Shown here one piece after another: positions 1-64,000 of a stretch of DNA of 64,000 nt. Numbering within the stretch: position 1 is the stretch's first letter; each line of letters starts with the position of its first letter. The stretch lies in NCBI GenBank assembly GCA_016787805.1, contig JAEUTY010000020.1, positions 33,424 to 97,423 on the forward strand, in the 5' to 3' direction. The translations under genes were made by a program, and so were the position numbers. The notes below the pieces were generated by a model that was not told where the DNA came from, did not search any database, and saw only the letters and a program-made list of their open reading frames with translations. The DNA is from Flavobacterium sp. Lineage in GTDB: Bacteria; Bacteroidota; Bacteroidia; Flavobacteriales; Flavobacteriaceae.

Positions 1-773
1 TCTTCGGCAATCAACTCCAAACTTGCCAAAACATAAAAAATAAAAATTACTACTGGAATAGTATAATATCCTAAACTAAAAACGTATCCAAAAGGCAAAG
101 TCATTACGTAAAAGAAAATAAATTTTTTAATAAAAGCGCTGTAAGAATAAGGAATTGGAGTGTTTTTAATTCGTTCACACGCGCCACAAACATCTGTAAA
201 TGATTGCAATTCGGCATTTAGAATAATCAGTTGTTCACCAGAAATTTTTCCTTGTTTGTGTAAATCGTTTACCTTTTGAAAAATCATTTTAGCCACTTGA
301 TTCGGGCGGTGTTTGTGATGGTCAATTTCCAAATCCAAGCCTTCAAAGAGCATTTTGCTTGTATCTTCATTACTCAAATGTTTGGCTAAAACCGAAGCAT
401 AGCCAGGAATCATTCTCTTAAAATAATTTCGGTCGCTTTCGTCATTTAAAATAGCGGATAATTTTATGGCTAAATTTCGACTATTGTTGACCAATGAACC
501 CCAAAGTTTTCGCCCTTCCCACCAACGATCATAAGCTGTATTGGTGCGATAAGCGAGCAATAAGGAAATCACAAATCCCAACATTCCATGCATAATAGTG
601 ATGTTTTTCACATGACTATCGTCTGCTAATTTCCAGTACTCTATTTCCAGATAACCTATTCCAGCTGAATAAAACCCAATAAAAACCATCATAGGAAGTA
701 ATTGTCTGAAAGTGTCAGATTTGTGAAATCTAAATATAAATGTAATCCAATCTTTTGGGTTGTATTGTACCAT
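1..773 (-). CDS. Bestrophin-family anion channel-like membrane protein (3' end outside window)
   Basis: Reading from the ATG at 773 towards the window edge gives about 257 codons without a stop, so the C-terminus is missing. After two hydrophobic segments comes the motif AYRTNTAYDRWWEGRKLWG, the signature of the bestrophin/RFP-TM (UPF0187) family, and another hydrophobic segment lies near the cut end. Family members are pentameric anion channels of the inner membrane; bacterial homologues may conduct other ions. A TATCTTTG -7 box lies just upstream at 796-803. The family call is firm; the physiological role is unknown. Confidence 0.85.
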   Translation of the reverse strand, partial: MVQYNPKDWITFIFRFHKSDTFRQLLPMMVFIGFYSAGIGYLEIEYWKLADDSHVKNITIMHGMLGFVISLLLAYRTNTAYDRWWEGRKLWGSLVNNSRNLAIKLSAILNDESDRNYFKRMIPGYASVLAKHLSNEDTSKMLFEGLDLEIDHHKHRPNQVAKMIFQKVNDLHKQGKISGEQLIILNAELQSFTDVCGACERIKNTPIPYSYSAFIKKFIFFYVMTLPFGYVFSLGYYTIPVVIFIFYVLASLELIAE

Positions 774-795
774 ATTGTTTACGAAAATTAGTGTG

Positions 796-803
796 CAAAG
801 ATA
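796..803 (-). promoter_or_regulatory. Putative -7 box (TATCTTTG) of the bestrophin-like gene
   Basis: On the minus strand TATCTTTG matches the Bacteroidota -7 consensus TAnnTTTG exactly and lies about 23 nt before the ATG. No TTG -33 element stands at the usual distance, so this is a partial promoter call. Confidence 0.45.
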
Positions 804-1016
804 CTTATTCTGAATTTTTATGAGAAAAAATAATGCAAAGAGTTAAGGATTGTCAATATGAATAAAAATTAAGTCTATTTTTTTGATAAATGTAATTAAA
901 GTGATTGATTTTTTTCAACTTAACAATTTTGTGCTATAAATTGAAATAATTGTGCTATTTCTTTTTTAGTAATGAAAGTACATTTGATGCAGTATAAAAA
1001 TATAAAATTTAAAAAT

Positions 1017-2522
1017 ATGAGTAATTTAGTTCAACGTCCCCAATTAAAAGAAAAGTATGATAATTACATCAACGGAAAATGGACAGCTCCTTCAACAGGG
1101 CAATATTTTGAAGTGGTTTCTCCTGTAGATGGAAAACCAATGGCCAAGGCAGCACATTCAGCCAAATTAGATATTGAAATGGCTGTTGATGCTGCGAATG
1201 AAGCATTTCAATCGTGGAGCCAAACTTCGGCTACGGAAAGAAGCATTATGCTGAATAAAATTGCCGATAGAATTGAAGCAAACTTGGCTTACATAGCAGC
1301 TGTTGAAACTTTAGATAACGGTAAAGCTATCAGAGAAACAATGGCCGCAGACATTCCGTTGGCAGTTGATCATTTTCGCTACTTTGCAAGCGTAATCCGT
1401 GCAGAAGAAGGTTCAATAACCGAATTGGATAAAGATTCTGTTTCAATAATTGTACACGAGCCTATTGGTGTAATTGCTCAGATTATTCCGTGGAATTTCC
1501 CAATTTTAATGGCTACATGGAAATTAGCGCCAGCTTTAGCAGCAGGAAATTGTGTGGTTTTAAAACCTGCAGAAAGTACACCAATTTCTATCATGGTACT
1601 GATGGAATTGATTGAAGATTTGATTCCAGCTGGAGTTGTAAACATTGTAAATGGTTTCGGAGCAGAATTAGGTAGAACTTTGGTAACGAATCCAAAAGTG
1701 GCAAAAGCAGCATTTACAGGTTCTACCGCTACAGGAAGAATGGTAATGCAATACGCTACTGAAAATATTATTCCGGTAACATTAGAATTAGGAGGAAAAT
1801 CGCCTAACATTTTCTTTCCATCGGTTATGGATGCCGACGACGAATTTTTGGATAAAGCATTAGAAGGTGTTGTATTATTCGCACTCAATCAAGGTGAAGT
1901 ATGTACTTGTCCATCGCGACTTTTAATTCACGAATCAATTTATGATAAGTTTATTGAGCGCGTTTTACAACGTGTGAAAGCAATAAAAGTGGGTCATCCA
2001 TTGGATCCAACAGTGATGATGGGAGCGCAAGCCTCTCAAATTCAGAAAGATAAAATTCTTTCCTACATTAAATTGGGTAGAGAAGAAGGCGCTGAGCTGT
2101 TGTGTGGTGGCGATGTAAATCATTTGGGAGAAGAATTAGGTGGTGGTTATTACATTCAACCGACATTGTTTAAAGGCCATAATAAAATGCGTATTTTCCA
2201 AGAAGAGATTTTCGGACCTGTTTTGGCCGTTACTACTTTTAAAACTACTGAAGAAGCTATCGAAATAGCCAATGATACATTGTATGGTTTAGGAGCTGGA
2301 GTTTGGACACGCGATGCACACGAATTATACCAAGTGCCTAGAGCGATTAAAGCGGGTAGAGTTTGGGTGAATCAATACCATGCTTATCCTGCGGGAGCGC
2401 CATTTGGAGGTTATAAGCAATCAGGAATCGGTAGAGAAAATCACAAAATGATGCTCGATCATTACCGTCAAACTAAAAATATGTTGATATCGTACAACAA
2501 AAATAAATTAGGTTTCTTTTAA
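1017..2522 (+). CDS. NAD-dependent aldehyde dehydrogenase, AldB/ExaC type
   Basis: This is an aldehyde dehydrogenase superfamily enzyme that oxidises an aldehyde, probably acetaldehyde, to the acid in the cytoplasm. I start at 1017 (protein begins [10 protein letters not shown], 501 aa); an in-frame ATG at 972 would add 15 residues that family members lack. Visible motifs are IIPWNFP (about 156-162), FTGSTATG (NAD-binding loop, about 233-240), ELGGKSPN with the general-base Glu257, and [11 protein letters not shown] with catalytic Cys296. The GEVCTC form is typical of the AldB/ExaC branch. The DUF779 gene follows after a terminator-like hairpin and an AraC regulator faces it, the usual neighbourhood of acetaldehyde dehydrogenases. 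Confidence 0.93.
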
Positions 2523-2549
2523 TTGATACTTTTTTGCCTCTAACCTAAG

Positions 2550-2596
2550 AATCCACGAGTTTCGCATTCATTTGAATTCAAATTCGTGGATTTTTT
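2550..2596 (+). terminator. Hairpin terminator after the aldehyde dehydrogenase gene
   Basis: AATCCACGA (2550-2558) pairs with TCGTGGATT (2584-2592) and is followed by more Ts. It lies between the dehydrogenase and the DUF779 gene, so it may attenuate rather than fully separate the pair. Confidence 0.7.
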
Positions 2597-2610
2597 ACTA
2601 ATTTTAATTT

Positions 2611-2991
2611 ATGGAAAAAATTAAACGACTCGACGCCACTGAAAAAGCGGTAGCATTAATTGATTTGTTGAGCGAAAAGTTTGGCGATTTAATGTTTTAT
2701 CAAGCGGGCGGTTGTTGTGAAGGAACACAACCACAATGTTTTGAAAAAGGCGGATTTTACCTTCGATTGGGTGATGTTTGTATCGGAACCATCAAAGGTT
2801 TTGAATTTTGGTTGGATAAAGATTTATTCGAATATTGGAAACACGCTCATTTCACTTTAGACGTTTCAGATGGAATAGGAGCAGGAGGTTTTTCATTAGA
2901 AACACCTTACGGGAAAACGTTTATTGTTCAGTACCGGATTTTCTCGGAAGAAGAAAGTAAAAATTTAGAAGCTGTTCGTCTGAATTCATAA
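2611..2991 (+). CDS. DUF779 protein associated with aldehyde dehydrogenase
   Basis: The 126-aa protein contains the DUF779 features: AGGCCEGTQPQC near residues 33-44 with clustered cysteines, then FWLDKDLFEYWKH and DVSDGIGAGGFSLE. Members of this family are commonly encoded next to ExaC-type aldehyde dehydrogenases, as here, and the cysteines suggest metal or redox chemistry. The biochemical function is not established. It converges with the AraC regulator gene, whose stop codon lies 2 nt away. Family membership is clear; an accessory role in aldehyde metabolism is inference from context. Confidence 0.85.
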   Translation: MEKIKRLDATEKAVALIDLLSEKFGDLMFYQAGGCCEGTQPQCFEKGGFYLRLGDVCIGTIKGFEFWLDKDLFEYWKHAHFTLDVSDGIGAGGFSLETPYGKTFIVQYRIFSEEESKNLEAVRLNS

Positions 2992-2992
2992 C

Positions 2993-3916
2993 TTAATTAG
3001 AAAAGTTCATTAATTGGTATTGCTTTGGAGTGACGCCTTCGTATTTTTTGAATAATCGTATAAAGTAATTAGCATCTTCAAAACCAGACAAATAACAGAC
3101 TTCGTTGATTTGTATTGAAGGGCTTTTGAGCAATTTTTTGGCGTGTTTTATTTTTTCACTGAGTACAAATTCAATCGGACTCATGCCTAATTCTCGCTTG
3201 AAAAAGCGATAAAAAGATGTAGTGCTCATGCAGGCTTTATCGCTCAAATGTTTCAGATTAATATCTTCTTTCAAGTTTTTTCTAATGTATTCAATTACTT
3301 GAGCAATCGCGTTGTTTTGATTACTAAAAGTATTGTCATCTATTGATTTTACAGTTTGCGTTTGAATGATTCGGATCAGTAATTCTTGTAAAGTCAAATC
3401 GGCCAACGCATCTTTGGTTATCGACGTACTCATGCATTCTTTAATGAGCTTGTTGATGGTCGCCGCCAAATCTACATTATTGTAGAAAAAATAATTTTGA
3501 TAATTCAATTGCCAAAAATTGTCGTTTCCTTCTTTAGGATAACGTTCGTTTAAAAAATTCAACGTTTCCGAAATCTTAGTTTGATCAATGGCTAATGCTA
3601 AACACTGTGTTGGATTGTTATTGGAAGCTTCGGGAAAATCAATTTTCATTTCTACATTCGATGGAATTACCACCGTTTCTCCTGGCAAATAGTCAAATGC
3701 TGGATCGTCAAATAAATGCATTACTTTTTTACCGCGCAACATACTTGTCACCACCAAATCATTAAACTTTAACGGAACCAAAGCCGATTCTTGATAGGTT
3801 TCAAAAATATTTAACTCACAGTTGTTTAACGAAAAAATCGTACGGTTTTCCACCAAAGTTTTTAGGGATTTCTCATGTGTGAGTGCTGGTGCGTGAAGTA
3901 ATGATTTAATTGACAT
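2993..3916 (-). CDS. AraC-family transcriptional regulator with AraC_N ligand domain
   Basis: The protein has an N-terminal AraC_N domain (roughly residues 20-160) and a C-terminal double helix-turn-helix AraC/XylS domain (roughly 205-305) with the typical end VCYLSGFEDANYFIRLFKK. I prefer the start at 3916 (MSIKSLLHAP, 307 aa); an ATG at 3958 would add 14 non-conserved residues. It converges on the aldehyde dehydrogenase/DUF779 pair, so it probably senses an aldehyde or alcohol and controls them. That regulatory target is inference; the domain assignment is secure. Confidence 0.88.
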   Translation of the reverse strand: MSIKSLLHAPALTHEKSLKTLVENRTIFSLNNCELNIFETYQESALVPLKFNDLVVTSMLRGKKVMHLFDDPAFDYLPGETVVIPSNVEMKIDFPEASNNNPTQCLALAIDQTKISETLNFLNERYPKEGNDNFWQLNYQNYFFYNNVDLAATINKLIKECMSTSITKDALADLTLQELLIRIIQTQTVKSIDDNTFSNQNNAIAQVIEYIRKNLKEDINLKHLSDKACMSTTSFYRFFKRELGMSPIEFVLSEKIKHAKKLLKSPSIQINEVCYLSGFEDANYFIRLFKKYEGVTPKQYQLMNFSN

Positions 3917-4007
3917 TCCACATAAATTAACTTTTACTAAAGTAATAAATAAAGTCAAAAGTCAATGAAAAAGAAGTAGTTTATTTGCTAATTTGGTATA
4001 GAAAAAA

Positions 4008-6113
4008 TCAGCTGATGTAATTCCAGATGTTTTTCTTTTTGCTCAATTCCAAAAATACATTTCTAAGGGTAAGATGTTCAGTCTTAGCCATGGAGGGATC
4101 ATCTTTGAGTAATCGTAAAGCGTAATTTCGGGCCAGTTGTAAAATATCTCTATCTTTAACTAAATCAGCAATTTGCAAATTTAAAACACCACTTTGTTGC
4201 GTTCCCATAATATCTCCTGGTCCACGCAATTTCAAATCTACTTCAGCAATTTCGAATCCATCATTGGTGCGAACCATTGTTTCCAAACGAGTTTTAGTGT
4301 CGTTGTTGAGTTTGAAACTGGTCATTAAAATGCAATAACTTTGTTCGGCTCCACGACCCACGCGACCTCGCAATTGGTGTAATTGTGATAACCCAAATCG
4401 TTCGGCGCTTTCAATTACCATGACACTGGCGTTGGGAACATTTACACCAACTTCAATAACTGTGGTCGCTACCATAATATTGGTTTTTCCTTCCGAAAAA
4501 CGTTTCATTTCCGCTTCTTTTTCGGCAGGTTTCATTTTTCCATGAACGATGGAAATGCTGTAGTGTGGCAATGGAAAATCACGTGAAATACTTTCGTAAC
4601 CATCCATCAAATCTTTGAAATCCATTTTCTCACTTTCCTGAATCAAAGGATAAACAATGTAAATTTGTCTTCCTTTGGCTATTTCATCTTTTAAAAATTT
4701 CCAAACTTTTAGTCGATTGCTATCGTAACGATGCACCGTTTGAATTGGTTTTCTGCCTGGAGGCAATTCATCGATAACAGAAATATCCAAATCGCCATAC
4801 AAACTCATGGCTAATGTACGCGGAATTGGAGTCGCAGTCATCACTAAAACATGTGGCGGAATGTCGTTTTTTTTCCATAATTTGGAGCGTTGTTCCACAC
4901 CAAAACGATGCTGTTCGTCAATCACAGCCAACCCTAAATTTTGAAATTGTACTTTATCTTCCAACAAAGCATGCGTTCCGATCAAAATGTCTAAACTGCC
5001 ATTTTCCAAAGCTTCGTGAATGATTTTTCGATCTGCAGTTTTGGTTGAACCAGTGAGCAGTTTTATACTGATATTTAATTCTTTAGCTAATTCTATTAAA
5101 CCATTAAAATGTTGTGTAGCTAATATCTCGGTTGGTGCCATTAAGCAACTTTGAAAACCATTGTCTTTGGCCAAGAGCATGCACATTAATGCTACTATTG
5201 TTTTTCCTGATCCTACATCGCCTTGTAGCAATCGATTCATTTGAGCGTTGCTTCCTAAGTCGTTTCGAATTTCTTTTAAAACGCGTTTTTGTGCATTGGT
5301 TAAATCAAAAGGCAAGTGATTTTGATAAAAATCGTTGAAATTTTCACCCACTTTTTCAAATGGATGACCTTTGATTTTGTGCTTTCTCACTAGGTTTTTG
5401 GTGATTAATTGCAATTGAATAAAAAACAATTCTTCAAACTTTAAACGAAATTGTGCTTTCGCCAATAAATCAGCGCTTTTTGGAAAATGAATATTAAATA
5501 ATGCGGCGTTTTTAGGGATTAATTTTAGTTCATCCAATAAATAGTTTGGCAAAGTTTCCGAAAAATTAGCTTGCGTTTCTACAAATAATTGTTGCATCAT
5601 TTTATTGATGACTTTGTTTGAAATTCCTTTGTTAGCAAGCTTTTCAGTGCTAGGATAAACGGGTTGCATCGCACTTCGCAGACTCGCTTTATGTTCGTCA
5701 AGCAGTTCCATTTCGGGATGTGCCATGTTGAATGTCGAACCAAATTGACCCACTTTTCCGAATACAACATAAGGAACGTTAATTTTTAAGTTTTCTCGAA
5801 TCCATTTATGACCTTGAAACCAAACCAATTCCATTTCGCCAGTATCATCAACAAATGTGGCAACCAAACGCGTTTTGGCTTTTCCTTGATCAACGGTTTT
5901 AAGGTGAATGATTTTACCAATAACCTGTACTTCAGCATTATTATTGGTTAGTTGATTGATTTTATAATAACGCGTTCTGTCGATGTAACGATTCGGATAA
6001 AGGTTAATTAAATCGCTGTATTTGTGAATGTTGAGTTCTTTGCGCAACAAATCACCACGTTGCGGACCAACGCCTTTGAGGTATTCAATTGGTGTGTCGA
6101 GTAAGATTTTCAT
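4008..6113 (-). CDS. recG: ATP-dependent DNA helicase RecG
   Basis: RecG remodels stalled replication forks and Holliday junctions. The 701-aa length is normal. The N-terminal wedge/OB domain begins with MKILLDTPIEYLKGVGPQRG, a typical RecG start. The SF2 helicase core shows Walker A LQGDVGSGKT (about residues 296-305), DEQHRFG (Walker B, motif II), TATPIPRT (motif III) and QLRGRVGRG (motif VI). The downstream hydroxylase and HEAGH genes are also on the minus strand, with the hydroxylase stop 42 nt before the recG ATG, so they may be co-transcribed. Confidence 0.97.
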   Translation of the reverse strand: MKILLDTPIEYLKGVGPQRGDLLRKELNIHKYSDLINLYPNRYIDRTRYYKINQLTNNNAEVQVIGKIIHLKTVDQGKAKTRLVATFVDDTGEMELVWFQGHKWIRENLKINVPYVVFGKVGQFGSTFNMAHPEMELLDEHKASLRSAMQPVYPSTEKLANKGISNKVINKMMQQLFVETQANFSETLPNYLLDELKLIPKNAALFNIHFPKSADLLAKAQFRLKFEELFFIQLQLITKNLVRKHKIKGHPFEKVGENFNDFYQNHLPFDLTNAQKRVLKEIRNDLGSNAQMNRLLQGDVGSGKTIVALMCMLLAKDNGFQSCLMAPTEILATQHFNGLIELAKELNISIKLLTGSTKTADRKIIHEALENGSLDILIGTHALLEDKVQFQNLGLAVIDEQHRFGVEQRSKLWKKNDIPPHVLVMTATPIPRTLAMSLYGDLDISVIDELPPGRKPIQTVHRYDSNRLKVWKFLKDEIAKGRQIYIVYPLIQESEKMDFKDLMDGYESISRDFPLPHYSISIVHGKMKPAEKEAEMKRFSEGKTNIMVATTVIEVGVNVPNASVMVIESAERFGLSQLHQLRGRVGRGAEQSYCILMTSFKLNNDTKTRLETMVRTNDGFEIAEVDLKLRGPGDIMGTQQSGVLNLQIADLVKDRDILQLARNYALRLLKDDPSMAKTEHLTLRNVFLELSKKKNIWNYIS

Positions 6114-6155
6114 TTTGGCTTGTAATAGAAATTTGAATTACGAAGATAAGAAATA

Positions 6156-6848
6156 TCATTTACTTAATTTCTCAATCATTTCTTTGGAAACATCAGTATT
6201 CATTAATTTGAGTTGTTCAATGACTTGTAGTTTGGTTTTTTCATCCATTTCGGGAACAGGCTTTTGAAACTGATTTTCAGTATGATTTTCAAAGAAAAGT
6301 TGATCGCTCCAATGATTGCGAATACCATCGATAACTAAGTGAATTCGGTCTTCAGTACCATTATTAGCAACCGAATGTGTAAAATTAGCATTAATGTACC
6401 AACATTCTCCTTCGTTCATAATTAAACGTTTATCATCTAAAATAAAAATCACATTAGGATTGGTGATGATAGGAATATGCAATCTAAAATAACCATCTTC
6501 ATAACCTAAACAATAATCACTGTGTGGTTTGATTTGCGCTCCAGCAGCTAAATTAAGCAATCGGACAGCTGCTTTTTCGAATTGAAAAGAATTCAAGATT
6601 TCTTTAAAATATTCGCATGATTCAAGCGCTTCAGTTGCTATAATTTCTTTAGAATCAAAATTAAAAGCGTAAATATTGTCTGATTTTCCAGTGACCGACA
6701 TCAAGGCAATGGAAGTCCATTTTCCCTCATAATCTTTTTGATTGTAATGATCAATCCAATTGATGCTCATGATTTTTTGAACGTCTTTTTTGAGTCGCTG
6801 GCTATCAAAATGTAGCGGAAATTTAATATATCGAACTAATTCACTCAT
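6156..6848 (-). CDS. Aspartyl/asparaginyl beta-hydroxylase-type 2-oxoglutarate oxygenase
   Basis: The 230-aa protein has the AspH-type double-stranded beta-helix. The first iron histidine lies in IKPHSDY (about residue 112), then RLHIPI, GECWYINANFTHSVANNG carries the second metal histidine, and RIHLVIDG closes the fold with the usual basic 2-oxoglutarate contact. Such enzymes hydroxylate Asp, Asn or Arg side chains, or small molecules, using Fe(II) and 2-oxoglutarate. Its start lies 2 nt after the stop of the HEAGH protein gene, implying co-transcription. The substrate is unknown. Confidence 0.82.
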   Translation of the reverse strand: MSELVRYIKFPLHFDSQRLKKDVQKIMSINWIDHYNQKDYEGKWTSIALMSVTGKSDNIYAFNFDSKEIIATEALESCEYFKEILNSFQFEKAAVRLLNLAAGAQIKPHSDYCLGYEDGYFRLHIPIITNPNVIFILDDKRLIMNEGECWYINANFTHSVANNGTEDRIHLVIDGIRNHWSDQLFFENHTENQFQKPVPEMDEKTKLQVIEQLKLMNTDVSKEMIEKLSK

Positions 6849-6850
6849 GT

Positions 6851-7366
6851 TTATTCTTTTTCACGAACCCATTTTACCATTTCTGGAAAAGTGGGAACGT
6901 TCATTTCAATTGCTTTTTCTTTCCCATAAGCCATTTGTGTCCACTCAAAATAAGGCAAACCAATGTAATTTCCAGAACTGAAATTATCCATCAACCAATT
7001 TGAACTTCCTTTGTATCCGCCAGCATGAAAAACGTAATCCAATGGTAAATCTAAATATTTGCAAGCCGCAAATGACCACAACATGGTAGCAATTTCTTCA
7101 CCTTGATCAGGCCAATCTTTTGATTGATTTTCGGTAGCAACTAAAGCGCGATTGGTTGGAGAAGTTACGGCTAAATGTCCGGCTTCATGCAATATATCAC
7201 CAGGATAAGATAGTTTTTTGTAATCGATAATAATACAATTGGAACCCAATTTCAATCCAGGAAGAAAAGTGGTTTCATCCAATTCTTTCTCCACTATAGT
7301 AATGCCAATTTTGTTTAAGAAGCGGACTATTTTTTCTAAATATACATCATTTTGAACTGCTGACAT
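6851..7366 (-). CDS. Conserved protein with an HEAGH zinc-peptidase-like motif
   Basis: I do not recognise a named family. In the 171-aa protein the segment DILHEAGHLAV (about residues 57-67) matches the HExxH zinc motif, as in small IrrE/ImmA-like domains, and EEIATMLWSFAA further on could supply the third ligand. There is no signal peptide. The gene is the first of a set with the AspH-type hydroxylase (2 nt gap) and possibly recG. A cytoplasmic metal-dependent peptidase is a reasonable guess, but a non-catalytic metal site is equally possible. Confidence 0.6.
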   Translation of the reverse strand: MSAVQNDVYLEKIVRFLNKIGITIVEKELDETTFLPGLKLGSNCIIIDYKKLSYPGDILHEAGHLAVTSPTNRALVATENQSKDWPDQGEEIATMLWSFAACKYLDLPLDYVFHAGGYKGSSNWLMDNFSSGNYIGLPYFEWTQMAYGKEKAIEMNVPTFPEMVKWVREKE

Positions 7367-7452
7367 TTTCGAACTTATTTTAATAAAAGTTTAAAATTAA
7401 ATAAATAAAAACAAATTACGTTAAGTATTTTCACTTGATTGAGCCGAATATT

Positions 7453-7460
7453 TATCTTTG
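7453..7460 (+). promoter_or_regulatory. Putative -7 box (TATCTTTG) of the M1 aminopeptidase gene
   Basis: TATCTTTG matches TAnnTTTG exactly and ends 17 nt before the ATG at 7478. A TTG at 7435-7437 is 15 nt upstream, slightly closer than usual. Its position argues that the true start is the ATG at 7478, not the in-frame TTG at 7439. Confidence 0.5.
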
Positions 7461-7477
7461 TCAAAAAGTCGAATTCA

Positions 7478-9595
7478 ATGAAGTTTTTTTTGCTTTTAAT
7501 TTTCAGTACATTTTCTTTCGCTCAACAAATCGAAAAGGTTGATTTTATTGAGATGAATGCCGTTTTATATCCTAATGCTGCTACCCAATCAATTTCGGGT
7601 GGAATAACGTATTCTTTTAAGGTTAAATCTGCAATAGATACCATTCGTATTGATGCAAAGAACATGACTTTTAGCGATTTACTTATCAACGGAAAAGAAG
7701 TTCGGTTTAAAGCAAATAAAACACATTTACTTCTTTTTGAAGGTTTTATAAAAGGGAAAAATACGTTGACTTTTGGTTATTCCGCTACTCCAAAACAAGC
7801 TTTATATTTTATTGGTCAAGGTGATGAATTGCAAATTTGGACACAAGGACAAGGTCGCTACACCAGTCATTGGTTGCCCAGTTTTGATGATGTGAATGAG
7901 AAAGTGATTTTTAATTTGAACATCAATGATGAATATGATTTTGAAGATATAAAAGCAACTCAAAAAACAGTATTGTGTAATGGGATTTTAAAGGAAGTTG
8001 TGACGCGAAAGTCATGGTCTCAAGGTAAAGATTTCATTTCTTATCAATACACAATGCAAAAACCGATGTCGTCGTATTTGGTGATGTTGGCTATTGGGAA
8101 TTTTATTAAAAAGGAAGAAAAAGCCAACACAGGAATTCCGTTGGAGTTTTATTTGGATAAAAATGATTCAGGCAAATTTGAATCAACTTATCGTTATTCA
8201 AAGCAAATATTTGATTTTTTTGAGAAGGAAATAGGAGTGAAGTATCCTTGGAAAGTGTATCGTCAGGTTCCGGTTCGCGATTTCTTGTATGCGGGTATGG
8301 AAAATACAACAGCAACCATTTTTGCTCAAGATTATGTTGTGGATGACATTGGATTTAACGATCGAAATTATGTTAATGTCAATGCGCACGAGTTAGCTCA
8401 TCAATGGTTTGGTGATTTGATTACGGCCAAATCAGGAAAACACCACTGGTTGCAAGAGGGTTTTGCTACTTATTATGCCTTGTTAGCTGAAAAAGAAGTT
8501 TTTGGAGATGATTACTTTCACCATCAATTATATAAAACGGCAACTCAACTGCGAAATGCTACCAAAACGGATACGATTCCGCTTTTGAACGAAAAAGCGA
8601 GTTCGCTCACATTTTACCAAAAAGGCGCTTGGGCTTTGCATGTTTTGCGAGATGCAATTGGAGAAAAAGCATTCAATAAAGCAGTAAAAAAATATCTTAA
8701 AAAATACAAATTCAAGAATGTTGAAACCGATGATTTTTTAGTCGAAATCAATAAAGTTTCTGATTTTGATACGCAATCTTTTAAAGAAAAATGGTTAGAA
8801 AAGTCAGGATTTGAATACCACGAAGCAATTGGTTTACTGACCAAAAAAAATGCTTTCATTGCTCAGTACCTTGAAATTAAAAAGCAAAAAGAGTTAACTA
8901 ACGCAAGTTTTGTTTCCTATATAGATGACTACAGAACTATTTTGAGTTCAGATGCGTATTATCCAATTAAGCAAGAGATTGTAACACAAATCCGCAATTT
9001 AGATTATAAATCTAATAAAGATTTGATTGAATTGGCGTTGAATTCAAATAATGTATTTGTAAGACGAACTGTGGCGCAATCGTTTCCCAAAATCCCCAAT
9101 TATTTAAAAACTAAATACGAATCGTTGCTGAATGACAATTCGTATGAAACCCGAGAAATTGCCTTTATTAATTTGTGGAATAGTTTTCCCGATAATCAAA
9201 ATCAATACCTCGAATTAGCTAAAAATTGGTCAGGAAATAATGATAAGTCTTCACGTATATTGTATTTAGCATACGCTCAGTTGACCGTTGCTTTGACTGC
9301 AGATGAAAAACAGCAGCTGTTTACAGAACTACAGAATTACACTTCCACTAATTTTGAAAGCTCAATTCGTGAGAATGCTTTTGAGGCTTTATTTCAATTA
9401 AATCAAAATGACGAAATAGCTTTAAGAAACCTAATAGAGGCCACTTCACATTTTAAATGGCGATTTGCACTATATGCAAAAGACAAGTTAAAGCTTCTTT
9501 ACAAAAATAATGATACCAAAATCATATTAAACAATCTATTTCTATCGCTTGATGACAATCAGAAAAATAGAATGATTAAGATTGTAAATGACTAG
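7478..9595 (+). CDS. Secreted M1-family zinc aminopeptidase
   Basis: The product (705 aa from the ATG at 7478) starts with a signal peptide ending near FSFAQ, so it is exported to the periplasm or outside. The catalytic domain shows AGMENTT (about 272-278, substrate N-terminus recognition), HELAHQW (304-310, zinc His304/His308, catalytic Glu305) and the third zinc ligand Glu327 in LQEGFATYY. The C-terminal part (about 470-705) is helical with HEAT-like character. M1 enzymes remove N-terminal amino acids from peptides, which fits peptide-based nutrition in flavobacteria. An upstream TTG would place the signal peptide internally and is rejected. Confidence 0.93.
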   Translation: MKFFLLLIFSTFSFAQQIEKVDFIEMNAVLYPNAATQSISGGITYSFKVKSAIDTIRIDAKNMTFSDLLINGKEVRFKANKTHLLLFEGFIKGKNTLTFGYSATPKQALYFIGQGDELQIWTQGQGRYTSHWLPSFDDVNEKVIFNLNINDEYDFEDIKATQKTVLCNGILKEVVTRKSWSQGKDFISYQYTMQKPMSSYLVMLAIGNFIKKEEKANTGIPLEFYLDKNDSGKFESTYRYSKQIFDFFEKEIGVKYPWKVYRQVPVRDFLYAGMENTTATIFAQDYVVDDIGFNDRNYVNVNAHELAHQWFGDLITAKSGKHHWLQEGFATYYALLAEKEVFGDDYFHHQLYKTATQLRNATKTDTIPLLNEKASSLTFYQKGAWALHVLRDAIGEKAFNKAVKKYLKKYKFKNVETDDFLVEINKVSDFDTQSFKEKWLEKSGFEYHEAIGLLTKKNAFIAQYLEIKKQKELTNASFVSYIDDYRTILSSDAYYPIKQEIVTQIRNLDYKSNKDLIELALNSNNVFVRRTVAQSFPKIPNYLKTKYESLLNDNSYETREIAFINLWNSFPDNQNQYLELAKNWSGNNDKSSRILYLAYAQLTVALTADEKQQLFTELQNYTSTNFESSIRENAFEALFQLNQNDEIALRNLIEATSHFKWRFALYAKDKLKLLYKNNDTKIILNNLFLSLDDNQKNRMIKIVND

Positions 9596-9805
9596 AGTCG
9601 AATAAATTCGACAAATTTTGCCAAATTCTTAACTTTTCTTAACAATCGTTTGTTCATAAAGAAATTTATGTGCAGTTCATCGAGTTTTACAGTTATATAA
9701 CGAAAATTTTTTTGTGTTAAAAAACTTGTTAGGTTATTTGTCGGAGAAATTCATGTTGACCCCAATATTTATTTATTATAACTAAAATTATTAAATTTAA
9801 AAATT

Positions 9806-10942
9806 ATGAAAATTAACAAACTATTTATTTTAGGTTTTGCTTTAACAGGAATGTTATTTTCAAGTTGCGACTCTAGAGATGAAAAAGAGGTATCTTATGA
9901 GTTCAACTTTGGAGATTCTGTAACAAGAAACTTTGTTGGTAAAGTAGTTGATATAGACCATGCTCCAATTGCTAATGCAACTATTAAAATGGGCTCATTC
10001 ACAACTACAACTGACGCAAACGGACAATTTTCGTTATCATCAGTTCCAGTTTTAGAGCGTTTTGCTTACTTAACTGCAGAAAAAGATGGTTTTATGAAAG
10101 GATCAAGAGCTACAATGCCACACGATGGTGAAAATAATATGGTTATCATGTTGTTACCAGAAACTGTAGTAGATACTTTTACTGCTGGAACACCTCACAA
10201 TGTATTTATTAATAACAATAATGTTAAAATCGCTTTTGATGGTGCTTTTATGACTGAAGATGGTGCTGTTTATAACGGTACTGTTAATGTTGTAGCTCAC
10301 GAATTAGCTTCAACTGATCCAGATGTTTTCATCAAAATGCCAGGTAACCTTATCGGTGAAAGAACGGATGGTACTATTTCTGGTATGGAAACTTACGGAA
10401 TGGTTAATGTTGAATTGAAAGGTGATAACGGTCAAAAATTACAAATTTTATCTGGTCACAAAGCAGAAATTGTTCAAAATATTGCAGAAAACCAATTGGA
10501 TACTGCTCCTGCAACTATTCCATTATGGTACTTCAACGAATCAACTGGTTTGTGGGTTGAAGAAGGATTTTCAAGAAAAGTAGGTAACAAATATTACGGT
10601 CAAGTTTCTCACTTTACATGGTGGAATAATGATTATGCTTACGTTGTTGCTACCTTATATGTAACTGTTAAAAATTCTGATGAAACTCCAGTAAACGGTG
10701 TTAGAGTAACTATCACAAGAGAAGCTGGAAGTACAGGAGATGTATTAATGGATTTAGGTGTAACAGGTGTTAATGGTACTTTAAGTGCTGGTGTGCCAAG
10801 AAATGAAGTGTTGATTTTCAGAGCATATAATTCTTTTGGAATTTTAATCAACCAACAAGTGTTGCCAGCTTCTCCAGATTTAGAGAGATATGTTACGGTT
10901 ATCATTCCCACTGTAGATAGAATGGGCAATCAGAAAAAATAA
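9806..10942 (+). CDS. Lipoprotein with carboxypeptidase-regulatory-like domain, copy 1 of a tandem pair
   Basis: The 378-aa protein has a lipoprotein signal with the lipobox LFSSC (Cys20). Residues about 40-115 form a carboxypeptidase-regulatory-like (CarboxypepD_reg) beta-sandwich with GKVVDIDHAPIANATIKMG. A middle region ends near HFTWWNND, and a second Ig-like domain starts at LYVTVKNSDETPVNGVRVT. The next gene encodes a clear paralogue sharing this order. Likely surface- or periplasm-exposed; ligand unknown. The upstream 210 nt contain no promoter I can name with confidence. Confidence 0.8.
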   Translation: MKINKLFILGFALTGMLFSSCDSRDEKEVSYEFNFGDSVTRNFVGKVVDIDHAPIANATIKMGSFTTTTDANGQFSLSSVPVLERFAYLTAEKDGFMKGSRATMPHDGENNMVIMLLPETVVDTFTAGTPHNVFINNNNVKIAFDGAFMTEDGAVYNGTVNVVAHELASTDPDVFIKMPGNLIGERTDGTISGMETYGMVNVELKGDNGQKLQILSGHKAEIVQNIAENQLDTAPATIPLWYFNESTGLWVEEGFSRKVGNKYYGQVSHFTWWNNDYAYVVATLYVTVKNSDETPVNGVRVTITREAGSTGDVLMDLGVTGVNGTLSAGVPRNEVLIFRAYNSFGILINQQVLPASPDLERYVTVIIPTVDRMGNQKK

Positions 10943-10968
10943 TTCGAATTAAACCCTAATAATGATGA

Positions 10969-10998
10969 AAACCGCTAAATTTATTTAGCGGTTTTTTT
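10969..10998 (+). terminator. Rho-independent terminator between the two lipoprotein genes
   Basis: AAACCGCTAAAT (10969-10980) and ATTTAGCGGTTT (10983-10994) form a strong stem followed by a T run. It separates the paralogous genes into distinct transcripts. Confidence 0.85.
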
Positions 10999-11019
10999 TA
11001 TCTTTATAAAAAAAAAGCT

Positions 11020-12813
11020 ATGAAAAATAACAAGTTAGTATTTAGTTTCGCATTCATGTTAATTTTATTTTTTGGATGCCAATCAGAAAATGATGTCGAG
11101 CAGCAATCTGTTGCTGAATTTCAAGAGAATTTCGGGCAATCTGTTTCGAGAGATTTTATTGGGTATGTTGTTGACACCAACAATAATCCTATTCAAAATG
11201 CAACAATTTCAATTGGTACATCAACAGTACAAACGGATGTAAATGGTTTATTTATTTTAAATAATGCCGACGTATTTGAACGATTTGCTTATATAAAAGC
11301 AAGTAAAAGCGGTTTTATTGATGGCTCGCGTGCAATGATACCCACTTCTGGAAAAAACAATGTTAGAATCATGTTGTTGTCAAACGCGCCAATTGCAACG
11401 ATAACGTCTGGTAGTGCTTCTGAAGTTGCTCTAAACTCTGAAACAAAGGTAAATTTTGATGGTGCATTTCAAGATGCAAATGGAAATCCTTACTCAGGAA
11501 ATGTTAGTGTATCAGTTTATCATTTAAAACCTTCCAATGATAACATTGAAAAAATTATGCCTGGAATGCTTTACGGAGCAACAGAGAGTGGAGAAGAAGC
11601 AATTTTGCAAACCTACGGAATGTTAAATGTAGAACTAAAAGGCACCAGTGGACAGAAATTACAAATAGCAAATGGTCATACAGCACAAATCACTATGCAG
11701 ATTGATAATAGCCAAATTAGTACAGCACCTTCAACCATTCCGCTTTGGCATTTTGATGAAGAAAATGGCTATTGGATTCAGCAAGGAAATGCGACAAAAG
11801 TTGGCAATCAATACGTGGGAAATGTAACGCACTTTAGTTGGTGGAATTGTGATGCGTTTTCAGCAACAGTCGATTTAAATCTAACGGTTAAAGATAGCAG
11901 CGGAGGCTTTTTAAGTAATGCAAAACTCAAATTAACTGTAAATTCAACAAACTTTTCTTCATTTTTGTTTTACACCTCTGACGATGGTCTTGCTTCTGGA
12001 GTAGTTCCTGTCAATGAGGTTATCACACTGAAAGCCTATAATATTTGTGGAGTTGAAATATATTCTACTCAAATCGGACCGTTTTCTCAAAAAACGAACT
12101 TAGAAGTTATATTGCCAAATAGCGTTGATGAAAGTGTAAAAGTGAAAGGTAAAATTTTAAAATGTAACAATGAAATAGTCACCAATGGCTACGTTGTAAT
12201 GCGTTTAGGTAATAACCTTATTTTCTCTAGTATTAATGATGGAGATTATGAGTTTAATACCTATTCATGCCTTAGCATTAATCAATTTACTATTGAAGGT
12301 TTTGATTTTGATACTTTTCAATCTACTGGTAAAACAACATACAATATGAGTCATCCTTTGACCAATATTAATACTTTGAAAGCATGCAATTCAATTGTTG
12401 AATACGTTTCTTTTAAAATCAATGGTGAGGATACTATAATAACTGAAAATATTGATTCTCAAAACAACCTTGGAATTGTTACGTATGGTAATAATCTTTT
12501 TGCAAATCAGTTAACAATATATGCCAATGCTGGAAATCCTTCGAATAGCAATTATTCTCTTATAATGGAATGCGCAAGTAATCAACTTGGTAGCTATACT
12601 ACAAGTAATTCTAGTTTTAGAATCCAACAATATTTCTCACCTTTTAATCACTTTACTTTCGTTAATGGACTAACTTATACAAGTGGTTACAAATTTAAAA
12701 TTAATAAATTCGGAAATATTGGCGATTATATTGATGTCGAGTTTTCAGGAACAACTATAACAACACAAACCTATAATATTACAGGAATTGCACATGTAAT
12801 AAGAGATCATTAA
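11020..12813 (+). CDS. Lipoprotein with carboxypeptidase-regulatory-like domain, copy 2 (longer paralogue)
   Basis: The 597-aa protein has lipobox LFFGC (Cys20) and then the same order as its upstream neighbour: NFGQSVSRDFIGYVVDTNNN, GSRAMIP, a middle region ending HFSWWNCD, and an Ig-like domain from VDLNLTVKDSSGG. About 240 extra C-terminal residues, rich in Asn, Thr and Ser, form further beta-type sequence that I cannot assign. The pair probably arose by tandem duplication followed by extension. A TATCTTTA box overlaps the end of the preceding terminator and may be its promoter. Function unknown. Confidence 0.78.
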   Translation: MKNNKLVFSFAFMLILFFGCQSENDVEQQSVAEFQENFGQSVSRDFIGYVVDTNNNPIQNATISIGTSTVQTDVNGLFILNNADVFERFAYIKASKSGFIDGSRAMIPTSGKNNVRIMLLSNAPIATITSGSASEVALNSETKVNFDGAFQDANGNPYSGNVSVSVYHLKPSNDNIEKIMPGMLYGATESGEEAILQTYGMLNVELKGTSGQKLQIANGHTAQITMQIDNSQISTAPSTIPLWHFDEENGYWIQQGNATKVGNQYVGNVTHFSWWNCDAFSATVDLNLTVKDSSGGFLSNAKLKLTVNSTNFSSFLFYTSDDGLASGVVPVNEVITLKAYNICGVEIYSTQIGPFSQKTNLEVILPNSVDESVKVKGKILKCNNEIVTNGYVVMRLGNNLIFSSINDGDYEFNTYSCLSINQFTIEGFDFDTFQSTGKTTYNMSHPLTNINTLKACNSIVEYVSFKINGEDTIITENIDSQNNLGIVTYGNNLFANQLTIYANAGNPSNSNYSLIMECASNQLGSYTTSNSSFRIQQYFSPFNHFTFVNGLTYTSGYKFKINKFGNIGDYIDVEFSGTTITTQTYNITGIAHVIRDH

Positions 12814-12845
12814 AAACTTTCTGATGAACTGATTATTCTCTGAAT

Positions 12846-13367
12846 TTATAAAAAATCTTTCACTTCGTTTTTCAAATAATTCAAAGCTACACCTGTGGCT
12901 GATTCTGTTTCAAATTGATTGCTTAAAATCTTTTCACGAAGACTATCAGCATTTTGAATACTTGAATCTAATGTAGTTTTGCGAATATTTTGAATAACCG
13001 TGTTTTTAGCAGTTATAATCATCGTCCAACAATCGTCTGTGATATAAATTTGCTGAGTTAAATTGTGTTCAAATTCTTGTTCAATATGATAAATCAAAAG
13101 GTTTTGGTAATCACTTTTATCACTACCATTCGGAGCAACACGAATTAATAATTTTGAAGGATTAATTCGTTCTAAAAATAAAGCTAAACGTTCGTAGGCT
13201 TGTAATTTTAATGGTAACGCTTGTTTTTGGTTTTCTTTTACTAATTGAAATCGTCTTCTTTTTTCTTCAGCATTTGTAAAAGTTTGAAATAAATAAAAGG
13301 CTACGGCTCCAGTAATAGCTGCGGGTATACAATAAAACGCTAATTCGATAATCTTGTCGGTGTTCAT
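12846..13367 (-). CDS. Conserved membrane-anchored protein of unknown function
   Basis: The 173-aa protein has one N-terminal transmembrane helix (about residues 7-29), then a charged segment AEEKRRRFQLVKENQKQ that looks like a coiled coil, and a soluble helical domain with LKLQAYERLALFLERINP. This arrangement is familiar from a small Bacteroidota family, but I cannot assign a function. The gene converges with the longer lipoprotein gene and lies 9 nt downstream of the small lipoprotein gene, suggesting one transcription unit. Confidence 0.65.
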   Translation of the reverse strand: MNTDKIIELAFYCIPAAITGAVAFYLFQTFTNAEEKRRRFQLVKENQKQALPLKLQAYERLALFLERINPSKLLIRVAPNGSDKSDYQNLLIYHIEQEFEHNLTQQIYITDDCWTMIITAKNTVIQNIRKTTLDSSIQNADSLREKILSNQFETESATGVALNYLKNEVKDFL

Positions 13368-13376
13368 ATTTTTATA

Positions 13377-13889
13377 TTAAAATTGTATTTGAGGTACTTT
13401 TTTAGCAAACCATTCTCGATCTCTTTCAATTTGATTTTCACGAGTGTAAGACTTCTTTTGAGTGTTTATTTTTAACTCTCCAAAATACGTTACTTTTCCT
13501 TTTTCAATGTCAAATTTCATATCAATTGGAATTTTAATTGTTGACGGATCATTGCGCATGTTGTTGAAGATTTTTATCTCAAAAAATTTGTATTTCCCAG
13601 CAGGTTTTGCAATGGTAAAAAGATAGTACACATTACCGTTTTCATTGAAATCTCCATTGGAATTTTTATAAGTAAAAAAATCTTTTGAGTTGGGATAATT
13701 GTTTATAGAAGGCACATCGTAACAATAATTGAATGTAAATATATTGTACATTTTTTTTTCGATACAAATTGTCCCAACAATCATACCTTCTGTTTCAGCG
13801 TTGTACGTTGTTTTAAGGTTTTTTGATGGACTAGAGCATCCTAAAATAAGTGAAGCTGTTAGAAGTAAAAAAATATTTTTTGCTTTCAT
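13377..13889 (-). CDS. Small lipoprotein of unknown function
   Basis: The 170-aa product starts MKAKNIFLLLTASLILGCSS, a clean lipoprotein signal with Cys18. The rest is beta-rich (for example YKFFEIKIFNNM) without a domain I recognise. It lies 9 nt upstream of the membrane-anchored protein gene on the same strand, so the two are probably co-expressed. Confidence 0.65.
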   Translation of the reverse strand: MKAKNIFLLLTASLILGCSSPSKNLKTTYNAETEGMIVGTICIEKKMYNIFTFNYCYDVPSINNYPNSKDFFTYKNSNGDFNENGNVYYLFTIAKPAGKYKFFEIKIFNNMRNDPSTIKIPIDMKFDIEKGKVTYFGELKINTQKKSYTRENQIERDREWFAKKVPQIQF

Positions 13890-13986
13890 GGTTTTTGTTT
13901 TTTTGACTGTTTGTTATGCTTTCACAAAGTAAAACAATTTTACAGTTGCAACCAATAAAATAGTTGATAATTCAAACCACTAGCTG

Positions 13987-14017
13987 TTGTATTTAATTTT
14001 AAGGAAACCTACTTTTG
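13987..14017 (+). promoter_or_regulatory. Bacteroidota-type promoter of the uvrD/pcrA gene
   Basis: TTG at 13987-13989, a 20-nt spacer and TACTTTTG at 14010-14017 match the TTG/TAnnTTTG consensus. The ATG follows at 14042. Confidence 0.7.
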
Positions 14018-14041
14018 TAAAAAAGTATCTCGTAATAGTTT

Positions 14042-16369
14042 ATGCAAAAATACATCGACCAACTCAACGAAGCCCAGCAAGCTCCAGTCTATCAAAAAGA
14101 TGGACCAATGATTATTATAGCTGGAGCAGGTTCTGGTAAAACACGTGTTTTGACCATGAGAATTGCTTATTTGATGAGCTTAGGTGTTGATGCGTTTAAT
14201 ATCTTAGCATTGACATTTACCAACAAAGCGGCTCGCGAAATGAAAAAACGCATTGCTGATATTGTGGGAACCAATGAAGCCAAAAACCTTTGGATGGGAA
14301 CTTTTCACTCTGTTTTTGCACGAATTCTGCGCAGTGAAGCGGATAAATTGGGTTATCCATCGAACTTTACAATTTATGATTCTCAAGATTCAGTTCGACT
14401 GATTTCTGCCATTATCAAAGAAATGCAATTGGACAAAGATATTTATAAACCCAAACAATTATTGGGTCGAATTTCATCTTATAAAAATTCGTTGATTACC
14501 GTAAAAGCATATTTTAACAATCCTGAGTTGCAAGAGGCCGATGCGATGAGTAAAAAACCGCGAACAGGCGAAATTTATGCTAATTATGTTGATCGTTGTT
14601 TCAAAGCAGGCGCGATGGATTTTGATGATTTATTGCTAAAAACCAATGAGCTACTGAATCGCTTTCCGGATGTTTTGGCCAAATACCAAGATCGTTTTCG
14701 CTACATTATGGTGGATGAGTATCAAGATACCAACCATTCGCAATATTTGATTGTTCGTGCTTTGTCAGATCGTTTCCAAAATATTTGCGTGGTAGGTGAT
14801 GATGCGCAAAGTATTTATGCCTTTCGTGGCGCAAACATCAACAATATCTTAAACTTTCAAAAGGATTATGATAATGTAAAAACCTATCGATTGGAGCAAA
14901 ATTACCGTTCCACCAAAAACATCGTAGAAGCGGCCAATTCGATCATCGATAAAAATAAAACCAAACTCGAAAAAGTGGTTTGGACAGCCAACGATTTTGG
15001 GCCGAAAATTAAAGTGCACCGTAGTATTACCGATGGAGAAGAAGGTCGTTTTGTAGCAAGTGAAATCTTTGAACAAAAGATGCGCAATCAGTTGCACAAT
15101 GGCCAATTTGCTATTTTGTACCGCACCAATGCGCAATCGCGTGCTATGGAAGATGCTTTGCGTAAACGCGATATTCCGTATCGAATTTACGGCGGATTAT
15201 CATTTTACCAACGCAAAGAAATTAAAGATGTTTTGTGTTATTTGCGTCTTATTATTAATCCAAAAGATGAAGAAGCACTTGTTCGAGTAATCAATTATCC
15301 TGCAAGAGGAATTGGAGATTCAACTGTAGAAAAATTAACGGTTGCAGCCAATCATTACAAGCGTTCTATTTTTGAAGTAATGGAACACATTGATAAAATT
15401 GACCTAAAACTGAACTCGGGCACGAAAACTAAAATCAATGATTTTGTCATGATGATCAAGAGTTTTCAAGTCATCAACGAAACTCAAGATGCTTTTTATT
15501 TAGCAGAACATGTGACCAAAAAAACAGGTTTAGTCCAAGAACTTAAGAAAGACGGAACACCTGAAGGTATTGCTCGAATTGAAAATATTGAAGAACTACT
15601 TAATGGTATCAAAGATTTTATTGAAGGTCAAAAAGAAATCGACGGCGCACGTGGAGCTTTGTCTGAGTTTTTAGAAGATGTTGCTTTGGCCACCGATTTG
15701 GATAAAGATACTGGAGATGATGATCGAGTAGCTTTAATGACGATTCACTTAGCAAAAGGACTTGAGTTTCCCTACGTTTTTGTAGTGGGAATGGAAGAAG
15801 ATTTGTTTCCGAGTGCGATGAGTATGAATACTCGCAGCGAACTCGAAGAAGAACGTCGTTTGTTTTATGTAGCTTTAACAAGAGCTGAACATCAAGCGTA
15901 TTTGACCTATGCACAATCGCGTTATCGTTGGGGAAAATTGACTGATAGCGAGCCTTCACGTTTTATCGAAGAAATAAAAGACGATTATTTAGAATACATT
16001 AATCCAATGGATAATGGTTACCGCTACAAACCTTCAATCGATTTGGATATTTTTGGTGATATTGATAAATCAAAATTGCGTTTAACCAAACCAACAACTG
16101 GAACACCACCCAAAAAATACGGCGAAGAACCTGTAGTTTCATCCAATATTCGTAAATTAAAACCAGTTTCGTCTAATCCGCCATCCAATACCAACTTGTT
16201 TGATAGTAAACTTGCCATCGGAAATGTTGTAATGCACGAGCGATTTGGCAAAGGTCAAATTCTCAATTTAGAAGGTGTTGGTGCCGATAGAAAAGCTGAA
16301 ATTAAATTCGACGTGGGCGGAATTAAAAAACTATTGCTTCGCTTTGCTAAATTGGATGTGATAGGTTAA
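14042..16369 (+). CDS. UvrD/PcrA/Rep-family ATP-dependent DNA helicase
   Basis: This SF1A 3'-5' helicase takes part in nucleotide excision repair, mismatch repair and replication restart. The 775-aa protein shows Walker A IIAGAGSGKTRVL (about 25-37), motif Ia LTFTNKAAREM, DEYQDTN (Walker B), GDDAQSIYAFRGA (motif III), LEQNYRS (motif IV) and VALMTIHLAKGLEF (motif V). The C-terminal segment VVMHERFGKGQILNLEG is the tail typical of PcrA. Its last four bases overlap the 3' end of the convergent hydrolase gene. UvrD and PcrA names are both used for this family, so I give no symbol. Confidence 0.95.
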   Translation: MQKYIDQLNEAQQAPVYQKDGPMIIIAGAGSGKTRVLTMRIAYLMSLGVDAFNILALTFTNKAAREMKKRIADIVGTNEAKNLWMGTFHSVFARILRSEADKLGYPSNFTIYDSQDSVRLISAIIKEMQLDKDIYKPKQLLGRISSYKNSLITVKAYFNNPELQEADAMSKKPRTGEIYANYVDRCFKAGAMDFDDLLLKTNELLNRFPDVLAKYQDRFRYIMVDEYQDTNHSQYLIVRALSDRFQNICVVGDDAQSIYAFRGANINNILNFQKDYDNVKTYRLEQNYRSTKNIVEAANSIIDKNKTKLEKVVWTANDFGPKIKVHRSITDGEEGRFVASEIFEQKMRNQLHNGQFAILYRTNAQSRAMEDALRKRDIPYRIYGGLSFYQRKEIKDVLCYLRLIINPKDEEALVRVINYPARGIGDSTVEKLTVAANHYKRSIFEVMEHIDKIDLKLNSGTKTKINDFVMMIKSFQVINETQDAFYLAEHVTKKTGLVQELKKDGTPEGIARIENIEELLNGIKDFIEGQKEIDGARGALSEFLEDVALATDLDKDTGDDDRVALMTIHLAKGLEFPYVFVVGMEEDLFPSAMSMNTRSELEEERRLFYVALTRAEHQAYLTYAQSRYRWGKLTDSEPSRFIEEIKDDYLEYINPMDNGYRYKPSIDLDIFGDIDKSKLRLTKPTTGTPPKKYGEEPVVSSNIRKLKPVSSNPPSNTNLFDSKLAIGNVVMHERFGKGQILNLEGVGADRKAEIKFDVGGIKKLLLRFAKLDVIG

Positions 16370-17217
16370 AATTTATTCTGAATAAAAGTCACTAATTTTC
16401 CATAAGCATCCAATTGATCCGGAATTGACCAATCTCCGTGACCACCATTGTACAAGTAAAATTCATTATAAACACCCAATTGATTGAGCTTGTTATGCAA
16501 AGATTGTCCTTGCGTAGTTGGAATCAACGGATCAGCATTTCCGTACAACATAATTGTTGGTTGTGCATTTGCTGTCGCTCTATAAACTGGACTAATTTGA
16601 TTGTAATAACTAGGATTTGCGGCATAATTTACTCCTGTTACACCTTGAAATAGTTCAACCATAAAAGGATTTGAGGTATAATTGACATCATTAAAATCGG
16701 TTGGACCAACAATACTACAAACTATTTTTACATCAGGGTTATGAGCATAGCCATAGAGTAGTGATAAATGCGCTCCGGCACTTACACCAATGAATCCGAA
16801 TTGATCGGATATTCCGTAATTTTCATTTTCCAATTTCATAATTACCGACTCAATATCATTAATTTGCATCGGAAATGCGGGATTTCCAATCGTTGCTAAA
16901 CGATAATTGATATTGGCAATAGCATAATTCGGCAAGTATTGCTTTATAATATTTACAATATAATTCATGTCAGCTTTATCGCCACTCGTCCAACCACCAC
17001 CATGAATTAAGATTAAGGTTTTGGTCGTGTTCGCATTCCTATTAGCAGGCAAATACAAATCAAAAACTTGTTGATTATTCGTTCCGTAACTAATGTTGAA
17101 AAGGTTTTTTTCCTGACTAAAGTCGGTTGCTTGAGACGAATTGGTATCACTTGAACACGAAAACGTGAGTGAAATTAAAACAACAATAAAAAGGTGTAAA
17201 AAATGCTTTATTTTCAT
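16366..17217 (-). CDS. Alpha/beta-hydrolase lipoprotein (carboxylesterase-like)
   Basis: The 283-aa protein has a lipoprotein signal with lipobox LTFSC (Cys21). The alpha/beta-hydrolase fold shows LIHGGGW (oxyanion hole, about 71-77), nucleophile elbow GVSAGAH, Asp in MLYGNADPLIP and the catalytic His in NGGHGDW. This is the arrangement of the acyl-hydrolase/BD-FAE-like esterases. It is anchored in the cell envelope; substrate unknown. Its 3' end overlaps the helicase gene by 4 nt on the opposite strand. Confidence 0.85.
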   Translation of the reverse strand: MKIKHFLHLFIVVLISLTFSCSSDTNSSQATDFSQEKNLFNISYGTNNQQVFDLYLPANRNANTTKTLILIHGGGWTSGDKADMNYIVNIIKQYLPNYAIANINYRLATIGNPAFPMQINDIESVIMKLENENYGISDQFGFIGVSAGAHLSLLYGYAHNPDVKIVCSIVGPTDFNDVNYTSNPFMVELFQGVTGVNYAANPSYYNQISPVYRATANAQPTIMLYGNADPLIPTTQGQSLHNKLNQLGVYNEFYLYNGGHGDWSIPDQLDAYGKLVTFIQNKF

Positions 17218-17300
17218 AGCTTCTATTTATCTTTGAGTAATAAAATCAATGTTTTTTATATTGTTTTAAAACGTTATAAAAACGAATAAAGTATAGTGTA

Positions 17301-17921
17301 ATGTCTCAGTTTATCAAAATTTACGAAGATAATCCCAACGAAGCTGCCATAAAAAAAGTAGTAGATGTTTTGCGTGATGGTGGATTAATCATTTATCCAA
17401 CCGATACGGTTTATGGTTTAGGATGTGATATTACCAACACAAAGGCTTTGGAACGAATTGCCAAAATCAAAGGGATCAAGTTGGAAAAAGCCAATTTTTC
17501 ATTTATTTGCAGTGATTTAAGCAACCTTTCTGATTATGTTAAGCAAATTGATACGTCAACGTTTAAAATTTTAAAACGCGCTCTTCCTGGCCCGTATACT
17601 TTTATTTTGCCTGGAAATAATGATTTACCTAAAGAATTTCGGAAGAAAAAAACAGTCGGAATTCGTGTGCCAGATAACCAAATTGTAATTGATGTTGTGC
17701 GAATGCTCGGTAATCCAATTGTTTCTACATCCATTTATGATGAAGATGAAGTATTGGAATATTCTACAGATCCAGAATTGATTTTTGAAAAATGGCAGAA
17801 TATAGTTGATTTGGTTATTGATGGTGGCTACGGCGATAATGTGCCTTCGACAATTATTGATTTATCAGGATATGAACCTGAAGTCGTTCGTGAAGGAAAA
17901 GGAAGTTTGGATATTATTTGA
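17301..17921 (+). CDS. YrdC/Sua5/YciO-family threonylcarbamoyl-AMP synthase-like protein
   Basis: The 206-aa protein has the YrdC fold: GGLIIYPTDTVYGLGCD (about 27-43) and ALPGPYTFILPG, with R-V-P in VGIRVPDN. TsaC/Sua5 enzymes make threonylcarbamoyl-AMP from Thr, bicarbonate and ATP for the t6A37 tRNA modification. The short length fits TsaC or its YciO paralogue; the two cannot be told apart with certainty here. A TATCTTTG box lies at 17228-17235, 66 nt upstream, and could be its promoter. Confidence 0.85.
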   Translation: MSQFIKIYEDNPNEAAIKKVVDVLRDGGLIIYPTDTVYGLGCDITNTKALERIAKIKGIKLEKANFSFICSDLSNLSDYVKQIDTSTFKILKRALPGPYTFILPGNNDLPKEFRKKKTVGIRVPDNQIVIDVVRMLGNPIVSTSIYDEDEVLEYSTDPELIFEKWQNIVDLVIDGGYGDNVPSTIIDLSGYEPEVVREGKGSLDII

Positions 17922-17946
17922 GAGTTTAGAAAATACTTAGTATAAA

Positions 17947-17975
17947 AAAACGCCTCAGTTGAACCAAGGCGTTTT
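17947..17975 (+). terminator. Bidirectional terminator between the YrdC-family and OmpA-family genes
   Basis: AAAACGCCT (17947-17955) pairs with AGGCGTTTT (17967-17975), with A and T tracts on both sides, so it can act for the two converging genes. Confidence 0.85.
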
Positions 17976-17993
17976 TTAATATTCAAATTTGAA

Positions 17994-18836
17994 TTAATTT
18001 TTCTTTGATAAATTCTTCATTTCTTTTTCAATCATTTCGTAGAATTCGTCGATTTTTGGTAAAATTACAATGCGAGTTCTTCTGTTTTTCGAACGATTTT
18101 CTACTGTTGTATTTTCTACTAACGGAATGTACTCACCACGACCAGCAGCAATAATTTGCTTCGGATTTACATTCAAATCACGTGTTAAAACTCGAGTAAT
18201 CGCAGTAGCTCTTTTTACACTCAAATCCCAATTGTCTATCAAAACTGCGTTTCCAGTAAATGGAACATTATCAGTGTGACCTTCAACCATGCATTCAAAT
18301 GTTGGTTTGTCGTTGATGATTTTTGCAACTTTTGCCAATACTTCTTTGGCCTTGTCAGTAACTACGTAACTACCACTTTTGAATAATAATTTATCTGCAA
18401 TTGAAATAAAGACAACGCCTTTTTCAACATTTACTTCTATATCAGGATCTGAAACACCAACCGAACTTTTAATGCTTGTGACCAAAGCCAAAGTCACTGA
18501 ATCTTTCTTGGTTAAAGCATCCTGTAAACGCGAAATTTTCAAATCTTTTTCTTTGATGGTTTCTAACGCTTTTTCAATATTGGCAGCACCTTGTTGCGTC
18601 AAAGTGGTCATATTCCCCATATTGTTAATCAAATCAGTATTATTTTTCTTTAAAAAATCATTTTGTTGAGCTAAAGCGTCTTTTTCAGACAAACACAAAT
18701 TCAATTTTACTGTGGTCGAATTCAATAAATCTTGACATTCTTTATTCTTTTGCTCTAAATCAGCGATTTTCTTTTTTGTTCCACACGATGTTAAGGTCAA
18801 TGCAGCAATAGAAAGTAATACAACAATTTTCTTCAT
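17994..18836 (-). CDS. OmpA-family peptidoglycan-binding lipoprotein
   Basis: The 280-aa product has a lipoprotein signal (LTLTSC, Cys19), then a long coiled coil from about residue 23 to 115 (KKKIADLEQKNKECQDLL onwards), and a C-terminal OmpA/MotB domain (about 140-270) with VEGHTDNVPF, DLSVKRATAI and NRRTRIVI. The domain binds diaminopimelate-containing peptidoglycan and tethers the outer membrane. It has its own promoter at 18859-18890. Confidence 0.92.
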   Translation of the reverse strand: MKKIVVLLSIAALTLTSCGTKKKIADLEQKNKECQDLLNSTTVKLNLCLSEKDALAQQNDFLKKNNTDLINNMGNMTTLTQQGAANIEKALETIKEKDLKISRLQDALTKKDSVTLALVTSIKSSVGVSDPDIEVNVEKGVVFISIADKLLFKSGSYVVTDKAKEVLAKVAKIINDKPTFECMVEGHTDNVPFTGNAVLIDNWDLSVKRATAITRVLTRDLNVNPKQIIAAGRGEYIPLVENTTVENRSKNRRTRIVILPKIDEFYEMIEKEMKNLSKKN

Positions 18837-18858
18837 GGTAATTATTAATTAGGAAATG

Positions 18859-18890
18859 CAAAATTACAATTTAATACTTAAATAAAACAA
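18859..18890 (-). promoter_or_regulatory. Bacteroidota-type promoter of the OmpA-family gene
   Basis: On the minus strand TTG (18888-18890), a 21-nt spacer and TAATTTTG (18859-18866) match the consensus; the ATG is at 18836. Confidence 0.7.
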
Positions 18891-18918
18891 CACAGTAGTC
18901 TAAAGTATTGTTAAATGA

Positions 18919-19905
18919 CTACTCAAAAACCTTACCGTTCTTGATAAAATACTTGTAAACGATGCTTTTAGTATGGAAATAATTTTCTTTTTGTGAGCTC
19001 GACCTTTTATTGTAATTTGAACTAATAAGTGAATAAAAAGAAAAGTGCGCTTGTACAATTGCCCAACAATGTTTGAATTTGCCTTTCAAAATAAATTGAA
19101 TGCCAGCCAATCCATCCAGTAGTAAACGAATAAAAATAATCGGAACCAACTGACCATCAGGCAAATTCTTAATCAGCATGGAAAGCGAATTTCTGAAATT
19201 CAAATACGTTTTTCTCGGATTTCCTTCGTTCAATGTAGCGCCACCGACATGATAAACCGTTGATTTTGAAGTGTATTTGGCTTTATAGCCCAAATTAAAC
19301 GCACGCCAACACAAATCAATCTCTTCTTGGTGAGCAAAAAAACTGTCGTCAAATCCGTTTAACCGTTTGTATACTTCTTTTCGAATGAAAAAACAAGCTC
19401 CTGATGCCCAAAATATCTCGCGTTCATCGTCGTATTGATGGTTGTCTTTTTCTATAGTATCAAAAATGCGTCCACGACAAAAAGGATAACCCAATTTATC
19501 AATAAAACCGCCCGCTGCACCAGCGTATTCAAAGTATTCTTTATTTTTATAATCCAATATTTTGGGTTGAATAATTCCAATTTCGAGTTGATTATCAAAA
19601 ATGGATAGAATAGGAACGAGCCAATTTTCAGTCACTTCAATATCCGAATTTACTAAAGCGTAATATTCTTCTTCTACTTGTTGCAACGCTACGTTGTAAC
19701 CTTTAGCAAAGCCATAATTCCCATCATTTTGAATGATTTTTACCGATGGAAATTGATTGCGAATCACTTCTATTGAGTTATCAGTCGAAGCATTGTCAGC
19801 TACATAAATGGTCGCTTCGTTTGAAAAGGCAACTACCGAAGGCAAAAATTGCTCCAACAATTGGGCTCCATTCCAATTCAATATGACAACAGCTATTTTT
19901 TTCAA
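18919..19905 (-). CDS. Family 2 glycosyltransferase (rhamnosyltransferase-like)
   Basis: The 328-aa protein begins KKIAVVILNWNGAQLLEQFL, with YVADNASTDNS (nucleotide-binding loop) and ALVNSDIEV in place of a DXD metal motif, then FWASGACFFIRKEVYKRL and HQEEIDLCWRAF. This is the GT2 profile seen in surface polysaccharide glycosyltransferases. A hydrophobic segment near residue 235-260 may associate with the membrane. The HSDR_N-like gene ends 6 nt upstream on the same strand. The transferred sugar cannot be predicted. Confidence 0.88.
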   Translation of the reverse strand: MKKIAVVILNWNGAQLLEQFLPSVVAFSNEATIYVADNASTDNSIEVIRNQFPSVKIIQNDGNYGFAKGYNVALQQVEEEYYALVNSDIEVTENWLVPILSIFDNQLEIGIIQPKILDYKNKEYFEYAGAAGGFIDKLGYPFCRGRIFDTIEKDNHQYDDEREIFWASGACFFIRKEVYKRLNGFDDSFFAHQEEIDLCWRAFNLGYKAKYTSKSTVYHVGGATLNEGNPRKTYLNFRNSLSMLIKNLPDGQLVPIIFIRLLLDGLAGIQFILKGKFKHCWAIVQAHFSFYSLISSNYNKRSSSQKENYFHTKSIVYKYFIKNGKVFE

Positions 19906-19911
19906 TGTAAA

Positions 19912-20361
19912 TTATTTAGTTTGAAAATCAGGTAATTCGGGTAAGAAAGTATATTTTTCTTGCTCAAAATCCATTTGACAAAAGTAATGATTAAGTCCGT
20001 TAGTTACCATTAAGTATTGTGCTTTTAATGTCAAATTATACCGCGCAATTTGATCAAAAGTTTGTTGGGTGATTTTGACTTCGGGCGCTTTACACTCAAC
20101 AAGTAAAAATAATTCTCCATTTGGCTGAAAAACAACCACATCGTAGCGCTTACTTAAATCATTAACTTTAATTAATTTCTCAACATTAATGTACGATTTA
20201 GCATATTTTTTATCCAGAATCAAATACTGAATCACGTGCTGACGAACCCATTCTTCGGGCGTCAAAATGATAAATTTTTTCCTGATTTCATCAAAGATAG
20301 CAACTTTATTTTCACTATTTTTGAAGCGAAACGAATACGCTGGAAAGTTGAGTTTTTGCAT
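19912..20361 (-). CDS. HSDR_N_2-type restriction-enzyme-like nuclease domain protein
   Basis: The 149-aa protein is a stand-alone version of the N-terminal domain of type I restriction R subunits. RYDVVVF (about residues 73-79) followed by LLVECKAPEV gives the D...ExK nuclease motif with Cys between E and K. EEWVRQHVIQYLI near residue 37 is the conserved helix of the family. There is no helicase part and no neighbouring methylase. It sits divergently from holA (61 nt apart), an arrangement I recall as common in flavobacteria, which suggests a housekeeping rather than a defence role. Function unproven. Confidence 0.75.
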   Translation of the reverse strand: MQKLNFPAYSFRFKNSENKVAIFDEIRKKFIILTPEEWVRQHVIQYLILDKKYAKSYINVEKLIKVNDLSKRYDVVVFQPNGELFLLVECKAPEVKITQQTFDQIARYNLTLKAQYLMVTNGLNHYFCQMDFEQEKYTFLPELPDFQTK

Positions 20362-20422
20362 AACGCAAAATTAACTAAATTTCACTAACTGTCAACTGCG
20401 ACTGAAAACGGAACACTGAATA

Positions 20423-21427
20423 ATGGATGAAGTACTAAAAATCATCAACGACATCAAAGCAGGCAACATCAAACCCATTTATTTTTTGATGGGTGATGAG
20501 CCGTATTATATTGATAAGCTGACTGAGTTTATTGAGAATAATATCCTTTCGGAAGATGAAAAAGGCTTTAATCAAATGGTGATTTACGGTCGCGATACCA
20601 CAGTAGAAGACATTGTTTCGAATGCCAAACGTTATCCTATGATGGCCGAACGTCAAGTAGTGATTGTACGTGAAGCGCAAGAGCTTTCTAAAACTATTGA
20701 TAAATTGGAGTCGTACGTTGAAAACCCACAACCCACAACAGTTTTGGTGATGGCGTACAAATACAAAACACTCGATAAACGCAAAAAAATGACCAAGTTA
20801 TTGGAGAAAAATGCGGTGCTTTTTGAAAGTAAAAAAATGTACGATAATCAAGTCGGAACCTGGATTACGCGTGTTTTGCAAGGTCGTGGTTTGACCATCG
20901 AGCCCAAAGCCAATGCCATGTTGGTCGAGTTTTTGGGCAACGATTTGAGTCGCATTAGCAATGAGATTGACAAACTCCAAATTATTTTACCCAAGGGAAC
21001 CACTATTACCGCCAAACACATCGAAGACAATATTGGTTTTAGCAAAGATTTTAACGTATTCGAATTGCAGAATGCTTTAGGTGCCAAAAACCAAGTTAAA
21101 GCCTACCAAATTGCCCAATATTTTGCCGACAATCCCAAAGACAATCCAATGGTGGTGACGACTAGCTTGGTGTTTGCTTTTTTTGTCAAGTTGCTCAAAT
21201 ACCATGGTTTGAAAGACAAAAACCCAAAAAATGTCGCTGCAGCATTGTCAATTAGTCCGTTTTTTTTAAAAGATTATGATGTTGCCTTGCGCAATTATCC
21301 GATGAAAAAAGTAAGTAGCATAGTGGCGACTTTACGCGATATCGACAACAAAAGCAAAGGAATTGGCGCCAATGCCATGAGCAACCACGACATGCTCAAA
21401 GAAATGTTGGTGAAGATTTTTAATTAG
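20423..21427 (+). CDS. holA: DNA polymerase III subunit delta
   Basis: HolA is the clamp-loader subunit that opens the DnaN sliding clamp. The 334-aa protein has the usual start with IKPIYFLMGDEPYYIDKL (about 17-34), ANVMAERQVVIVREA-like segment after YPMM, LSRISNEIDKL, and the C-terminal collar region with KDYDVALRNYPMKKV. Length and order are normal for Bacteroidota. dnaN, its functional partner, lies elsewhere in the window at 52784-53902. Confidence 0.92.
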   Translation: MDEVLKIINDIKAGNIKPIYFLMGDEPYYIDKLTEFIENNILSEDEKGFNQMVIYGRDTTVEDIVSNAKRYPMMAERQVVIVREAQELSKTIDKLESYVENPQPTTVLVMAYKYKTLDKRKKMTKLLEKNAVLFESKKMYDNQVGTWITRVLQGRGLTIEPKANAMLVEFLGNDLSRISNEIDKLQIILPKGTTITAKHIEDNIGFSKDFNVFELQNALGAKNQVKAYQIAQYFADNPKDNPMVVTTSLVFAFFVKLLKYHGLKDKNPKNVAAALSISPFFLKDYDVALRNYPMKKVSSIVATLRDIDNKSKGIGANAMSNHDMLKEMLVKIFN

Positions 21428-21501
21428 AAGCTTATCGCGCATTCCGTCTCGATGGAACAACGAGATCACGACTAGGAGAGTTTCTTTTTAAGCACTAAGG
21501 C

Positions 21502-21648
21502 CCTAGCCCAGATCGTAGCGAAGCGCTTTTTGAGATGACTTTGTAGTTTTTTGTTGGGGCAAAGCAGTGCCCAACGGAAACTGATTTGGCACTTTACAAA
21601 AACACAAAGGCAGCCAAAAACGCGTAACGAAGAGCTGGATTAGCTACT
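21502..21648 (+). repeat. Degenerate copy of a dispersed intergenic repeat (TAGCCC...GGATTAGCT type)
   Basis: The left end CCTAGCCCAGATCGTAGCG (from 21502) and right end ACGAAGAGCTGGATTAGCT (to about 21645) resemble the ends of the intergenic repeat seen in reverse orientation at 58733-58818 and 63475-63572. Inside is a hairpin, GTTGGGGCA against TGCCCAAC (about 21553-21575). I recall such repeats as frequent in Flavobacterium genomes. The 297 nt between holA and the next gene hold this repeat and a promoter, no gene. Confidence 0.55.
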
Positions 21649-21663
21649 AAAAAAAACACAAAT

Positions 21664-21696
21664 TTGTAGTAAAAGAGAGTTTTTTTTCGATATTTG
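21664..21696 (+). promoter_or_regulatory. Promoter of the small membrane protein gene
   Basis: TTG (21664-21666), a 22-nt spacer and GATATTTG (21689-21696, 7 of 8 consensus positions) precede the ATG at 21725. Confidence 0.5.
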
Positions 21697-21724
21697 CAAT
21701 CCTCAAAAACTAAAATATAGAACT

Positions 21725-21907
21725 ATGGGAATGAATAAAAATACCGTGTTTGGTTGGGCAACTTTGATTATGATTATCATGGGTTTAACGCTGATTGCGT
21801 TGGGCGCATTCCGTTACGACGAAACAGCAGGTTGGGGATTTGGCGCTACTGGAGTAGGTTTTTTAGCCAATGCATGGGTTTTTAGCTCGTTGAAAGGAAG
21901 AGTTTAG
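21725..21907 (+). CDS. Small two-helix membrane protein
   Basis: The 60-aa protein consists of two transmembrane helices (about residues 8-27 and 37-54) around a short loop FRYDETAGWG. It resembles a small conserved Flavobacteriaceae membrane family (I recall the name CAL67264 family, not certain). It has its own upstream promoter, and its stop overlaps the end of the convergent acyltransferase gene by 4 nt. Function unknown. Confidence 0.65.
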   Translation: MGMNKNTVFGWATLIMIIMGLTLIALGAFRYDETAGWGFGATGVGFLANAWVFSSLKGRV

Positions 21908-22779
21908 TTTTCTTTTTTGTGTTTCCAACGTTTGTGTGTCCACAAATAATATTCGGGAGCTTCCAGAATTTGTTGTTCAACTTTATCCATAAATTGCTCG
22001 GATAATTTGAAATTTGGAATCGATTTTATGTCGGTTGTTAGCACTTCGAATGTACCTTCATAATAACCTCGTTTTACTTTTTTCACCTTCAGATAAACTA
22101 CATTCATATTGTAGCGTTTCGACAAAAGTTCGGCGCCAATATGAATAGGAGCCTCAATTCCCATGAACTTGTACCAATACATATTTTCGGTGGGTCGAGG
22201 CGATTGATCGCTGGCAAATCCGTATACACCTAATGTGCCATTTTTGATGTTTTCTTCGATTACCTTTTTGGTTTCTTTGGTGGTAATTAAATAGGCTTTG
22301 AATTTGGAACGAATATCGCGGACTAGTTTGTCAAAATACTTATTGCGTATGCGTTTGTATATAGCGTATCCATTGAATGTGATGTGATGATTCATTGAAA
22401 TTACCCATTCATAACTCGCATAGTGCGCGCACATTAAAGCAATGCTTTTGCCTTCTTTTTCCAGTTGATGGTAGACTTCGATGTTGGTCAGAACAAAGCG
22501 TTTTTCGATTTCATTTTTGGAAATTGTCATGGTTTTGATCATTTCTAGAAACATATCGCACAAATGGCGAAATGATTTTTTTTCAATAATCAAACGTTCT
22601 TTTGCTGACAAATGTGGCAAAGCTTTAGCAAGGTTTTGACGAACCGTTTTTTTTCGGTAACCCAGAACGTAATAAATCAAAAGATAAATGGCGTCTGATA
22701 AAAAATATAAAAGTCGAAATGGCAGTATGGAAATCAACCAAAGTAAAGGGTAAAGTAGAATAAAAAAAACGAACTGCAT
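21904..22779 (-). CDS. LpxL/HtrB-like lysophospholipid (lipid A) acyltransferase
   Basis: The 291-aa protein starts with a membrane segment (FVFFILLYPLLWLISILP) and contains CAHYASYEW, the H-x4-E/D catalytic motif of the LpxL/HtrB family, followed by the RIRNKYFDKLVRDIR block and the conserved DQSPRPTENMYWYKFMG stretch. It should transfer a secondary acyl chain to lipid A at the inner membrane. The C-terminus PEYYLWTHKRWK is typical. A -7 box TATATTTG lies at 22795-22802 on the minus strand. Confidence 0.9.
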   Translation of the reverse strand: MQFVFFILLYPLLWLISILPFRLLYFLSDAIYLLIYYVLGYRKKTVRQNLAKALPHLSAKERLIIEKKSFRHLCDMFLEMIKTMTISKNEIEKRFVLTNIEVYHQLEKEGKSIALMCAHYASYEWVISMNHHITFNGYAIYKRIRNKYFDKLVRDIRSKFKAYLITTKETKKVIEENIKNGTLGVYGFASDQSPRPTENMYWYKFMGIEAPIHIGAELLSKRYNMNVVYLKVKKVKRGYYEGTFEVLTTDIKSIPNFKLSEQFMDKVEQQILEAPEYYLWTHKRWKHKKEN

Positions 22780-22880
22780 TGACTATATTTTTGGCAAATA
22801 TACGAGAAATGCTAATTTTATTTTTACCATTTAACAAATCCTAAAGAAGTATCTATTAAATTTACAGAAATAATTAGTGT

Positions 22881-23531
22881 ATGGATTTTAATCTCTTTTT
22901 ATTGGCCATTATTGCGGCTAACGTCATCATTAGTTATAAAGGTTTTGATGATGTTTATTTTTTTAGAAAATACGAATTTCATATCGGAAGTATTCGAGCA
23001 GGCGAGCAGATTAGAATGATTTCATCTGGTTTTTTGCATGTTGATATTCCACATTTGATTTTCAATATGCTTTCGTTGTATTTTTTTGCGCCTTATGTAT
23101 TTGATAATTTAAGTAATTTCTCTTTTCTATTGATTTATTTTGGTAGCTTAATTTTTGGTAGTTTATTGACGCTTATTATGCATAAAAACGACTACAGTTA
23201 CCGTGCAGTTGGAGCTTCTGGTGCGGTAACCGGAATTGTTTATTCGGCTATTTTACTCGAACCGAATATTCAAATTGGTTTAATTTTTATTCCTTTTGTA
23301 CATATTTCAGGCTATTTGTTTGGTCTTTTATATTTGTTGTATTCTATATACGGAATGAAAGCTAAAAGTGATAACATTGGACATACTGCTCATTTTGGTG
23401 GTGCAATTGGCGGTTATTTGATCACATTGTTAAAAGAACCATCAATTGTAACTGAGCAAACTTTTTTAGTGGTTGTTTTGGCCATTCCAATTGTGTTGCT
23501 GTATTTTTTGCAAAAAAAAGGAAGTCTGTAA
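22881..23531 (+). CDS. Rhomboid-family intramembrane serine protease
   Basis: Rhomboids cleave transmembrane helices inside the membrane. The 216-aa protein has about six hydrophobic segments; HLIFNM (58-63) is the conserved His/Asn pair of TM2, VGASGAVTG places the nucleophile at Ser113, and AHFGGAIGG gives catalytic His171. It is a minimal rhomboid without extra cytoplasmic domain. The SIMPL gene follows 45 nt later in the same direction. Substrates unknown. Confidence 0.92.
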   Translation: MDFNLFLLAIIAANVIISYKGFDDVYFFRKYEFHIGSIRAGEQIRMISSGFLHVDIPHLIFNMLSLYFFAPYVFDNLSNFSFLLIYFGSLIFGSLLTLIMHKNDYSYRAVGASGAVTGIVYSAILLEPNIQIGLIFIPFVHISGYLFGLLYLLYSIYGMKAKSDNIGHTAHFGGAIGGYLITLLKEPSIVTEQTFLVVVLAIPIVLLYFLQKKGSL

Positions 23532-23576
23532 ATTGGCACAACTTTTGAAAAGTTCCTATCAATAATTTTTTACATC

Positions 23577-24275
23577 ATGAAAAAGACAATTTTATTACTA
23601 ACATTATTAATGGGTGCCATGATTGAAGCGCAAGAAACTAAAACAAATCAAATTCCTCAAATTTCGGTTACTGGTGAAGGAAAAATTAAAATAGTTCCTG
23701 ATATGGGAGTTATTTCACTTGGAGTTGAAAATACGGGCAAAGACGCTGCAGAAGTTAAAAAGATGAATGATGAGATAGTTGACAAAGTCATCAAATACAT
23801 TAAAAAGAATGCTATTCCAGCTTCTGATTACCAAACTACCAATGTAAGTTTGTATAAAAACTACGATTATGAGAAAAAGAAATACAATTTCGTAGCCAAT
23901 CAAACCATTACGATTACACTAAAAGATTTGAAAAAATACAACGAATTTATGATGGGAGTTTCAGATACTGGTGTAACGACTATTCATGGAGTAGAATTCA
24001 AATCGTCTAAAATGAGTGATTACGAAAGTGACGCTCGTAAAAGTGCAATGCTCAATGCAAAGAAAAAAGCCGAAGATTATGTTTCAGTATTGAATCAAAA
24101 AGTAGGTAAGGCGCTTTTAATTTCTGATGCAACATTTGTTAACCCTCCAATTCCAATGTTCAAAGGAGCAATGATGTCGATGGATGCTGAAGCAGGTGGA
24201 ATGCCAAGAGAAACGCTAGCGATTGGCGAAATTGAGATCAATGCAACAGTTCAGGTTACTTTTGTTTTAGAATAA
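23577..24275 (+). CDS. SIMPL-domain (DUF541) exported protein
   Basis: The 232-aa protein has a signal peptide ending near MIEAQ and a SIMPL/DUF541 domain: ISVTGEGKIKIVPDMGVISLGVE at the start, YQTTNVSLYKNYDYE in the middle and the C-terminal IEINATVQVTFVLE. SIMPL proteins are periplasmic or outer-membrane and are linked to stress responses, with oligomeric shells reported for some members. Role in this organism unknown. Confidence 0.88.
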   Translation: MKKTILLLTLLMGAMIEAQETKTNQIPQISVTGEGKIKIVPDMGVISLGVENTGKDAAEVKKMNDEIVDKVIKYIKKNAIPASDYQTTNVSLYKNYDYEKKKYNFVANQTITITLKDLKKYNEFMMGVSDTGVTTIHGVEFKSSKMSDYESDARKSAMLNAKKKAEDYVSVLNQKVGKALLISDATFVNPPIPMFKGAMMSMDAEAGGMPRETLAIGEIEINATVQVTFVLE

Positions 24276-24299
24276 CAAAAATAATTTCTTACTATAGAG

Positions 24300-24327
24300 A
24301 AGCTCAGTCGAAAGATTGGGCTTTTTT
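24300..24327 (+). terminator. Terminator after the SIMPL gene
   Basis: AAGCTCAGTC and GATTGGGCTT enclose a GAAA tetraloop (10 pairs including two G-T) and are followed by a T run. Confidence 0.8.
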
Positions 24328-24330
24328 AAT

Positions 24331-24362
24331 TGACAATTGACAATGGGTAATTAACAATTAAT
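24331..24362. repeat. AT-rich TTGACAATTGACAAT-type intergenic repeat
   Basis: Short tandem variants of TTGACAAT / TAATTAACAATTAA lie here. The same kind of sequence appears inside the mnmE coding region at 49370-49405 and 49520-49550. Confidence 0.5.
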
Positions 24363-24407
24363 ACAATAAACTATTAACTAAGGAGTTATCCATTATCCAC
24401 TGTATTC

Positions 24408-24591
24408 ACGAATAACAGGATTGACTTCGTCCATCCTGTAAAGCTACGCTTTGAAAATAGAATAAAAGAAAAAATCCACTCAAGTAAATTTATCTTTAAA
24501 GTTGGACAAGACGAATAACAGGATTGACTTCGTCCATCCTGTAAAGCTACGCTTTGAAAATAGAATAAAAGAAAAAATCCACTCAAGTAAA
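24408..24591. repeat. Direct duplication of an 81-bp unit next to tRNA-Tyr
   Basis: Positions 24408-24488 recur at 24511-24591 (period 103). Each unit contains hairpins ACAGGAT/ATCCTGT and AAAGC-TAC-GCTTT and ends with the left arm of the tRNA-Tyr terminator. Only the copy next to the tRNA has the matching right arm. Confidence 0.85.
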
Positions 24592-24619
24592 CTTGGTGGA
24601 TTTTTTCTTTTATTCTATT
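24559..24619 (-). terminator. Very long hairpin terminator of tRNA-Tyr
   Basis: A perfect 24-bp arm pair (24559-24582 with 24596-24619) continues, past one bulged T, into CAAG-TAAA-CTTG, giving about 28 paired positions. It lies just 3' of the minus-strand tRNA. Confidence 0.8.
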
Positions 24620-24625
24620 TATTCG

Positions 24626-24707
24626 TGGGGAGAGCAGGATTCGAACCTGCGAAGATGTAATCAGCGGATTTACAGTCCGCCCTCGTTGGCCACTTGAGTA
24701 TCTCCCC
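24626..24707 (-). tRNA. tRNA-Tyr (anticodon GUA)
   Basis: On the minus strand the acceptor arm GGGGAGA (24707-24701) pairs with TCTCCCC, with discriminator A. The anticodon loop is CTGTAAA, giving GUA. The T arm reads GCAGGTTCGAATCCTGC. The 82-nt length and long variable arm are those of a class II tRNA, as expected for Tyr. CCA is not encoded. A very long hairpin terminator follows. Confidence 0.95.
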
Positions 24708-24849
24708 AACGCATTATTGCGGTTGCAAATATAAAAACACTTTTAGGCTTTCCAAATTAATTTGCAACAATATTTACGAATTAATTTTAATGCTTTGAAG
24801 TTGAGATGAATAAAAAATCCCTTGACTATAAGGGATTTTTCTATTTGCT

Positions 24850-25286
24850 TTAGTTTTTTGCTAAAAGTTCTTGAATTTTACTTTTCAATGCGTCACCAGT
24901 TAAATCTTTGGCAACAATATTTCCATTTGAATCTAGTAAAAATGTGGTTGGAATTTGTTCAATCTCATACAATTGGGCAATCGGATCTTTCCAGCCTTTT
25001 AAATTGGATACTTGCGTCCAAGTTAATTTGTCTTTTGCAATTGCAGTTTTCCAACTCTCGACATCTTCATCCAAAGAAACTCCTATTATGTTTAATCCTT
25101 TGGAATGAAACTCATTGTACAGTGCCACAACATGTGGATTTTCCATTCGGCAAGGTTTACACCACGAAGCCCAAAAATCAATTATGGTAACTTTACCTAA
25201 TGACTGTTTTAGTGAAATTGTTTTTCCTTCTGGAGAATTAGCTGAAAAATTAGGAGCTAATTTTATTTTACTGCTGCTGCTGCTGG
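24850..25286 (-). CDS. Thioredoxin-like (TlpA) half, reachable from the upstream ORF by a -1 frameshift
   Basis: This frame continues the DUF4369 protein encoded just upstream. From the A10 tract it reads TSSSSSKIKLAPNFSANSPE, then IIDFWASWCKPCRMENP with the redox CxxC, GVSLDEDVESW and the cis-Pro segment IEQIPTTFLLDSNGN. This is a complete TlpA/ResA-type thiol-disulfide oxidoreductase domain of about 140 residues. The first Met (25146) falls after the CxxC, so independent translation would lose the active site. Joined to the upstream frame it gives about 388 residues, normal for the family. Either a frameshifted gene, slippage-dependent expression, or a homopolymer sequencing error. Confidence 0.75.
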
Positions 25287-26015
25287 TTTTTTTTTTGCAC
25301 CATCCAAAGCATCCAATTGCTTTTTGATGTTTTTACCACTTTTTAATCCTTTTAAATCATCATCCAAGTTCTCATACAACTCTTTGATTTTCTTAGGATC
25401 ACTTTTTGGCATTTTAAACATACTTTCAACAATTAAAGCTGAAATAAATGATTTTGGGTGCTCAGAAGCATACTTAATCATATTATCAGTATAAGCTGAT
25501 TGAATTTTGTTAGCCTCTTTCATTATTCTGTTTACTGTCGCAGTATCTTGTTTGGCATTAGCTTCTTGAAAAGCAGCCATATTTTTATTTTGGAAATCAG
25601 TCATTTTTTTCTCAACTGATTTACCAATTTTTTTCATATCAAGATTGAATTTGTAAAACTCATCATTATTGTATGTTCCTGAAATTTTTGAAGATTGAAT
25701 ACTGTCTTTGTAAACTTCAACTTTGGCTTCATCATTTTCAACAATTAAAGAAAAACCATTATTTAGTTCTGGGAAAATGATAGAATATATTTTTGGCTCT
25801 TTTATTTTTCCTTTGAATTCAAATTTACCATCTTTAACTTTCACAGTATCAACCGGCATCATCATCATTCCACTTTCGTCTTGCGTTTGTAAAACTACCA
25901 TCTTGCCATTTTCAATACCTTTAGCGACACCAGTAATTAAGAATTCACCTTTTTTTACTTTACTGCATGAAAATAAAACCAAACTAAGAATTATAACGCT
26001 TACAATTTTTTTCAT
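25263..26015 (-). CDS. DUF4369 lipoprotein half of a TlpA-type thiol oxidoreductase (stops after an A10 tract)
   Basis: The 250-aa frame begins with a lipoprotein signal (LVLFSC, Cys17) and a DUF4369 beta domain (about 25-120: FLITGVAKGIENGKMVVLQT), then a helical linker ending DALDGAKKKPAAAAVK. In Bacteroidota, DUF4369 is normally fused to a C-terminal thioredoxin domain; here the frame stops three codons beyond a (GCA)n repeat that follows ten As, and the thioredoxin part lies in the -1 frame. The promoter at 26041-26070 is intact and both frames look conserved, so the gene does not look long decayed. Confidence 0.8.
   Translation of the reverse strand: MKKIVSVIILSLVLFSCSKVKKGEFLITGVAKGIENGKMVVLQTQDESGMMMMPVDTVKVKDGKFEFKGKIKEPKIYSIIFPELNNGFSLIVENDEAKVEVYKDSIQSSKISGTYNNDEFYKFNLDMKKIGKSVEKKMTDFQNKNMAAFQEANAKQDTATVNRIMKEANKIQSAYTDNMIKYASEHPKSFISALIVESMFKMPKSDPKKIKELYENLDDDLKGLKSGKNIKKQLDALDGAKKKPAAAAVK
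25287..25296 (-). other. A10 slippery tract at the frame junction
   Basis: The minus strand reads GCA AAA AAA AAA CCA. A -1 ribosomal shift on A-AAA-AAA, or one extra A from polymerase slippage, joins the two frames in phase; the third frame stops at once (CAG repeats then TAA). A (GCA)n microsatellite follows directly. Confidence 0.6.
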
Positions 26016-26040
26016 TATATAGGATTTAAATTAATTTCTG

Positions 26041-26070
26041 CAAAAGTATTTAAAAAAATGAAATTCGCAA
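26041..26070 (-). promoter_or_regulatory. Promoter of the DUF4369/TlpA gene
   Basis: On the minus strand TTG (26068-26070), a 19-nt spacer and TACTTTTG (26041-26048) match the consensus; the ATG is at 26015. Confidence 0.75.
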
Positions 26071-26152
26071 TTTACTTTCACATTAAGTTGGGAATTCGTT
26101 GTCATATAAATGCAATTTTATGAACATCAAACGATAATCATTATTTATTGTT

Positions 26153-26160
26153 TAAATTTG
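26153..26160 (+). promoter_or_regulatory. Putative -7 box (TAAATTTG) of the endonuclease gene
   Basis: An exact TAnnTTTG match lies 20 nt before the ATG at 26180. No clear -33 TTG is seen at the usual spacing. Confidence 0.45.
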
Positions 26161-26179
26161 CAGGTAATTTTTATTTAAA

Positions 26180-28147
26180 ATGATAAAAAAAATAGCCCTG
26201 ATCTTAACCTTTTTTAATTTCTGCTTTGCCTATAGTCAGATAATTATTAATGAAATTGATGCCGATACGCCTGGCACCGATGTGTTGGAGTTTGTTGAAC
26301 TTAAATCCACTACACCTAATTTTTCATTGAATGGTTATGTTTTGGTTTTCTTTAATGGTGGTTCAGCTGGAACAGGAATTGTAAGTTATAACGCAATTGA
26401 TTTAGACGGTTTTACTACTGATATTAATGGGAATTTTTTAATCGGAAATTCACAAGTTTCTCCTGCACCATCACTGCTTTTTGATAATGCCATTTTGCAA
26501 AACGGTCCTGATGCAATTGCACTTTTTCAAGGAAATGCTTCTGATTTTCCAGTTAATACCAATGCAACTAATGTTGGATTAATTGATGCTTTAGCTTATT
26601 CAAATTCGACTACTGTTCAACCTACAGCATTAATGAGTATTTTTGGTTTGAGTGTTTGCACGAATGAAAATCAGACTTCACAAGCAACCACAAAATCAAT
26701 TCAACGAAATAACGATGGAACATATTCCGTTTCAACGCCAACTCCAGGTGTCAATAATGATGGTAGTGGTGTGGTTTTGAATGCCATAACTATTACTCCA
26801 TCAGCTACTGTTTTAACTGAAGGTGATGTTTTATCCATCAACTTTTCTACTGCATTTCCTGTTGCCGATTCGAATTTAATCATTAATATGACACTTAATA
26901 ATGGTAGTTTTACTTTACTGGATTTTAGTGGAAGTCTAACCACTTTTATTCCAGTTGGAGCAACTTCTGTCGTAAAAAACTTTACCATAGTTGATGATAC
27001 AGCTGTAGAAGGTGATGAAGAACTTATTATAAGAGTCAATTCGATTCAGTCGGGTTATGCATTAGCCAACAATAATATCGTGATTCGAGTGCATGATTCG
27101 GATAATATAGTGCAACCTTGGGGAACACCTTTAAATCCTACACATGGAATTGTAACTCCAACTTATACTACAAATTATTACAGTAGTTTGGAAGGATTAT
27201 CAGGTGAAAATTTAAAACTAGCATTGCAAAATATTATTGCAAATCCAGATATTGTTCATGCACATACTTATGGCGATGTTTCGGATATTTTATTAGTTGC
27301 CGATCAAAACCCAGCCAATAGTAGCGAGGTTTGGATGATGTATGTTGAACAGCCTCGTTCCAAAATTGACTATCAAACTGGCAATAGTAATATTGGTGTA
27401 TGGAACAGAGAACACATTTGGCCACAATCGCGTGGTGGATTTGCTGATGCAACTTCCTCTTTTTCTGATGGAATAAATGTTTGGCTTCCAACAGGACCAA
27501 ATGATATAACAGCGGGCCATTCTGATGCTCATCATATTAGAGCCGAAGATGGAGCCGAAAACAGTTTACGTAGTAATCGTGATTATGGCTCCGATTATAA
27601 TGGTCCAGCAGGTAATGTTGGTAGCTGGAAAGGCGATGTAGCTCGTTCGCTATTTTATATGGCGATTCGCTATAATGGTTTGAATTTGGTCAATGGAAAT
27701 CCGGCAGATAACATTGTTGGGCAAATGGGCGATTTGGCTTCATTGCTAGATTGGAATCATACAGATACAGCCGATGATTTTGAAATGAATCGTAACAATT
27801 ACATTCAAACGTGGCAAAATAACCGAAATCCATTTATTGATTACCCAAGTTTGGCCGATTATATTTTCGGAGCGAACTATGGACAGCCGTGGTTTTCAAC
27901 TTTGAGCACTACTAATTTTACTACTGATACAATATCGATTTATCCTAATCCAATGCAAAATACGTTTACGATTGCTGGATTGGAAGGACAGAGTAGAGTA
28001 GAAGTATATAACCAATTGGGCGAACTTGTTTTTAAAGATGATTTTTCAGGAACGCAACATTTTACAATGAATGTGACTACTGGAATTTATTTTGCTAAAA
28101 TTAGTAATGATACTAAAGTTGTGATTAAGAAATTGGTTGTGAAATAG
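26180..28147 (+). CDS. Secreted endonuclease I with lamin-tail-like and Calx-beta-like domains and T9SS sorting signal
   Basis: The 655-aa protein has a signal peptide (to about YSQ), a lamin-tail-like domain beginning IIINEIDADTPGTDVLEFVE, a Calx-beta-like segment (about 190-310), an endonuclease I domain with NREHIWPQSRGG (about 412-423) and DAHHIRAED, and a C-terminal type IX signal starting SIYPNPMQNTFTI and ending with a basic VVIKKLVVK. It is probably exported by the T9SS as an extracellular nuclease that scavenges DNA. The stop codon touches the left attachment site of the mobile element, which separates this gene from mnmE. Confidence 0.92.
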   Translation: MIKKIALILTFFNFCFAYSQIIINEIDADTPGTDVLEFVELKSTTPNFSLNGYVLVFFNGGSAGTGIVSYNAIDLDGFTTDINGNFLIGNSQVSPAPSLLFDNAILQNGPDAIALFQGNASDFPVNTNATNVGLIDALAYSNSTTVQPTALMSIFGLSVCTNENQTSQATTKSIQRNNDGTYSVSTPTPGVNNDGSGVVLNAITITPSATVLTEGDVLSINFSTAFPVADSNLIINMTLNNGSFTLLDFSGSLTTFIPVGATSVVKNFTIVDDTAVEGDEELIIRVNSIQSGYALANNNIVIRVHDSDNIVQPWGTPLNPTHGIVTPTYTTNYYSSLEGLSGENLKLALQNIIANPDIVHAHTYGDVSDILLVADQNPANSSEVWMMYVEQPRSKIDYQTGNSNIGVWNREHIWPQSRGGFADATSSFSDGINVWLPTGPNDITAGHSDAHHIRAEDGAENSLRSNRDYGSDYNGPAGNVGSWKGDVARSLFYMAIRYNGLNLVNGNPADNIVGQMGDLASLLDWNHTDTADDFEMNRNNYIQTWQNNRNPFIDYPSLADYIFGANYGQPWFSTLSTTNFTTDTISIYPNPMQNTFTIAGLEGQSRVEVYNQLGELVFKDDFSGTQHFTMNVTTGIYFAKISNDTKVVIKKLVVK

Positions 28148-28165
28148 CTATTTACCGATACAAAT
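28148..28165 (-). repeat. Left attachment site (degenerate mnmE 3'-end copy)
   Basis: The minus strand matches the last 18 nt of mnmE at 13 of 18 positions, including the unbroken core TGTATCGG. It starts immediately after the stop codon of the endonuclease gene. Confidence 0.7.
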
Positions 28166-28225
28166 TATAATTTACAAAGATAAACCCTTAATAATAAAGG
28201 CTTTCAAAAGATTAGTGTATTTTAT

Positions 28226-28272
28226 GGCAACAATAGGGCAACAAAACCTACAATATCAAAGGAAAGTGCAGT
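28226..28272. repeat. Left-end putative integrase arm sites
   Basis: Two GGCAACAA boxes (28226-28233 and 28238-28245) and AAGTGCAGT (28264-28272) recur at the right end of the element (48927-49000). Such repeats are what integrase or excisionase arm sites look like. Confidence 0.5.
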
Positions 28273-28350
28273 GCAAATAAAGGAAAATATGTTGTTGCTT
28301 TTAGAGTGTGTTAGTCCTTATCATAAGCGAAAGCGAAGATAAGGATTGTA

Positions 28351-28539
28351 TTACCTTAATTGCTTTACAACTGTTTCCAATTGTAAGCCCATATACTGGC
28401 AGAACTCCTCAACTGTAACAACTTGGTGTTGCTCTTTGTTGAAGTACTCTTTAATCCTCTTAATAAGGTATCTGCCATATCTGTCGCTTTTGCCTGTGAT
28501 TATCTGAATGTCTTTCGGATAAATACACAGTCTATTCAT
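28351..28539 (-). CDS. Small conserved HTH-like protein of the element left end
   Basis: The 62-aa protein (starting MNRLCIYPKDIQIITGKSDR) is basic and mostly helical, with a possible helix-turn-helix between GKSDRYGRYLIKRIK and VTVEEFCQYMGL. Short proteins of this sort are frequent in Bacteroidota mobile elements, but I have no function for it. A regulatory or recombination-accessory role would fit its place beside the attachment site. Confidence 0.55.
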   Translation of the reverse strand: MNRLCIYPKDIQIITGKSDRYGRYLIKRIKEYFNKEQHQVVTVEEFCQYMGLQLETVVKQLR

Positions 28540-28676
28540 TTATTTAATACTTTATCTATACTTCATACCTACTGCTGATATGAATATGATTTGGCAAAGA
28601 TAATTAAAATTTTATGGTGGTAAAAGTGTGTTTGTTGGCATAATGTGGCAATAACGGAAATGACGGAAGTGCTTGT

Positions 28677-28707
28677 TTGTAAACGCTTATATGTTGAAAT
28701 ATTTTTG
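28677..28707 (+). promoter_or_regulatory. Promoter of the 251-aa element gene
   Basis: TTG (28677-28679), a 20-nt spacer and TATTTTTG (28700-28707) match the consensus well; the ATG is at 28734. Confidence 0.7.
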
Positions 28708-28733
28708 TCTTGAATATTTAAAATTTTATCAAA

Positions 28734-29489
28734 ATGGCAAGACAATCAGGATTAATAAAATTGAATGGTACTATCGGTGGTATTACCTTCTACAAGTCGC
28801 AAGATGGACATCTTGCAAGAGAAAAAGGTGGTGTGGAAGCATCACGAATTGCAAACGACCCCAACTTTCAACGTACCCGTGAAAACGGTGCTGAATTTGG
28901 TGCAGCAGGTAAAGCAGGAAAACTTTTGAGAACTGCATTTAGAACTATTTTGCAAAACTCAGCAGACAACCGAATGGTTGGCCGTTTAACTTCTGAAATG
29001 GTTAAGGTAATACAAGCCGATTTAACCAACCCAAGAGGTCAAAGAAACGTAATTGATGGCGAAGCCGAACTATTAGAGGGCTTTGAGTTTAACATCAAAG
29101 GAAAGCTTGGAAATGCGTTATATGCACCCTATACAGCAACCATAAACAGAACAGCAGGAACTTTGGAAGCTACTTTAGCTTCGTTTATCCCTGCCAATAT
29201 GATTGCTGCTCCATCGGGTACTACTCACTTCAAAATTGAAAGTGCCGGTGCAGAAGTGGATTTTACAAATGAAACTTTTGTAGTTGATGAAAATGCAAGT
29301 GCCGTAATGACCTGGGATGCTACTGCCACAGCTGCAATCACTTTAACTAATACTGTTACCGCTAACAGTACTAATCCATTGTTTTTAGTATTGGGTATTG
29401 AGTTTTACCAAGAAGTAAATGGTCAAATGTATCCATTGAAAAACGGTGTATTTAATCCGTTAGCGATTGTAAAAGTTGATGGAGTATAA
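28734..29489 (+). CDS. Conserved beta-rich protein of unknown function carried by the element
   Basis: The 251-aa protein begins MARQSGLIKLNGTIGGITFY, with GHLAREKGG and a conserved NDPNFQRTRENGAEFG block (about 40-55), a short helical stretch, and then a beta-rich C-terminal half. There is no signal peptide. I recall close relatives in other Bacteroidota elements but no function. It is the only rightward gene in the element, with its own strong promoter and terminator. A beta-sandwich DNA-binding or structural protein is possible. Confidence 0.65.
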   Translation: MARQSGLIKLNGTIGGITFYKSQDGHLAREKGGVEASRIANDPNFQRTRENGAEFGAAGKAGKLLRTAFRTILQNSADNRMVGRLTSEMVKVIQADLTNPRGQRNVIDGEAELLEGFEFNIKGKLGNALYAPYTATINRTAGTLEATLASFIPANMIAAPSGTTHFKIESAGAEVDFTNETFVVDENASAVMTWDATATAAITLTNTVTANSTNPLFLVLGIEFYQEVNGQMYPLKNGVFNPLAIVKVDGV

Positions 29490-29515
29490 AATTTTCTTTC
29501 TTATCAGTTGAAGTT

Positions 29516-29545
29516 AGCCCTGCCATTTGGTGGGGCTTTCTTTTT
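29516..29545 (+). terminator. Terminator after the 251-aa gene
   Basis: AGCCCTGCC and GGTGGGGCT (29516-29524 / 29529-29537) enclose ATTT, then comes a T-rich run. Confidence 0.75.
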
Positions 29546-29803
29546 GTAGTTCAGTCAATGCCCTAAAAGGGCAAAGACGAAACGAAACGCTGACCTGAGG
29601 CATAAACCCAAAGGGAACAGCCACAAGCTAAATTATAAACACGGCAGCCCATAGAAGGCGACCAATTAAAAAAACGCCTACGAACCCTACGCTGGTGGGC
29701 AAATGGCGAAACGGCTACTAACGAGCCTGACTGACAAGAGCCACAACGGCAAACTGCTGAACTGGTGGCTGACTGGGAAATGTGATGTACTGACATAATA
29801 AAG
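29546..29803. other. Gene-free stretch with several short hairpins
   Basis: No convincing gene. Small stems include GCCCTAAAAGGGC (29560-29572), AGGCG/CGCCT around 29657-29683, GGCT/AGCC and AGCCAC/GTGGCT near 29740-29770. The sequence is richer in G, C and purines than the flanks. It may be part of the structured region that follows. Confidence 0.4.
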
Positions 29804-29999
29804 AAAATTTAATATGCCCTTCTCAGCAAGGGTGATAAAAAAACCAAAAGGAAACGGAATAAGTCCCGAAGGGTGCAAAAAAATAGGTGCAAATTTGGCT
29901 TTGCCTTGCAACTATTTTTTTGCATTATGCCGTAGTCTTTTGGTTTTTTTGTTGGCTTTGTGCGTTGCCACCCTTGCTACTTTTGCATATTAGAATTTT
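29804..29999. repeat. Structured palindromic element, copy A
   Basis: Nested stems: AAAATTTAATATGC (29804-29817) with 29985-29999; AGCAAGGGTG (29825-29834) with CACCCTTGCT (29969-29978); AAAAAAACCAAAAG (29837-29850) with its perfect complement (29937-29950); ACGG and ATAA with CCGT and TTAT; side hairpin CCCGAAGGG (29865-29873); and a 13-bp stem TGCAAAAAAATAG (29874-29886) with 29912-29924. Copy B at 30530-30755 keeps the core and the pairing but changes the paired bases. Confidence 0.75.
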
Positions 30000-30033
30000 A
30001 TTTATGGCAGTTTTTAGCACATTTTGCCCACCG

Positions 30034-30471
30034 TTACCGTTTGCTGTGGAAATGCCTGTATATCAAGGCTCTTTTTACATCGTTTAGCAATGCCATTTGT
30101 TCGTAAATCTGTTTTTGTTTTCGTTCTATTAGCTTGAACTTGTGAACATCTTGAATAAAATCTTGTGGCTGTATGCTTACTTTATTTGCCTGTTCTTTTA
30201 CCACTTGTTTAAAATCGGATATTCTAATAAATGGAATTACTGAACCTGTATGATAGGGATAAAAATGCTTTATTTTCCATAAGCCAAAAAGTAAGGTTGT
30301 GTAAAAGTCCTTTTCCTCTTGATTTTTACAAGCTAATACAAAACAATTAGGACAAGGCTTTTCAAGTGGTTTGCCACTATTTAAGCCCTTACATAAAGCG
30401 TAAACATCAAATTCATTTACTGGATTTTTTGGATTGAATGTGCAAATTTTTACTGACTGCATAAGAAACAT
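30034..30471 (-). CDS. Conserved element protein, probably DUF6943 family
   Basis: The 145-aa protein contains CKGLNSGKPLEKPCPNCFVLAC (two parts: LNSGKPL and a PCPNC pair), which I associate with the DUF6943 family of Bacteroidota mobile elements, followed by a helical C-terminal half rich in Lys and Gln. The start may be the Met at codon 4. Function unknown. It stands between the two structured elements, and no other gene lies within 500 nt on either side. Confidence 0.6.
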   Translation of the reverse strand: MFLMQSVKICTFNPKNPVNEFDVYALCKGLNSGKPLEKPCPNCFVLACKNQEEKDFYTTLLFGLWKIKHFYPYHTGSVIPFIRISDFKQVVKEQANKVSIQPQDFIQDVHKFKLIERKQKQIYEQMALLNDVKRALIYRHFHSKR

Positions 30472-30529
30472 TGCTTTAATTGTTAGCTGCTTTGTTCCTT
30501 GCTATGGCGAAAACCCATAAATATTTTTA

Positions 30530-30755
30530 CAAAGAAAAAAACAGAAAAAAAAGAAAGCATTCAAAAAGGTGGCGTGGCAAAAAAGCCAAAAGGAAACGGA
30601 ATAAGTGCCGAAGGCTGGCAAGGCAAAAAATTAGATTTGCGAAGCAACAAAAATGCCTTGCCATTATGCCGTAGTCTTTTGGCTTTTTTTGTGCATAGGC
30701 TTGTGCAAGCCACCTAACTTTGCTTTCCTTTTTATTCCTGTTGTTTTTTTCTTTG
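30530..30755. repeat. Structured palindromic element, copy B
   Basis: Nested stems: CAAAGAAAAAAACA (30530-30543) with 30742-30755; GAAAGCA with TGCTTTC; AGGTGGC with GCCACCT; AAAAAAGCCAAAAG (30579-30592) with 30676-30689; ACGG/ATAA with CCGT/TTAT; side hairpin GCCGAAGGC (30607-30615); and TGGCAAGGCA (30616-30625) with TGCCTTGCCA (30654-30663). The unpaired core matches copy A. Short ORFs across this region are by-products of the repeats. Confidence 0.75.
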
Positions 30756-30834
30756 GAAAACTTTTTACTTCTTCATTCTATTTATTTGTTAAAAATCAAA
30801 TTGCTTTTGTTGCGTTGGCTTGGGGCAATATGTC

Positions 30835-31057
30835 GCAGAAAAAATAAAGCATACCTACAGTTGTGGCGTTGGCTGAAAGCAAGTGTATGAGGTACGAAAT
30901 ACTCTTGCTGTGTGGTGCTTGAAATAATGTGTGAAATTTATGGAGTGGAATGGAGTGTAAGCATATTTGCGATAGCTGCTGAAACGACTGGAACGGAATA
31001 AATGAACACTTTATTAAGCACATTGGCATCCTATATTAATGCTTTATTTTTTTCTGC
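30835..31057. repeat. Palindromic region with 18-19-nt terminal inverted repeats
   Basis: GCAGAAAAAATAAAGCAT (30835-30852) is the inverse of ATGCTTTATTTTTTTCTGC (31039-31057, one extra T). Inside, AGCAAGTGTAT pairs with ATACTCTTGCT, and GTGCTTGAAATAATGTG partly pairs with the stretch around 31010-31022. No gene inside. Confidence 0.6.
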
Positions 31058-31095
31058 ACCGCTGAAAAGGGTGGTTGGGGTGTGTGGCTTCGGGG

Positions 31096-31182
31096 GGGTG
31101 AAGCGTTGTGAAAAAATACGGCTTCACCCTTGCATTAAAAAAGCCATTGAAAAAAACTATTACTCTTTTTAATGCAAGGGTG
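31096..31182. repeat. Two mutually exclusive hairpins
   Basis: GGGTGAAGC (31096-31104) can pair with GCTTCACCC (31121-31129), but the last five of those bases also begin the 17-bp perfect stem CACCCTTGCATTAAAAA (31125-31141) with 31166-31182. Only one can form at a time. Confidence 0.6.
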
Positions 31183-31196
31183 CTAAGGTATTGGAT

Positions 31197-31291
31197 ACTT
31201 AACATAATGTTCTTATAGGACATTTTTTGAGTTGGCATAGTCGCCTATAAGCGTTGGGAAAATGTACTATAAGGCAACATTATGTTTAAGT
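31197..31291. repeat. Long imperfect inverted repeat
   Basis: ACTTAACATAATGTT, CTTATAG and ACATTTT (31197-31226) pair in order with the inverse blocks at 31259-31291, broken only by a bulged A, a GC bulge and one mismatch. The loop is about 32 nt. Confidence 0.6.
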
Positions 31292-31299
31292 AGCTTCAG

Positions 31300-31474
31300 G
31301 CAGTTTTTATACTGGCATAAGCGAAGTGGTGGTGGTGGTTGGAACGAAGCGTTTTTTTGTTGCTATGCTTTGGGTTGGCTTGGCTCTTTGCAAACGCAAC
31401 GAAGTGAGTATTGCAATGTGCCAACAGTTTAGGTAGCATAGCCACAAAAAATATGACAGTTAAAAACTGACTGC
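31300..31474. repeat. Nested palindrome downstream of the defence operon
   Basis: Outer arm GCAGTTTTTATACTG (31300-31314) with 31457-31474; middle arm TTTTTTGTTGCTATGC (31353-31368) with GCATAGCCACAAAAAA (31436-31451); inner arm TTGGCTCTTTGCAA (31380-31393) with TTGCAATGTGCCAA (31411-31424). It lies just past the last gene of the operon, so it may act in its 3' UTR. Confidence 0.55.
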
Positions 31475-31554
31475 AATACCTTATAGGGCTTTATGCGTAG
31501 GCTCTGTGTGTTGGCAAAGCCCAAAGCCGTATTTTTTTGTGCGTTGGCTTACAA

Positions 31555-32976
31555 TTATTTTTCTTTCAACAATTCATCTAATTCCTTTTTACGATGATAC
31601 CAAAAACCAATTTTGTGTGTATAACCCTCCTTATTTAACCTTTTATGTGCATACTTCATTTCATATTCGGTAATTGAAGTGTTTTTCTCAGCTAAATAGG
31701 TGAAGTATTTATAAACTACTGACACCAACTTATGCTCTTTGATGATTGCTTGGCTTAAATAACTTTCAAATACTAATAACCTTTCTAATTCTTCTGTAAG
31801 TTCTACAAGTTCTAAGCCATCAGCTTCGGGTGGTCTTTTTAGCTCCCGTATTCTACCTTCTTCATCTATGGCTATTACATCTTTCGGATTTACTACTTTC
31901 CGGTGCTTTTTTACTCCCTCTAATGACCATTCTCTATCAATAAAAGACAAACCGTGTTCTAACCAAAGCCCTGCATTATCTAAAACAATCCCAAATTCTT
32001 TACCATCAGCTGGTCGCATACACCTGCCTACTTGCTGTAAATAAAGCACCAATGATTTTGTGGGACGAGCTAATTGCACTGCTTCACAGTCCGGAACATC
32101 AAATCCTTCAGAAACTATATCTACATTACACAAAACTTTAATTGTCCCATTTCTAAACTGGTTCAATTTTTCTTTTCGTTCTATTTTTGATGTGTTTGCA
32201 TCAATATGGACTGCTTGTACACCTGCTGCAATGTATCTATCAACAATACTTTTGCTGTGCTCTATATCAACAGCAAATACAATAGTTTTTTTTCCTTTGG
32301 CAAACTTCAAATAACTTTCAATAAGGTCTGCCATTAAAGAATTATCAAGCATTACATTTTTAAGCATCTGCAAATCATAATCTCTACGAACTTGCCTTAC
32401 ATTTTCCAAATTCGGAATACCACAAACCCTATGCTTAATCGGTGCTAAATAGCCTTCTTTAATAAAATAACTTAACTTTCCTAATGATATGAGTGTATCA
32501 AATAAATCTGAAAATCCATCACCATTCAACCGAACTGGAGTTGCAGTAACGCCTAAAAATCTGGCATTAGGGTATATGCTCCATAAGGTTTTGTATGTAT
32601 CTGCTTTTGAATGATGGCACTCATCAATTATAACTATGTCAGCTTTTGGGTATTCTCTACGAGAAAGAGTTTGAATTGTAGCAACTTGAATTGCTTTATT
32701 TGGTTCAGGTTTTACACCTGCTGTTATGATACCTGCATCAACTTCAAATGTTGCAAGACGGTCTTTTATTTGTTCAACTAATTCTGTACGGTGAACAACT
32801 AATAAAACTGTTTTATTCTTTAGTTGTGCTTTTCTAACAATTTCTGAAAACACAGTAGTCTTACCTGTACCTGTTGGCATTTGAAATAACACTTTCATAA
32901 GGTTATCCTTTGCAGGATTCCACGCATTGAAAATTTTAGTTATTCCATCTTTTTGGTACTGTCGTAATTCAACCAT
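31555..32976 (-). CDS. Stand-alone SF2 helicase (SSL2/RadD-like), last gene of the defence operon
   Basis: The 473-aa protein is an SF2 translocase: Walker A FQMPTGTGKTT (about 31-41), VVHRTELVEQI (Ia), DECHH (118-122), VTATPVR, VSEGFDVPD and QQVGRCMRP (motif VI). About 100 C-terminal residues follow the helicase core and show no nuclease motif. It begins 12 nt after the DUF262/DUF1524 gene stop. Because the operon's methylase carries a nuclease-like domain and no HsdR is present, this could be the separate motor of a type I-like enzyme, or the helicase partner of the Argonaute; both are inference. Confidence 0.85.
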   Translation of the reverse strand: MVELRQYQKDGITKIFNAWNPAKDNLMKVLFQMPTGTGKTTVFSEIVRKAQLKNKTVLLVVHRTELVEQIKDRLATFEVDAGIITAGVKPEPNKAIQVATIQTLSRREYPKADIVIIDECHHSKADTYKTLWSIYPNARFLGVTATPVRLNGDGFSDLFDTLISLGKLSYFIKEGYLAPIKHRVCGIPNLENVRQVRRDYDLQMLKNVMLDNSLMADLIESYLKFAKGKKTIVFAVDIEHSKSIVDRYIAAGVQAVHIDANTSKIERKEKLNQFRNGTIKVLCNVDIVSEGFDVPDCEAVQLARPTKSLVLYLQQVGRCMRPADGKEFGIVLDNAGLWLEHGLSFIDREWSLEGVKKHRKVVNPKDVIAIDEEGRIRELKRPPEADGLELVELTEELERLLVFESYLSQAIIKEHKLVSVVYKYFTYLAEKNTSITEYEMKYAHKRLNKEGYTHKIGFWYHRKKELDELLKEK

Positions 32977-32988
32977 TTATACCTGTTT

Positions 32989-35067
32989 TCAACTATTTTC
33001 CATTTGTATATCAAATGCCTGTTGGATTAAATCCATAACATTATCTAATTCACTCATTTTACTAATACCAACTTCTATATCACCATTGCCCCATCTACCT
33101 TTATCCGAAACATCAATACATAAGCCTAATGGGTCGTCAATTTGATTAAATTCTATGTTCAAGGATAGTCTTAATCTTGCTTTTTGAGGAACAATGTCTA
33201 CAAAATTTGTATTAGATTTAAAAGCTATGTATAGCTTTTTATACTCCTCTTTTACGGAAGCATCAATATTTAATATTCGTTTCTTTAAAGCATAATAAAG
33301 CTCTAACATATCACCTTTCAAATACTCATACTGCTCAATTGTATATGTGGTGGTTTCCTTTTCTTCACTACGCTTATATTTATCCAAAATTTCTTGAGGC
33401 AAATTTGGAGCTCCCCAAATTTTAGAAGCTTTTAGTGCTAATTCAATTGCTCTTTCCTGTATCTTTTCTTCATTCCAAACATCTACTTTTTGCATAAATG
33501 AATTTAAACGAAGTGGTGAATGGTCAAAGCCACCTTCAATTGATTTTTTAATATCAAACGGGTTATCACTTAATTCAGGATTGTAGCCGGTAAGAGTTAA
33601 GTTACCTAATGTATGCAAATACTTCTTCTGTACTTCCTGCCAATTATCGCCCAACATTACTTGCCATTTTGCATTTAATTTGGGGTTTTGAGGCATAATG
33701 TGTTCTATTGTATAGTCATCTGTATTTACTATTTCCTTTCTGTTGAAGTTTTCCAAATTATGCAACAAGTAATTACGAGAACGGAAATTATATACATCTT
33801 TTAAAACAATTTCCTTTTCAAATTCTACATCATTTGGAAAACGTTTATAGTTTTCCATTAACTGAAACGCTGCTTGTAAGCTCTCTAAATATGTATGTGG
33901 CTTGATGGATTTATAAAGTGTTGCAAATGTTTTATTTAAACTGTTTGTAGGTATGCCACAAATAGCTCTACGGAAAACATAATTTTCAACTAACTTAATT
34001 ATTTCTTTAAAATCATTTACACTCAATAAGCCTAAAGCATAATCATTGTAAACTGGTAATAGAAACGGATAAGAAACATCAACCTTTAATTTCAAAATGT
34101 TAGTAAAGAGTTTTTTTAGGTCTTCGTTTTTCTCTTTTCTTAAAACCATATTCACATAAAATCCTGAGTATTTAAATATGTCTTGAACTACCTCTGTAAT
34201 TGTGGACGGAGCTTTACTACTTTGTACGAATGCTTTAAATTCTTCATATACTTTGTCTATACGTGGAATTGAACCTGTCTTTACCGAGAGATAGTCTCTC
34301 ATAAACCAATCAAATTTGGTTGCGTATTCATTACCGTAACTCTGTTCCATTGGAAACCAATACTTTTCATACAATTCTGTTTGGAGCTTAATGTCTTGCC
34401 CCATTAATATGTAGTTCCTAATCAAATCTGCTTGTGATAAATCTAACCCTGTTGAGTTCATACTTTCAAAAATCAACTGTGGATTGTCTTTGTCTTTTTC
34501 CAATGCCACATCTACAATAAACAACCTAAGAATACCATTGTAAATGTCATTTACATTTTCTTTGGAAATTTTACCCTTAAAGAACTTATAGTTCTCAACC
34601 AATCTTAATGAAAACTCACCCGATGGTTCTATACCTTTAATTAAATTGATTAAAGTGTCTTTATCCCTTCTGGTGAGTAGTAATTTATATCTTAACTCGT
34701 TTTCTTCTTCCGAATTTAACAAGTAGTAATTTTGAAGCTTTGTGAAATTTGTATCAATACTAACTTCGTTTTCTTTTATAAATTCTGCCAAAGCAATAAT
34801 TAACAATGAAACTGTGGTTAACCTTTGCTGACCGTCAATTACTAATAATTTGGGGACATCTGATACAGTGTGTATGCTCTCTTGAAAATATACTACAGAA
34901 CCAATAAAATGACCTTGTAAGTTTTCATCGGTGCTTACTTTAAGTATATCATTAAATAATTTATTGCATTGAGGAATTAGCCAACTATATGTCCTTTGGT
35001 AAATTGGAATTACAAATTGTTTTGGCCCCTTTATTACTGTTAATAGATTTGCTGATGTTGCTTTCAT
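32989..35067 (-). CDS. Single-chain GmrSD-type DUF262/DUF1524 nuclease
   Basis: The 692-aa protein has an N-terminal DUF262 domain with IPIYQRTYSW (20-29) and VIDGQQRLTT (76-85), the ParB-like NTPase motif of GmrS, then FESMNSTGLDLSQADLIRN. The DUF1524 domain carries the HNH-type EHIMPQN (His455) and TLGNLTLTGYN. A C-terminal segment with RLRLSLNIEFNQIDD looks like DUF5655. GmrSD enzymes cut DNA with modified bases such as glucosylated hydroxymethylcytosine, so this is a type IV restriction candidate. It lies 25 nt after the Argonaute gene. Intact motifs suggest it is active. Confidence 0.85.
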   Translation of the reverse strand: MKATSANLLTVIKGPKQFVIPIYQRTYSWLIPQCNKLFNDILKVSTDENLQGHFIGSVVYFQESIHTVSDVPKLLVIDGQQRLTTVSLLIIALAEFIKENEVSIDTNFTKLQNYYLLNSEEENELRYKLLLTRRDKDTLINLIKGIEPSGEFSLRLVENYKFFKGKISKENVNDIYNGILRLFIVDVALEKDKDNPQLIFESMNSTGLDLSQADLIRNYILMGQDIKLQTELYEKYWFPMEQSYGNEYATKFDWFMRDYLSVKTGSIPRIDKVYEEFKAFVQSSKAPSTITEVVQDIFKYSGFYVNMVLRKEKNEDLKKLFTNILKLKVDVSYPFLLPVYNDYALGLLSVNDFKEIIKLVENYVFRRAICGIPTNSLNKTFATLYKSIKPHTYLESLQAAFQLMENYKRFPNDVEFEKEIVLKDVYNFRSRNYLLHNLENFNRKEIVNTDDYTIEHIMPQNPKLNAKWQVMLGDNWQEVQKKYLHTLGNLTLTGYNPELSDNPFDIKKSIEGGFDHSPLRLNSFMQKVDVWNEEKIQERAIELALKASKIWGAPNLPQEILDKYKRSEEKETTTYTIEQYEYLKGDMLELYYALKKRILNIDASVKEEYKKLYIAFKSNTNFVDIVPQKARLRLSLNIEFNQIDDPLGLCIDVSDKGRWGNGDIEVGISKMSELDNVMDLIQQAFDIQMENS

Positions 35068-35092
35068 TTTATTACAATTCTTTTATTTTTAT

Positions 35093-37294
35093 TTACAAAA
35101 ACCACAAATTATTTCTTGCGAACTCATTGGGACGTTCCATATTAAAGTGTGGCCATATTTTGGCTACCATTTCTGGGTATTTAATTGTTACAGGCAGGCT
35201 TTGCTGGTCGTTGCTTTTCCAATACATACGACTAAATTGATATACCTGGTCAATAAATAATTCTATTTTTTCGATGCTGTCAATTTCCTGTTCATCGGTG
35301 CTGCTTATGGCAACCTTTATTGGAAAATGAAACTCTTTCTTTTTAGGATTTGAGGTTTCATCGTACCGGGTATTATTGAATAATAGATATTCGGAGTAAC
35401 CAACTTTTATAAATGTGCCGCTTGCTGGCATTAAATTACTATAACTTGTATCAAAGGCTATCAGGTCTTTGCTTTCTGTTTTATTAATAGTAACAATAAC
35501 AATAGGAATGTTTAAACCCAATTTGTACAATATATTGCGTATAGGTTTCAGTTCCTTTTCGCCAATATCTTTATAAAAATGAATTACTAATCTTGATGCA
35601 GTTTCATTAGCAATTATAAATTTCAGTACTGCTTCACGAATAGAACCTGCCAAACTAATTGTATCATTAGAATTAAAACAATCAAATCCTTTAAATACGC
35701 CTTCGTTATCAAAACAAAAGGCAGAACCAATAAATCGCTTACCTATTTTAGTGGAATAAAAAGCCCCTACGCCAACAATTAATTCTTTGTTGCTTGTTCG
35801 GTTTAATCGCCACGGTATGCCACCTAACTTGGCTAAAATTGCTATTTGTATATGAGGCAAGAAGGTATTAAAATCTTGATTGAATATATTTTTCCGTACA
35901 CCATTTGTTTTAAACAAGCCTAATTTTAATTGTGCCTCTGAAAAGTTTTGAGGGTTATTATTCCTCCAAATTTCTAATTGTTTTTCTGCTTCTACTGCAT
36001 TAAATATGTTAGGGCTTTTTATTACTTGTGAAGAAATGCCTTCAATCAGTAATAATTCCTTGATTTTGTAATAAATATTAACTCGTTCTTGGTTGGGCTC
36101 ATCTTTTGGAACCGGGTTTACATAAATAGCAAAGTAGGTAGTATTAGGCAACCTTTCTTTATTACGGATAAATTGTTTTATTTCCTGTACAGCAGTATCA
36201 ATATTATCAAATGCAAAACTCTCATTCTGTAAAATACTAAAAGGATGCTTAATATATTGCTGCATACTTGGAAACTTCCATTCACCATTAAAGCCATCTT
36301 TTAAGTAGGTATAAATGGCTTGCATCGCAGTTTCCTTTTCAGGTTTGTGATACAAGAAAAAGAACCTGATATTATTATTGGATGGGATGGGTTTGTAAGG
36401 ACCCTTGTACTTAAAATCTCCTTTAGGGTCATAGCCTATATTATTGGGGGCTTTGCCACCAAATACCAACTCTTTAGATGTTTTACTTAATACAGCATAT
36501 TGGTCGGTAGAAATTTTAAGAAAGCCATCAGTTGCTAATGGAAAAACTTTTTTAAAATCTGTTGTTATGATTAGCTTTCTTAGGAAGTCTTCTAAAATTG
36601 GTTTGTATTCGGTGTATCTATTTCGTGATGGGTTAGTGGTATCGTGTGCTATACCCAAATGTGGTTTGAGGGTATTGCTTAGTACAGGGTAACTAATATT
36701 TGCTTTAGCTTGTATTTCGGGAGTACGAAAACGATATTTGTATAATACGCCTTCACATACAATCCAATTGTAAAGATTGGTATCTAAATCTGTTATATCT
36801 AATACCGACTGTTTGAGTACTTTGGTAGTACCGTCATAAGAAATTACCAATTCTGGCAAGTTGCTTACCCTTGCATTTTGCACCTTAATAGTAAACTGAT
36901 TATATAAATTATACTCTTGTGTGCTTTTCTTTTTGTCGTGCAGCCATACCTCGGTTTCAGAAGTAAAATTTTTATGTATAATATCAACTTTACCGATAAA
37001 ATATTGTCTTATAAGGTAACGGTAATAATGGTTGGCAAATCGTGGTGTTTCGGCAAAGTTTATTTCAATGTTTATGGCATCTTCCGTTGGTGCTTGAAAG
37101 TCTGTATATAATTTTTCTAAACTTTCAAGTTCTTCTTCACTAAATATTTCATTCAATAGTTCTCCCAAATCATCTTTAAAAATGGGATAAAAGCCCTCTT
37201 GCTTTGCCAAAGCCGGATTGTTATAAAATGCAAAACTGGCACTCGGTACTGGGTGATTGAATGGAACAATATTTAGTTGTAAGGATTGATGCAC
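35093..37294 (-). CDS. Long prokaryotic Argonaute with altered PIWI active site
   Basis: The 733-aa protein has an N-terminal and linker half without a familiar motif, a MID domain (about 385-495) with YYKIKELLLIEGISSQ and the hallmark AKLGGIPW (488-495), and a PIWI domain (about 500-733) ending RMYWKS...TIKYPEMVAKIW and NNLWFL. In PIWI the first catalytic Asp is expected in an IIGIDV-like strand; here it reads LIVGVGAF with Gly510 instead. FYKD (Asp576) fits the later Asp. Predicted to bind a guide and target but not to slice. It starts 6 nt after the HNH gene, deep inside the operon, so a neighbouring nuclease or helicase may act as effector. Confidence 0.85.
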   Translation of the reverse strand: MHQSLQLNIVPFNHPVPSASFAFYNNPALAKQEGFYPIFKDDLGELLNEIFSEEELESLEKLYTDFQAPTEDAINIEINFAETPRFANHYYRYLIRQYFIGKVDIIHKNFTSETEVWLHDKKKSTQEYNLYNQFTIKVQNARVSNLPELVISYDGTTKVLKQSVLDITDLDTNLYNWIVCEGVLYKYRFRTPEIQAKANISYPVLSNTLKPHLGIAHDTTNPSRNRYTEYKPILEDFLRKLIITTDFKKVFPLATDGFLKISTDQYAVLSKTSKELVFGGKAPNNIGYDPKGDFKYKGPYKPIPSNNNIRFFFLYHKPEKETAMQAIYTYLKDGFNGEWKFPSMQQYIKHPFSILQNESFAFDNIDTAVQEIKQFIRNKERLPNTTYFAIYVNPVPKDEPNQERVNIYYKIKELLLIEGISSQVIKSPNIFNAVEAEKQLEIWRNNNPQNFSEAQLKLGLFKTNGVRKNIFNQDFNTFLPHIQIAILAKLGGIPWRLNRTSNKELIVGVGAFYSTKIGKRFIGSAFCFDNEGVFKGFDCFNSNDTISLAGSIREAVLKFIIANETASRLVIHFYKDIGEKELKPIRNILYKLGLNIPIVIVTINKTESKDLIAFDTSYSNLMPASGTFIKVGYSEYLLFNNTRYDETSNPKKKEFHFPIKVAISSTDEQEIDSIEKIELFIDQVYQFSRMYWKSNDQQSLPVTIKYPEMVAKIWPHFNMERPNEFARNNLWFL

Positions 37295-37300
37295 TTTTAA

Positions 37301-38005
37301 TTAATTTAGATTATTTACAATAAAATAGACTATTAAGGTGCAATACTCTTTTAGCCTATTTTCTCTATTTGGAGTTGTATATTTTTGAATAAGAACTTGC
37401 TTATTGATTGCATTTTTGTTTGGCAAACTTTTAATGAATTGATTTAATACCACATTACGCCTGTGAATTAGCATATCATCGTTTAGATTTAGTTCATCAT
37501 CTACATCTGATTGAATTGCTGCTATATCAGTTTTTAATACTCCACCTTCATATCTGAATACATTTGAGAATCTATACGCTGGGTCTTGAGGTTTTATTGT
37601 TAAGGTGCTACCATCAGTCCTTGAGCTATCACAATGTGTAAATTTTGGATTAGCGTTTTCACCAGGACAGACTATAAGCATATTCTCGTGTGCCACATCT
37701 CTGCCATTAGGGGTGTCATAATGTGCATATATTTTACATAAAGATTGAGGATACCAATGTTCAATTTTCAAAAGATGAAGCTTATTAGCAAGTTTATCAG
37801 TAGGCTCTAAATACTCATCGAGATTCCTGTTGCAATACGCACATAAATAATGCTGTTCAATTAGCAAGGCTAACTTATAGTCATTCTTCTGAGGATTTAC
37901 CAATAAATCATAATTACAGGGGCTACCTGCACCAAGTAACTGTGTATTTGCCTTAAAATCTTGTAATGGCTGTGGCTCACCTTGTACCTTAGTAATATTT
38001 ATCAT
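37301..38005 (-). CDS. HNH nuclease, Septu PtuB-like (TIGR02646 type)
   Basis: The 234-aa protein has paired zinc cysteines CAYC (55-58), the HNH core IEHWYPQ (His83) with HENMLIVC (Asn108, Cys113) and FTHCDSS (Cys125). This is the PtuB/TIGR02646 layout, also found in retron Ec78. The ATPase gene ends 6 nt upstream, the PtuA-PtuB order of Septu systems. In Septu the ATPase holds the HNH nuclease until phage infection. The pair is inserted between an S subunit and an Argonaute, which is unusual. Assignment rests on motifs, order and length. Confidence 0.78.
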   Translation of the reverse strand: MINITKVQGEPQPLQDFKANTQLLGAGSPCNYDLLVNPQKNDYKLALLIEQHYLCAYCNRNLDEYLEPTDKLANKLHLLKIEHWYPQSLCKIYAHYDTPNGRDVAHENMLIVCPGENANPKFTHCDSSRTDGSTLTIKPQDPAYRFSNVFRYEGGVLKTDIAAIQSDVDDELNLNDDMLIHRRNVVLNQFIKSLPNKNAINKQVLIQKYTTPNRENRLKEYCTLIVYFIVNNLN

Positions 38006-38011
38006 AAGCCA

Positions 38012-39613
38012 TTAATCTTTTAGAAAGTCAAGTTTAGTTTGTAGGCGTATGATTTCTATATCAGTACCAGAGAGTTTACTTTTTAAGCTTTTAAAGGCTT
38101 TTTCACCTTCATCAATTTTGCCAGTATCTAATAGAGTATCTACATTCTGTATTTCTTTAGTAGCCCATTTAGGTCTAAACTCACTTCCCATAATTTCGTG
38201 AACAGTATCATTGACATCTCTACCGTACCAAGACAAACTATGATGATGTAGCTTACCTACTTTCATAATAAATAATTCACCTTGTGCTGAATCTAAATTA
38301 TTAAGAAAAGAAGGGTTATGCGTAGTGACGCAATAATGGTTTTGATACATTTCATTAGTATCATTGTTTGCTTCAATGTTAATTATCAAATCATCTTGAA
38401 GTGAAGGATGTAAATAGTTGTCAGGTTCATCAAACAAAAACAAAGCATTATTAGTACCTACTATTTCGTTTAATGCTGTAATGATAATAACTTGTTTTTC
38501 TCCTTCACTTAATTGCTCACCATTTATTTCAGTATTATCCTTTATTACATTAACGTTAAGTTCTTTTAGTAGCCCATTGTATTTAAGCATCAGCAACAAT
38601 TCAAATACCATTTTTGGGTTTTGAATAACATCTTCTGAAAGGTATTGCCACTTACCAATACTGAAATTAAATGTGTACTCTTCTTTTAATTCATCATAAA
38701 CATTATCAGGGGTTAGACAGGTTTCTTGTAGCTGTTTTAAAAATGCTCCAAGCCGACCCGATGCTCCAAAGAAATTTGCTGCTCTACGTTTGTTTAGGTC
38801 AGAAATCATATTTCTCTTTATTTCTAACAAATCGGCATCCGCATCATTATCTTCAATTAATATAATGTCATTATCAATTTCTTTTAAACGGTCTTTGAGT
38901 TCAACCTTATCAAATTCTGCTTTATTGATAACCAACGTTATTAGCGTTGTGCTATTTGAAATTTTAAGGCTTCCAAATAATTTTTTGCTTATTCTATCAT
39001 TAAAAGAAAATGCCCATAAACCTGCAAACAGCAAATTAAAATCTGATGGGTTAAATAGAAACATTGGCATCTGTGTATTTTCTACATAGCCTTGTTTTGT
39101 AGCAGAAGGATTAAGTTTAAGTTGTTTCAATAAATAATCCTCTGTGGATTGATAAATAGATTGAAAATGATTTGAGATACCAGAATAATAAATAATTAGT
39201 CTTTTTGGCAATAGTGATTCGTCACTATACTTCTTTGATATTTCTGAGTAAAAGTCTTTCTCTTTTTCCTTATCTACATTAATGGTAATTTCAACTTTGC
39301 CTTGTTCATTTACCAAAAGTTTTACTGGAATGTAGTCAATATTAAATTTTGAGTGCATTGCTTCCTTTTCTGTCTCGGTTTCATATCGTAAAAAATATTC
39401 AACATAAGACTGCTTGATGTAATCGGGAGCTACTGACTTCTTTTTTAAAATTGTTTGCTCGTATGCTACTGAAAATAGTAATGCCAATGATTCTAATATG
39501 GAGCTTTTACCAGAACCATTGATGCCTATAAAAACAGAAATCTGCTTCGTAAATTTTATGTCAAAATCTTGAAGCAATTTATAGTCGTGTATATATAACT
39601 TTTGTAGTATCAT
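38012..39613 (-). CDS. AAA/ABC-type ATPase, Septu PtuA-like
   Basis: The 533-aa protein has an N-terminal Walker A IGINGSGKSS (29-38), a long middle insert, and a C-terminal half with signature LSEGEKQ, Walker B LFLFDEPDNYLHP and H-loop TTHNPSFL, as in RecF/SMC-like ATPases. The tail RDVNDTVHEIMGSEFRP followed by a helical segment is typical of PtuA and retron-linked ATPases. It abuts the S subunit gene with no gap and precedes the HNH nuclease by 6 nt. No reverse transcriptase is present, so a Septu pair rather than a retron is favoured. Confidence 0.78.
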   Translation of the reverse strand: MILQKLYIHDYKLLQDFDIKFTKQISVFIGINGSGKSSILESLALLFSVAYEQTILKKKSVAPDYIKQSYVEYFLRYETETEKEAMHSKFNIDYIPVKLLVNEQGKVEITINVDKEKEKDFYSEISKKYSDESLLPKRLIIYYSGISNHFQSIYQSTEDYLLKQLKLNPSATKQGYVENTQMPMFLFNPSDFNLLFAGLWAFSFNDRISKKLFGSLKISNSTTLITLVINKAEFDKVELKDRLKEIDNDIILIEDNDADADLLEIKRNMISDLNKRRAANFFGASGRLGAFLKQLQETCLTPDNVYDELKEEYTFNFSIGKWQYLSEDVIQNPKMVFELLLMLKYNGLLKELNVNVIKDNTEINGEQLSEGEKQVIIITALNEIVGTNNALFLFDEPDNYLHPSLQDDLIINIEANNDTNEMYQNHYCVTTHNPSFLNNLDSAQGELFIMKVGKLHHHSLSWYGRDVNDTVHEIMGSEFRPKWATKEIQNVDTLLDTGKIDEGEKAFKSLKSKLSGTDIEIIRLQTKLDFLKD

Positions 39614-40966
39614 CTAATTAAATATTTCTTGTTCAAATTGAGAAATTGCAAGCTCATTGTTATTTTGAATTTGTGCTTTAAGATTAATTATTTCGGACTT
39701 CATTTTACCTGATAGATTAATTAAATCCATCTGTAAATCTTTTGACGGAATTGGGATTTTAAAATCATACAATAGTTCAGAGTTCAAATTATTGATATTA
39801 GAACCGAATATTTTTGAACTCAAATAATCATTAAAAAGTGATGTATTTAAAATTAGGTTTAAATAATCAGGCATCAGCACTTCACTATTGATACGAATAA
39901 CACCCATAAAGCCACCGAAATAATAATCCATATCCTCATCAATAAAAACAACCTTTCCAATGTGTTTTTTACTGCCACTTGCTAAGCAAATAAAAACATC
40001 ATTTTTTCTTAATTTTTTTTCATCCGAAAACTGTTCAGTTTTTGAAATATATTTAATTTCATCAAAATTTAGTGTATTGTCTAGGTTAATATTGTTTGCC
40101 CTTAAAACTTTATAACCACCCGAAGGCAGCTCACTACTTTTCTTATAAGTAACACCCCTAATCAGAGTACAATAGGTTCTTAATGGTTGAAGATGATATT
40201 TGTCTGACTTATAAATTTCTTTATTTAGTAATAGTTTATTTACGCCCCAAGAAGTAAGAGTAGAAAATTTTGAAAACTGCAAAATTTTATTACTACTATC
40301 ATTAAAGGATTTTGAAATACTTAGAGTTGATAAGATAGTCTCTTCAATCTGCTTTGATTTTTCTTCAATAAGAGCATTTAAAATATTTACTTGATTAACT
40401 TTTTCTAGGTATTTGTCAATAATTTCATTTTGCTTTTTGATGGATGGAAGAGGGATTTTAACATCCAAAAATTTCTTTTCATCCATACGTTGCCTACCTG
40501 TTGTACCCGAACTGGCACTTTGTGCAAAACGCTGAAATTGCTTAGTTGTGGTAAGCAATACAAGAAATTGAGGTAATATTTTAGTTTCGTCTATGTCATA
40601 AGCAAAAAAGTCTGCTGTTATAATTGCTCCATCTACTTCTTCAGTAGCTATTCCAAAAGCTCCATTTCTGGCATCTATTTTTGACATTAAAAATTGCCCT
40701 TGCTTAATGATAAATTGTTTCTTAGTGCCAATTTTTTTACCAATTTCAGTATCTCTTAGTTTTACACCTTTATTATACAAGCGAATAGTTACCCTTTTGT
40801 AAATAGTGTTATCATCAACACTAATTTGTGTTTTGTTACGTAATAAAAAATTACCAATCCGTTCTAACTTAAAATCTTCGTTATAGTTAAATTGATTGGC
40901 AAGCAAGTGGGCAACACTCCAATTGCTAAGGTTTTTATATCGTAATTTTTGAAAACTTACAGTCAT
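39614..40966 (-). CDS. hsdS: Type I restriction-modification specificity subunit
   Basis: The 450-aa protein has two target-recognition halves. The first ends with IKIPLPSIKKQNEIIDKYLEK-type helix (PLPSIKKQNEI), followed by the central coiled coil KSKQIEETILS. The second ends IPIPSKDLQMDLINLSGK and the C-terminal coiled coil. These paired repeats are the HsdS plan. It determines the DNA site recognised by the adjacent methylase, whose stop is 6 nt upstream. The recognition sequence cannot be read from the protein. Confidence 0.9.
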   Translation of the reverse strand: MTVSFQKLRYKNLSNWSVAHLLANQFNYNEDFKLERIGNFLLRNKTQISVDDNTIYKRVTIRLYNKGVKLRDTEIGKKIGTKKQFIIKQGQFLMSKIDARNGAFGIATEEVDGAIITADFFAYDIDETKILPQFLVLLTTTKQFQRFAQSASSGTTGRQRMDEKKFLDVKIPLPSIKKQNEIIDKYLEKVNQVNILNALIEEKSKQIEETILSTLSISKSFNDSSNKILQFSKFSTLTSWGVNKLLLNKEIYKSDKYHLQPLRTYCTLIRGVTYKKSSELPSGGYKVLRANNINLDNTLNFDEIKYISKTEQFSDEKKLRKNDVFICLASGSKKHIGKVVFIDEDMDYYFGGFMGVIRINSEVLMPDYLNLILNTSLFNDYLSSKIFGSNINNLNSELLYDFKIPIPSKDLQMDLINLSGKMKSEIINLKAQIQNNNELAISQFEQEIFN

Positions 40967-40972
40967 AATTAT

Positions 40973-43129
40973 TTAATTCCAAAGTTTGTTTTTAATACGA
41001 TATTCTGTGTACACTTTTAGCAAGTCTGGCAATTCGTCATCGCCAGTTGCACCCGTTGTAGTTATACCTGCTTTCTGTATATCTGAAATTGGAACTTCGT
41101 AATCAAACATTTCTCTTACAATTTCCTTTTGCTCAATATCCATTTTTGCTTTAATAGCATTTAATTCAGATTTAAGTCTTTTCTTTTCATCTATGGAAAG
41201 TTGCTGCTTGCTATCCTTGTTTTCTAACTTAGCCTCAATAGCTGTTATCTCTTCATTATATTTATCCTTTACTGTCTTTTCAGCCTGTTTGGTAATCTTG
41301 CTGTATTCTGCTTGCTCTTTCTCATTAAACTTTTTAAGAAATACTAAACTTGTTTTTACTGTTGCACCGCTACTTACAAAAACGTCTTGAGGTAATGAAA
41401 CTAAAAGCAAAATCTTTGCACGGCTTTCAAAATAATTTCTAACACTCTCAAGATTACCACTATTCAAAACACCTTCTGGTAAAACAATTCCCATTCGCCC
41501 TCCTGGCTTTAGCAAATCCAAACAACGTTCTATAAATAATACTTCTGTTGCACCTGATGTTTTACCAGTTGTAAACAAACTCCTGATTGATTCACCAAAA
41601 TTCTCCGTAACTTGTTTCATCTCTTCAATGTATAAATCACCGTACTCCTCAATGTACCTTTGAATCATTGCTTCGTTGGTATATTTATCATCAATCTCAA
41701 CTGTTGGACTATCCTTTTTTAGATTCGTACCAAAAGGGGGATTAGTAATAATTACATCAAACCTGTTTCTGAAAATACCATTAACATTTAGTAAGCCATC
41801 ATTATGGTGAATACCATTATGACCATCACCGTGCATAATCATATTCATTTTAGAAACCCTTGCCATTCTTGGGTTGGCATCTGTTCCGAATATTGATTTA
41901 TGAGATAATTTTTGTATTCGCTTGTCCTGCTCCTCATTTATTTTCACCAAAAAAGTATCATATTGCTTTTGTAATCTTTCATCATCAATATTCTCTAAGT
42001 TCTCACCAAATATTTCTTTTTGTTTTTTTGTTTTAAGTGCTATGTACTCATTGTCAATTTGAGTTCTTACCGCTTCAAAAGCCTTTATCAAGAAACCACC
42101 ACTACCAGCACAAGGGTCACAAATAAGTTCGTTTTCTTTTGGGTCTAAAAGGTCAACAATAAAATTTACCACAGCTCTTGGTGTAAAAAACTGACCTAAT
42201 TCACCTCTAAAAGTTCTTCCAAGAAATTTTTCAAAAGCAATTCCTTTAACATCTGCACTTGTACTGGTTAAATTATATACCTGTAATTCCTCAACAATCT
42301 TTTCAAAGCTATTTTCTCTTATTTTGATACGGTCATTGGGTTCAAAAATTTTATCATTCTCAAATGTTTTTTTAACATCTTTAAATAATTTTTGCATATA
42401 AGAAGATTCTTCATCGCTATCACCTACTGCTAACATCCAGGCCTCTTTAAGTTTCTTAAATTGATTTTTTGAAAATATAGCCTCCTGCTTTGGGTTTCTT
42501 TCGTACATTATTTTGATGAATAGCACTTTACTAATTTCGTCAAATGCAGCTTCTGGACTTAGCTTATCATTATTCCTAATTATGTTATGACAAGTTTGCA
42601 ATAGTTTGGCAAATGCGTCACCCGTAAACTCTTTGGTTTTAGCAAGTGCCTCTTCTAATTTTTTTGCATCTGCTATATCCTCCAACTTAGGAATGTCATT
42701 AACAGGTTGCAATTTCAAAGGAATCTCTTCTTCAACTGTTTTATAAACTTGCAGTTCATTTCCATTACTAATAGCAAAAAGTTTTGCTCTACTCCAAGTA
42801 GCATAGTTGTACCCTTGATAACAATCTTCTACTTTTAGTTTGAGATTTTTTGCTTTTAATTCTATAACCAAGAATGCTGTTTTCTTTGCTTTTTTATCAG
42901 CTTCATTTAGCCAAACCACAATATCAGCACTTGCTCTGCCTGTACCACGCTGAGATTTTGTTAATTTAACTTCTTGGTCCATTTGTGCAAGTGAATACCC
43001 ATAGTCATTGACTAATTTGCAAATAAATTCCTGCCTGACTTCTTCTTCGGGTTTTAACACTAACCAAACATCTTTGCCTTTTAATGGGGCTTTAATCTTA
43101 TTACCTTTTATTTCTACTGAAAGTGCCAT
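40973..43129 (-). CDS. Type I DNA methylase (HsdM-like) with an N-terminal restriction-nuclease-like domain
   Basis: The 718-aa protein carries, at about 20-135, an HSDR_N-like domain with EEEVRQEFICKLV, SADIVVW (Asp69) and LVIELKAK (Glu90, Lys92), the D...ExK pattern of PD-(D/E)xK nucleases. The HsdM part has GQFFTPR (312-318), AdoMet motif CDPCAGSGG (337-345) and catalytic NPPF (463-466) of N6-adenine methylases. A coiled coil (about 600-660) precedes the C-terminus. It is longer than plain HsdM. With hsdS next door and no HsdR gene in the window, cutting may be built into this subunit. Motifs are clear; nuclease activity is inference. Confidence 0.88.
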   Translation of the reverse strand: MALSVEIKGNKIKAPLKGKDVWLVLKPEEEVRQEFICKLVNDYGYSLAQMDQEVKLTKSQRGTGRASADIVVWLNEADKKAKKTAFLVIELKAKNLKLKVEDCYQGYNYATWSRAKLFAISNGNELQVYKTVEEEIPLKLQPVNDIPKLEDIADAKKLEEALAKTKEFTGDAFAKLLQTCHNIIRNNDKLSPEAAFDEISKVLFIKIMYERNPKQEAIFSKNQFKKLKEAWMLAVGDSDEESSYMQKLFKDVKKTFENDKIFEPNDRIKIRENSFEKIVEELQVYNLTSTSADVKGIAFEKFLGRTFRGELGQFFTPRAVVNFIVDLLDPKENELICDPCAGSGGFLIKAFEAVRTQIDNEYIALKTKKQKEIFGENLENIDDERLQKQYDTFLVKINEEQDKRIQKLSHKSIFGTDANPRMARVSKMNMIMHGDGHNGIHHNDGLLNVNGIFRNRFDVIITNPPFGTNLKKDSPTVEIDDKYTNEAMIQRYIEEYGDLYIEEMKQVTENFGESIRSLFTTGKTSGATEVLFIERCLDLLKPGGRMGIVLPEGVLNSGNLESVRNYFESRAKILLLVSLPQDVFVSSGATVKTSLVFLKKFNEKEQAEYSKITKQAEKTVKDKYNEEITAIEAKLENKDSKQQLSIDEKKRLKSELNAIKAKMDIEQKEIVREMFDYEVPISDIQKAGITTTGATGDDELPDLLKVYTEYRIKNKLWN

Positions 43130-43131
43130 AA

Positions 43132-43422
43132 TTACTTTTTCTTAATTGTTTTAGAAACAGATTTTAATGCTTCGTCTGCATTGGGTTGGTCTTTTACCAA
43201 ATCCAATACTTGGTCTGCAAGCCAAAGGGTATGCAAATCAGAAAACTCTGCTTTTAAGATTTTTGCCAATGGTTCTATTTGCTCTTGCTTTAGCTGCCTT
43301 GTGCCTTTTTCTATTTTGCTTAACTGGGCTGTATCCATATCAAGCTGTGCAGCCACCTGCCTGAGAAATAGTTTTTGCTTTTCTCTTAGCTCTTTTATTT
43401 TATCACCAAATTGGTATGCCAT
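43132..43422 (-). CDS. XRE-family regulator heading the restriction/defence operon
   Basis: The 96-aa protein is a Cro/C1-type helix-turn-helix: IKELREKQKLFLRQVAAQLD and AQLSKIEKGTRQLKQE (about 9-48), with a short C-terminal extension. It lies 2 nt before the methylase ATG and is the first gene of the operon, as with controller proteins of restriction systems. A palindromic operator candidate overlaps its promoter (43442-43463), suggesting autoregulation that delays nuclease expression. Confidence 0.88.
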   Translation of the reverse strand: MAYQFGDKIKELREKQKLFLRQVAAQLDMDTAQLSKIEKGTRQLKQEQIEPLAKILKAEFSDLHTLWLADQVLDLVKDQPNADEALKSVSKTIKKK

Positions 43423-43441
43423 TGCCTTGTTTTATTTAGAC

Positions 43442-43463
43442 TTGTCAAATATTGGCAAATATA
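43442..43463 (-). promoter_or_regulatory. Operon promoter with overlapping palindromic operator
   Basis: TATATTTG (minus strand, 43456-43463) is an exact -7 box, and TTGTCAAATATTGGCAA (43442-43458) is a palindrome with 6 of 8 pairs that overlaps it towards the transcription start. This is where an autorepressing XRE protein would bind. Confidence 0.55.
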
Positions 43464-43553
43464 AGAAAATAACGGCAATTAAAAAGGGTAGAAAATGGTA
43501 GCAAGGAAATGAGGATTTGAGGATATTAGGATGTGGGATTTCCTTGTTTCCTT

Positions 43554-43583
43554 AAATCCTCAACTTAACTTTTTTGAGGATTT
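43554..43583 (-). terminator. Hairpin at the end of the DUF3987 gene
   Basis: AAATCCTCAA (43554-43563) and TTGAGGATTT (43574-43583) form a perfect 10-bp stem overlapping the stop codon region. A second stem CAAGGAAAT/ATTTCCTTG (43502-43510 / 43538-43546) follows. It separates the replication module from the defence operon. Confidence 0.6.
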
Positions 43584-45808
43584 GGGGCTGTAGTGTTGAT
43601 ATAGTAGTCTTGGGATGGGTGTAACACAATTCCGCTATCTATAAATGTTTTGATATATCCCTGTGCTGTTTTATCAGGAATACCTAAAGATTGGGCAATG
43701 TTTACATAGGTTTGTCGGTTAAATTCATAGGGCAATGCCTCCAAAAATAGCTCTTTACGCTTCTTTGGCTTGGGTTGGTGGCTTTGTTCGGCTATTTGGT
43801 TAAATACATAGCTGCTATGCTTTAAAAGGGTTTCAACAATGCTTAAAGTATTTTCAAAATCGGTATCGGTGCAGGTGAGCTGGTTTGTTATTTCTCCGTC
43901 CTCCATAATTCGTAGGGCTGTAAATACCATCATCATACGAAAGGCAGTAAGCCCAAGCCTTCTAACCGTACCTACAATATTATCTTCCTGTATGGCTACA
44001 TATAGGTTTTGCTTTTCTGCAAAAAATTGGTTGAATTTATTTTGTTGGTTTTGAGTAAGTGAAAATTGTATTTCAGGGTTACTCATCAGTAATTGATAGA
44101 GTGTATAAAACTCTGTTCCTAATTGTGCAAAATGATTATCTAAGCCATCAGCAGTATTGGAAGCAAATACATCTTTCCATACTATTTTCATATTCATTAC
44201 ATAGAACATAAAACGGCTGAATAAACCATTTTCGGCACTTGGTATTAAAGTTTGTATTTGCTTGGGAGTGCCTGAAAGCATTGCCGATAGGCAAGGTCTT
44301 TCAATCTCCACAAATTCTTTATCGGTTCTGCGATAGTAGGAAATAGGTTCGTGCTGAAAAGCATTGCGAAAACCATCGCTAAAATCACCATAATCAGATT
44401 TAAAGGCTTTTGCTAAGGTATCGCCTTCAGTTTCAAATATTATTCCTCTACTATTGCTATCACCTAACAATTCTAAAAAACCTGTGGCACTGTTATTGGC
44501 AGGTATGAACAACATTTTTTGAGGTGGCTTTTGTGGTTTTTCTACATTGGATTCTTTGCCTTTATTGGCATTGTACTCCAACATTTCTACTTCGTAGCGT
44601 TGTTTTAATTGCCTGGCTTCTTCTCTTAATGCTTGATGAATTGGGTCAATGAGTTTTCGGCAATGTATTAATACACCTTTTCCGGCAGATGCTTTGGCAG
44701 AAATAAAAATGTATAGATTGGTGTTTACCGGATTATCTCCATACTTGCCCACAACTTTTGGAAATGCCACACTTAACGTAACGATTGAGCCTAATAGTAA
44801 AATATCTCTTTCTTCTTTGGACTGTGCTACGTTGGTGATGCGTTGTAAGAAAACAGGAATAGTATTAAAAACATCATCGGGTAAAGTTGGCATTTGTTCA
44901 TTCATTGGAATTTGCTCTTGCTCTAATGGTTTGGGTTTGTACTTTGCAAATTCTTGTGTATGGTGAGTGTAAGCACTTTTTACCGCTTCCTGAATTTCTC
45001 TATTAGGTAGGTCAAAATGCCTTGTACATAGTAGTTCAGTATCGGATTGCGATAAACCAACTCTGTTGCAATTAGAAGCAAGCTGATAAATATAATTGTT
45101 TCGGTTGCCATCGGTGTATTGTATTTTATTGTTTGTGAATTGTATTTGCTGATTGAATAGGAATGTAATATTCAGGTCTTCGGGTTCTGCCTGTGCCTCT
45201 GCAACAACTGGAGCAATAGCCGTAGGCGTTTGCGATTGTTGTTCTTGAATGAATTGGGGCAAAGCCACAATGAATTTTTGGTTTTGTATGGTTCGGTATG
45301 CGTTGGGGTCGTGGCTCATAAAACAAAGCCTTGTAACATCCTTGCATTTATCGTCTGCCTTTAAGCCTGTAGCATCTTCATAGAACTTTTGTACTTGTTG
45401 GTAAGCTATGTCGTGGTGTTCCAATTCCGTATTAACCTCAATAAATACTTTTAATCCGTTACCACTTGGGCTAATAAAGCAAAGTGCTGTGTATGGAATT
45501 TTACAAATAACTGCAAAAGCATTTTGCAATTGCTCTGCTGTGAGTTTATCAAAGTCTAAATGCACAAAACCACTGTACATTTCGAGAAAAGGCATTTGCC
45601 TTTTTTCGGTAAATACTGCCGAAGGCGTAAAAGCTAAAAGCTGCTTTTTCTTACTATCTGCTTCGTCCTTTTTGCCTTGTGCAAGAAGGGTTCTAATTTC
45701 CTCTACTTCCGTTTTGTATTTGTCGGAAATAATGTCTTTACCAATCAGCAAAAGGGATTTCTTTTCTACTGGTATGGTAAAGCTTCTGAATATGGTACAA
45801 CTTGCCAT
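43565..45808 (-). CDS. VirE_N (BT4734-like) plus DUF3987 replication-type protein
   Basis: The 747-aa protein starts with a BT4734/VirE N-terminal domain (about 20-175: MYSGFVHLDFDKLT, CFISPSGNGLKVFIEV, DVTRLCFMSHDPNAY), a primase-polymerase-like fold. A DUF3987 domain follows (about 310-690) with the P-loop-like SAKASAGKGVLI and ISYYRRTDKEFVEIERPCLS. The C-terminus carries a winged-helix-like end. These proteins are typical of Bacteroidota islands and phage-like elements and are thought to be primase/helicase replication proteins. The HTH gene ends 29 nt upstream on the same strand. Confidence 0.85.
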   Translation of the reverse strand: MASCTIFRSFTIPVEKKSLLLIGKDIISDKYKTEVEEIRTLLAQGKKDEADSKKKQLLAFTPSAVFTEKRQMPFLEMYSGFVHLDFDKLTAEQLQNAFAVICKIPYTALCFISPSGNGLKVFIEVNTELEHHDIAYQQVQKFYEDATGLKADDKCKDVTRLCFMSHDPNAYRTIQNQKFIVALPQFIQEQQSQTPTAIAPVVAEAQAEPEDLNITFLFNQQIQFTNNKIQYTDGNRNNYIYQLASNCNRVGLSQSDTELLCTRHFDLPNREIQEAVKSAYTHHTQEFAKYKPKPLEQEQIPMNEQMPTLPDDVFNTIPVFLQRITNVAQSKEERDILLLGSIVTLSVAFPKVVGKYGDNPVNTNLYIFISAKASAGKGVLIHCRKLIDPIHQALREEARQLKQRYEVEMLEYNANKGKESNVEKPQKPPQKMLFIPANNSATGFLELLGDSNSRGIIFETEGDTLAKAFKSDYGDFSDGFRNAFQHEPISYYRRTDKEFVEIERPCLSAMLSGTPKQIQTLIPSAENGLFSRFMFYVMNMKIVWKDVFASNTADGLDNHFAQLGTEFYTLYQLLMSNPEIQFSLTQNQQNKFNQFFAEKQNLYVAIQEDNIVGTVRRLGLTAFRMMMVFTALRIMEDGEITNQLTCTDTDFENTLSIVETLLKHSSYVFNQIAEQSHQPKPKKRKELFLEALPYEFNRQTYVNIAQSLGIPDKTAQGYIKTFIDSGIVLHPSQDYYINTTAPNPQKS

Positions 45809-45837
45809 TTCTTTTCTTTCTTATCAGTTAAAAAAAT

Positions 45838-46140
45838 CTATTTGCGTTTGTTTTTGAGTATGTACTCCGTTGCCAATGCATCAATTTCATCGGCAGATGA
45901 TTGACGGTTACGCTGTAACCAATCGTCTAACTCGGTACGCTTGAAATAGAGTTTTTTACCCTGTGGGCAGAAATGGGGGATTTGCTTAGTACTGGTAAGT
46001 TTGTATAAGTGGCTTTCACTTACATCGAGGTACTTACAGGCTTCGCCAAAGTTGAGTACTGTTTTTTGCAGTAAATTTTGCTCATCTAATTTGCTTGCAA
46101 TTTCTGTGAGCTTGTCTAAGATTAAATTATCTGTTTGCAT
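45838..46140 (-). CDS. Helix-turn-helix (HTH_17/AlpA-like) DNA-binding protein
   Basis: The 100-aa protein has an N-terminal coiled coil, then an excisionase-type HTH: VLNFGEACKYLDVSESHLYKL and IPHFCPQGKKLYFKRTELDDWL. Such proteins serve as AlpA-like activators or recombination directionality factors in mobile elements. It lies between the unknown 359-aa gene and the VirE_N/DUF3987 gene, so it could control replication or excision. Confidence 0.82.
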   Translation of the reverse strand: MQTDNLILDKLTEIASKLDEQNLLQKTVLNFGEACKYLDVSESHLYKLTSTKQIPHFCPQGKKLYFKRTELDDWLQRNRQSSADEIDALATEYILKNKRK

Positions 46141-46255
46141 CGTAAATTATTTTTTGTTTACGATGTCAAAATTCTCTTATGTCAAAGGGGGAAAAGGTTC
46201 AAGTGAGCCAATAGGTACAAGTACTTGAATAAACTTGTACCTACTTGAATGTTTT

Positions 46256-47335
46256 TTATGGCAAATGTTTATCAATAGTAGCTTTTATATCAGATATTAC
46301 TTCTTCTTTGGTCTTGTTTTTTGTCCTTGATTTTGATATTGAACTGGAGGTAATTAGTGTTGAAGGTTTATTTGTTGCTGGTTTAGACCAAAAGCATTGA
46401 GACTTCTCAATGGTTGTTTGTGTTAATCGAAGAAAATGTTTTGAAATTGCATCCATAACTAAAACAAATTCTGTGGTTCTACAGCCTAAGTAAATTTTTG
46501 ATGTACCAATTTTAACATCCGCACTGGTAAGCAATTCTACTAAGGTTTTTACAGATGTTTGTTCTTCATCTAAAAATTTTATATCTAAACACAAATCATC
46601 AAACAATGCCTGTAATTTTTCAGGTGAGCCTCCTTTCCACCCAAATGAAAATTTTGGAGGTAGATTTATAGTTGGTTTTATGATTTGTTGTGTAACCTTG
46701 TTTGCATTTTGATTTGGAACTAATGTAAATTCAAAAGAATTTTCTATGCTGTACAACATATAATCTTCAACTGTATCGTAAGAATTACTTAAATACTCTT
46801 TGAAAGGATTTTGAATTGAGAAATAAAGAGCTAAAAGATTATTCCGCAAATAGGTAAGTGCAAAATGTGTAATGTCTGTGTAGGGTGGCACATCATCAAA
46901 GCCTTTTTCTCTTAATTCGTTGTTGGCTTGGTTGCATAGCACAGAAATTCCCTTTAATGATTTTTCCCCAATTTGAAACGGAACATCAAGGGCATTATCT
47001 TTTATAAATGGATTATTTACGGCTTCATTGTAGTAGATTATCAATGCAGCATCAATTAACCCTTTGTAATAGTGTTGTAATAAAGTAGTTGCCTCTATGT
47101 TATTACTTAAATATGCTTGCTGCTTTATTTCTTGAATAGTTGGTACTGGTATTGATTTTTGTATATTATTAAATGGCTGTGATAAGTGCTTTAACTTATT
47201 AGCGACTTGTTGCAAATCATTGACAGGCATTTTATTTGACTGCCTGACAATTTCTTTTAAAGTGCTTTCCTCAATATCAATAAGCCAAGGCTTTAGCTCA
47301 CCATTTACTATACTATTGAAAATTTGTAAGTTCAT
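46256..47335 (-). CDS. Unknown element protein next to the integrase
   Basis: I do not recognise this 359-aa protein. It is mainly helical, without signal peptide or membrane segment: LQQVANKLKHLSQPF near the start, YYKGLIDAALIIYYNEAV and ALTYLRNNLLALYFSIQNPF in the middle, and a polar, Thr/Ser/Lys-rich tail. Its start overlaps the integrase stop by one base, so the two are translated together. Relatives sit beside integrases in other Bacteroidota islands by my recollection; function unknown. Confidence 0.65.
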   Translation of the reverse strand: MNLQIFNSIVNGELKPWLIDIEESTLKEIVRQSNKMPVNDLQQVANKLKHLSQPFNNIQKSIPVPTIQEIKQQAYLSNNIEATTLLQHYYKGLIDAALIIYYNEAVNNPFIKDNALDVPFQIGEKSLKGISVLCNQANNELREKGFDDVPPYTDITHFALTYLRNNLLALYFSIQNPFKEYLSNSYDTVEDYMLYSIENSFEFTLVPNQNANKVTQQIIKPTINLPPKFSFGWKGGSPEKLQALFDDLCLDIKFLDEEQTSVKTLVELLTSADVKIGTSKIYLGCRTTEFVLVMDAISKHFLRLTQTTIEKSQCFWSKPATNKPSTLITSSSISKSRTKNKTKEEVISDIKATIDKHLP

Positions 47336-48441
47336 TATATGCCAATTTTAATTTTGTTAGCTGCTACCGTTTTCTTTTCATCAATCACATTGGCATATAT
47401 CTGTGTAGTTTTTAAATGCCTATGACCAAGCAATTTGCTAACGGTAAAAATATCTGTACCCAAAGTTAATTGCAGTGTAGCGTATGTATGCCTTGCACAA
47501 TGGAATGTAATGTGCTTTTCAATACCTGCTTTTATGAGCCAAGCCACTAAATCCCTATTTCGACTATCAGAGTAAATAAGATTCGTAAACACCAATTCAT
47601 CTGCTTTGCCTCTTTCACCTAAAAGACTATAGGCTTCATCTGATATAGGCAAGGTTTCTGAACCCTTTGTTTTTTGCTGAATGAAACGGATGTAATGCCC
47701 TAACTCGGCAGACTGCTGTAATTCACTCCACTTCAATTTTTGAATATCGCTGAAACGCAAACCTGTTAAACAACTGAATAGAAACGCCCTTTTCATTAAC
47801 GGATTACGGCACTCTGTTTTGGCTAATGCTCTTACTTCATCTAAGGTTAAAAACTCTCTTACCGGCTCACCCTGTGGGAAAGCATCCACTAAATCGGCAG
47901 GGTTTGATTTGATGATACCATCCTTTAAAGCCTGTTTTAATGCTGCTCTAAACTTATTGAAATAGCTATACCTGGTATTGATTGAAACTTGTACACCTGT
48001 TTTGGTTACAGCTTCTTTTAAAAGATACTCTCTAAATCCTTCTACAAATTGCTTGTTTAATTGGCTGAACTGAATATCTCTTGGGCAATATTTTTTCAGG
48101 TGCTTAATGGTACTATCCCAATTGCCATAATTACCCTTGCTGTCTTTACGCTTTTCGGCTAAAGCTTCCATATACATAATGAAGTACGTTTTTAGCTTCT
48201 CCTTATCGTGAAAATCGTAAGTACTGTTTTGTATTTCCAAATGCCTTTTACTTCGGATAGTTTCAGCTAATGCAATTATTTTCTTATTTTCCTCTTTTTG
48301 AGCTTTGCTCAAACTGCCTTTGTCTGGGTCGGGAGTTAAATACAAATTCAGGTACTCGTATTGGCGTTTGCCATTGGAATAGTAATCTAAGTAAAGGCTT
48401 ATTTTATCGCCTTTCTGCCGTTGCCTTAATGTTACTTTCAT
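47335..48441 (-). CDS. Tyrosine recombinase (integrase) of the element
   Basis: The 368-aa protein has a phage-integrase SAM-like core-binding domain (about 85-190) and a catalytic domain with all expected residues: Arg229 in LTGLRFSDI, a Lys in QQKTKG (257-260), His314 and Arg317 in FHCARHTY, His340 in LLGHRHL and nucleophile Tyr349 in TQIYANV. It is the large integrase closest to mnmE, which fits insertion at the mnmE 3' end. The excisionase-like gene ends 6 nt upstream. Confidence 0.95.
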   Translation of the reverse strand: MKVTLRQRQKGDKISLYLDYYSNGKRQYEYLNLYLTPDPDKGSLSKAQKEENKKIIALAETIRSKRHLEIQNSTYDFHDKEKLKTYFIMYMEALAEKRKDSKGNYGNWDSTIKHLKKYCPRDIQFSQLNKQFVEGFREYLLKEAVTKTGVQVSINTRYSYFNKFRAALKQALKDGIIKSNPADLVDAFPQGEPVREFLTLDEVRALAKTECRNPLMKRAFLFSCLTGLRFSDIQKLKWSELQQSAELGHYIRFIQQKTKGSETLPISDEAYSLLGERGKADELVFTNLIYSDSRNRDLVAWLIKAGIEKHITFHCARHTYATLQLTLGTDIFTVSKLLGHRHLKTTQIYANVIDEKKTVAANKIKIGI

Positions 48442-48447
48442 TTCTTA

Positions 48448-48846
48448 TCAGTTAAATAAATTATCAATTGAAGTTCTTTTTATAATGGTACGACTGCCAA
48501 ATTTTGAAGCTGGTAATCGGTTGTCCTTAATCATTCTTTGAATGGTCCATCTGCTTGCTCCTACAAGCTGTGCTGTTTCTGCTACACTCAAAAATTCTTT
48601 ATCTCTTAAATTGATGTGATTACCTGCTATTGGAGTGGAAAGGGTTTCAGTAGCAACTACTGGAGAAGCTGAAACAATTTTGCTTTGTTGGTTCTTAAAT
48701 TCTGCGTTAACCTTTTCTTCTCGTTTGGCTTTCTTGTAGGCAGCACTATTGCATTTGTGGCCACAATACTTGGTTGTGGTCTTTTGGGCTATGAAAGCCT
48801 TACCGCAATGATTACAGAATTTAGGAAGCTTTATTGAACTGCTCAT
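48448..48846 (-). CDS. Excisionase-like protein with zinc ribbon and HTH_17 domain
   Basis: The 132-aa protein starts with a C4-type zinc finger (FCNHCGKAF, then YCGHKC) and ends with an HTH_17 excisionase-type domain, FLSVAETAQLVGASRWTIQR plus ASKFGSRTIIKR. Placed 6 nt ahead of the integrase gene and next to the attachment site, it is the likely recombination directionality factor. Domain assignments are clear; the role is inferred from position. Confidence 0.8.
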   Translation of the reverse strand: MSSSIKLPKFCNHCGKAFIAQKTTTKYCGHKCNSAAYKKAKREEKVNAEFKNQQSKIVSASPVVATETLSTPIAGNHINLRDKEFLSVAETAQLVGASRWTIQRMIKDNRLPASKFGSRTIIKRTSIDNLFN

Positions 48847-48926
48847 TTGTTGCTATTAATAGCTAAAGGTTGCTGTGTGGTGCTACTTGGTGCATTATTT
48901 CTCCATCTGTACATCAAACGGAATAG

Positions 48927-49000
48927 TTGGCAACGAAATAGAACTTTGGGCAACAATTAGGCAACAAATATAAGTAAAAAAGTGCAGTTGGGCAACAAAA
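48927..49000. repeat. Right-end putative integrase arm sites
   Basis: GGCAACGA (48929), GGCAACAA (48949, 48960 and 48990) and AAGTGCAGT (48980-48988) repeat motifs of the left end at 28226-28272. The 218 nt between the excisionase-like gene and mnmE hold these sites and no gene. Confidence 0.5.
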
Positions 49001-49064
49001 AAGAGAAAGAAAAACACACTAAAACCTATGAAAAACAAGCACTTGACAAACAAAGGAAAGTATT

Positions 49065-49082
49065 TTACTTTCCGATACAGAA
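49065..49082 (-). repeat. mnmE-side attachment site
   Basis: The last 18 nt of mnmE, TTCTGTATCGGAAAGTAA, are nearly the site that I recall for Salmonella genomic island 1 integration into its mnmE homologue (trmE/thdF). The element preserves this end, so MnmE keeps its C-terminus. Confidence 0.7.
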
Positions 49083-50471
49083 ATTAGCAAAAATATTACC
49101 CAATAATTCATCATTGGTCACTTCACCGGTAATTTCACCAAAATAATACAACGCTTGTTTGATGTCGATTGCCATTAAATCAGAGGAAAGACCAGAAGTG
49201 AGTCCGAATTTGACTTTCTGAATTTCTTCTAAGGCTTTTAACAATGAATCGTAGTGGCGTGTATTGGTAACTATCGTTTCGTTGTTGCGCAAAGCACCTG
49301 TATTTACAAAAGATAAAAGCTCTTTTTTTAAACTATCAATCCCAATTTTTTGTTTAGCTGATATTTGAATTGATAATGGATAATTGATAATGGATAATTT
49401 TTCGTCTAAAATCAATTTTTGCTCTGTTTGCAATGAATCAACTTTATTGACAACTATGATTAGAGGTTTCAAGGGAAATTGATTTCGTACTTTCTCAATT
49501 TCAATTTTGAATTTTCCATCATTGTCAATTATCAATTGTAAACTGTCAATTAGAAACATTACCACTTGTGCTTGCTCTATTTTTTCAAAGGTTTTCTTAA
49601 TTCCGATGCTTTCAACTACGTCTTTGGTGTCGCGAATTCCAGCAGTGTCGATGAATCTAAAACCAATTCCATCAATAACTAATTCATCTTCGATAGTATC
49701 GCGTGTGGTTCCAGCAATATCTGAAACGATAGCGCGCTCTTCGTTTAATAAAGCATTCAATAAGGTCGATTTTCCTACATTGGGTTCGCCAACAATTGCT
49801 ACAGGAATTCCGTTTTTAATCACATTTCCAACAGCAAACGAATCAATCAAACGCTTCAATACAAATTCAATTCGGTTCAATAATTCACTAAACTGTGTTC
49901 TATCAGCAAATTCAACGTCTTCTTCAGCAAAATCCAATTCAAGTTCAATAAGTGAAGCAAAATTCAAGAGTTCTTCACGCAATTTGGCAATTTCATTACT
50001 AAATCCGCCACGCATTTGTTGCATAGCAATTTGGTGCGATGCTTCGTTGTCCGAGGCAATCAAATCAGCTACTGCTTCTGCTTGAGATAAATCGAGTTTT
50101 CCATTTAAAAAAGCTCTCAAAGTAAATTCGCCAGCCTGTGCCATTCTACATCCTTTTCGCAATAACAATTGAATGATTTGCTGTTGGATGAAGGTTGAGC
50201 CGTGACACGAAATTTCAATTACATCTTCGCCAGTATAAGAATTTGGGTTTTTGAAAATGGAAAGTAAAACTTGATCGATGATTTTAGTTCCATCAACGAT
50301 AGTTCCGAGGTGAATGGTATGTGTTTTTTGTGAAGTAATATTTTTACCTGAAACCGATTGAAAAACACCAGCAGCAATCATAATAGCATCTTTTCCTGAC
50401 ATTCGAATAATGGCTACCGCACCAGCGCCCGAAGGTGTAGCGAGAGCCACTATTGTATCATTGTAAATCAT
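49065..50471 (-). CDS. mnmE: tRNA modification GTPase MnmE
   Basis: MnmE with MnmG installs carboxymethylaminomethyl groups on wobble uridines. The 468-aa protein has the N-terminal formyl-THF-binding domain (TIVALATPSGAGAVAIIRMS), a G domain with VAIVGEPNVGKSTLLNALL, DIAGTTRDT, DTAGIR and NKVD, and the invariant C-terminal CIGK. Within the G domain two stretches, LIDSLQLIIDNDGKF and LSIINYPLSIQIS, are encoded by DNA resembling intergenic TTGATAATGGATAAT repeats. The mobile element abuts the stop codon. A 168-nt spacer separates it from the divergent universal stress protein gene. Confidence 0.96.
   Translation of the reverse strand: MIYNDTIVALATPSGAGAVAIIRMSGKDAIMIAAGVFQSVSGKNITSQKTHTIHLGTIVDGTKIIDQVLLSIFKNPNSYTGEDVIEISCHGSTFIQQQIIQLLLRKGCRMAQAGEFTLRAFLNGKLDLSQAEAVADLIASDNEASHQIAMQQMRGGFSNEIAKLREELLNFASLIELELDFAEEDVEFADRTQFSELLNRIEFVLKRLIDSFAVGNVIKNGIPVAIVGEPNVGKSTLLNALLNEERAIVSDIAGTTRDTIEDELVIDGIGFRFIDTAGIRDTKDVVESIGIKKTFEKIEQAQVVMFLIDSLQLIIDNDGKFKIEIEKVRNQFPLKPLIIVVNKVDSLQTEQKLILDEKLSIINYPLSIQISAKQKIGIDSLKKELLSFVNTGALRNNETIVTNTRHYDSLLKALEEIQKVKFGLTSGLSSDLMAIDIKQALYYFGEITGEVTNDELLGNIFANFCIGK
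49370..49405. repeat. Intergenic-type AT repeat inside mnmE
   Basis: Tandem variants of TAATTGATAATGGATAAT lie in frame within the G-domain coding region. A related patch at 49520-49550 (CATTGTCAATTATCAATTG) is nearby. The same kind of sequence is intergenic at 24331-24362. Confidence 0.55.
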
Positions 50472-50638
50472 ATTGAAATGTGAATTTGTGATTGCAAAGA
50501 TACCAATTTTAAGTGTTTAAAAATAAGTAGTTGCAATTCGTCACAATGTTAAGTTAAATAATTGTAAATATGACTGTTATCATGTTTTTCCAACTTTTAA
50601 TTGCCTAAATTTATAGTATAATTTAAAACTGATTTACC

Positions 50639-51466
50639 ATGAAAAAAATACTATTGCCAACCGATTTTACTGCAGTGGCGAATAATGCATTTGTTCATGC
50701 TTTGGAAATGGCCAATCACTTGGATGCTGAGTTATTGTTGCTTCACACTTATGAATTGCCTATTGTTGACAATCAATTTTTTCCACAAAATTACCAAACC
50801 ATTTTTGATTCTCTTGAAATGGCCAATTTTGAGCGTTTCAAAGATTTAATGCCTCAATTGCATGCTATAGCAGAAGAGCGAAAATTAAGCCATGTTACGT
50901 TTTCTCACATTATAATGGATGGCGATTTGGTGTATAATATCAAAGAATGCATCAAAAATGAAAATATTGATTTGATTGTAATGGGAACTTCGGGAGCAAC
51001 AGGCTGGAAAGAATTTTTCCTCGGAACCAATACAGGTGAAGTGATAAGCACGGTTTCTATTCCGGTTTTATGTGTGCCAGCATCTTCAAAATATACCTTT
51101 ATCAAAAATATTGGATTTACTACTCGCTTTAGAGAAAAAGATAAAGAATCGTTGTGGAAAGCCATAGAAGTGGCTAAGAAAAACAACGCTAAAGTAAAAT
51201 GTTTGTATGTGAAAACTGCTTTTTCAGATGTTGAAGAACATGAAATAGAAAATTGGCGTGTAACTTTTAAAAATGAACCTATTCAGTTTTTTATTGTTGA
51301 AGACGACAATCCAATGGAAACTATTTTAGATTTTATTACGAGTCAAGAAATAGATGTGTTGGCTATGGTAACGCATAAAAGAAACTTCTTTGTTAGTTTA
51401 TTTGAATCGAGTTTTACTGAAAAAATAACTAACCGAAGCGAAATACCCGTTTTAGTTTTGCATTAA
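50639..51466 (+). CDS. Universal stress protein with two tandem Usp domains
   Basis: The 275-aa protein has two UspA-like halves. The first starts MKKILLPTDFTAVANNA and contains the ATP-binding-type motif VMGTSGATGWKEFFLGTNTGEVIS (G-x2-G-x9-G-S/T pattern). The second (about 155-275) ends FFVSLFESSFTEKITNRSEIPVLVL. Such proteins respond to starvation or stress; the exact role varies. A strong terminator follows. Confidence 0.88.
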   Translation: MKKILLPTDFTAVANNAFVHALEMANHLDAELLLLHTYELPIVDNQFFPQNYQTIFDSLEMANFERFKDLMPQLHAIAEERKLSHVTFSHIIMDGDLVYNIKECIKNENIDLIVMGTSGATGWKEFFLGTNTGEVISTVSIPVLCVPASSKYTFIKNIGFTTRFREKDKESLWKAIEVAKKNNAKVKCLYVKTAFSDVEEHEIENWRVTFKNEPIQFFIVEDDNPMETILDFITSQEIDVLAMVTHKRNFFVSLFESSFTEKITNRSEIPVLVLH

Positions 51467-51470
51467 TAAA

Positions 51471-51504
51471 AAAATCCGTCTTGAAATAAAGCAAGACGGA
51501 TTTT
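51471..51504 (+). terminator. Bidirectional terminator between the universal stress and LipL32-like genes
   Basis: AAAATCCGTCTTG (51471-51483) pairs perfectly with CAAGACGGATTTT (51492-51504), flanked by A and T tracts. Confidence 0.85.
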
Positions 51505-51523
51505 AAATATAAATAAACTACTA

Positions 51524-52213
51524 TTACTTTTTGATCATTTCTTCTGGTTTAACAGCTACAACAACTCCAGGAAGTTTGATTGGAGCTCCCATTTGTGCTA
51601 AGAAACTACCTTGAACTTCACCTGTTTTGTAGGTTGTAAAACCAATTCGGTACAATCCCATTACTAATGATTTAGTTGGATTACTAGTATCGCTAGTAAT
51701 TCTCATCAAAGAGTTGTATTTGCTTCCAGATGGTTGAGCTGGCATTTCACCTGAATCGTCATTGCTTTCAATTTTGGTCCAAGTAGCTGATTTGGCTTTG
51801 GCAGGAACATCTTCTAATTTTAAAATTCCTTCTGCTCTTTCAAAAGTTACCCAAGTATCGAAGAAACTTTTGGTGTCAGCTGCATTTGCAGTATAGTCAG
51901 CAGAAACATAATCGGTTCCTGATGGTTTTGTTCCGTCTGGCACTGGAGATATCATACGAATTCCAATTTCAGGAGCTGCAACTGGAACCCAAACGTAGAT
52001 ATAATACATTTTTTTTCCATTTTTAACTTCGTCTGGTGCTGAACCTGGTTTGATGTAACCAAAATAACTTACCATATCAGTATAAGGTACTCTGATTTCT
52101 TTTCCCATTACAGATTTTTTAGCCAAATCGGCTCCAAACTTATCCAATTTTTGGGCAGTTGCAATTGATAATGTTCCTATACATAACAAAATCGCTAATA
52201 CATTTTTTTTCAT
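51524..52213 (-). CDS. LipL32-like exported protein
   Basis: The 229-aa protein has a signal peptide (cleavage near IATAQ) without a lipobox cysteine. The mature part resembles Leptospira LipL32 along its length: YFGYIKPGSAPDEVKNGKK, YYIYVWVPVAAPEIGIRMIS, FFDTWVTFERAEGI, SKYNSLMRIT and LYRIGFTTYKTGEVQGSF occur in the same order. An acidic SNDDSG stretch falls where LipL32 has its acidic calcium-binding cluster. LipL32 is a major spirochaete surface lipoprotein that binds calcium and matrix proteins. Here the protein is exported but not lipidated; function unknown. Confidence 0.8.
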   Translation of the reverse strand: MKKNVLAILLCIGTLSIATAQKLDKFGADLAKKSVMGKEIRVPYTDMVSYFGYIKPGSAPDEVKNGKKMYYIYVWVPVAAPEIGIRMISPVPDGTKPSGTDYVSADYTANAADTKSFFDTWVTFERAEGILKLEDVPAKAKSATWTKIESNDDSGEMPAQPSGSKYNSLMRITSDTSNPTKSLVMGLYRIGFTTYKTGEVQGSFLAQMGAPIKLPGVVVAVKPEEMIKK

Positions 52214-52288
52214 GTTTATTACGGGTTTTAATTTTTCCTACTCTTACGGATTTTCGGTTACTCCTTAAAACTATTACGAATTTACCTT

Positions 52289-52615
52289 TTAATTTAAAAG
52301 GTAAAGAATTATAAAAATAAAAATAAATGAGGTGATACCCAAAAATTTAAATAGTTTGTTTTTCTCACGAATAAAAATAAATGCTGAAAACGTAAAAATA
52401 CAATAACAAAGAAGTGTAAGTAAGTTTGGGAAATCTTCAAAAACAGGTCGAATAAATTCGGGTAACTCTTTGATTGCACTTTTGGTAACTCCAATTTCTT
52501 TTAGCCTTTTCAAATTAAAAGAACACAAATACAACCAATAAATTACTATAGCAAAAGCAATATAGCACAACGATTGCAAGAGTAGTAAACGTGATTTTTT
52601 ATCCAATTTGAGCAT
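52289..52615 (-). CDS. Small membrane protein of unknown function
   Basis: The 108-aa protein has three hydrophobic helices (about residues 9-30, 63-80 and 88-107) joined by charged loops. I recognise no family. It has no close partner gene: the LipL32-like gene lies 75 nt downstream and dnaN 168 nt upstream. Confidence 0.5.
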   Translation of the reverse strand: MLKLDKKSRLLLLQSLCYIAFAIVIYWLYLCSFNLKRLKEIGVTKSAIKELPEFIRPVFEDFPNLLTLLCYCIFTFSAFIFIREKNKLFKFLGITSFIFIFIILYLLN

Positions 52616-52734
52616 AACAATTCATTCGTTGAATTGCTACAAAATTAATTTCAATAAAGGTATGAACTAACTAAAAATGATAACTGCTGTAGATTTTACA
52701 ATAAGTGATTGAATGGTTTTGATAACTGAAATAA

Positions 52735-52764
52735 AAAAGCCGCTTTGATTAGAAAACGGCTTTT
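52735..52764 (-). terminator. Terminator of dnaN
   Basis: AAAAGCCG (52735-52742) and CGGCTTTT (52757-52764) form the stem, with a T run on the minus-strand transcript, 20 nt past the dnaN stop. Confidence 0.8.
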
Positions 52765-52783
52765 ATAATTATGAATCCAATGA

Positions 52784-53902
52784 TTAATTATTCAACATTA
52801 CAGGCATTACCAACATTGTGATGGTTTCACCTTCGTCCAATCCATCAACTGGAGTTAGAATTCCAGCACGGTTTGGCATCGACATTTCCAATTGTATGTC
52901 ATCTGATTGTAAGTTAGTTAACATCTCTAATAAAAAGCGTGAGTTGAAGCCAATTTGCATATCATCACCTTGGTAATCACAAGTCAAACGCTCTTCTGCT
53001 TTATTAGAATAATCGATATCTTCGGCAGAAATATTCAATTCTGCGCCCGCAATTTTCAAACGAATTTGGTGAGTGGTTTTATTTGAGAAAATAGCTACAC
53101 GACGAACGGAATTGAAGAACTGTGTTCTGTCGATTAATAATTTATTTGGGTTTTCTTTTGGAATTACTGCTTCGTAATTTGGGTATTTCCCATCAATCAA
53201 ACGACAAGTTAAAATGTAATTTTCGAAGGAGAACGTAGCATTCGAGTCGTTGTATTCAATTTTAACTTCTGCATCCGACGCACCTAAAATTCCTTTTAAA
53301 ATATTCAACGGTTTTTTAGGCATAATAAAATCGGCTACTTGTGAAGCTTTTACATCAGCGCGAGCATATTTTACTAATTTGTGAGCGTCTGTAGCTACAA
53401 AAATCAATCCTTCTGGTGAAAACTGGAAGAAAACACCTGACATTACTGGACGTAAATCGTCGTTTCCAGCCGCAAAAATCGTTTTGCTAATCGCTGTTGC
53501 TAAAACTTCAGCCGGAACAATTGTTGAAGAAGGATCTTCTAATTGTACAGACTTTGGAAATTCTTCTCCTGGAGCATAAGCAATGGCATATTTTCCTGAA
53601 TTCGAACTGATTTCAATAGTACTGTTTTCTTCTACCGTAAAAGTCAACGGTTGCTCGGGAAATGTCTTTAAAATATCCAACAATAATTTCGCTGGAACCG
53701 CAACACTTCCTTTATCAGTTGATTCGATTTCTAAAGTAGCCGACATAGTGGTCTCTAAATCAGAAGCCGAAACCGTCAACGATTTTTTATTTAATTCGAA
53801 TAAAAAGTTATCTAAAATAGGTAAGGTATTGCTACTGTTAATAACGCTACCTAATACTTGTAGTTGTTTTAATAAATACGAGCTTGAAACAATAAACTTC
53901 AT
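52784..53902 (-). CDS. dnaN: DNA polymerase III subunit beta (sliding clamp)
   Basis: DnaN is the ring-shaped processivity clamp. The 372-aa length is normal. It starts MKFIVSSSYLLKQLQVLG, has LPILDNFLFEL and VATDAHKLVKYAR in the first two domains and ends with the characteristic ITMLVMPVMLNN. A consensus promoter lies at 53918-53946. Neighbours are gldG/gldF upstream; dnaA is not in the window. Confidence 0.97.
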   Translation of the reverse strand: MKFIVSSSYLLKQLQVLGSVINSSNTLPILDNFLFELNKKSLTVSASDLETTMSATLEIESTDKGSVAVPAKLLLDILKTFPEQPLTFTVEENSTIEISSNSGKYAIAYAPGEEFPKSVQLEDPSSTIVPAEVLATAISKTIFAAGNDDLRPVMSGVFFQFSPEGLIFVATDAHKLVKYARADVKASQVADFIMPKKPLNILKGILGASDAEVKIEYNDSNATFSFENYILTCRLIDGKYPNYEAVIPKENPNKLLIDRTQFFNSVRRVAIFSNKTTHQIRLKIAGAELNISAEDIDYSNKAEERLTCDYQGDDMQIGFNSRFLLEMLTNLQSDDIQLEMSMPNRAGILTPVDGLDEGETITMLVMPVMLNN

Positions 53903-53917
53903 TTTTTTTATTTTTTA

Positions 53918-53946
53918 CAAATATATCTCAAAGAAATAGATTTCAA
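53918..53946 (-). promoter_or_regulatory. Promoter of dnaN
   Basis: On the minus strand TTG (53944-53946), an 18-nt spacer and TATATTTG (53918-53925) match the consensus. Confidence 0.7.
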
Positions 53947-53963
53947 AAAGATTTTTATTAACA

Positions 53964-55646
53964 TTACTTACTGTATTTTCTCTTTCTCATAAATGTAAAT
54001 GCAATTCCAAATAGACTCAAAATTACAATTGGCAGTCCGACAGTTATGATTTGGGAACTTGTATAATTTTCATAGACTTTTTCCTTGTCCAATAAAGGCA
54101 AATCAACTTCCTTGTTTCGGATGTTAATAAGTCCGTTGTCATCTAACAAGTAATTCACGCAATTCATCATGAATTCTTTGTTGGCGTACATTTTATTGGT
54201 CCACTTGTCAAAACCTAATTCTAAGGGCTGAAAATCTTTGTCCAATTGGTTTTTTACGACATCGCCATCTGAAATCACTATCATTTTGGTGTTTTTCCCT
54301 TTCGGAGAAAACGTACTGTCGTCAAACGGAAGTACTCGGTTTTCATACATTGAATGGAAATTACCTTCTAGTAAAACAGCCAACGGAATCCCGCCTTGAT
54401 TTTGAGCAAATTCGGCAGGATCAGGTTGTTGTCCGACCATATCCAAACTCACTTCAATTGGGGTTCCAACCGCTTTTGAATACTTAGAAGATTGTAATAA
54501 AATAGTCTTTTTAATATCATTTTTCAGTACTTCTATTGGATTGGTAAATTCAAATTTCAACACATCTAAATTACTCACAATCGGATGCTTGGTTTCAGCA
54601 TAAACGGCTGGCGAATACAACCAAGGAAATTGCGTGTATTGTGTAGCTGTACCTTGTTTTCCTGTCGCCAAAGCTATTGGTGATGCTTGTAAATCTTTGA
54701 TTAAATCGGGTTTGATTCGGATGCCGTACTTGAAGAACATATCGTTCAAACCTAAATCACGTGGATAAGCTAAATTAGAACCTGTTTCGGTATACAAACT
54801 GTCCATTTCCATCGCCACTTGATCAATCAACCACAAGGTTTTTCCACCATGGATAATGAATTGATCGAGAACTTGTTTTTCTTCGTCAGAAAAGGATTCA
54901 GTTGGTTTTGCTATAATGGCTAAGTCGTATTTCTTAAGTTCTTTGATGGTGTTTTGCGGACTTTTAGCCACAGAATCCAACGTAAACGGACCAATGTAAT
55001 AGTTCTCTCGAACCGATTTTAAGAAGTCGGCTATCTGCAATTCGTGCATTTCACCATTCCCTTTGATAATCGCTACTTTTTTCTCTTTGGCTTTAGAAAC
55101 GGTGTTGAAACCATTGGCAAAAGCATATTCCAAATGTTGCACTGAACTTACTACTTTTTCAGCTGTCGAAGCGCCCATCATATTTTTTAACAAAGGAACT
55201 TTGGTGCTTTTATTTCCATACGTAACTACAGCCCAAGGAAAAACAACTTCTTGCGTTTGCTTGCCTTTGTCATCAACAGTTACGTTCAACGGAGTTAAGC
55301 CTCTATCCAAAAACTGTTGCATGGTTTCGGCTTCGTTGCCTTCTTCCAGCGGATTGACAAAATCAAAAACAATATTCGAATTGTAGGCTTTGAATTCTTC
55401 TAACAACTGACGCGTTTCAGTTTGCAATTTTCTGAATTCACCCGGAAAATTGCCTTCTAAGAAAACATCAACATACAAAGGTTCTTTGACTTCTTTAATG
55501 ATGTTTAGAGAAGTTTCTGATAAAGTATAACGTTGATCGCCAGTCAAATCTAATCGCTTAAAGAAAAAATGTCCGATAAAGTTAATTGCTACCAAAATCG
55601 CAATGGTAACCAGCAGTTTTTTGAAATGTGCTTTTTTAGTTTCCAT
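53964..55646 (-). CDS. gldG: Gliding motility ABC transporter component GldG
   Basis: GldG pairs with GldF and GldA in a gliding-motility ABC transporter. The 560-aa protein has an N-terminal transmembrane helix (LLVTIAILVAINFIGHFFF), a large periplasmic ABC_transp_aux domain with FLEGNFPGEFRKLQTETRQL and TLWLIDQVAMEMDSLY, and a C-terminal helix (IITVGLPIVILSLFGIAF). Its ATG overlaps the gldF stop by one base (55646), so they are translationally coupled. The ATPase gldA is not in the window. Confidence 0.95.
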   Translation of the reverse strand: METKKAHFKKLLVTIAILVAINFIGHFFFKRLDLTGDQRYTLSETSLNIIKEVKEPLYVDVFLEGNFPGEFRKLQTETRQLLEEFKAYNSNIVFDFVNPLEEGNEAETMQQFLDRGLTPLNVTVDDKGKQTQEVVFPWAVVTYGNKSTKVPLLKNMMGASTAEKVVSSVQHLEYAFANGFNTVSKAKEKKVAIIKGNGEMHELQIADFLKSVRENYYIGPFTLDSVAKSPQNTIKELKKYDLAIIAKPTESFSDEEKQVLDQFIIHGGKTLWLIDQVAMEMDSLYTETGSNLAYPRDLGLNDMFFKYGIRIKPDLIKDLQASPIALATGKQGTATQYTQFPWLYSPAVYAETKHPIVSNLDVLKFEFTNPIEVLKNDIKKTILLQSSKYSKAVGTPIEVSLDMVGQQPDPAEFAQNQGGIPLAVLLEGNFHSMYENRVLPFDDSTFSPKGKNTKMIVISDGDVVKNQLDKDFQPLELGFDKWTNKMYANKEFMMNCVNYLLDDNGLINIRNKEVDLPLLDKEKVYENYTSSQIITVGLPIVILSLFGIAFTFMRKRKYSK

Positions 55647-56371
55647 TATGATTTTAAAGATTTTAATTTGTAAACAGTCATCGATAAAAATAAAATAGTT
55701 AGGCTGACGAAGTAGATTACATTACGCGAATCAATTACACCGCGACTCATGCTTTTAAAATGGTAATTCATTCCTAGAGAAGCAATTACATCTTCCATGC
55801 TTTTTACGAAAGTAGCAATACCATCAAATCCAAAATAAAGCACAAAACAAAGGAAAACCGAAAGTATAAAAGCAACAATTTGATTTTCAGAAAGGGTAGA
55901 AGTAAAAACGCCAACAGCAGTATAACCCGCAATTAAAAACAGTAGGCCAAAATACGAACCCATAGTGCTTCCCATGTCGATATTTCCTTCAGGCATGCCG
56001 AGTGTTGAAATGACGTAAACGTAGATAAACGTTGGAATAATTGCAATCACAATCAACAAAAAAGCGCCTAGAAATTTACCGTTTACAATTTGCCATACCG
56101 ACAACGGTTTGGTCATTAATAATTCGATGGTTCCTTGTTTTTTTTCATCCGAAAAACTGCGCATCGTTACGGCTGGAATTAAGAAAATTAAAATCCACGG
56201 TGCGATGGTAAAAAACGGACTCAAATCGGCAAAACCCGAATTCAAGATGTTGTAATCGCCTTCAAAAACCCACAAAAATAATCCGTTAAGTAGCAGAAAA
56301 ACGGCAATCACCAAATAACCAATTGGCGAACCAAAAAAGGATTTAATTTCTCGTAGTAGTATTGATTTCAT
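55646..56371 (-). CDS. gldF: Gliding motility ABC transporter permease GldF
   Basis: The 241-aa protein is an ABC-2 type permease with about six transmembrane helices, beginning MKSILLREIKSFFGSPIGYL, with AVTMRSFSDEKKQGTIELL, the conserved ABC-2 block. It precedes gldG with a one-base overlap. gldFG are required for gliding in Flavobacterium johnsoniae, though not in every gliding relative. Confidence 0.95.
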   Translation of the reverse strand: MKSILLREIKSFFGSPIGYLVIAVFLLLNGLFLWVFEGDYNILNSGFADLSPFFTIAPWILIFLIPAVTMRSFSDEKKQGTIELLMTKPLSVWQIVNGKFLGAFLLIVIAIIPTFIYVYVISTLGMPEGNIDMGSTMGSYFGLLFLIAGYTAVGVFTSTLSENQIVAFILSVFLCFVLYFGFDGIATFVKSMEDVIASLGMNYHFKSMSRGVIDSRNVIYFVSLTILFLSMTVYKLKSLKS

Positions 56372-56407
56372 ATTTTTCTATTCTCTATATTCTATCTATC
56401 TGTATTC

Positions 56408-56704
56408 TTATTGAAGAGAAACTAACTTGTCTACACTCCAAGCTTCGGGTTTGTCGTTGAATAATTTCTTGGTAAACGTCCAAACTTCATCAAACAAAGC
56501 CGATTTTCGGTAATTTTCCAAATCTTCTTCGGTTTCCCAAATGCTATAAGTGAAAAAAATACACGGATTGTTTTTGTCTTGATACAATTCCAATAAACGA
56601 TTTCCGGGCGAGTTTCGTATGTGTTCTTTCATTATTTCGAAGTTTTCCCTAAAAGCAGGAATATTTTCTTCGTGGAATGACATTTTGACTATTCGTACAA
56701 ACAT
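56408..56704 (-). CDS. ABM-domain (quinol monooxygenase-like) protein
   Basis: The 98-aa protein is a single antibiotic-biosynthesis-monooxygenase domain: MSFHEENIPAFRENFEIM, SPGNRLLELYQDKNNPCIFF, YSIWETEEDLENYRKS. Such ferredoxin-like dimers include quinol monooxygenases and heme-degrading relatives. It lies upstream of gldF on the same strand and may share its transcript. Activity unknown. Confidence 0.82.
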   Translation of the reverse strand: MFVRIVKMSFHEENIPAFRENFEIMKEHIRNSPGNRLLELYQDKNNPCIFFTYSIWETEEDLENYRKSALFDEVWTFTKKLFNDKPEAWSVDKLVSLQ

Positions 56705-56735
56705 AGTATAAATGGTTTATGATTTATAGAAAATT

Positions 56736-56834
56736 GACCGCTGCGCTGAAAGAAGCAAGATCGCTTTGCTGAAAGATGTTTCATAGTCTTTCTTCTTGCA
56801 ACGAAGTGGTCTTTCTTCTTTCAATGAAATGGTC
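56736..56834. repeat. Imperfect inverted repeat of GAAAGAAGAAAGA-type units
   Basis: The 25-nt ends (56736-56760 and the inverse of 56810-56834) match at most positions, starting GACC and ending AAGA. A third partial unit lies in between. The region could fold into one hairpin and contains no gene. Confidence 0.55.
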
Positions 56835-56849
56835 ATTTCTTTTCTCATC

Positions 56850-57671
56850 TCAACTAAAATTAATAGTAATCAAATCGCGGTAACCCAATCCCAGTAATGT
56901 AGCCGCAGTTCCAACTGTAGCTGGATTACTTCTAAAAATCGCTATTTCCAAAAAACCAGCTTCGTTAAAAACCGCCATTTTTTCACCTTCATAATATTTT
57001 ACTGGAAATTTATCTGAAGTGGCAATTGCCGAATAACGTGGAAAAATAGTTTTAATGGTTTTGTTTTTCACCCGAATTTCATACGGACGATTTTTGGCCA
57101 CTTCTAAAAACATTTTTTTACTAATATTGGTCACTGCATTTCCAAAACTATCGATATAAATAACATTACCTTTAATCGAATCGACTTCAACTACAGCTTG
57201 CAATTCGACTATGGTTTTGATTTCCTTTATTTCTTTTCCAATTACATTCAATAATCCGCCTTTAGCAATGTGACAAGCTACTTTTATAAACACATCCATA
57301 TCTGTTGCATCGGGCAATAATCGATCGTGAATATTGATGGCAACAATTTTCTGCGGTACAATTTTCTGAATCAACATACTCAAAATGCCGTTGTCAGCAC
57401 AAACAAAGTAATGATCGTCCCATTGCATCGCGATGTGTTGATTTTCGGTATTACGCTCAATATCAACACCAATTATATGAACTGTTCCTTTTGGAAAACT
57501 CGAATACGCCGCCGATAAAATATAACTCGCTTCGGCAATATTAAACGGATCAATGTGATGCGAAATGTCAATGATTTGTGTGTCAGGATATTCACTAATA
57601 ATCTTCCCTTTTATAGCTCCAACAAAGTGGTCTTTTAAGCCGTAATCAGTAGTAAGGGTAATTATTGACAT
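56850..57671 (-). CDS. SAM hydroxide adenosyltransferase (DUF62 family)
   Basis: The 273-aa protein starts IITLTTDYGLKDHFVGAIKG, the DUF62 motif with Asp8 and the D-x2-G loop, followed by DISHHIDPFNIAEASYIL, FVCADNGILSML and YIDSFGNAVTNI. The family splits S-adenosylmethionine into adenosine and methionine with hydroxide as nucleophile. Fluorinase and chlorinase relatives are unlikely here because they need a specific halide loop. It is divergent from phoH, with a -7 box TAGCTTTG at 57732-57739 on the minus strand. Confidence 0.9.
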   Translation of the reverse strand: MSIITLTTDYGLKDHFVGAIKGKIISEYPDTQIIDISHHIDPFNIAEASYILSAAYSSFPKGTVHIIGVDIERNTENQHIAMQWDDHYFVCADNGILSMLIQKIVPQKIVAINIHDRLLPDATDMDVFIKVACHIAKGGLLNVIGKEIKEIKTIVELQAVVEVDSIKGNVIYIDSFGNAVTNISKKMFLEVAKNRPYEIRVKNKTIKTIFPRYSAIATSDKFPVKYYEGEKMAVFNEAGFLEIAIFRSNPATVGTAATLLGLGYRDLITINFS

Positions 57672-57779
57672 AAAATTGTTTATAACTAAATGAGAAACGT
57701 ATTAGTGTATTTCTTAAATTTGAAATGATTGCAAAGCTAAGAATATTTAGCAAAATAATTAATTAAAAAAAGCCTCCAT

Positions 57780-58730
57780 TTGAACGAACGTATTATTGAA
57801 TTACACGACATTGCTCCCAAAGAATTTTGGGGCGCACAAGATGCTCATCTTGAAACGATTAAAAAATACTATCCTAAACTCAAAATTGTCGCGCGAGGTA
57901 CTACACTCAAAGCATTTGGCGAAAAAGAAGAACTCGACGAATTCGAAAACCGCTTCAGTCGACTAATGTTGCATTTTACACGATACAATAACATCGATAA
58001 CAATGTGATTGATCGCGTGATTCAAAGCAATTCTCACGAGGAACAACGTATGCCTGATCACGATAAAATTTTGGTTCACGGCATAGGAGGAAAGCTCATC
58101 AAAGCCATGACGCCCAATCAACAAAAGTTGGTAGAGTACGTTCAAAAAAACGATATGGTTTTTGCTGTTGGTCCGGCTGGAACAGGTAAAACCTATACTG
58201 GCGTTGCTTTAGCCGTCAAAGCTTTAAAAGAAAAGCAAGTCAAACGAATTATTCTCACACGTCCTGCCGTTGAAGCTGGAGAAAATCTAGGTTTTCTCCC
58301 TGGTGATATGAAAGAAAAACTCGATCCGTACATGCAACCGTTGTACGATGCATTGCGCGATATGTTGCCGCCACAAACACTCGACGATTATATTTTAAAA
58401 GGAATCATCCAAATCGCTCCTTTAGCTTTCATGCGTGGACGAACGTTAGATAACGCTTTTGTTATTCTAGATGAAGCCCAAAATACCACGCATTCGCAGA
58501 TGAAAATGTTCTTGACACGTATGGGAAAAAACGCCAAATTCATTATCACTGGCGATCCAGGTCAGGTCGATTTACCACGACGCACGATTTCAGGTTTAAA
58601 AGAAGCATTGTTGGTACTGAAAGACATTGAAGGCATAGGCATCATTTACCTTGACGATAAAGACATTGTTCGCCATAGATTGGTTAAAAAGGTAATCGAA
58701 GCCTACAAAAGTATAGAGAATCACGATTAA
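57780..58730 (+). CDS. PhoH-family ATPase
   Basis: The 316-aa protein begins at a TTG (57780; MNERIIELHDIAPKEF), which matches the N-terminus I know for flavobacterial PhoH; no ATG lies nearby. Walker A AVGPAGTGKTY (about 135-145), Walker B FVILDEAQNTT and GDPGQVDLPRR are clear. PhoH proteins are predicted RNA-related ATPases. A TAAATTTG box is at 57715-57722. Confidence 0.92.
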   Translation: MNERIIELHDIAPKEFWGAQDAHLETIKKYYPKLKIVARGTTLKAFGEKEELDEFENRFSRLMLHFTRYNNIDNNVIDRVIQSNSHEEQRMPDHDKILVHGIGGKLIKAMTPNQQKLVEYVQKNDMVFAVGPAGTGKTYTGVALAVKALKEKQVKRIILTRPAVEAGENLGFLPGDMKEKLDPYMQPLYDALRDMLPPQTLDDYILKGIIQIAPLAFMRGRTLDNAFVILDEAQNTTHSQMKMFLTRMGKNAKFIITGDPGQVDLPRRTISGLKEALLVLKDIEGIGIIYLDDKDIVRHRLVKKVIEAYKSIENHD

Positions 58731-58732
58731 TG

Positions 58733-58818
58733 TTGGGAGCAAAAGGCTCGGGCTTCTATGTAATCCATTTTCCCGCTTTCCGTCATGCGCGGCATTTTCT
58801 CCAATCGGGGCTAGAGAG
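58733..58818 (-). repeat. Dispersed intergenic repeat (reverse copy)
   Basis: GTAATCCATTTTCCCGCTTTC and CAATCGGGGCTAGAGAG (in plus orientation) match the copy at 63475-63572 and, inverted, the degenerate copy at 21502-21648. Confidence 0.7.
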
Positions 58819-58845
58819 GAAACGTATTGAATCGAAATTAACTAT

Positions 58846-58872
58846 CCTAACAGGTTTCCCAAACCTGTTAGG
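58846..58872. repeat. Perfect 12-bp hairpin, CCTAACAGGTTT type
   Basis: CCTAACAGGTTT, CCC, then AAACCTGTTAGG. It has no T tail, so it is probably a dispersed hairpin rather than a terminator. I recall this hairpin as common in Flavobacterium. Confidence 0.6.
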
Positions 58873-58943
58873 TATTTACAAATTGTAAACATAAAAAGTG
58901 AATTTTAAAATAATTCCACTTTCAGAGTCATAACAAAATCACC

Positions 58944-58951
58944 TATTTTTG
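58944..58951 (+). promoter_or_regulatory. Putative -7 box (TATTTTTG) of the SDR gene
   Basis: An exact TAnnTTTG match lies 22 nt before the TTG start at 58974; no clear -33 TTG. Confidence 0.5.
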
Positions 58952-58973
58952 CCAAAATTTCAATAGAATCAAT

Positions 58974-59792
58974 TTGAAAACCATACTCATCACTGGCGCT
59001 TCGGGCGGATTAGGTAAAGAAACGGCCTTGTATTTTGCAAATCATCATTGGAACGTAATTGCGACTGTAATTACGATTAATGAAGCGGAAGTATTCACAG
59101 GAATCGAAAGTATTTGGTGCTACGAACTTGATGTCACTTCACAAGAAAGCATTGAAAAAGCAAAAACAGCTATTTTACAAGATCATAAAACTATTGATGT
59201 TATTGTAAACAACGCTGGAATTGGCTACAGAAGTTTTGTCGAACTCTCAGAAGACTCCAAAATCGATGCAATTGTTGATATCAATTGGCTTGGAGTAGTA
59301 AAAATGTGTCGCGCTTTTATTCCGGTTTTTCGTCAACAAAATTCAGGTCAATTCATCAATATTTCTTCGATTGCAGGTTTGGTCAATTTGCCTTTGGGAA
59401 GTTTTTACCATTCTACCAAACAAGCTGTCGAAAGCTTCTCCGAATGTATGGCGTATGAGTTGATGGAATTCAATATAAGCGTTTGTACCGTACAATTTGG
59501 AAATGCTCCAACCAATTTTCAAAAAAATGTTGTCAAATCGGAACCCTCTAACATAGCCTCTTACAACAAAATGATGGATTCGATTTCTGAAATTCTCAAT
59601 AAAAAATCGACAAAAAACGCCAACTTGACTCAGGATATTGTTACTAAATTGTTTGATATTGCTGAAAACCCGGCTAAAAACTTCCGTCGCTACACGATTG
59701 GTTTTGATGCGAATTTTATGAAATATTTCCGCCGTTTTGCTGGATATCGTTTGTTCAATGCCATCATTCGCAGAAAAGTATTAGGGAAATAA
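58974..59792 (+). CDS. Short-chain dehydrogenase/reductase
   Basis: The 272-aa protein starts at TTG (58974; MKTILITGASGGLGKE), giving the TGxxxGxG NAD(P)-binding motif right at the N-terminus. NNAGIGY, ISSIAGL (catalytic Ser) and YHSTKQAVE (Tyr and Lys of YxxxK) are all present, so it is a classical SDR that should be active. Substrate unknown. Confidence 0.92.
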   Translation: MKTILITGASGGLGKETALYFANHHWNVIATVITINEAEVFTGIESIWCYELDVTSQESIEKAKTAILQDHKTIDVIVNNAGIGYRSFVELSEDSKIDAIVDINWLGVVKMCRAFIPVFRQQNSGQFINISSIAGLVNLPLGSFYHSTKQAVESFSECMAYELMEFNISVCTVQFGNAPTNFQKNVVKSEPSNIASYNKMMDSISEILNKKSTKNANLTQDIVTKLFDIAENPAKNFRRYTIGFDANFMKYFRRFAGYRLFNAIIRRKVLGK

Positions 59793-59798
59793 ATAAAA

Positions 59799-59829
59799 TT
59801 GTATTTCTGTTGAAAACGAACTATTTTTG
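59799..59829 (+). promoter_or_regulatory. Promoter of purC
   Basis: TTG (59799-59801), a 20-nt spacer and TATTTTTG (59822-59829) match the consensus. This makes the TTG at 59827 part of the promoter and supports the ATG at 59878. Confidence 0.75.
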
Positions 59830-59877
59830 TGCCACACAACTAATAGGCTGATTTTTCAGCAAAATATCTTTATTTTA

Positions 59878-60822
59878 ATGAATACACTAACTACAACCAA
59901 TTTTCACTTTCCCAACCAAAAATCCGTTTACCGCGGTAAAGTACGCGAAGTTTACAATATCAATGATGAAATTTTAGTCATGATCGCAACCGATCGTTTA
60001 TCAGCTTTTGATGTGGTGATGCCACGCGGAATTCCATACAAAGGACAAATCCTGAATCAAATCGCAACTAAATTCATGAGTTTAACCCAAGATATTGTTC
60101 CGAATTGGTTGATTGCAACTCCTGACCCAAATGTAGCTGTTGGCCATTTGTGCGACCCTTTTAAAGTGGAAATGGTAATTCGTGGTTATTTATCAGGTCA
60201 TGCGGCTCGTGAATACGCTGCAGGAAAACGAGTACTTTGTGGTGTAACTATGCCAGAAGGTTTGAAAGAAAACGACCAGTTTCCCGCACCAATTATAACA
60301 CCAACAACCAAAGCAGATAATGGTTCGCACGACGAAGACATTTCACGTGAAGCGATTTTATCAAAAGGAATTGTTTCGGAAGAAGATTATTTAGTTTTGG
60401 AAAAATACACTCGTGCATTGTACCAACGTGGAACTGAAATTGCTGCCGCTCGTGGACTGATTTTAGTTGACACCAAATACGAATTCGGGAAAACCAAAGA
60501 CGGAACCATTGTATTAATTGACGAGATTCACACGCCGGATTCTTCACGTTATTTTTACGCCGAAGGTTACCAAGAACGCCAAGATAGAGGAGAAGAACAA
60601 AAACAACTTTCTAAAGAATTCGTGCGTCGTTGGTTAATCGAAAATGGTTTTCAGGGTAAAGACGGTCAACAAATTCCAGAAATGACTGACGAATACATTG
60701 AATCAGTATCGGAACGATACATTGAATTGTTTGAAAATATAATAGGAGAAAAATTTGTTAAAGCGGATATTTCAGCCATTGAAAATCGAATAGAAAATAA
60801 TGTTTTAAATTTTTTGAAATAA
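59878..60822 (+). CDS. purC: Phosphoribosylaminoimidazole-succinocarboxamide (SAICAR) synthase
   Basis: PurC joins CAIR and aspartate with ATP in purine synthesis. From the ATG at 59878 the protein has 314 aa: [12 protein letters not shown] at about residue 18, [40 protein letters not shown] and [14 protein letters not shown]. Length and motifs fit the longer class of PurC found in Bacteroidota. An upstream in-frame TTG at 59827 overlaps the -7 box and is rejected. Confidence 0.96.
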
Positions 60823-60846
60823 ATTTTTCGCAATAGAATCAACATA

Positions 60847-60872
60847 AAGCCACAAGAAATTGTGGTTTTTTT
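60847..60872 (+). terminator. Terminator after purC
   Basis: CCACAA-GAAA-TTGTGG (60850-60865) followed by seven Ts. Confidence 0.8.
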
Positions 60873-61044
60873 ATTTTATTGAAATTTTGTGTAACAATTA
60901 TTGAAATGTATCGTCTTATTGTTATAATGAAAAAATAAAAAAAGAAGTAATTTAAACACCTACTATGTAATACAAGGTATTAGTTTAAGAAAATTACGCA
61001 ATCAATCAATTAAAAATCATCATCAAATTAAAAAACAAATCATC

Positions 61045-61542
61045 ATGAAAACAACAAATCAAAACAACAGACCAATCCACTTAAGCACTATTTTTTATTG
61101 TGCAATTGCTTCAACACTATTTGTAGCTAGCTCATTTGCAAATGTGTCTTTAAACGATCAACAAAATTTTGAAACTGAAAACAATTTAGTAGTAGCTTCA
61201 AACACAAGCTTTTCTTCTTCAAGTATAATCTCAAAACCAGAAATGATGTTAGATTCTGAAAGTGATATAGCAAATTCTATAGCTACAGTATCTACTAACT
61301 ATATAAAACCAATTTTGGAAACTATTACAGAAAACGAACAAATCATTGAGAGTACAGAAGATTTCAATTTGCCAATTTATTCAGGTAGAACAATTGACGA
61401 AATCATTCTTGAAAACGAAATGATTATCGAGAGCAATCAAATAGACGATGTTTTTCCTTTAAATATGTACTTGATTAACACATCTTCTGTCGAAAATAAA
61501 GACGGAATTATTTTAAAAAACAATAGTGAACTAAAATCATAG
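61045..61542 (+). CDS. Exported protein of unknown function with ENExIIES repeats
   Basis: The 165-aa product has a signal peptide (about residues 14-33, ending SSFA) and a Ser/Asn/Glu-rich mature part. Two short repeats, ENEQIIES (about 92-99) and ENEMIIES (about 127-134), stand out. I recognise no domain. Codon use and composition match the neighbours, and a strong terminator follows at 61562-61596. The 222 nt upstream hold the purC terminator and AT-rich sequence. Confidence 0.55.
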   Translation: MKTTNQNNRPIHLSTIFYCAIASTLFVASSFANVSLNDQQNFETENNLVVASNTSFSSSSIISKPEMMLDSESDIANSIATVSTNYIKPILETITENEQIIESTEDFNLPIYSGRTIDEIILENEMIIESNQIDDVFPLNMYLINTSSVENKDGIILKNNSELKS

Positions 61543-61561
61543 TTGTAATTTAGTTGTTAAA

Positions 61562-61596
61562 AAAAAGTCCCAAAGCATTACGTTTCGGGACTTTTT
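61562..61596 (+). terminator. Bidirectional terminator
   Basis: AAAAAGTCCC (61562-61571) and GGGACTTTTT (61587-61596) pair; it serves the exported-protein gene and the convergent M42 peptidase gene. Confidence 0.85.
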
Positions 61597-61598
61597 GA

Positions 61599-62687
61599 TT
61601 ATTTGAAATAAGAGAAATTGTGGTTATTCTCTAATTTGAGTAAACTTTCGTAAATCAACTTAATGACGTTTTCAACATCTTCTCGGTGCACCATTTCAAC
61701 CGTAGTATGCATATAACGCAATGCCAACGAAATCAATGCAGACGGAACACCACCGTTGCTATAAGCAAATGCATCAGTATCGGTTCCAGTCACACGAGAA
61801 GAAGCATGGCGTTGAAACGGAATTTTCTTTTCTTCAGCTGTGGAAACAATCAATTCACGCAATATATTTTGTGTTGCTGGAGCGTAAGCTATAACTGGAC
61901 CTTTTCCTATTTGCAATTCACCTTCAATTTTCTTATCAATCATAGGAGTTGTCGTATCGTGACAAACATCTGTAACGATAGCAACATTAGGCTTGATAGT
62001 TTGGGTAATCATTTCGGCGCCACGCAAACCAATTTCCTCTTGAACCGAATTGACAATATACAATCCAAAAGGTAATTTTTTCTTGTTCTCTTTTAATAAA
62101 CGCGCAACTTCAGCGATCATAAATCCACCCATACGATTGTCTAAGGCTCTACAAACAAATTTGTTTTTGTTCAATACCATAAATTCATCTGGATAGGTAA
62201 TTACACAACCCACATGTATGCCTAGTTTTTCAACTTCTTCTTTAGTTGAACATCCACAGTCTATAAAAATATTGCTTGAGGTAGCCGATTCTTCTTTACC
62301 ACGACCACGAGTATGAATAGCTGGCCAACCAAAAACTCCTTTAACAATTCCATTTTTAGTATGAATATTTACACGTTTTGATGGCGCTATTTGATGATCT
62401 GAACCACCATTTCGAATGACGTAAATCAATCCGTCAGAGGTAATGTAGTTCACGTACCACGAAATTTCGTCGCTGTGACCTTCAATCACTACTTTATAAG
62501 GAGCATCTGGATTGATAATTCCAACTGCCGTTCCATAAGAATCAGTAATAAAAGTATCCACATAGGGCTTTAAATAATCCATCCAAATCTTTTGACCTTC
62601 GGATTCATAACCAGTCGGGGAAGCATTGTTTAAATATTTTTCTAAAAAAGTTAAAGATGTTTTGTTTAAGATAGATTTTGTCGCCAT
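61599..62687 (-). CDS. M42-family metallo-aminopeptidase
   Basis: The 362-aa protein has the M42 (glutamyl aminopeptidase/TET-like) metal site: VIEGHSDEISW (His, Asp), CRALDNRMGG (bridging Asp), SVQEEIGLRGAE (catalytic and metal Glu), VTDVCHDTT and RYMHTTVEMVHRED (last His). No signal peptide, so cytoplasmic. These enzymes trim peptides as large complexes. Confidence 0.93.
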   Translation of the reverse strand: MATKSILNKTSLTFLEKYLNNASPTGYESEGQKIWMDYLKPYVDTFITDSYGTAVGIINPDAPYKVVIEGHSDEISWYVNYITSDGLIYVIRNGGSDHQIAPSKRVNIHTKNGIVKGVFGWPAIHTRGRGKEESATSSNIFIDCGCSTKEEVEKLGIHVGCVITYPDEFMVLNKNKFVCRALDNRMGGFMIAEVARLLKENKKKLPFGLYIVNSVQEEIGLRGAEMITQTIKPNVAIVTDVCHDTTTPMIDKKIEGELQIGKGPVIAYAPATQNILRELIVSTAEEKKIPFQRHASSRVTGTDTDAFAYSNGGVPSALISLALRYMHTTVEMVHREDVENVIKLIYESLLKLENNHNFSYFK

Positions 62688-62779
62688 AAAATTATTTTTT
62701 TGCTAAAATATAAATTTGGCATTACAGTTGTTAATCATATTCTATATTTTTACATCTAAATAAATCAACAATCCGTTTT

Positions 62780-63475
62780 ATGCGTCTTACTAATATTTTA
62801 TCCGCTTTGTTTTTTTTAATAGTATCTAATGGTTTTTCACAAGTAGATAACTCAAAAAAAACAAAAGATGAACTCGAAGAAATTAAAGAAGTGAATTCTG
62901 TTTTGAATGATACAATTATGTTGCAAGAAGTGATTGTTTACCGAGACAAACTTGATCCTGAAGCAAAAAAACAATACTTATTATTGCGAAATAGAGTCTA
63001 CAAAGTTTATCCATATGCCAAAATTGCTGCAGAAAGACTTACAACTCTAAGAAACAATATGGAAAAGCTCAAATCAAATAAAGAGAAAAAAAAATATACC
63101 AAAATCGTTGAAGATTATATGGAAAATGAGTTCAAAGCTCAATTAAAAAAGTTATCTCGTAAACAAGGTCAAATTTTAGTTAAACTTATTTTTCGTCAAA
63201 CAGGAGTGTCAACTTACGACCTTATTAAAGATTATAAAAGCGGTTGGAAAGCATTCTGGTCCAATAATACAGCTCGATTATTTGATATAAACCTAAAAAC
63301 AGGCTATGATCCTTATCAAGTCAATGAAGACTATCTCATTGAAACAATCCTTCAGAGAGCGTTCATTAATGGTCGTTTAACTGAACAAAAATCGGCCAAA
63401 CCCTATGATATTGATCAATTAAATTTACTTTGGGTACAAAAAGCGAATGAGTTGCAAAATAATAAAAAAGATTAG
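62780..63475 (+). CDS. DUF4294 exported protein
   Basis: The 231-aa protein has a signal peptide (ending near SNGFSQ) and the DUF4294 domain: LQEVIVYRDKLDPEAKKQY, RVYKVYPYAKIAAERL, KLIFRQTGVSTYDLIKDYKSG and a conserved DINLKTGYDPYQVNED. The family is common in Bacteroidota and has no known function. The dispersed repeat begins right after its stop codon. Confidence 0.88.
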   Translation: MRLTNILSALFFLIVSNGFSQVDNSKKTKDELEEIKEVNSVLNDTIMLQEVIVYRDKLDPEAKKQYLLLRNRVYKVYPYAKIAAERLTTLRNNMEKLKSNKEKKKYTKIVEDYMENEFKAQLKKLSRKQGQILVKLIFRQTGVSTYDLIKDYKSGWKAFWSNNTARLFDINLKTGYDPYQVNEDYLIETILQRAFINGRLTEQKSAKPYDIDQLNLLWVQKANELQNNKKD

Positions 63476-63572
63476 AAGCGAATGGCTTGGGCATTCCCAG
63501 CAATCCATTTTCCCGCTTTACATTACAATCCCGACTATTCAGTCGGGATTTTCATTGCAATCGGGGCTAGAG
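63475..63572 (-). repeat. Dispersed intergenic repeat with internal hairpin (reverse copy)
   Basis: CAATCCATTTTCCCGCTTTA and CAATCGGGGCTAGAGA match the repeat at 58733-58818. Inside is a perfect hairpin AATCCCGAC-TATTCA-GTCGGGATT (63527-63550). The rest of the 500 nt before the 16S gene holds the rRNA promoters and leader. Confidence 0.75.
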
Positions 63573-63678
63573 AAAAATCAAAAGGCATACTTGTTAAAGA
63601 ATAATCACCAAAAATCTGTTTTCAAAAAAGTGTTAATCAGGTTGTTAGTAAAAAGGATAAAAAAAGGGTAAAAAAGAT

Positions 63679-63710
63679 TTGGAAAGGGAGTAAAAATTTT
63701 TCTATATTTG
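63679..63710 (+). promoter_or_regulatory. rRNA operon promoter P1
   Basis: TTG (63679-63681), a 21-nt spacer and TATATTTG (63703-63710), followed by the C-rich stretch CACCCCGC. Confidence 0.8.
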
Positions 63711-63791
63711 CACCCCGCAATGGGGAGTTCATTGGGATTTTATTGAATTAGAGAGATTTAGAAATAAATTCAAAAATAATTTTAAAAAAGC

Positions 63792-63821
63792 TTGTTTGGT
63801 AAAAATAAATGACTACTTTTG
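63792..63821 (+). promoter_or_regulatory. rRNA operon promoter P2
   Basis: TTG (63792-63794), a 19-nt spacer and TACTTTTG (63814-63821), followed by CACCCGC, nearly the same discriminator as P1. Confidence 0.8.
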
Positions 63822-63891
63822 CACCCGCTAATCGAGAGAGCGGCGGATTAATAAGAATAAAAAAGTTCATAGACATATTGAATTGACAGCC

Positions 63892-63913
63892 GTTCCGATA
63901 GCGATATCGGAAC
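63892..63913 (+). other. Hairpin in the rRNA leader
   Basis: GTTCCGATA and TATCGGAAC form a perfect 9-bp stem around GCGA, about 64 nt before the 16S start; probably a leader or processing structure. Confidence 0.5.
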
Positions 63914-63976
63914 AAATAAAAAAGAAAGTAAGGCGAATTGTTTATTATTGATTATTATCCATAATACAAATAATAT

Positions 63977-64000
63977 ACGATGAAGAGTTTGATCCTGGCT
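63977..64000 (+). rRNA. 16S ribosomal RNA, first 24 nt
   Basis: TGAAGAGTTTGATCCTGGCT at the window end is the universal 16S 5' region. The mature end is placed at 63977 by alignment with the E. coli numbering I know. The rest of the gene is outside the window. Confidence 0.95.

What the first reader, a model, noticed from the sequence alone, without database searches (positions are those of the whole stretch)
31555..43422. Eight-gene operon combining type I-like R-M parts, a Septu-like pair, an Argonaute, GmrSD and a helicase
Seen: XRE, methylase, S, ATPase, HNH, Argonaute, DUF262/DUF1524 and SF2 helicase genes lie on one strand with gaps of 0-25 nt. Each family is a known defence component. 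Inference: such tight packing, with the Septu-like pair, Argonaute and GmrSD placed between the S subunit and the helicase, suggests either one composite system or a cassette slot inside a type I-like operon. I know of no described system with this gene set.
Basis: partly seen in the sequence, partly recalled or inferred. Interest (0 to 1): 0.9.

Follow-up and report, generated by a model that had tools for sequence, protein, structure and literature searches.

The report
Swappable restriction slot beside mobile Argonaute
The eight packed defence genes look like stacked passengers of a small mobile DNA element of Bacteroidota bacteria, in which a non-cutting Argonaute gene tends to stay while the restriction system next to it is swapped for others, which would explain an Argonaute branch whose gene neighbours had made little sense.

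Summary
The operon is real: eight minus-strand genes, 31555-43422, gaps 0-25 nt. It is not one composite system but cargo of a ~19.5-kb integrative element at the 3' end of mnmE (integrase, DUF6617, HTH_17, DUF3987, XRE, defence module, Argonaute, optional genes, right-end module). In 49 of 87 related loci DUF3987 was seen upstream of the Argonaute; between them lie R-M genes (34), little or nothing (8) or other genes (7). Six pairs of near-identical elements (Argonaute DNA 89-95%) carry different or empty slots. Slot type is random on the Argonaute tree; Argonaute distances follow DUF3987 (rho 0.54), not methylases (0.03, -0.08). A second sample repeated the layout in 7 of 8 loci. The Argonaute is RsAgo-like: guide pocket kept, catalytic residues lost in 87 of 87 rows. 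It probably belongs to the unexplained VirE-N (og_54) long-B subclade of Song et al. 2023. Boldest lead: DUF5655, fused to GmrSD or a PD-(D/E)XK-like head, sits beside the Argonaute in 9 of the 10 loci holding it, perhaps coupling swappable nucleases to it.

The parts
49065..50471 (-). mnmE, chromosomal gene whose 3' end borders the element
   Evidence: Pfam TrmE_N and MnmE_helical; mnmE stands before the integrase in 7 of 9 first-set loci with sequence held upstream of the integrase, 7 of 7 validation loci and L165, L166
48448..48846 (-). small gene between mnmE and integrase
   Evidence: homologues at the same place in other Argonaute elements
47335..48441 (-). tyrosine integrase
   Evidence: Pfam Phage_integrase, Phage_int_SAM_5; 56-69% identical integrases in 18 other fetched Argonaute loci, 27% in L096
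46256..47335 (-). DUF6617 gene, element backbone
   Evidence: Pfam; same place in relatives
45838..46140 (-). HTH_17 gene, element backbone
   Evidence: clusters with c3 family, whose representative is HTH_17
43565..45808 (-). DUF3987 with BT4734-like N-terminal domain, element backbone
   Evidence: Pfam, PADLOC RTasVirE-PriCT2
43132..43422 (-). XRE regulator at the head of the operon
   Evidence: Pfam HTH_31, HTH_3
40973..43129 (-). nuclease (HSDR_N_2) - N6 methylase fusion (M*), slot module
   Evidence: Pfam; D..E-x-K, DPC-x-GSGG-type and NPPF motifs seen
39614..40966 (-). S (specificity) subunit, slot module
   Evidence: Pfam Methylase_S
38012..39613 (-). PtuA-like ATPase, slot module
   Evidence: Pfam AAA_15, PADLOC PtuA
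37301..38005 (-). PtuB-like HNH protein, slot module
   Evidence: PADLOC PtuB 142 bits
35093..37294 (-). RsAgo-like long-B Argonaute, catalytically dead, constant gene of the element
32989..35067 (-). GmrSD with C-terminal DUF5655, optional gene
   Evidence: Pfam
31555..32976 (-). RadD-like SF2 helicase, optional gene
   Evidence: Pfam ResIII, Helicase_C; NCBIfam RadD below cut-off
29556..31550 (.). right-end module with a DUF6943 gene (30034-30471, -)
   Evidence: 88.8% identical to L101 12047-14056, which starts 13 nt after that Argonaute; DUF6943

Best explanation
The operon is a stack of exchangeable defence modules on one integrative element. Shown by sequence: an element at mnmE has a backbone (integrase, DUF6617, HTH_17, DUF3987) and an Argonaute that is inherited with it; between them, usually behind an XRE gene, is a slot holding a restriction-modification or other defence module that is exchanged. 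Here the module is a type IIB-like core (nuclease-methylase fusion + S) with a PtuA-like ATPase and an HNH protein; after the Argonaute come two optional genes, GmrSD-DUF5655 and a RadD-like helicase. Inferred: the modules act side by side. M*-S methylates host sites and cuts unmodified DNA, the ATPase and HNH protein being its sensor/effector arm. The Argonaute binds a 5'-phosphorylated guide (RNA guide and DNA target, as in RsAgo), finds invader DNA, cannot cut it, and either blocks it or hands it to a nuclease, in this copy most likely the next gene, GmrSD-DUF5655. XRE probably times expression after transfer to a new host.
Against: DUF3987 was not seen in 38 of 87 loci; 13 of them hold under 6 kb upstream, the other 25 hold 7-13 kb (in one, L059, DUF3987 lies just beyond). 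Some Argonautes seem to lie outside the element (L038, the distant L039, the broken L163). XRE is frequent at its place but does not track the Argonaute (rho 0.08, p 0.14), and Res (0.18, p 0.047) and HsdR (0.19, p 0.066) show weak correlation. The att sites were not found. Everything about mechanism is inferred; no activity was tested.
Confidence: 0.74

Rival explanations
1. One composite defence system: methylase and S mark self, while ATPase-HNH, Argonaute and GmrSD act as linked effectors and the helicase feeds them substrate.
For: Tight packing; the order M*-S-ATPase-Argonaute-GmrSD recurs in L078 and L089.
Against: L089 and L126 share backbone and Argonaute DNA (94%, 95%) but L126 has RhuM and HsdR genes instead of M*-S-ATPase. 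Between L078 and L089 GmrSD is 96% identical, Argonaute 57%, S 26%. M* and the Argonaute clade share 1 of 395 genomes.
Confidence: 0.07
2. Plain defence island: the Argonaute is just one more frequent passenger with no special tie to the element.
For: Optional genes also change downstream of it; the identity of paired loci often starts and stops at the borders of the Argonaute gene itself; DUF3987 was not seen in 38 of 87 loci.
Against: It is the gene that remains when the slot is empty (8 loci; L155 and L157), it is present in all readable genomes of the DUF3987 and integrase lineages, and its distances follow DUF3987.
Confidence: 0.2
3. The Argonaute serves the element rather than the host: a guided, non-cutting factor that excludes or silences sister elements and plasmids.
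For: It is linked to the backbone and remains where no R-M gene is near (L086, L114, L116, L155, L157).
Against: No guides or targets could be examined; RsAgo, the nearest fold, is described as acting on plasmids in a heterologous host (passage in PMC10620215), which does not separate the two.
Confidence: 0.2

Closest known systems
Long-B pAgo subclade with og_54 'VirE N-terminal domain' protein (Song et al. 2023, PMC10620215; passages and section 6 read)
   Same: Catalytically inactive long-B Argonaute with a VirE-N protein 2-8 genes upstream; here DUF3987/BT4734_N (PADLOC RTasVirE-PriCT2) stands there. That PF08800 was formerly named VirE_N is recalled.
   Different: The paper leaves its function open. 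Here the upstream gene is mobile-element backbone and the genes between are an exchangeable slot. Their accession lists were not compared, so identity of the two subclades is probable, not shown.
RsAgo / BPAN, BPAS, BPAM long-B systems (same paper; RsAgo structures)
   Same: Fold, lost catalysis and kept guide pocket; RNA-guided DNA recognition expected.
   Different: Those systems have one effector family in the same operon; here no fixed effector, and several loci have none near.
Type IIB R-M such as BsaXI (BcgI recalled)
   Same: Nuclease-methylase fusion plus a separate S protein.
   Different: Accompanied by a PtuA-like ATPase and here an HNH protein; cleavage on both sides of the site not testable.
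MADS (NCBIfam MAD2, MAD3, MAD5)
   Same: Methylase, ATPase and S proteins match the MAD2, MAD3 and MAD5 models.
   Different: All three far below the curated cut-offs (298 of 720, 31 of 420, 60 of 400 bits). No primary MADS paper was among the listings.
Septu (PADLOC PtuA/PtuB)
   Same: Adjacent ATPase and HNH proteins.
   Different: Part of an M*-S module; NCBIfam PtuA and PtuB models (retron Ec78) below cut-off.
Survey of pAgo operons (Ryazansky et al. 2018, PMC6299218; passages read)
   Same: Reports HsdS, HTH and RND efflux genes in long-B operons.
   Different: Found no defined operon composition and no role for RND genes; the element view would account for both in this clade.

Membership tests
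Long-B prokaryotic Argonaute | full-length Argonaute without the catalytic tetrad | tested here: met
   first Asp position is G in 86 and N in 1 of 87 rows; H-R-D position reads H-F/Y-Y-K in 87 (canonical motif recalled); model spans the whole of RsAgo
Long-B prokaryotic Argonaute | MID pocket for a 5'-phosphate | tested here: met
   Y408, K412, Q423, K489 in 87 of 87 rows, aligned with AfAgo (residue roles recalled)
BPAN/BPAS/BPAM | one dedicated effector family directly downstream in the operon | tested here: not met
   next gene varies across 87 loci and can be an efflux or regulatory gene
Type I R-M | HsdR with motor and nuclease | tested here: not met
   no HsdR in the operon; nuclease-type domain is on the methylase and the SF2 helicase shows no nuclease domain
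Type IIB R-M | nuclease-methylase fusion with S protein | tested here: met
Type IIB R-M | cleavage on both sides of the recognition site | not testable with these tools
   needs biochemistry
MADS | MAD2, MAD3 and MAD5 above NCBIfam cut-offs | tested here: not met
   297.8 of 720, 30.6 of 420, 60.1 of 400 bits
Septu | adjacent PtuA ATPase and PtuB HNH protein | tested here: met
   PADLOC best hits PtuA 127.8 and PtuB 142.1 bits
Septu | acts as an independent two-gene system | tested here: inconclusive
   ATPase follows M*-S in 4 of 4 outside loci, a PtuB match in 1 of 4; in L057 and L059 an ATPase-HNH pair lies in a type I operon
GmrSD type IV enzyme | DUF262 and DUF1524 domains | tested here: met
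   GmrSD_N 117.2 and GmrSD_C 84.2 bits, above cut-offs
Integrative element at mnmE | integrase next to mnmE with a shared backbone | tested here: met
Integrative element at mnmE | flanking att direct repeats | tested here: inconclusive
   no copy of the mnmE end found at the right border

The most novel reading that the evidence does not exclude
DUF5655 is the coupling domain of an otherwise effector-less, element-borne Argonaute: different nucleases (GmrSD, or a PD-(D/E)XK-like head) become its effectors by carrying DUF5655, so one guided sensor accepts interchangeable killers while the slot beside it swaps restriction systems. The element would be a modular immune platform around one constant guided sensor.
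Probability: 0.25. Interest if true: 0.82.

Novelty: new variant of a known kind. Interest (0 to 1): 0.64.

Why it matters
Song et al. 2023 (PMC10620215) say that the long-B Argonautes clustering with the og_54 VirE-N protein, and those without an operon partner, need future study. The element view offers an answer for this clade: the VirE-N gene is mobile-element backbone, and R-M, efflux and helper genes are passengers. It tells experimenters to test the Argonaute alone, as in empty-slot elements (L086, L114, L157), and offers natural pairs in which one frame carries different restriction systems. It also warns against reading tight operons of defence genes as composite systems. If the DUF5655 lead holds, it would name a missing effector link.

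Tried and rejected
Composite system: rejected on gene exchange, discordant identities and lack of co-occurrence. Slot inside a type I operon: rejected, because elements with an empty slot keep the Argonaute. Septu as a separate cassette: less likely, since the ATPase accompanies M*-S elsewhere, but in L057 and L059 an ATPase-HNH pair does sit in a type I operon (L165 is the same locus as L059). Rfam families in 28000-50500: none at the gathering score. Att repeats: not found. Plasmids and phages: 2 plasmid records with distant matches (26% and 21% identity), no phage record. Promoter and terminator scans: no more than shuffles. A recombination motif at the Argonaute borders: none seen by eye in 74 loci printed. 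Slot type tracking the Argonaute tree: no more than shuffles. MADS literature: no primary paper in the listings.

Choices that affect counts: the 15 pairs were picked from the tree and are not exhaustive. L031-L033 were dropped as copies of L059, L058 and L075; L073 and L077 also. Slot classes for the tree were assigned by hand; 6 of 84 rows were left unclassified. The cut 'six best' for DUF3987 was set after seeing the identity gap (51-69% against 28-42%). L087 was mis-assigned by the profile and is counted in the 87; L065 and L127 have split Argonautes. The window's own XRE was missed by the script, so 30 of 49 is a low count. L158 was dropped as the same locus as L114. One search kept 80 of 334 relatives. 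R-M genes were recognised by my own profiles, seeded from genes scanned.
Full report
OBSERVATION. The eight genes are present on one strand with gaps of 0-25 nt. Families: XRE; HSDR_N_2 + N6_Mtase fusion; Methylase_S; AAA_15 (PADLOC PtuA); HNH protein (PADLOC PtuB); Piwi; GmrSD_N + GmrSD_C + DUF5655; ResIII + Helicase_C.

SETTING. Upstream on the same strand lie DUF3987/BT4734_N (43565-45808), an HTH_17 gene, DUF6617, a tyrosine integrase (47335-48441) and a small gene, then mnmE. Downstream is a 2-kb module with a DUF6943 gene; it is 88.8% identical to a stretch of L101, where it starts 13 nt after the Argonaute. So the operon appears to be cargo of an element of about 19.5 kb, 29.5-49.06 kb. 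The right border is inferred from that match; att sites were not found.

WHO TRAVELS WITH WHOM. In 395 genomes of the phylum, 23 had an Argonaute match at E 1e-3; 10 hold the clade (best E 3e-44 or lower, the distant G337 included). Close homologues of the methylase (E 1e-100) occur in 6 of the same 395; only the window's genome has both. At E 1e-60 DUF3987 gave 15 matches in 14 genomes; the six best (G000, G126, G194, G146, G281, G057; 51-69% identity besides self) all have the clade Argonaute downstream on the same contig and strand, the other nine matches (28-42%) lie in genomes without it. The integrase lineage (61% or more) is in 6 of 385 genomes: five have the Argonaute; in the sixth the contig ends after the integrase.

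SLOT. A scan of the species-genome collection found 334 relatives; the best 80 were kept. With six more loci and the window, 87 loci were read. DUF3987 lies upstream on the same strand in 49. Of these 49, recognised R-M genes lie between it and the Argonaute in 34, nothing or only XRE in 8, other genes in 7; XRE was called in 30. Of the 38 without DUF3987, 13 hold under 6 kb upstream and 25 hold 7-13 kb, often filled with R-M genes. Slot contents include type I and type III systems, a C5 methylase beside an AAA_5 ATPase (L034), a set with N6_N4 and C5 methylases and, after the Argonaute, MZB and helicase genes (L036; DISARM-like is my reading), Gabija (L067), HEC-01 (L053), a type IIG/DISARM-like set (L104), and in the validation set an MmeI-like enzyme (L160) and two D12 methylases with an AlwI-type nuclease (L156). 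The window's M*-S-ATPase module recurs in L078, L089 and L101.

EXCHANGE. Fifteen pairs with similar Argonautes were aligned at DNA level. In six, identity runs through DUF3987 (and at least part of XRE in five), breaks, and resumes within 10 nt of the Argonaute start: L116 (empty) / L120 (type III); L113 (RhuM) / L114 (empty); L118 (type I) / L121 (Schlafen-type helicase); L089 (M*-S-ATPase) / L126 (RhuM ... HsdR); L093 (type I) / L094 (empty); L052 (type I) / L053 (methylase, S, HEC-01). In five of these six the identity also ends within 4 nt of the Argonaute stop. Other pairs keep an Argonaute-proximal gene while the R-M genes differ: YhcG in L058/L059, RhuM in L057/L061, a 1209-aa RecD-like helicase in L054/L055; L060 has a 23S_rRNA_IVP gene between YhcG and Argonaute. 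On the Argonaute tree (84 rows, 78 classified) the slot class needs 43 changes, against a mean of 43.5 in 200 shuffles; type I against type III (47 rows) needs 14 against 15.7, with 45 of 200 shuffles as low. Slot class is thus unlinked to Argonaute descent.

CORRELATION. Argonaute similarity follows DUF3987 (rho 0.54, permutation p 0.001, n 39) but not methylase (0.03, p 0.39, n 25) or Mod (-0.08, p 0.68, n 15); HsdR 0.19 (p 0.066, n 26), Res 0.18 (p 0.047, n 17), RhuM 0.47 (p 0.054, n 10), XRE 0.08 (p 0.14, n 33). XRE is frequent at its place but does not follow the Argonaute.

VALIDATION. A sample of 395 genomes of the order gave 12 Argonaute matches at E 1e-30, three seen before. Of the nine others, L158 is L114 again. 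Of the remaining eight, seven show mnmE, integrase, DUF6617, DUF3987 and Argonaute in that order: L155 and L157 with only XRE in the slot, L156 with Argonaute-GmrSD-DUF5655. The eighth, L163, is a broken Argonaute without the element.

THE R-M CORE. Outside Argonaute elements the methylase family is followed by S and a PtuA-like ATPase in 4 of 4 loci long enough to tell (L046-L049; L050 is cut), with a PtuB match in one, and with no Argonaute, GmrSD or helicase match in the fetched DNA. The nearest solved structure is RM.BsaXI. The helicase has relatives of 67% (L127, directly after the Argonaute) and 72% (L057, four genes after).

DUF5655. Among 85 loci scanned, the domain occurs in 10 and is next to the Argonaute in 9 (5 before, 4 after), once two genes before. 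It is the GmrSD tail, or follows a head with a conserved D and E-x-K in five of the six upstream proteins; the two heads scanned match HSDR_N_2 only below Pfam's cut-off. Other accessory families are adjacent in 25 of 51 cases; 9 of 10 at a rate of 0.49 has probability 0.009, but the ten are not independent: L078 and L089 GmrSD are 96% identical, and L107 and L128 are alike. L082 has a GmrSD fragment 87% identical to the window's right after its Argonaute, cut by the contig end; L156 adds a case outside that set. A lead, not a proof.

LITERATURE. Song et al. 2023 (PMC10620215; passages and section 6) describe a long-B subclade with og_54, a VirE-N protein 2-8 genes upstream, and leave its function to future work. 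Ryazansky et al. 2018 (PMC6299218; passages) found no defined operon composition and could not explain RND efflux genes in 14% of long-B operons. Makarova et al. 2009 (PMC2743648; passages) found pAgo genes associated with R-M and other defence genes but not with mobilome genes. The listings of six searches on Argonaute with R-M, neighbourhoods or mobile elements, one on VirE with pAgo and one on DUF5655 (no paper) showed no title describing this element; listings were capped and subscription papers are not covered.

VERDICT. Observation confirmed. Composite reading rejected; slot reading holds in inverted form. New variant of a known kind, of interest because it offers an explanation for an open Argonaute subclade and natural swap experiments.

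Noticed in passing
window 29492-29512, 45812-45832, 48436-48456: A 21-nt sequence (86-100% identical copies) lies at the presumed right border, just before the DUF3987 start and at the integrase start; it could be a regulatory or recombination site.
   Followed up: no
window 29832-29875 and 30574-30617: A 44-nt repeat (89%) brackets the DUF6943 gene in the right-end module.
   Followed up: no
L132-L154, 3' side of mnmE: In other members of the genus the same mnmE end is often occupied by other integrases: 10 of 23 loci match the window's integrase at only 30-43%.
   Followed up: partly
L033/L075, L062, L086, L113, L114, L116, L123, L155, L157, downstream of the Argonaute: CusA/RND-type efflux genes are frequent cargo just downstream of the Argonaute, which may account for the unexplained RND link reported in PMC6299218.
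   Followed up: partly
window 51524-52213: A gene outside the element matches Pfam Lipl32, described as a surface lipoprotein of Spirochaetales, at 4.7e-79; unexpected here.
   Followed up: no
L052, L060, L063, L066: 23S_rRNA_IVP-type genes (one representative scanned) lie among the defence genes near the Argonaute.
   Followed up: no
L042, 3375-14541: A distant Argonaute split into two frames lies between methylase-like and HsdR-like genes.
   Followed up: no
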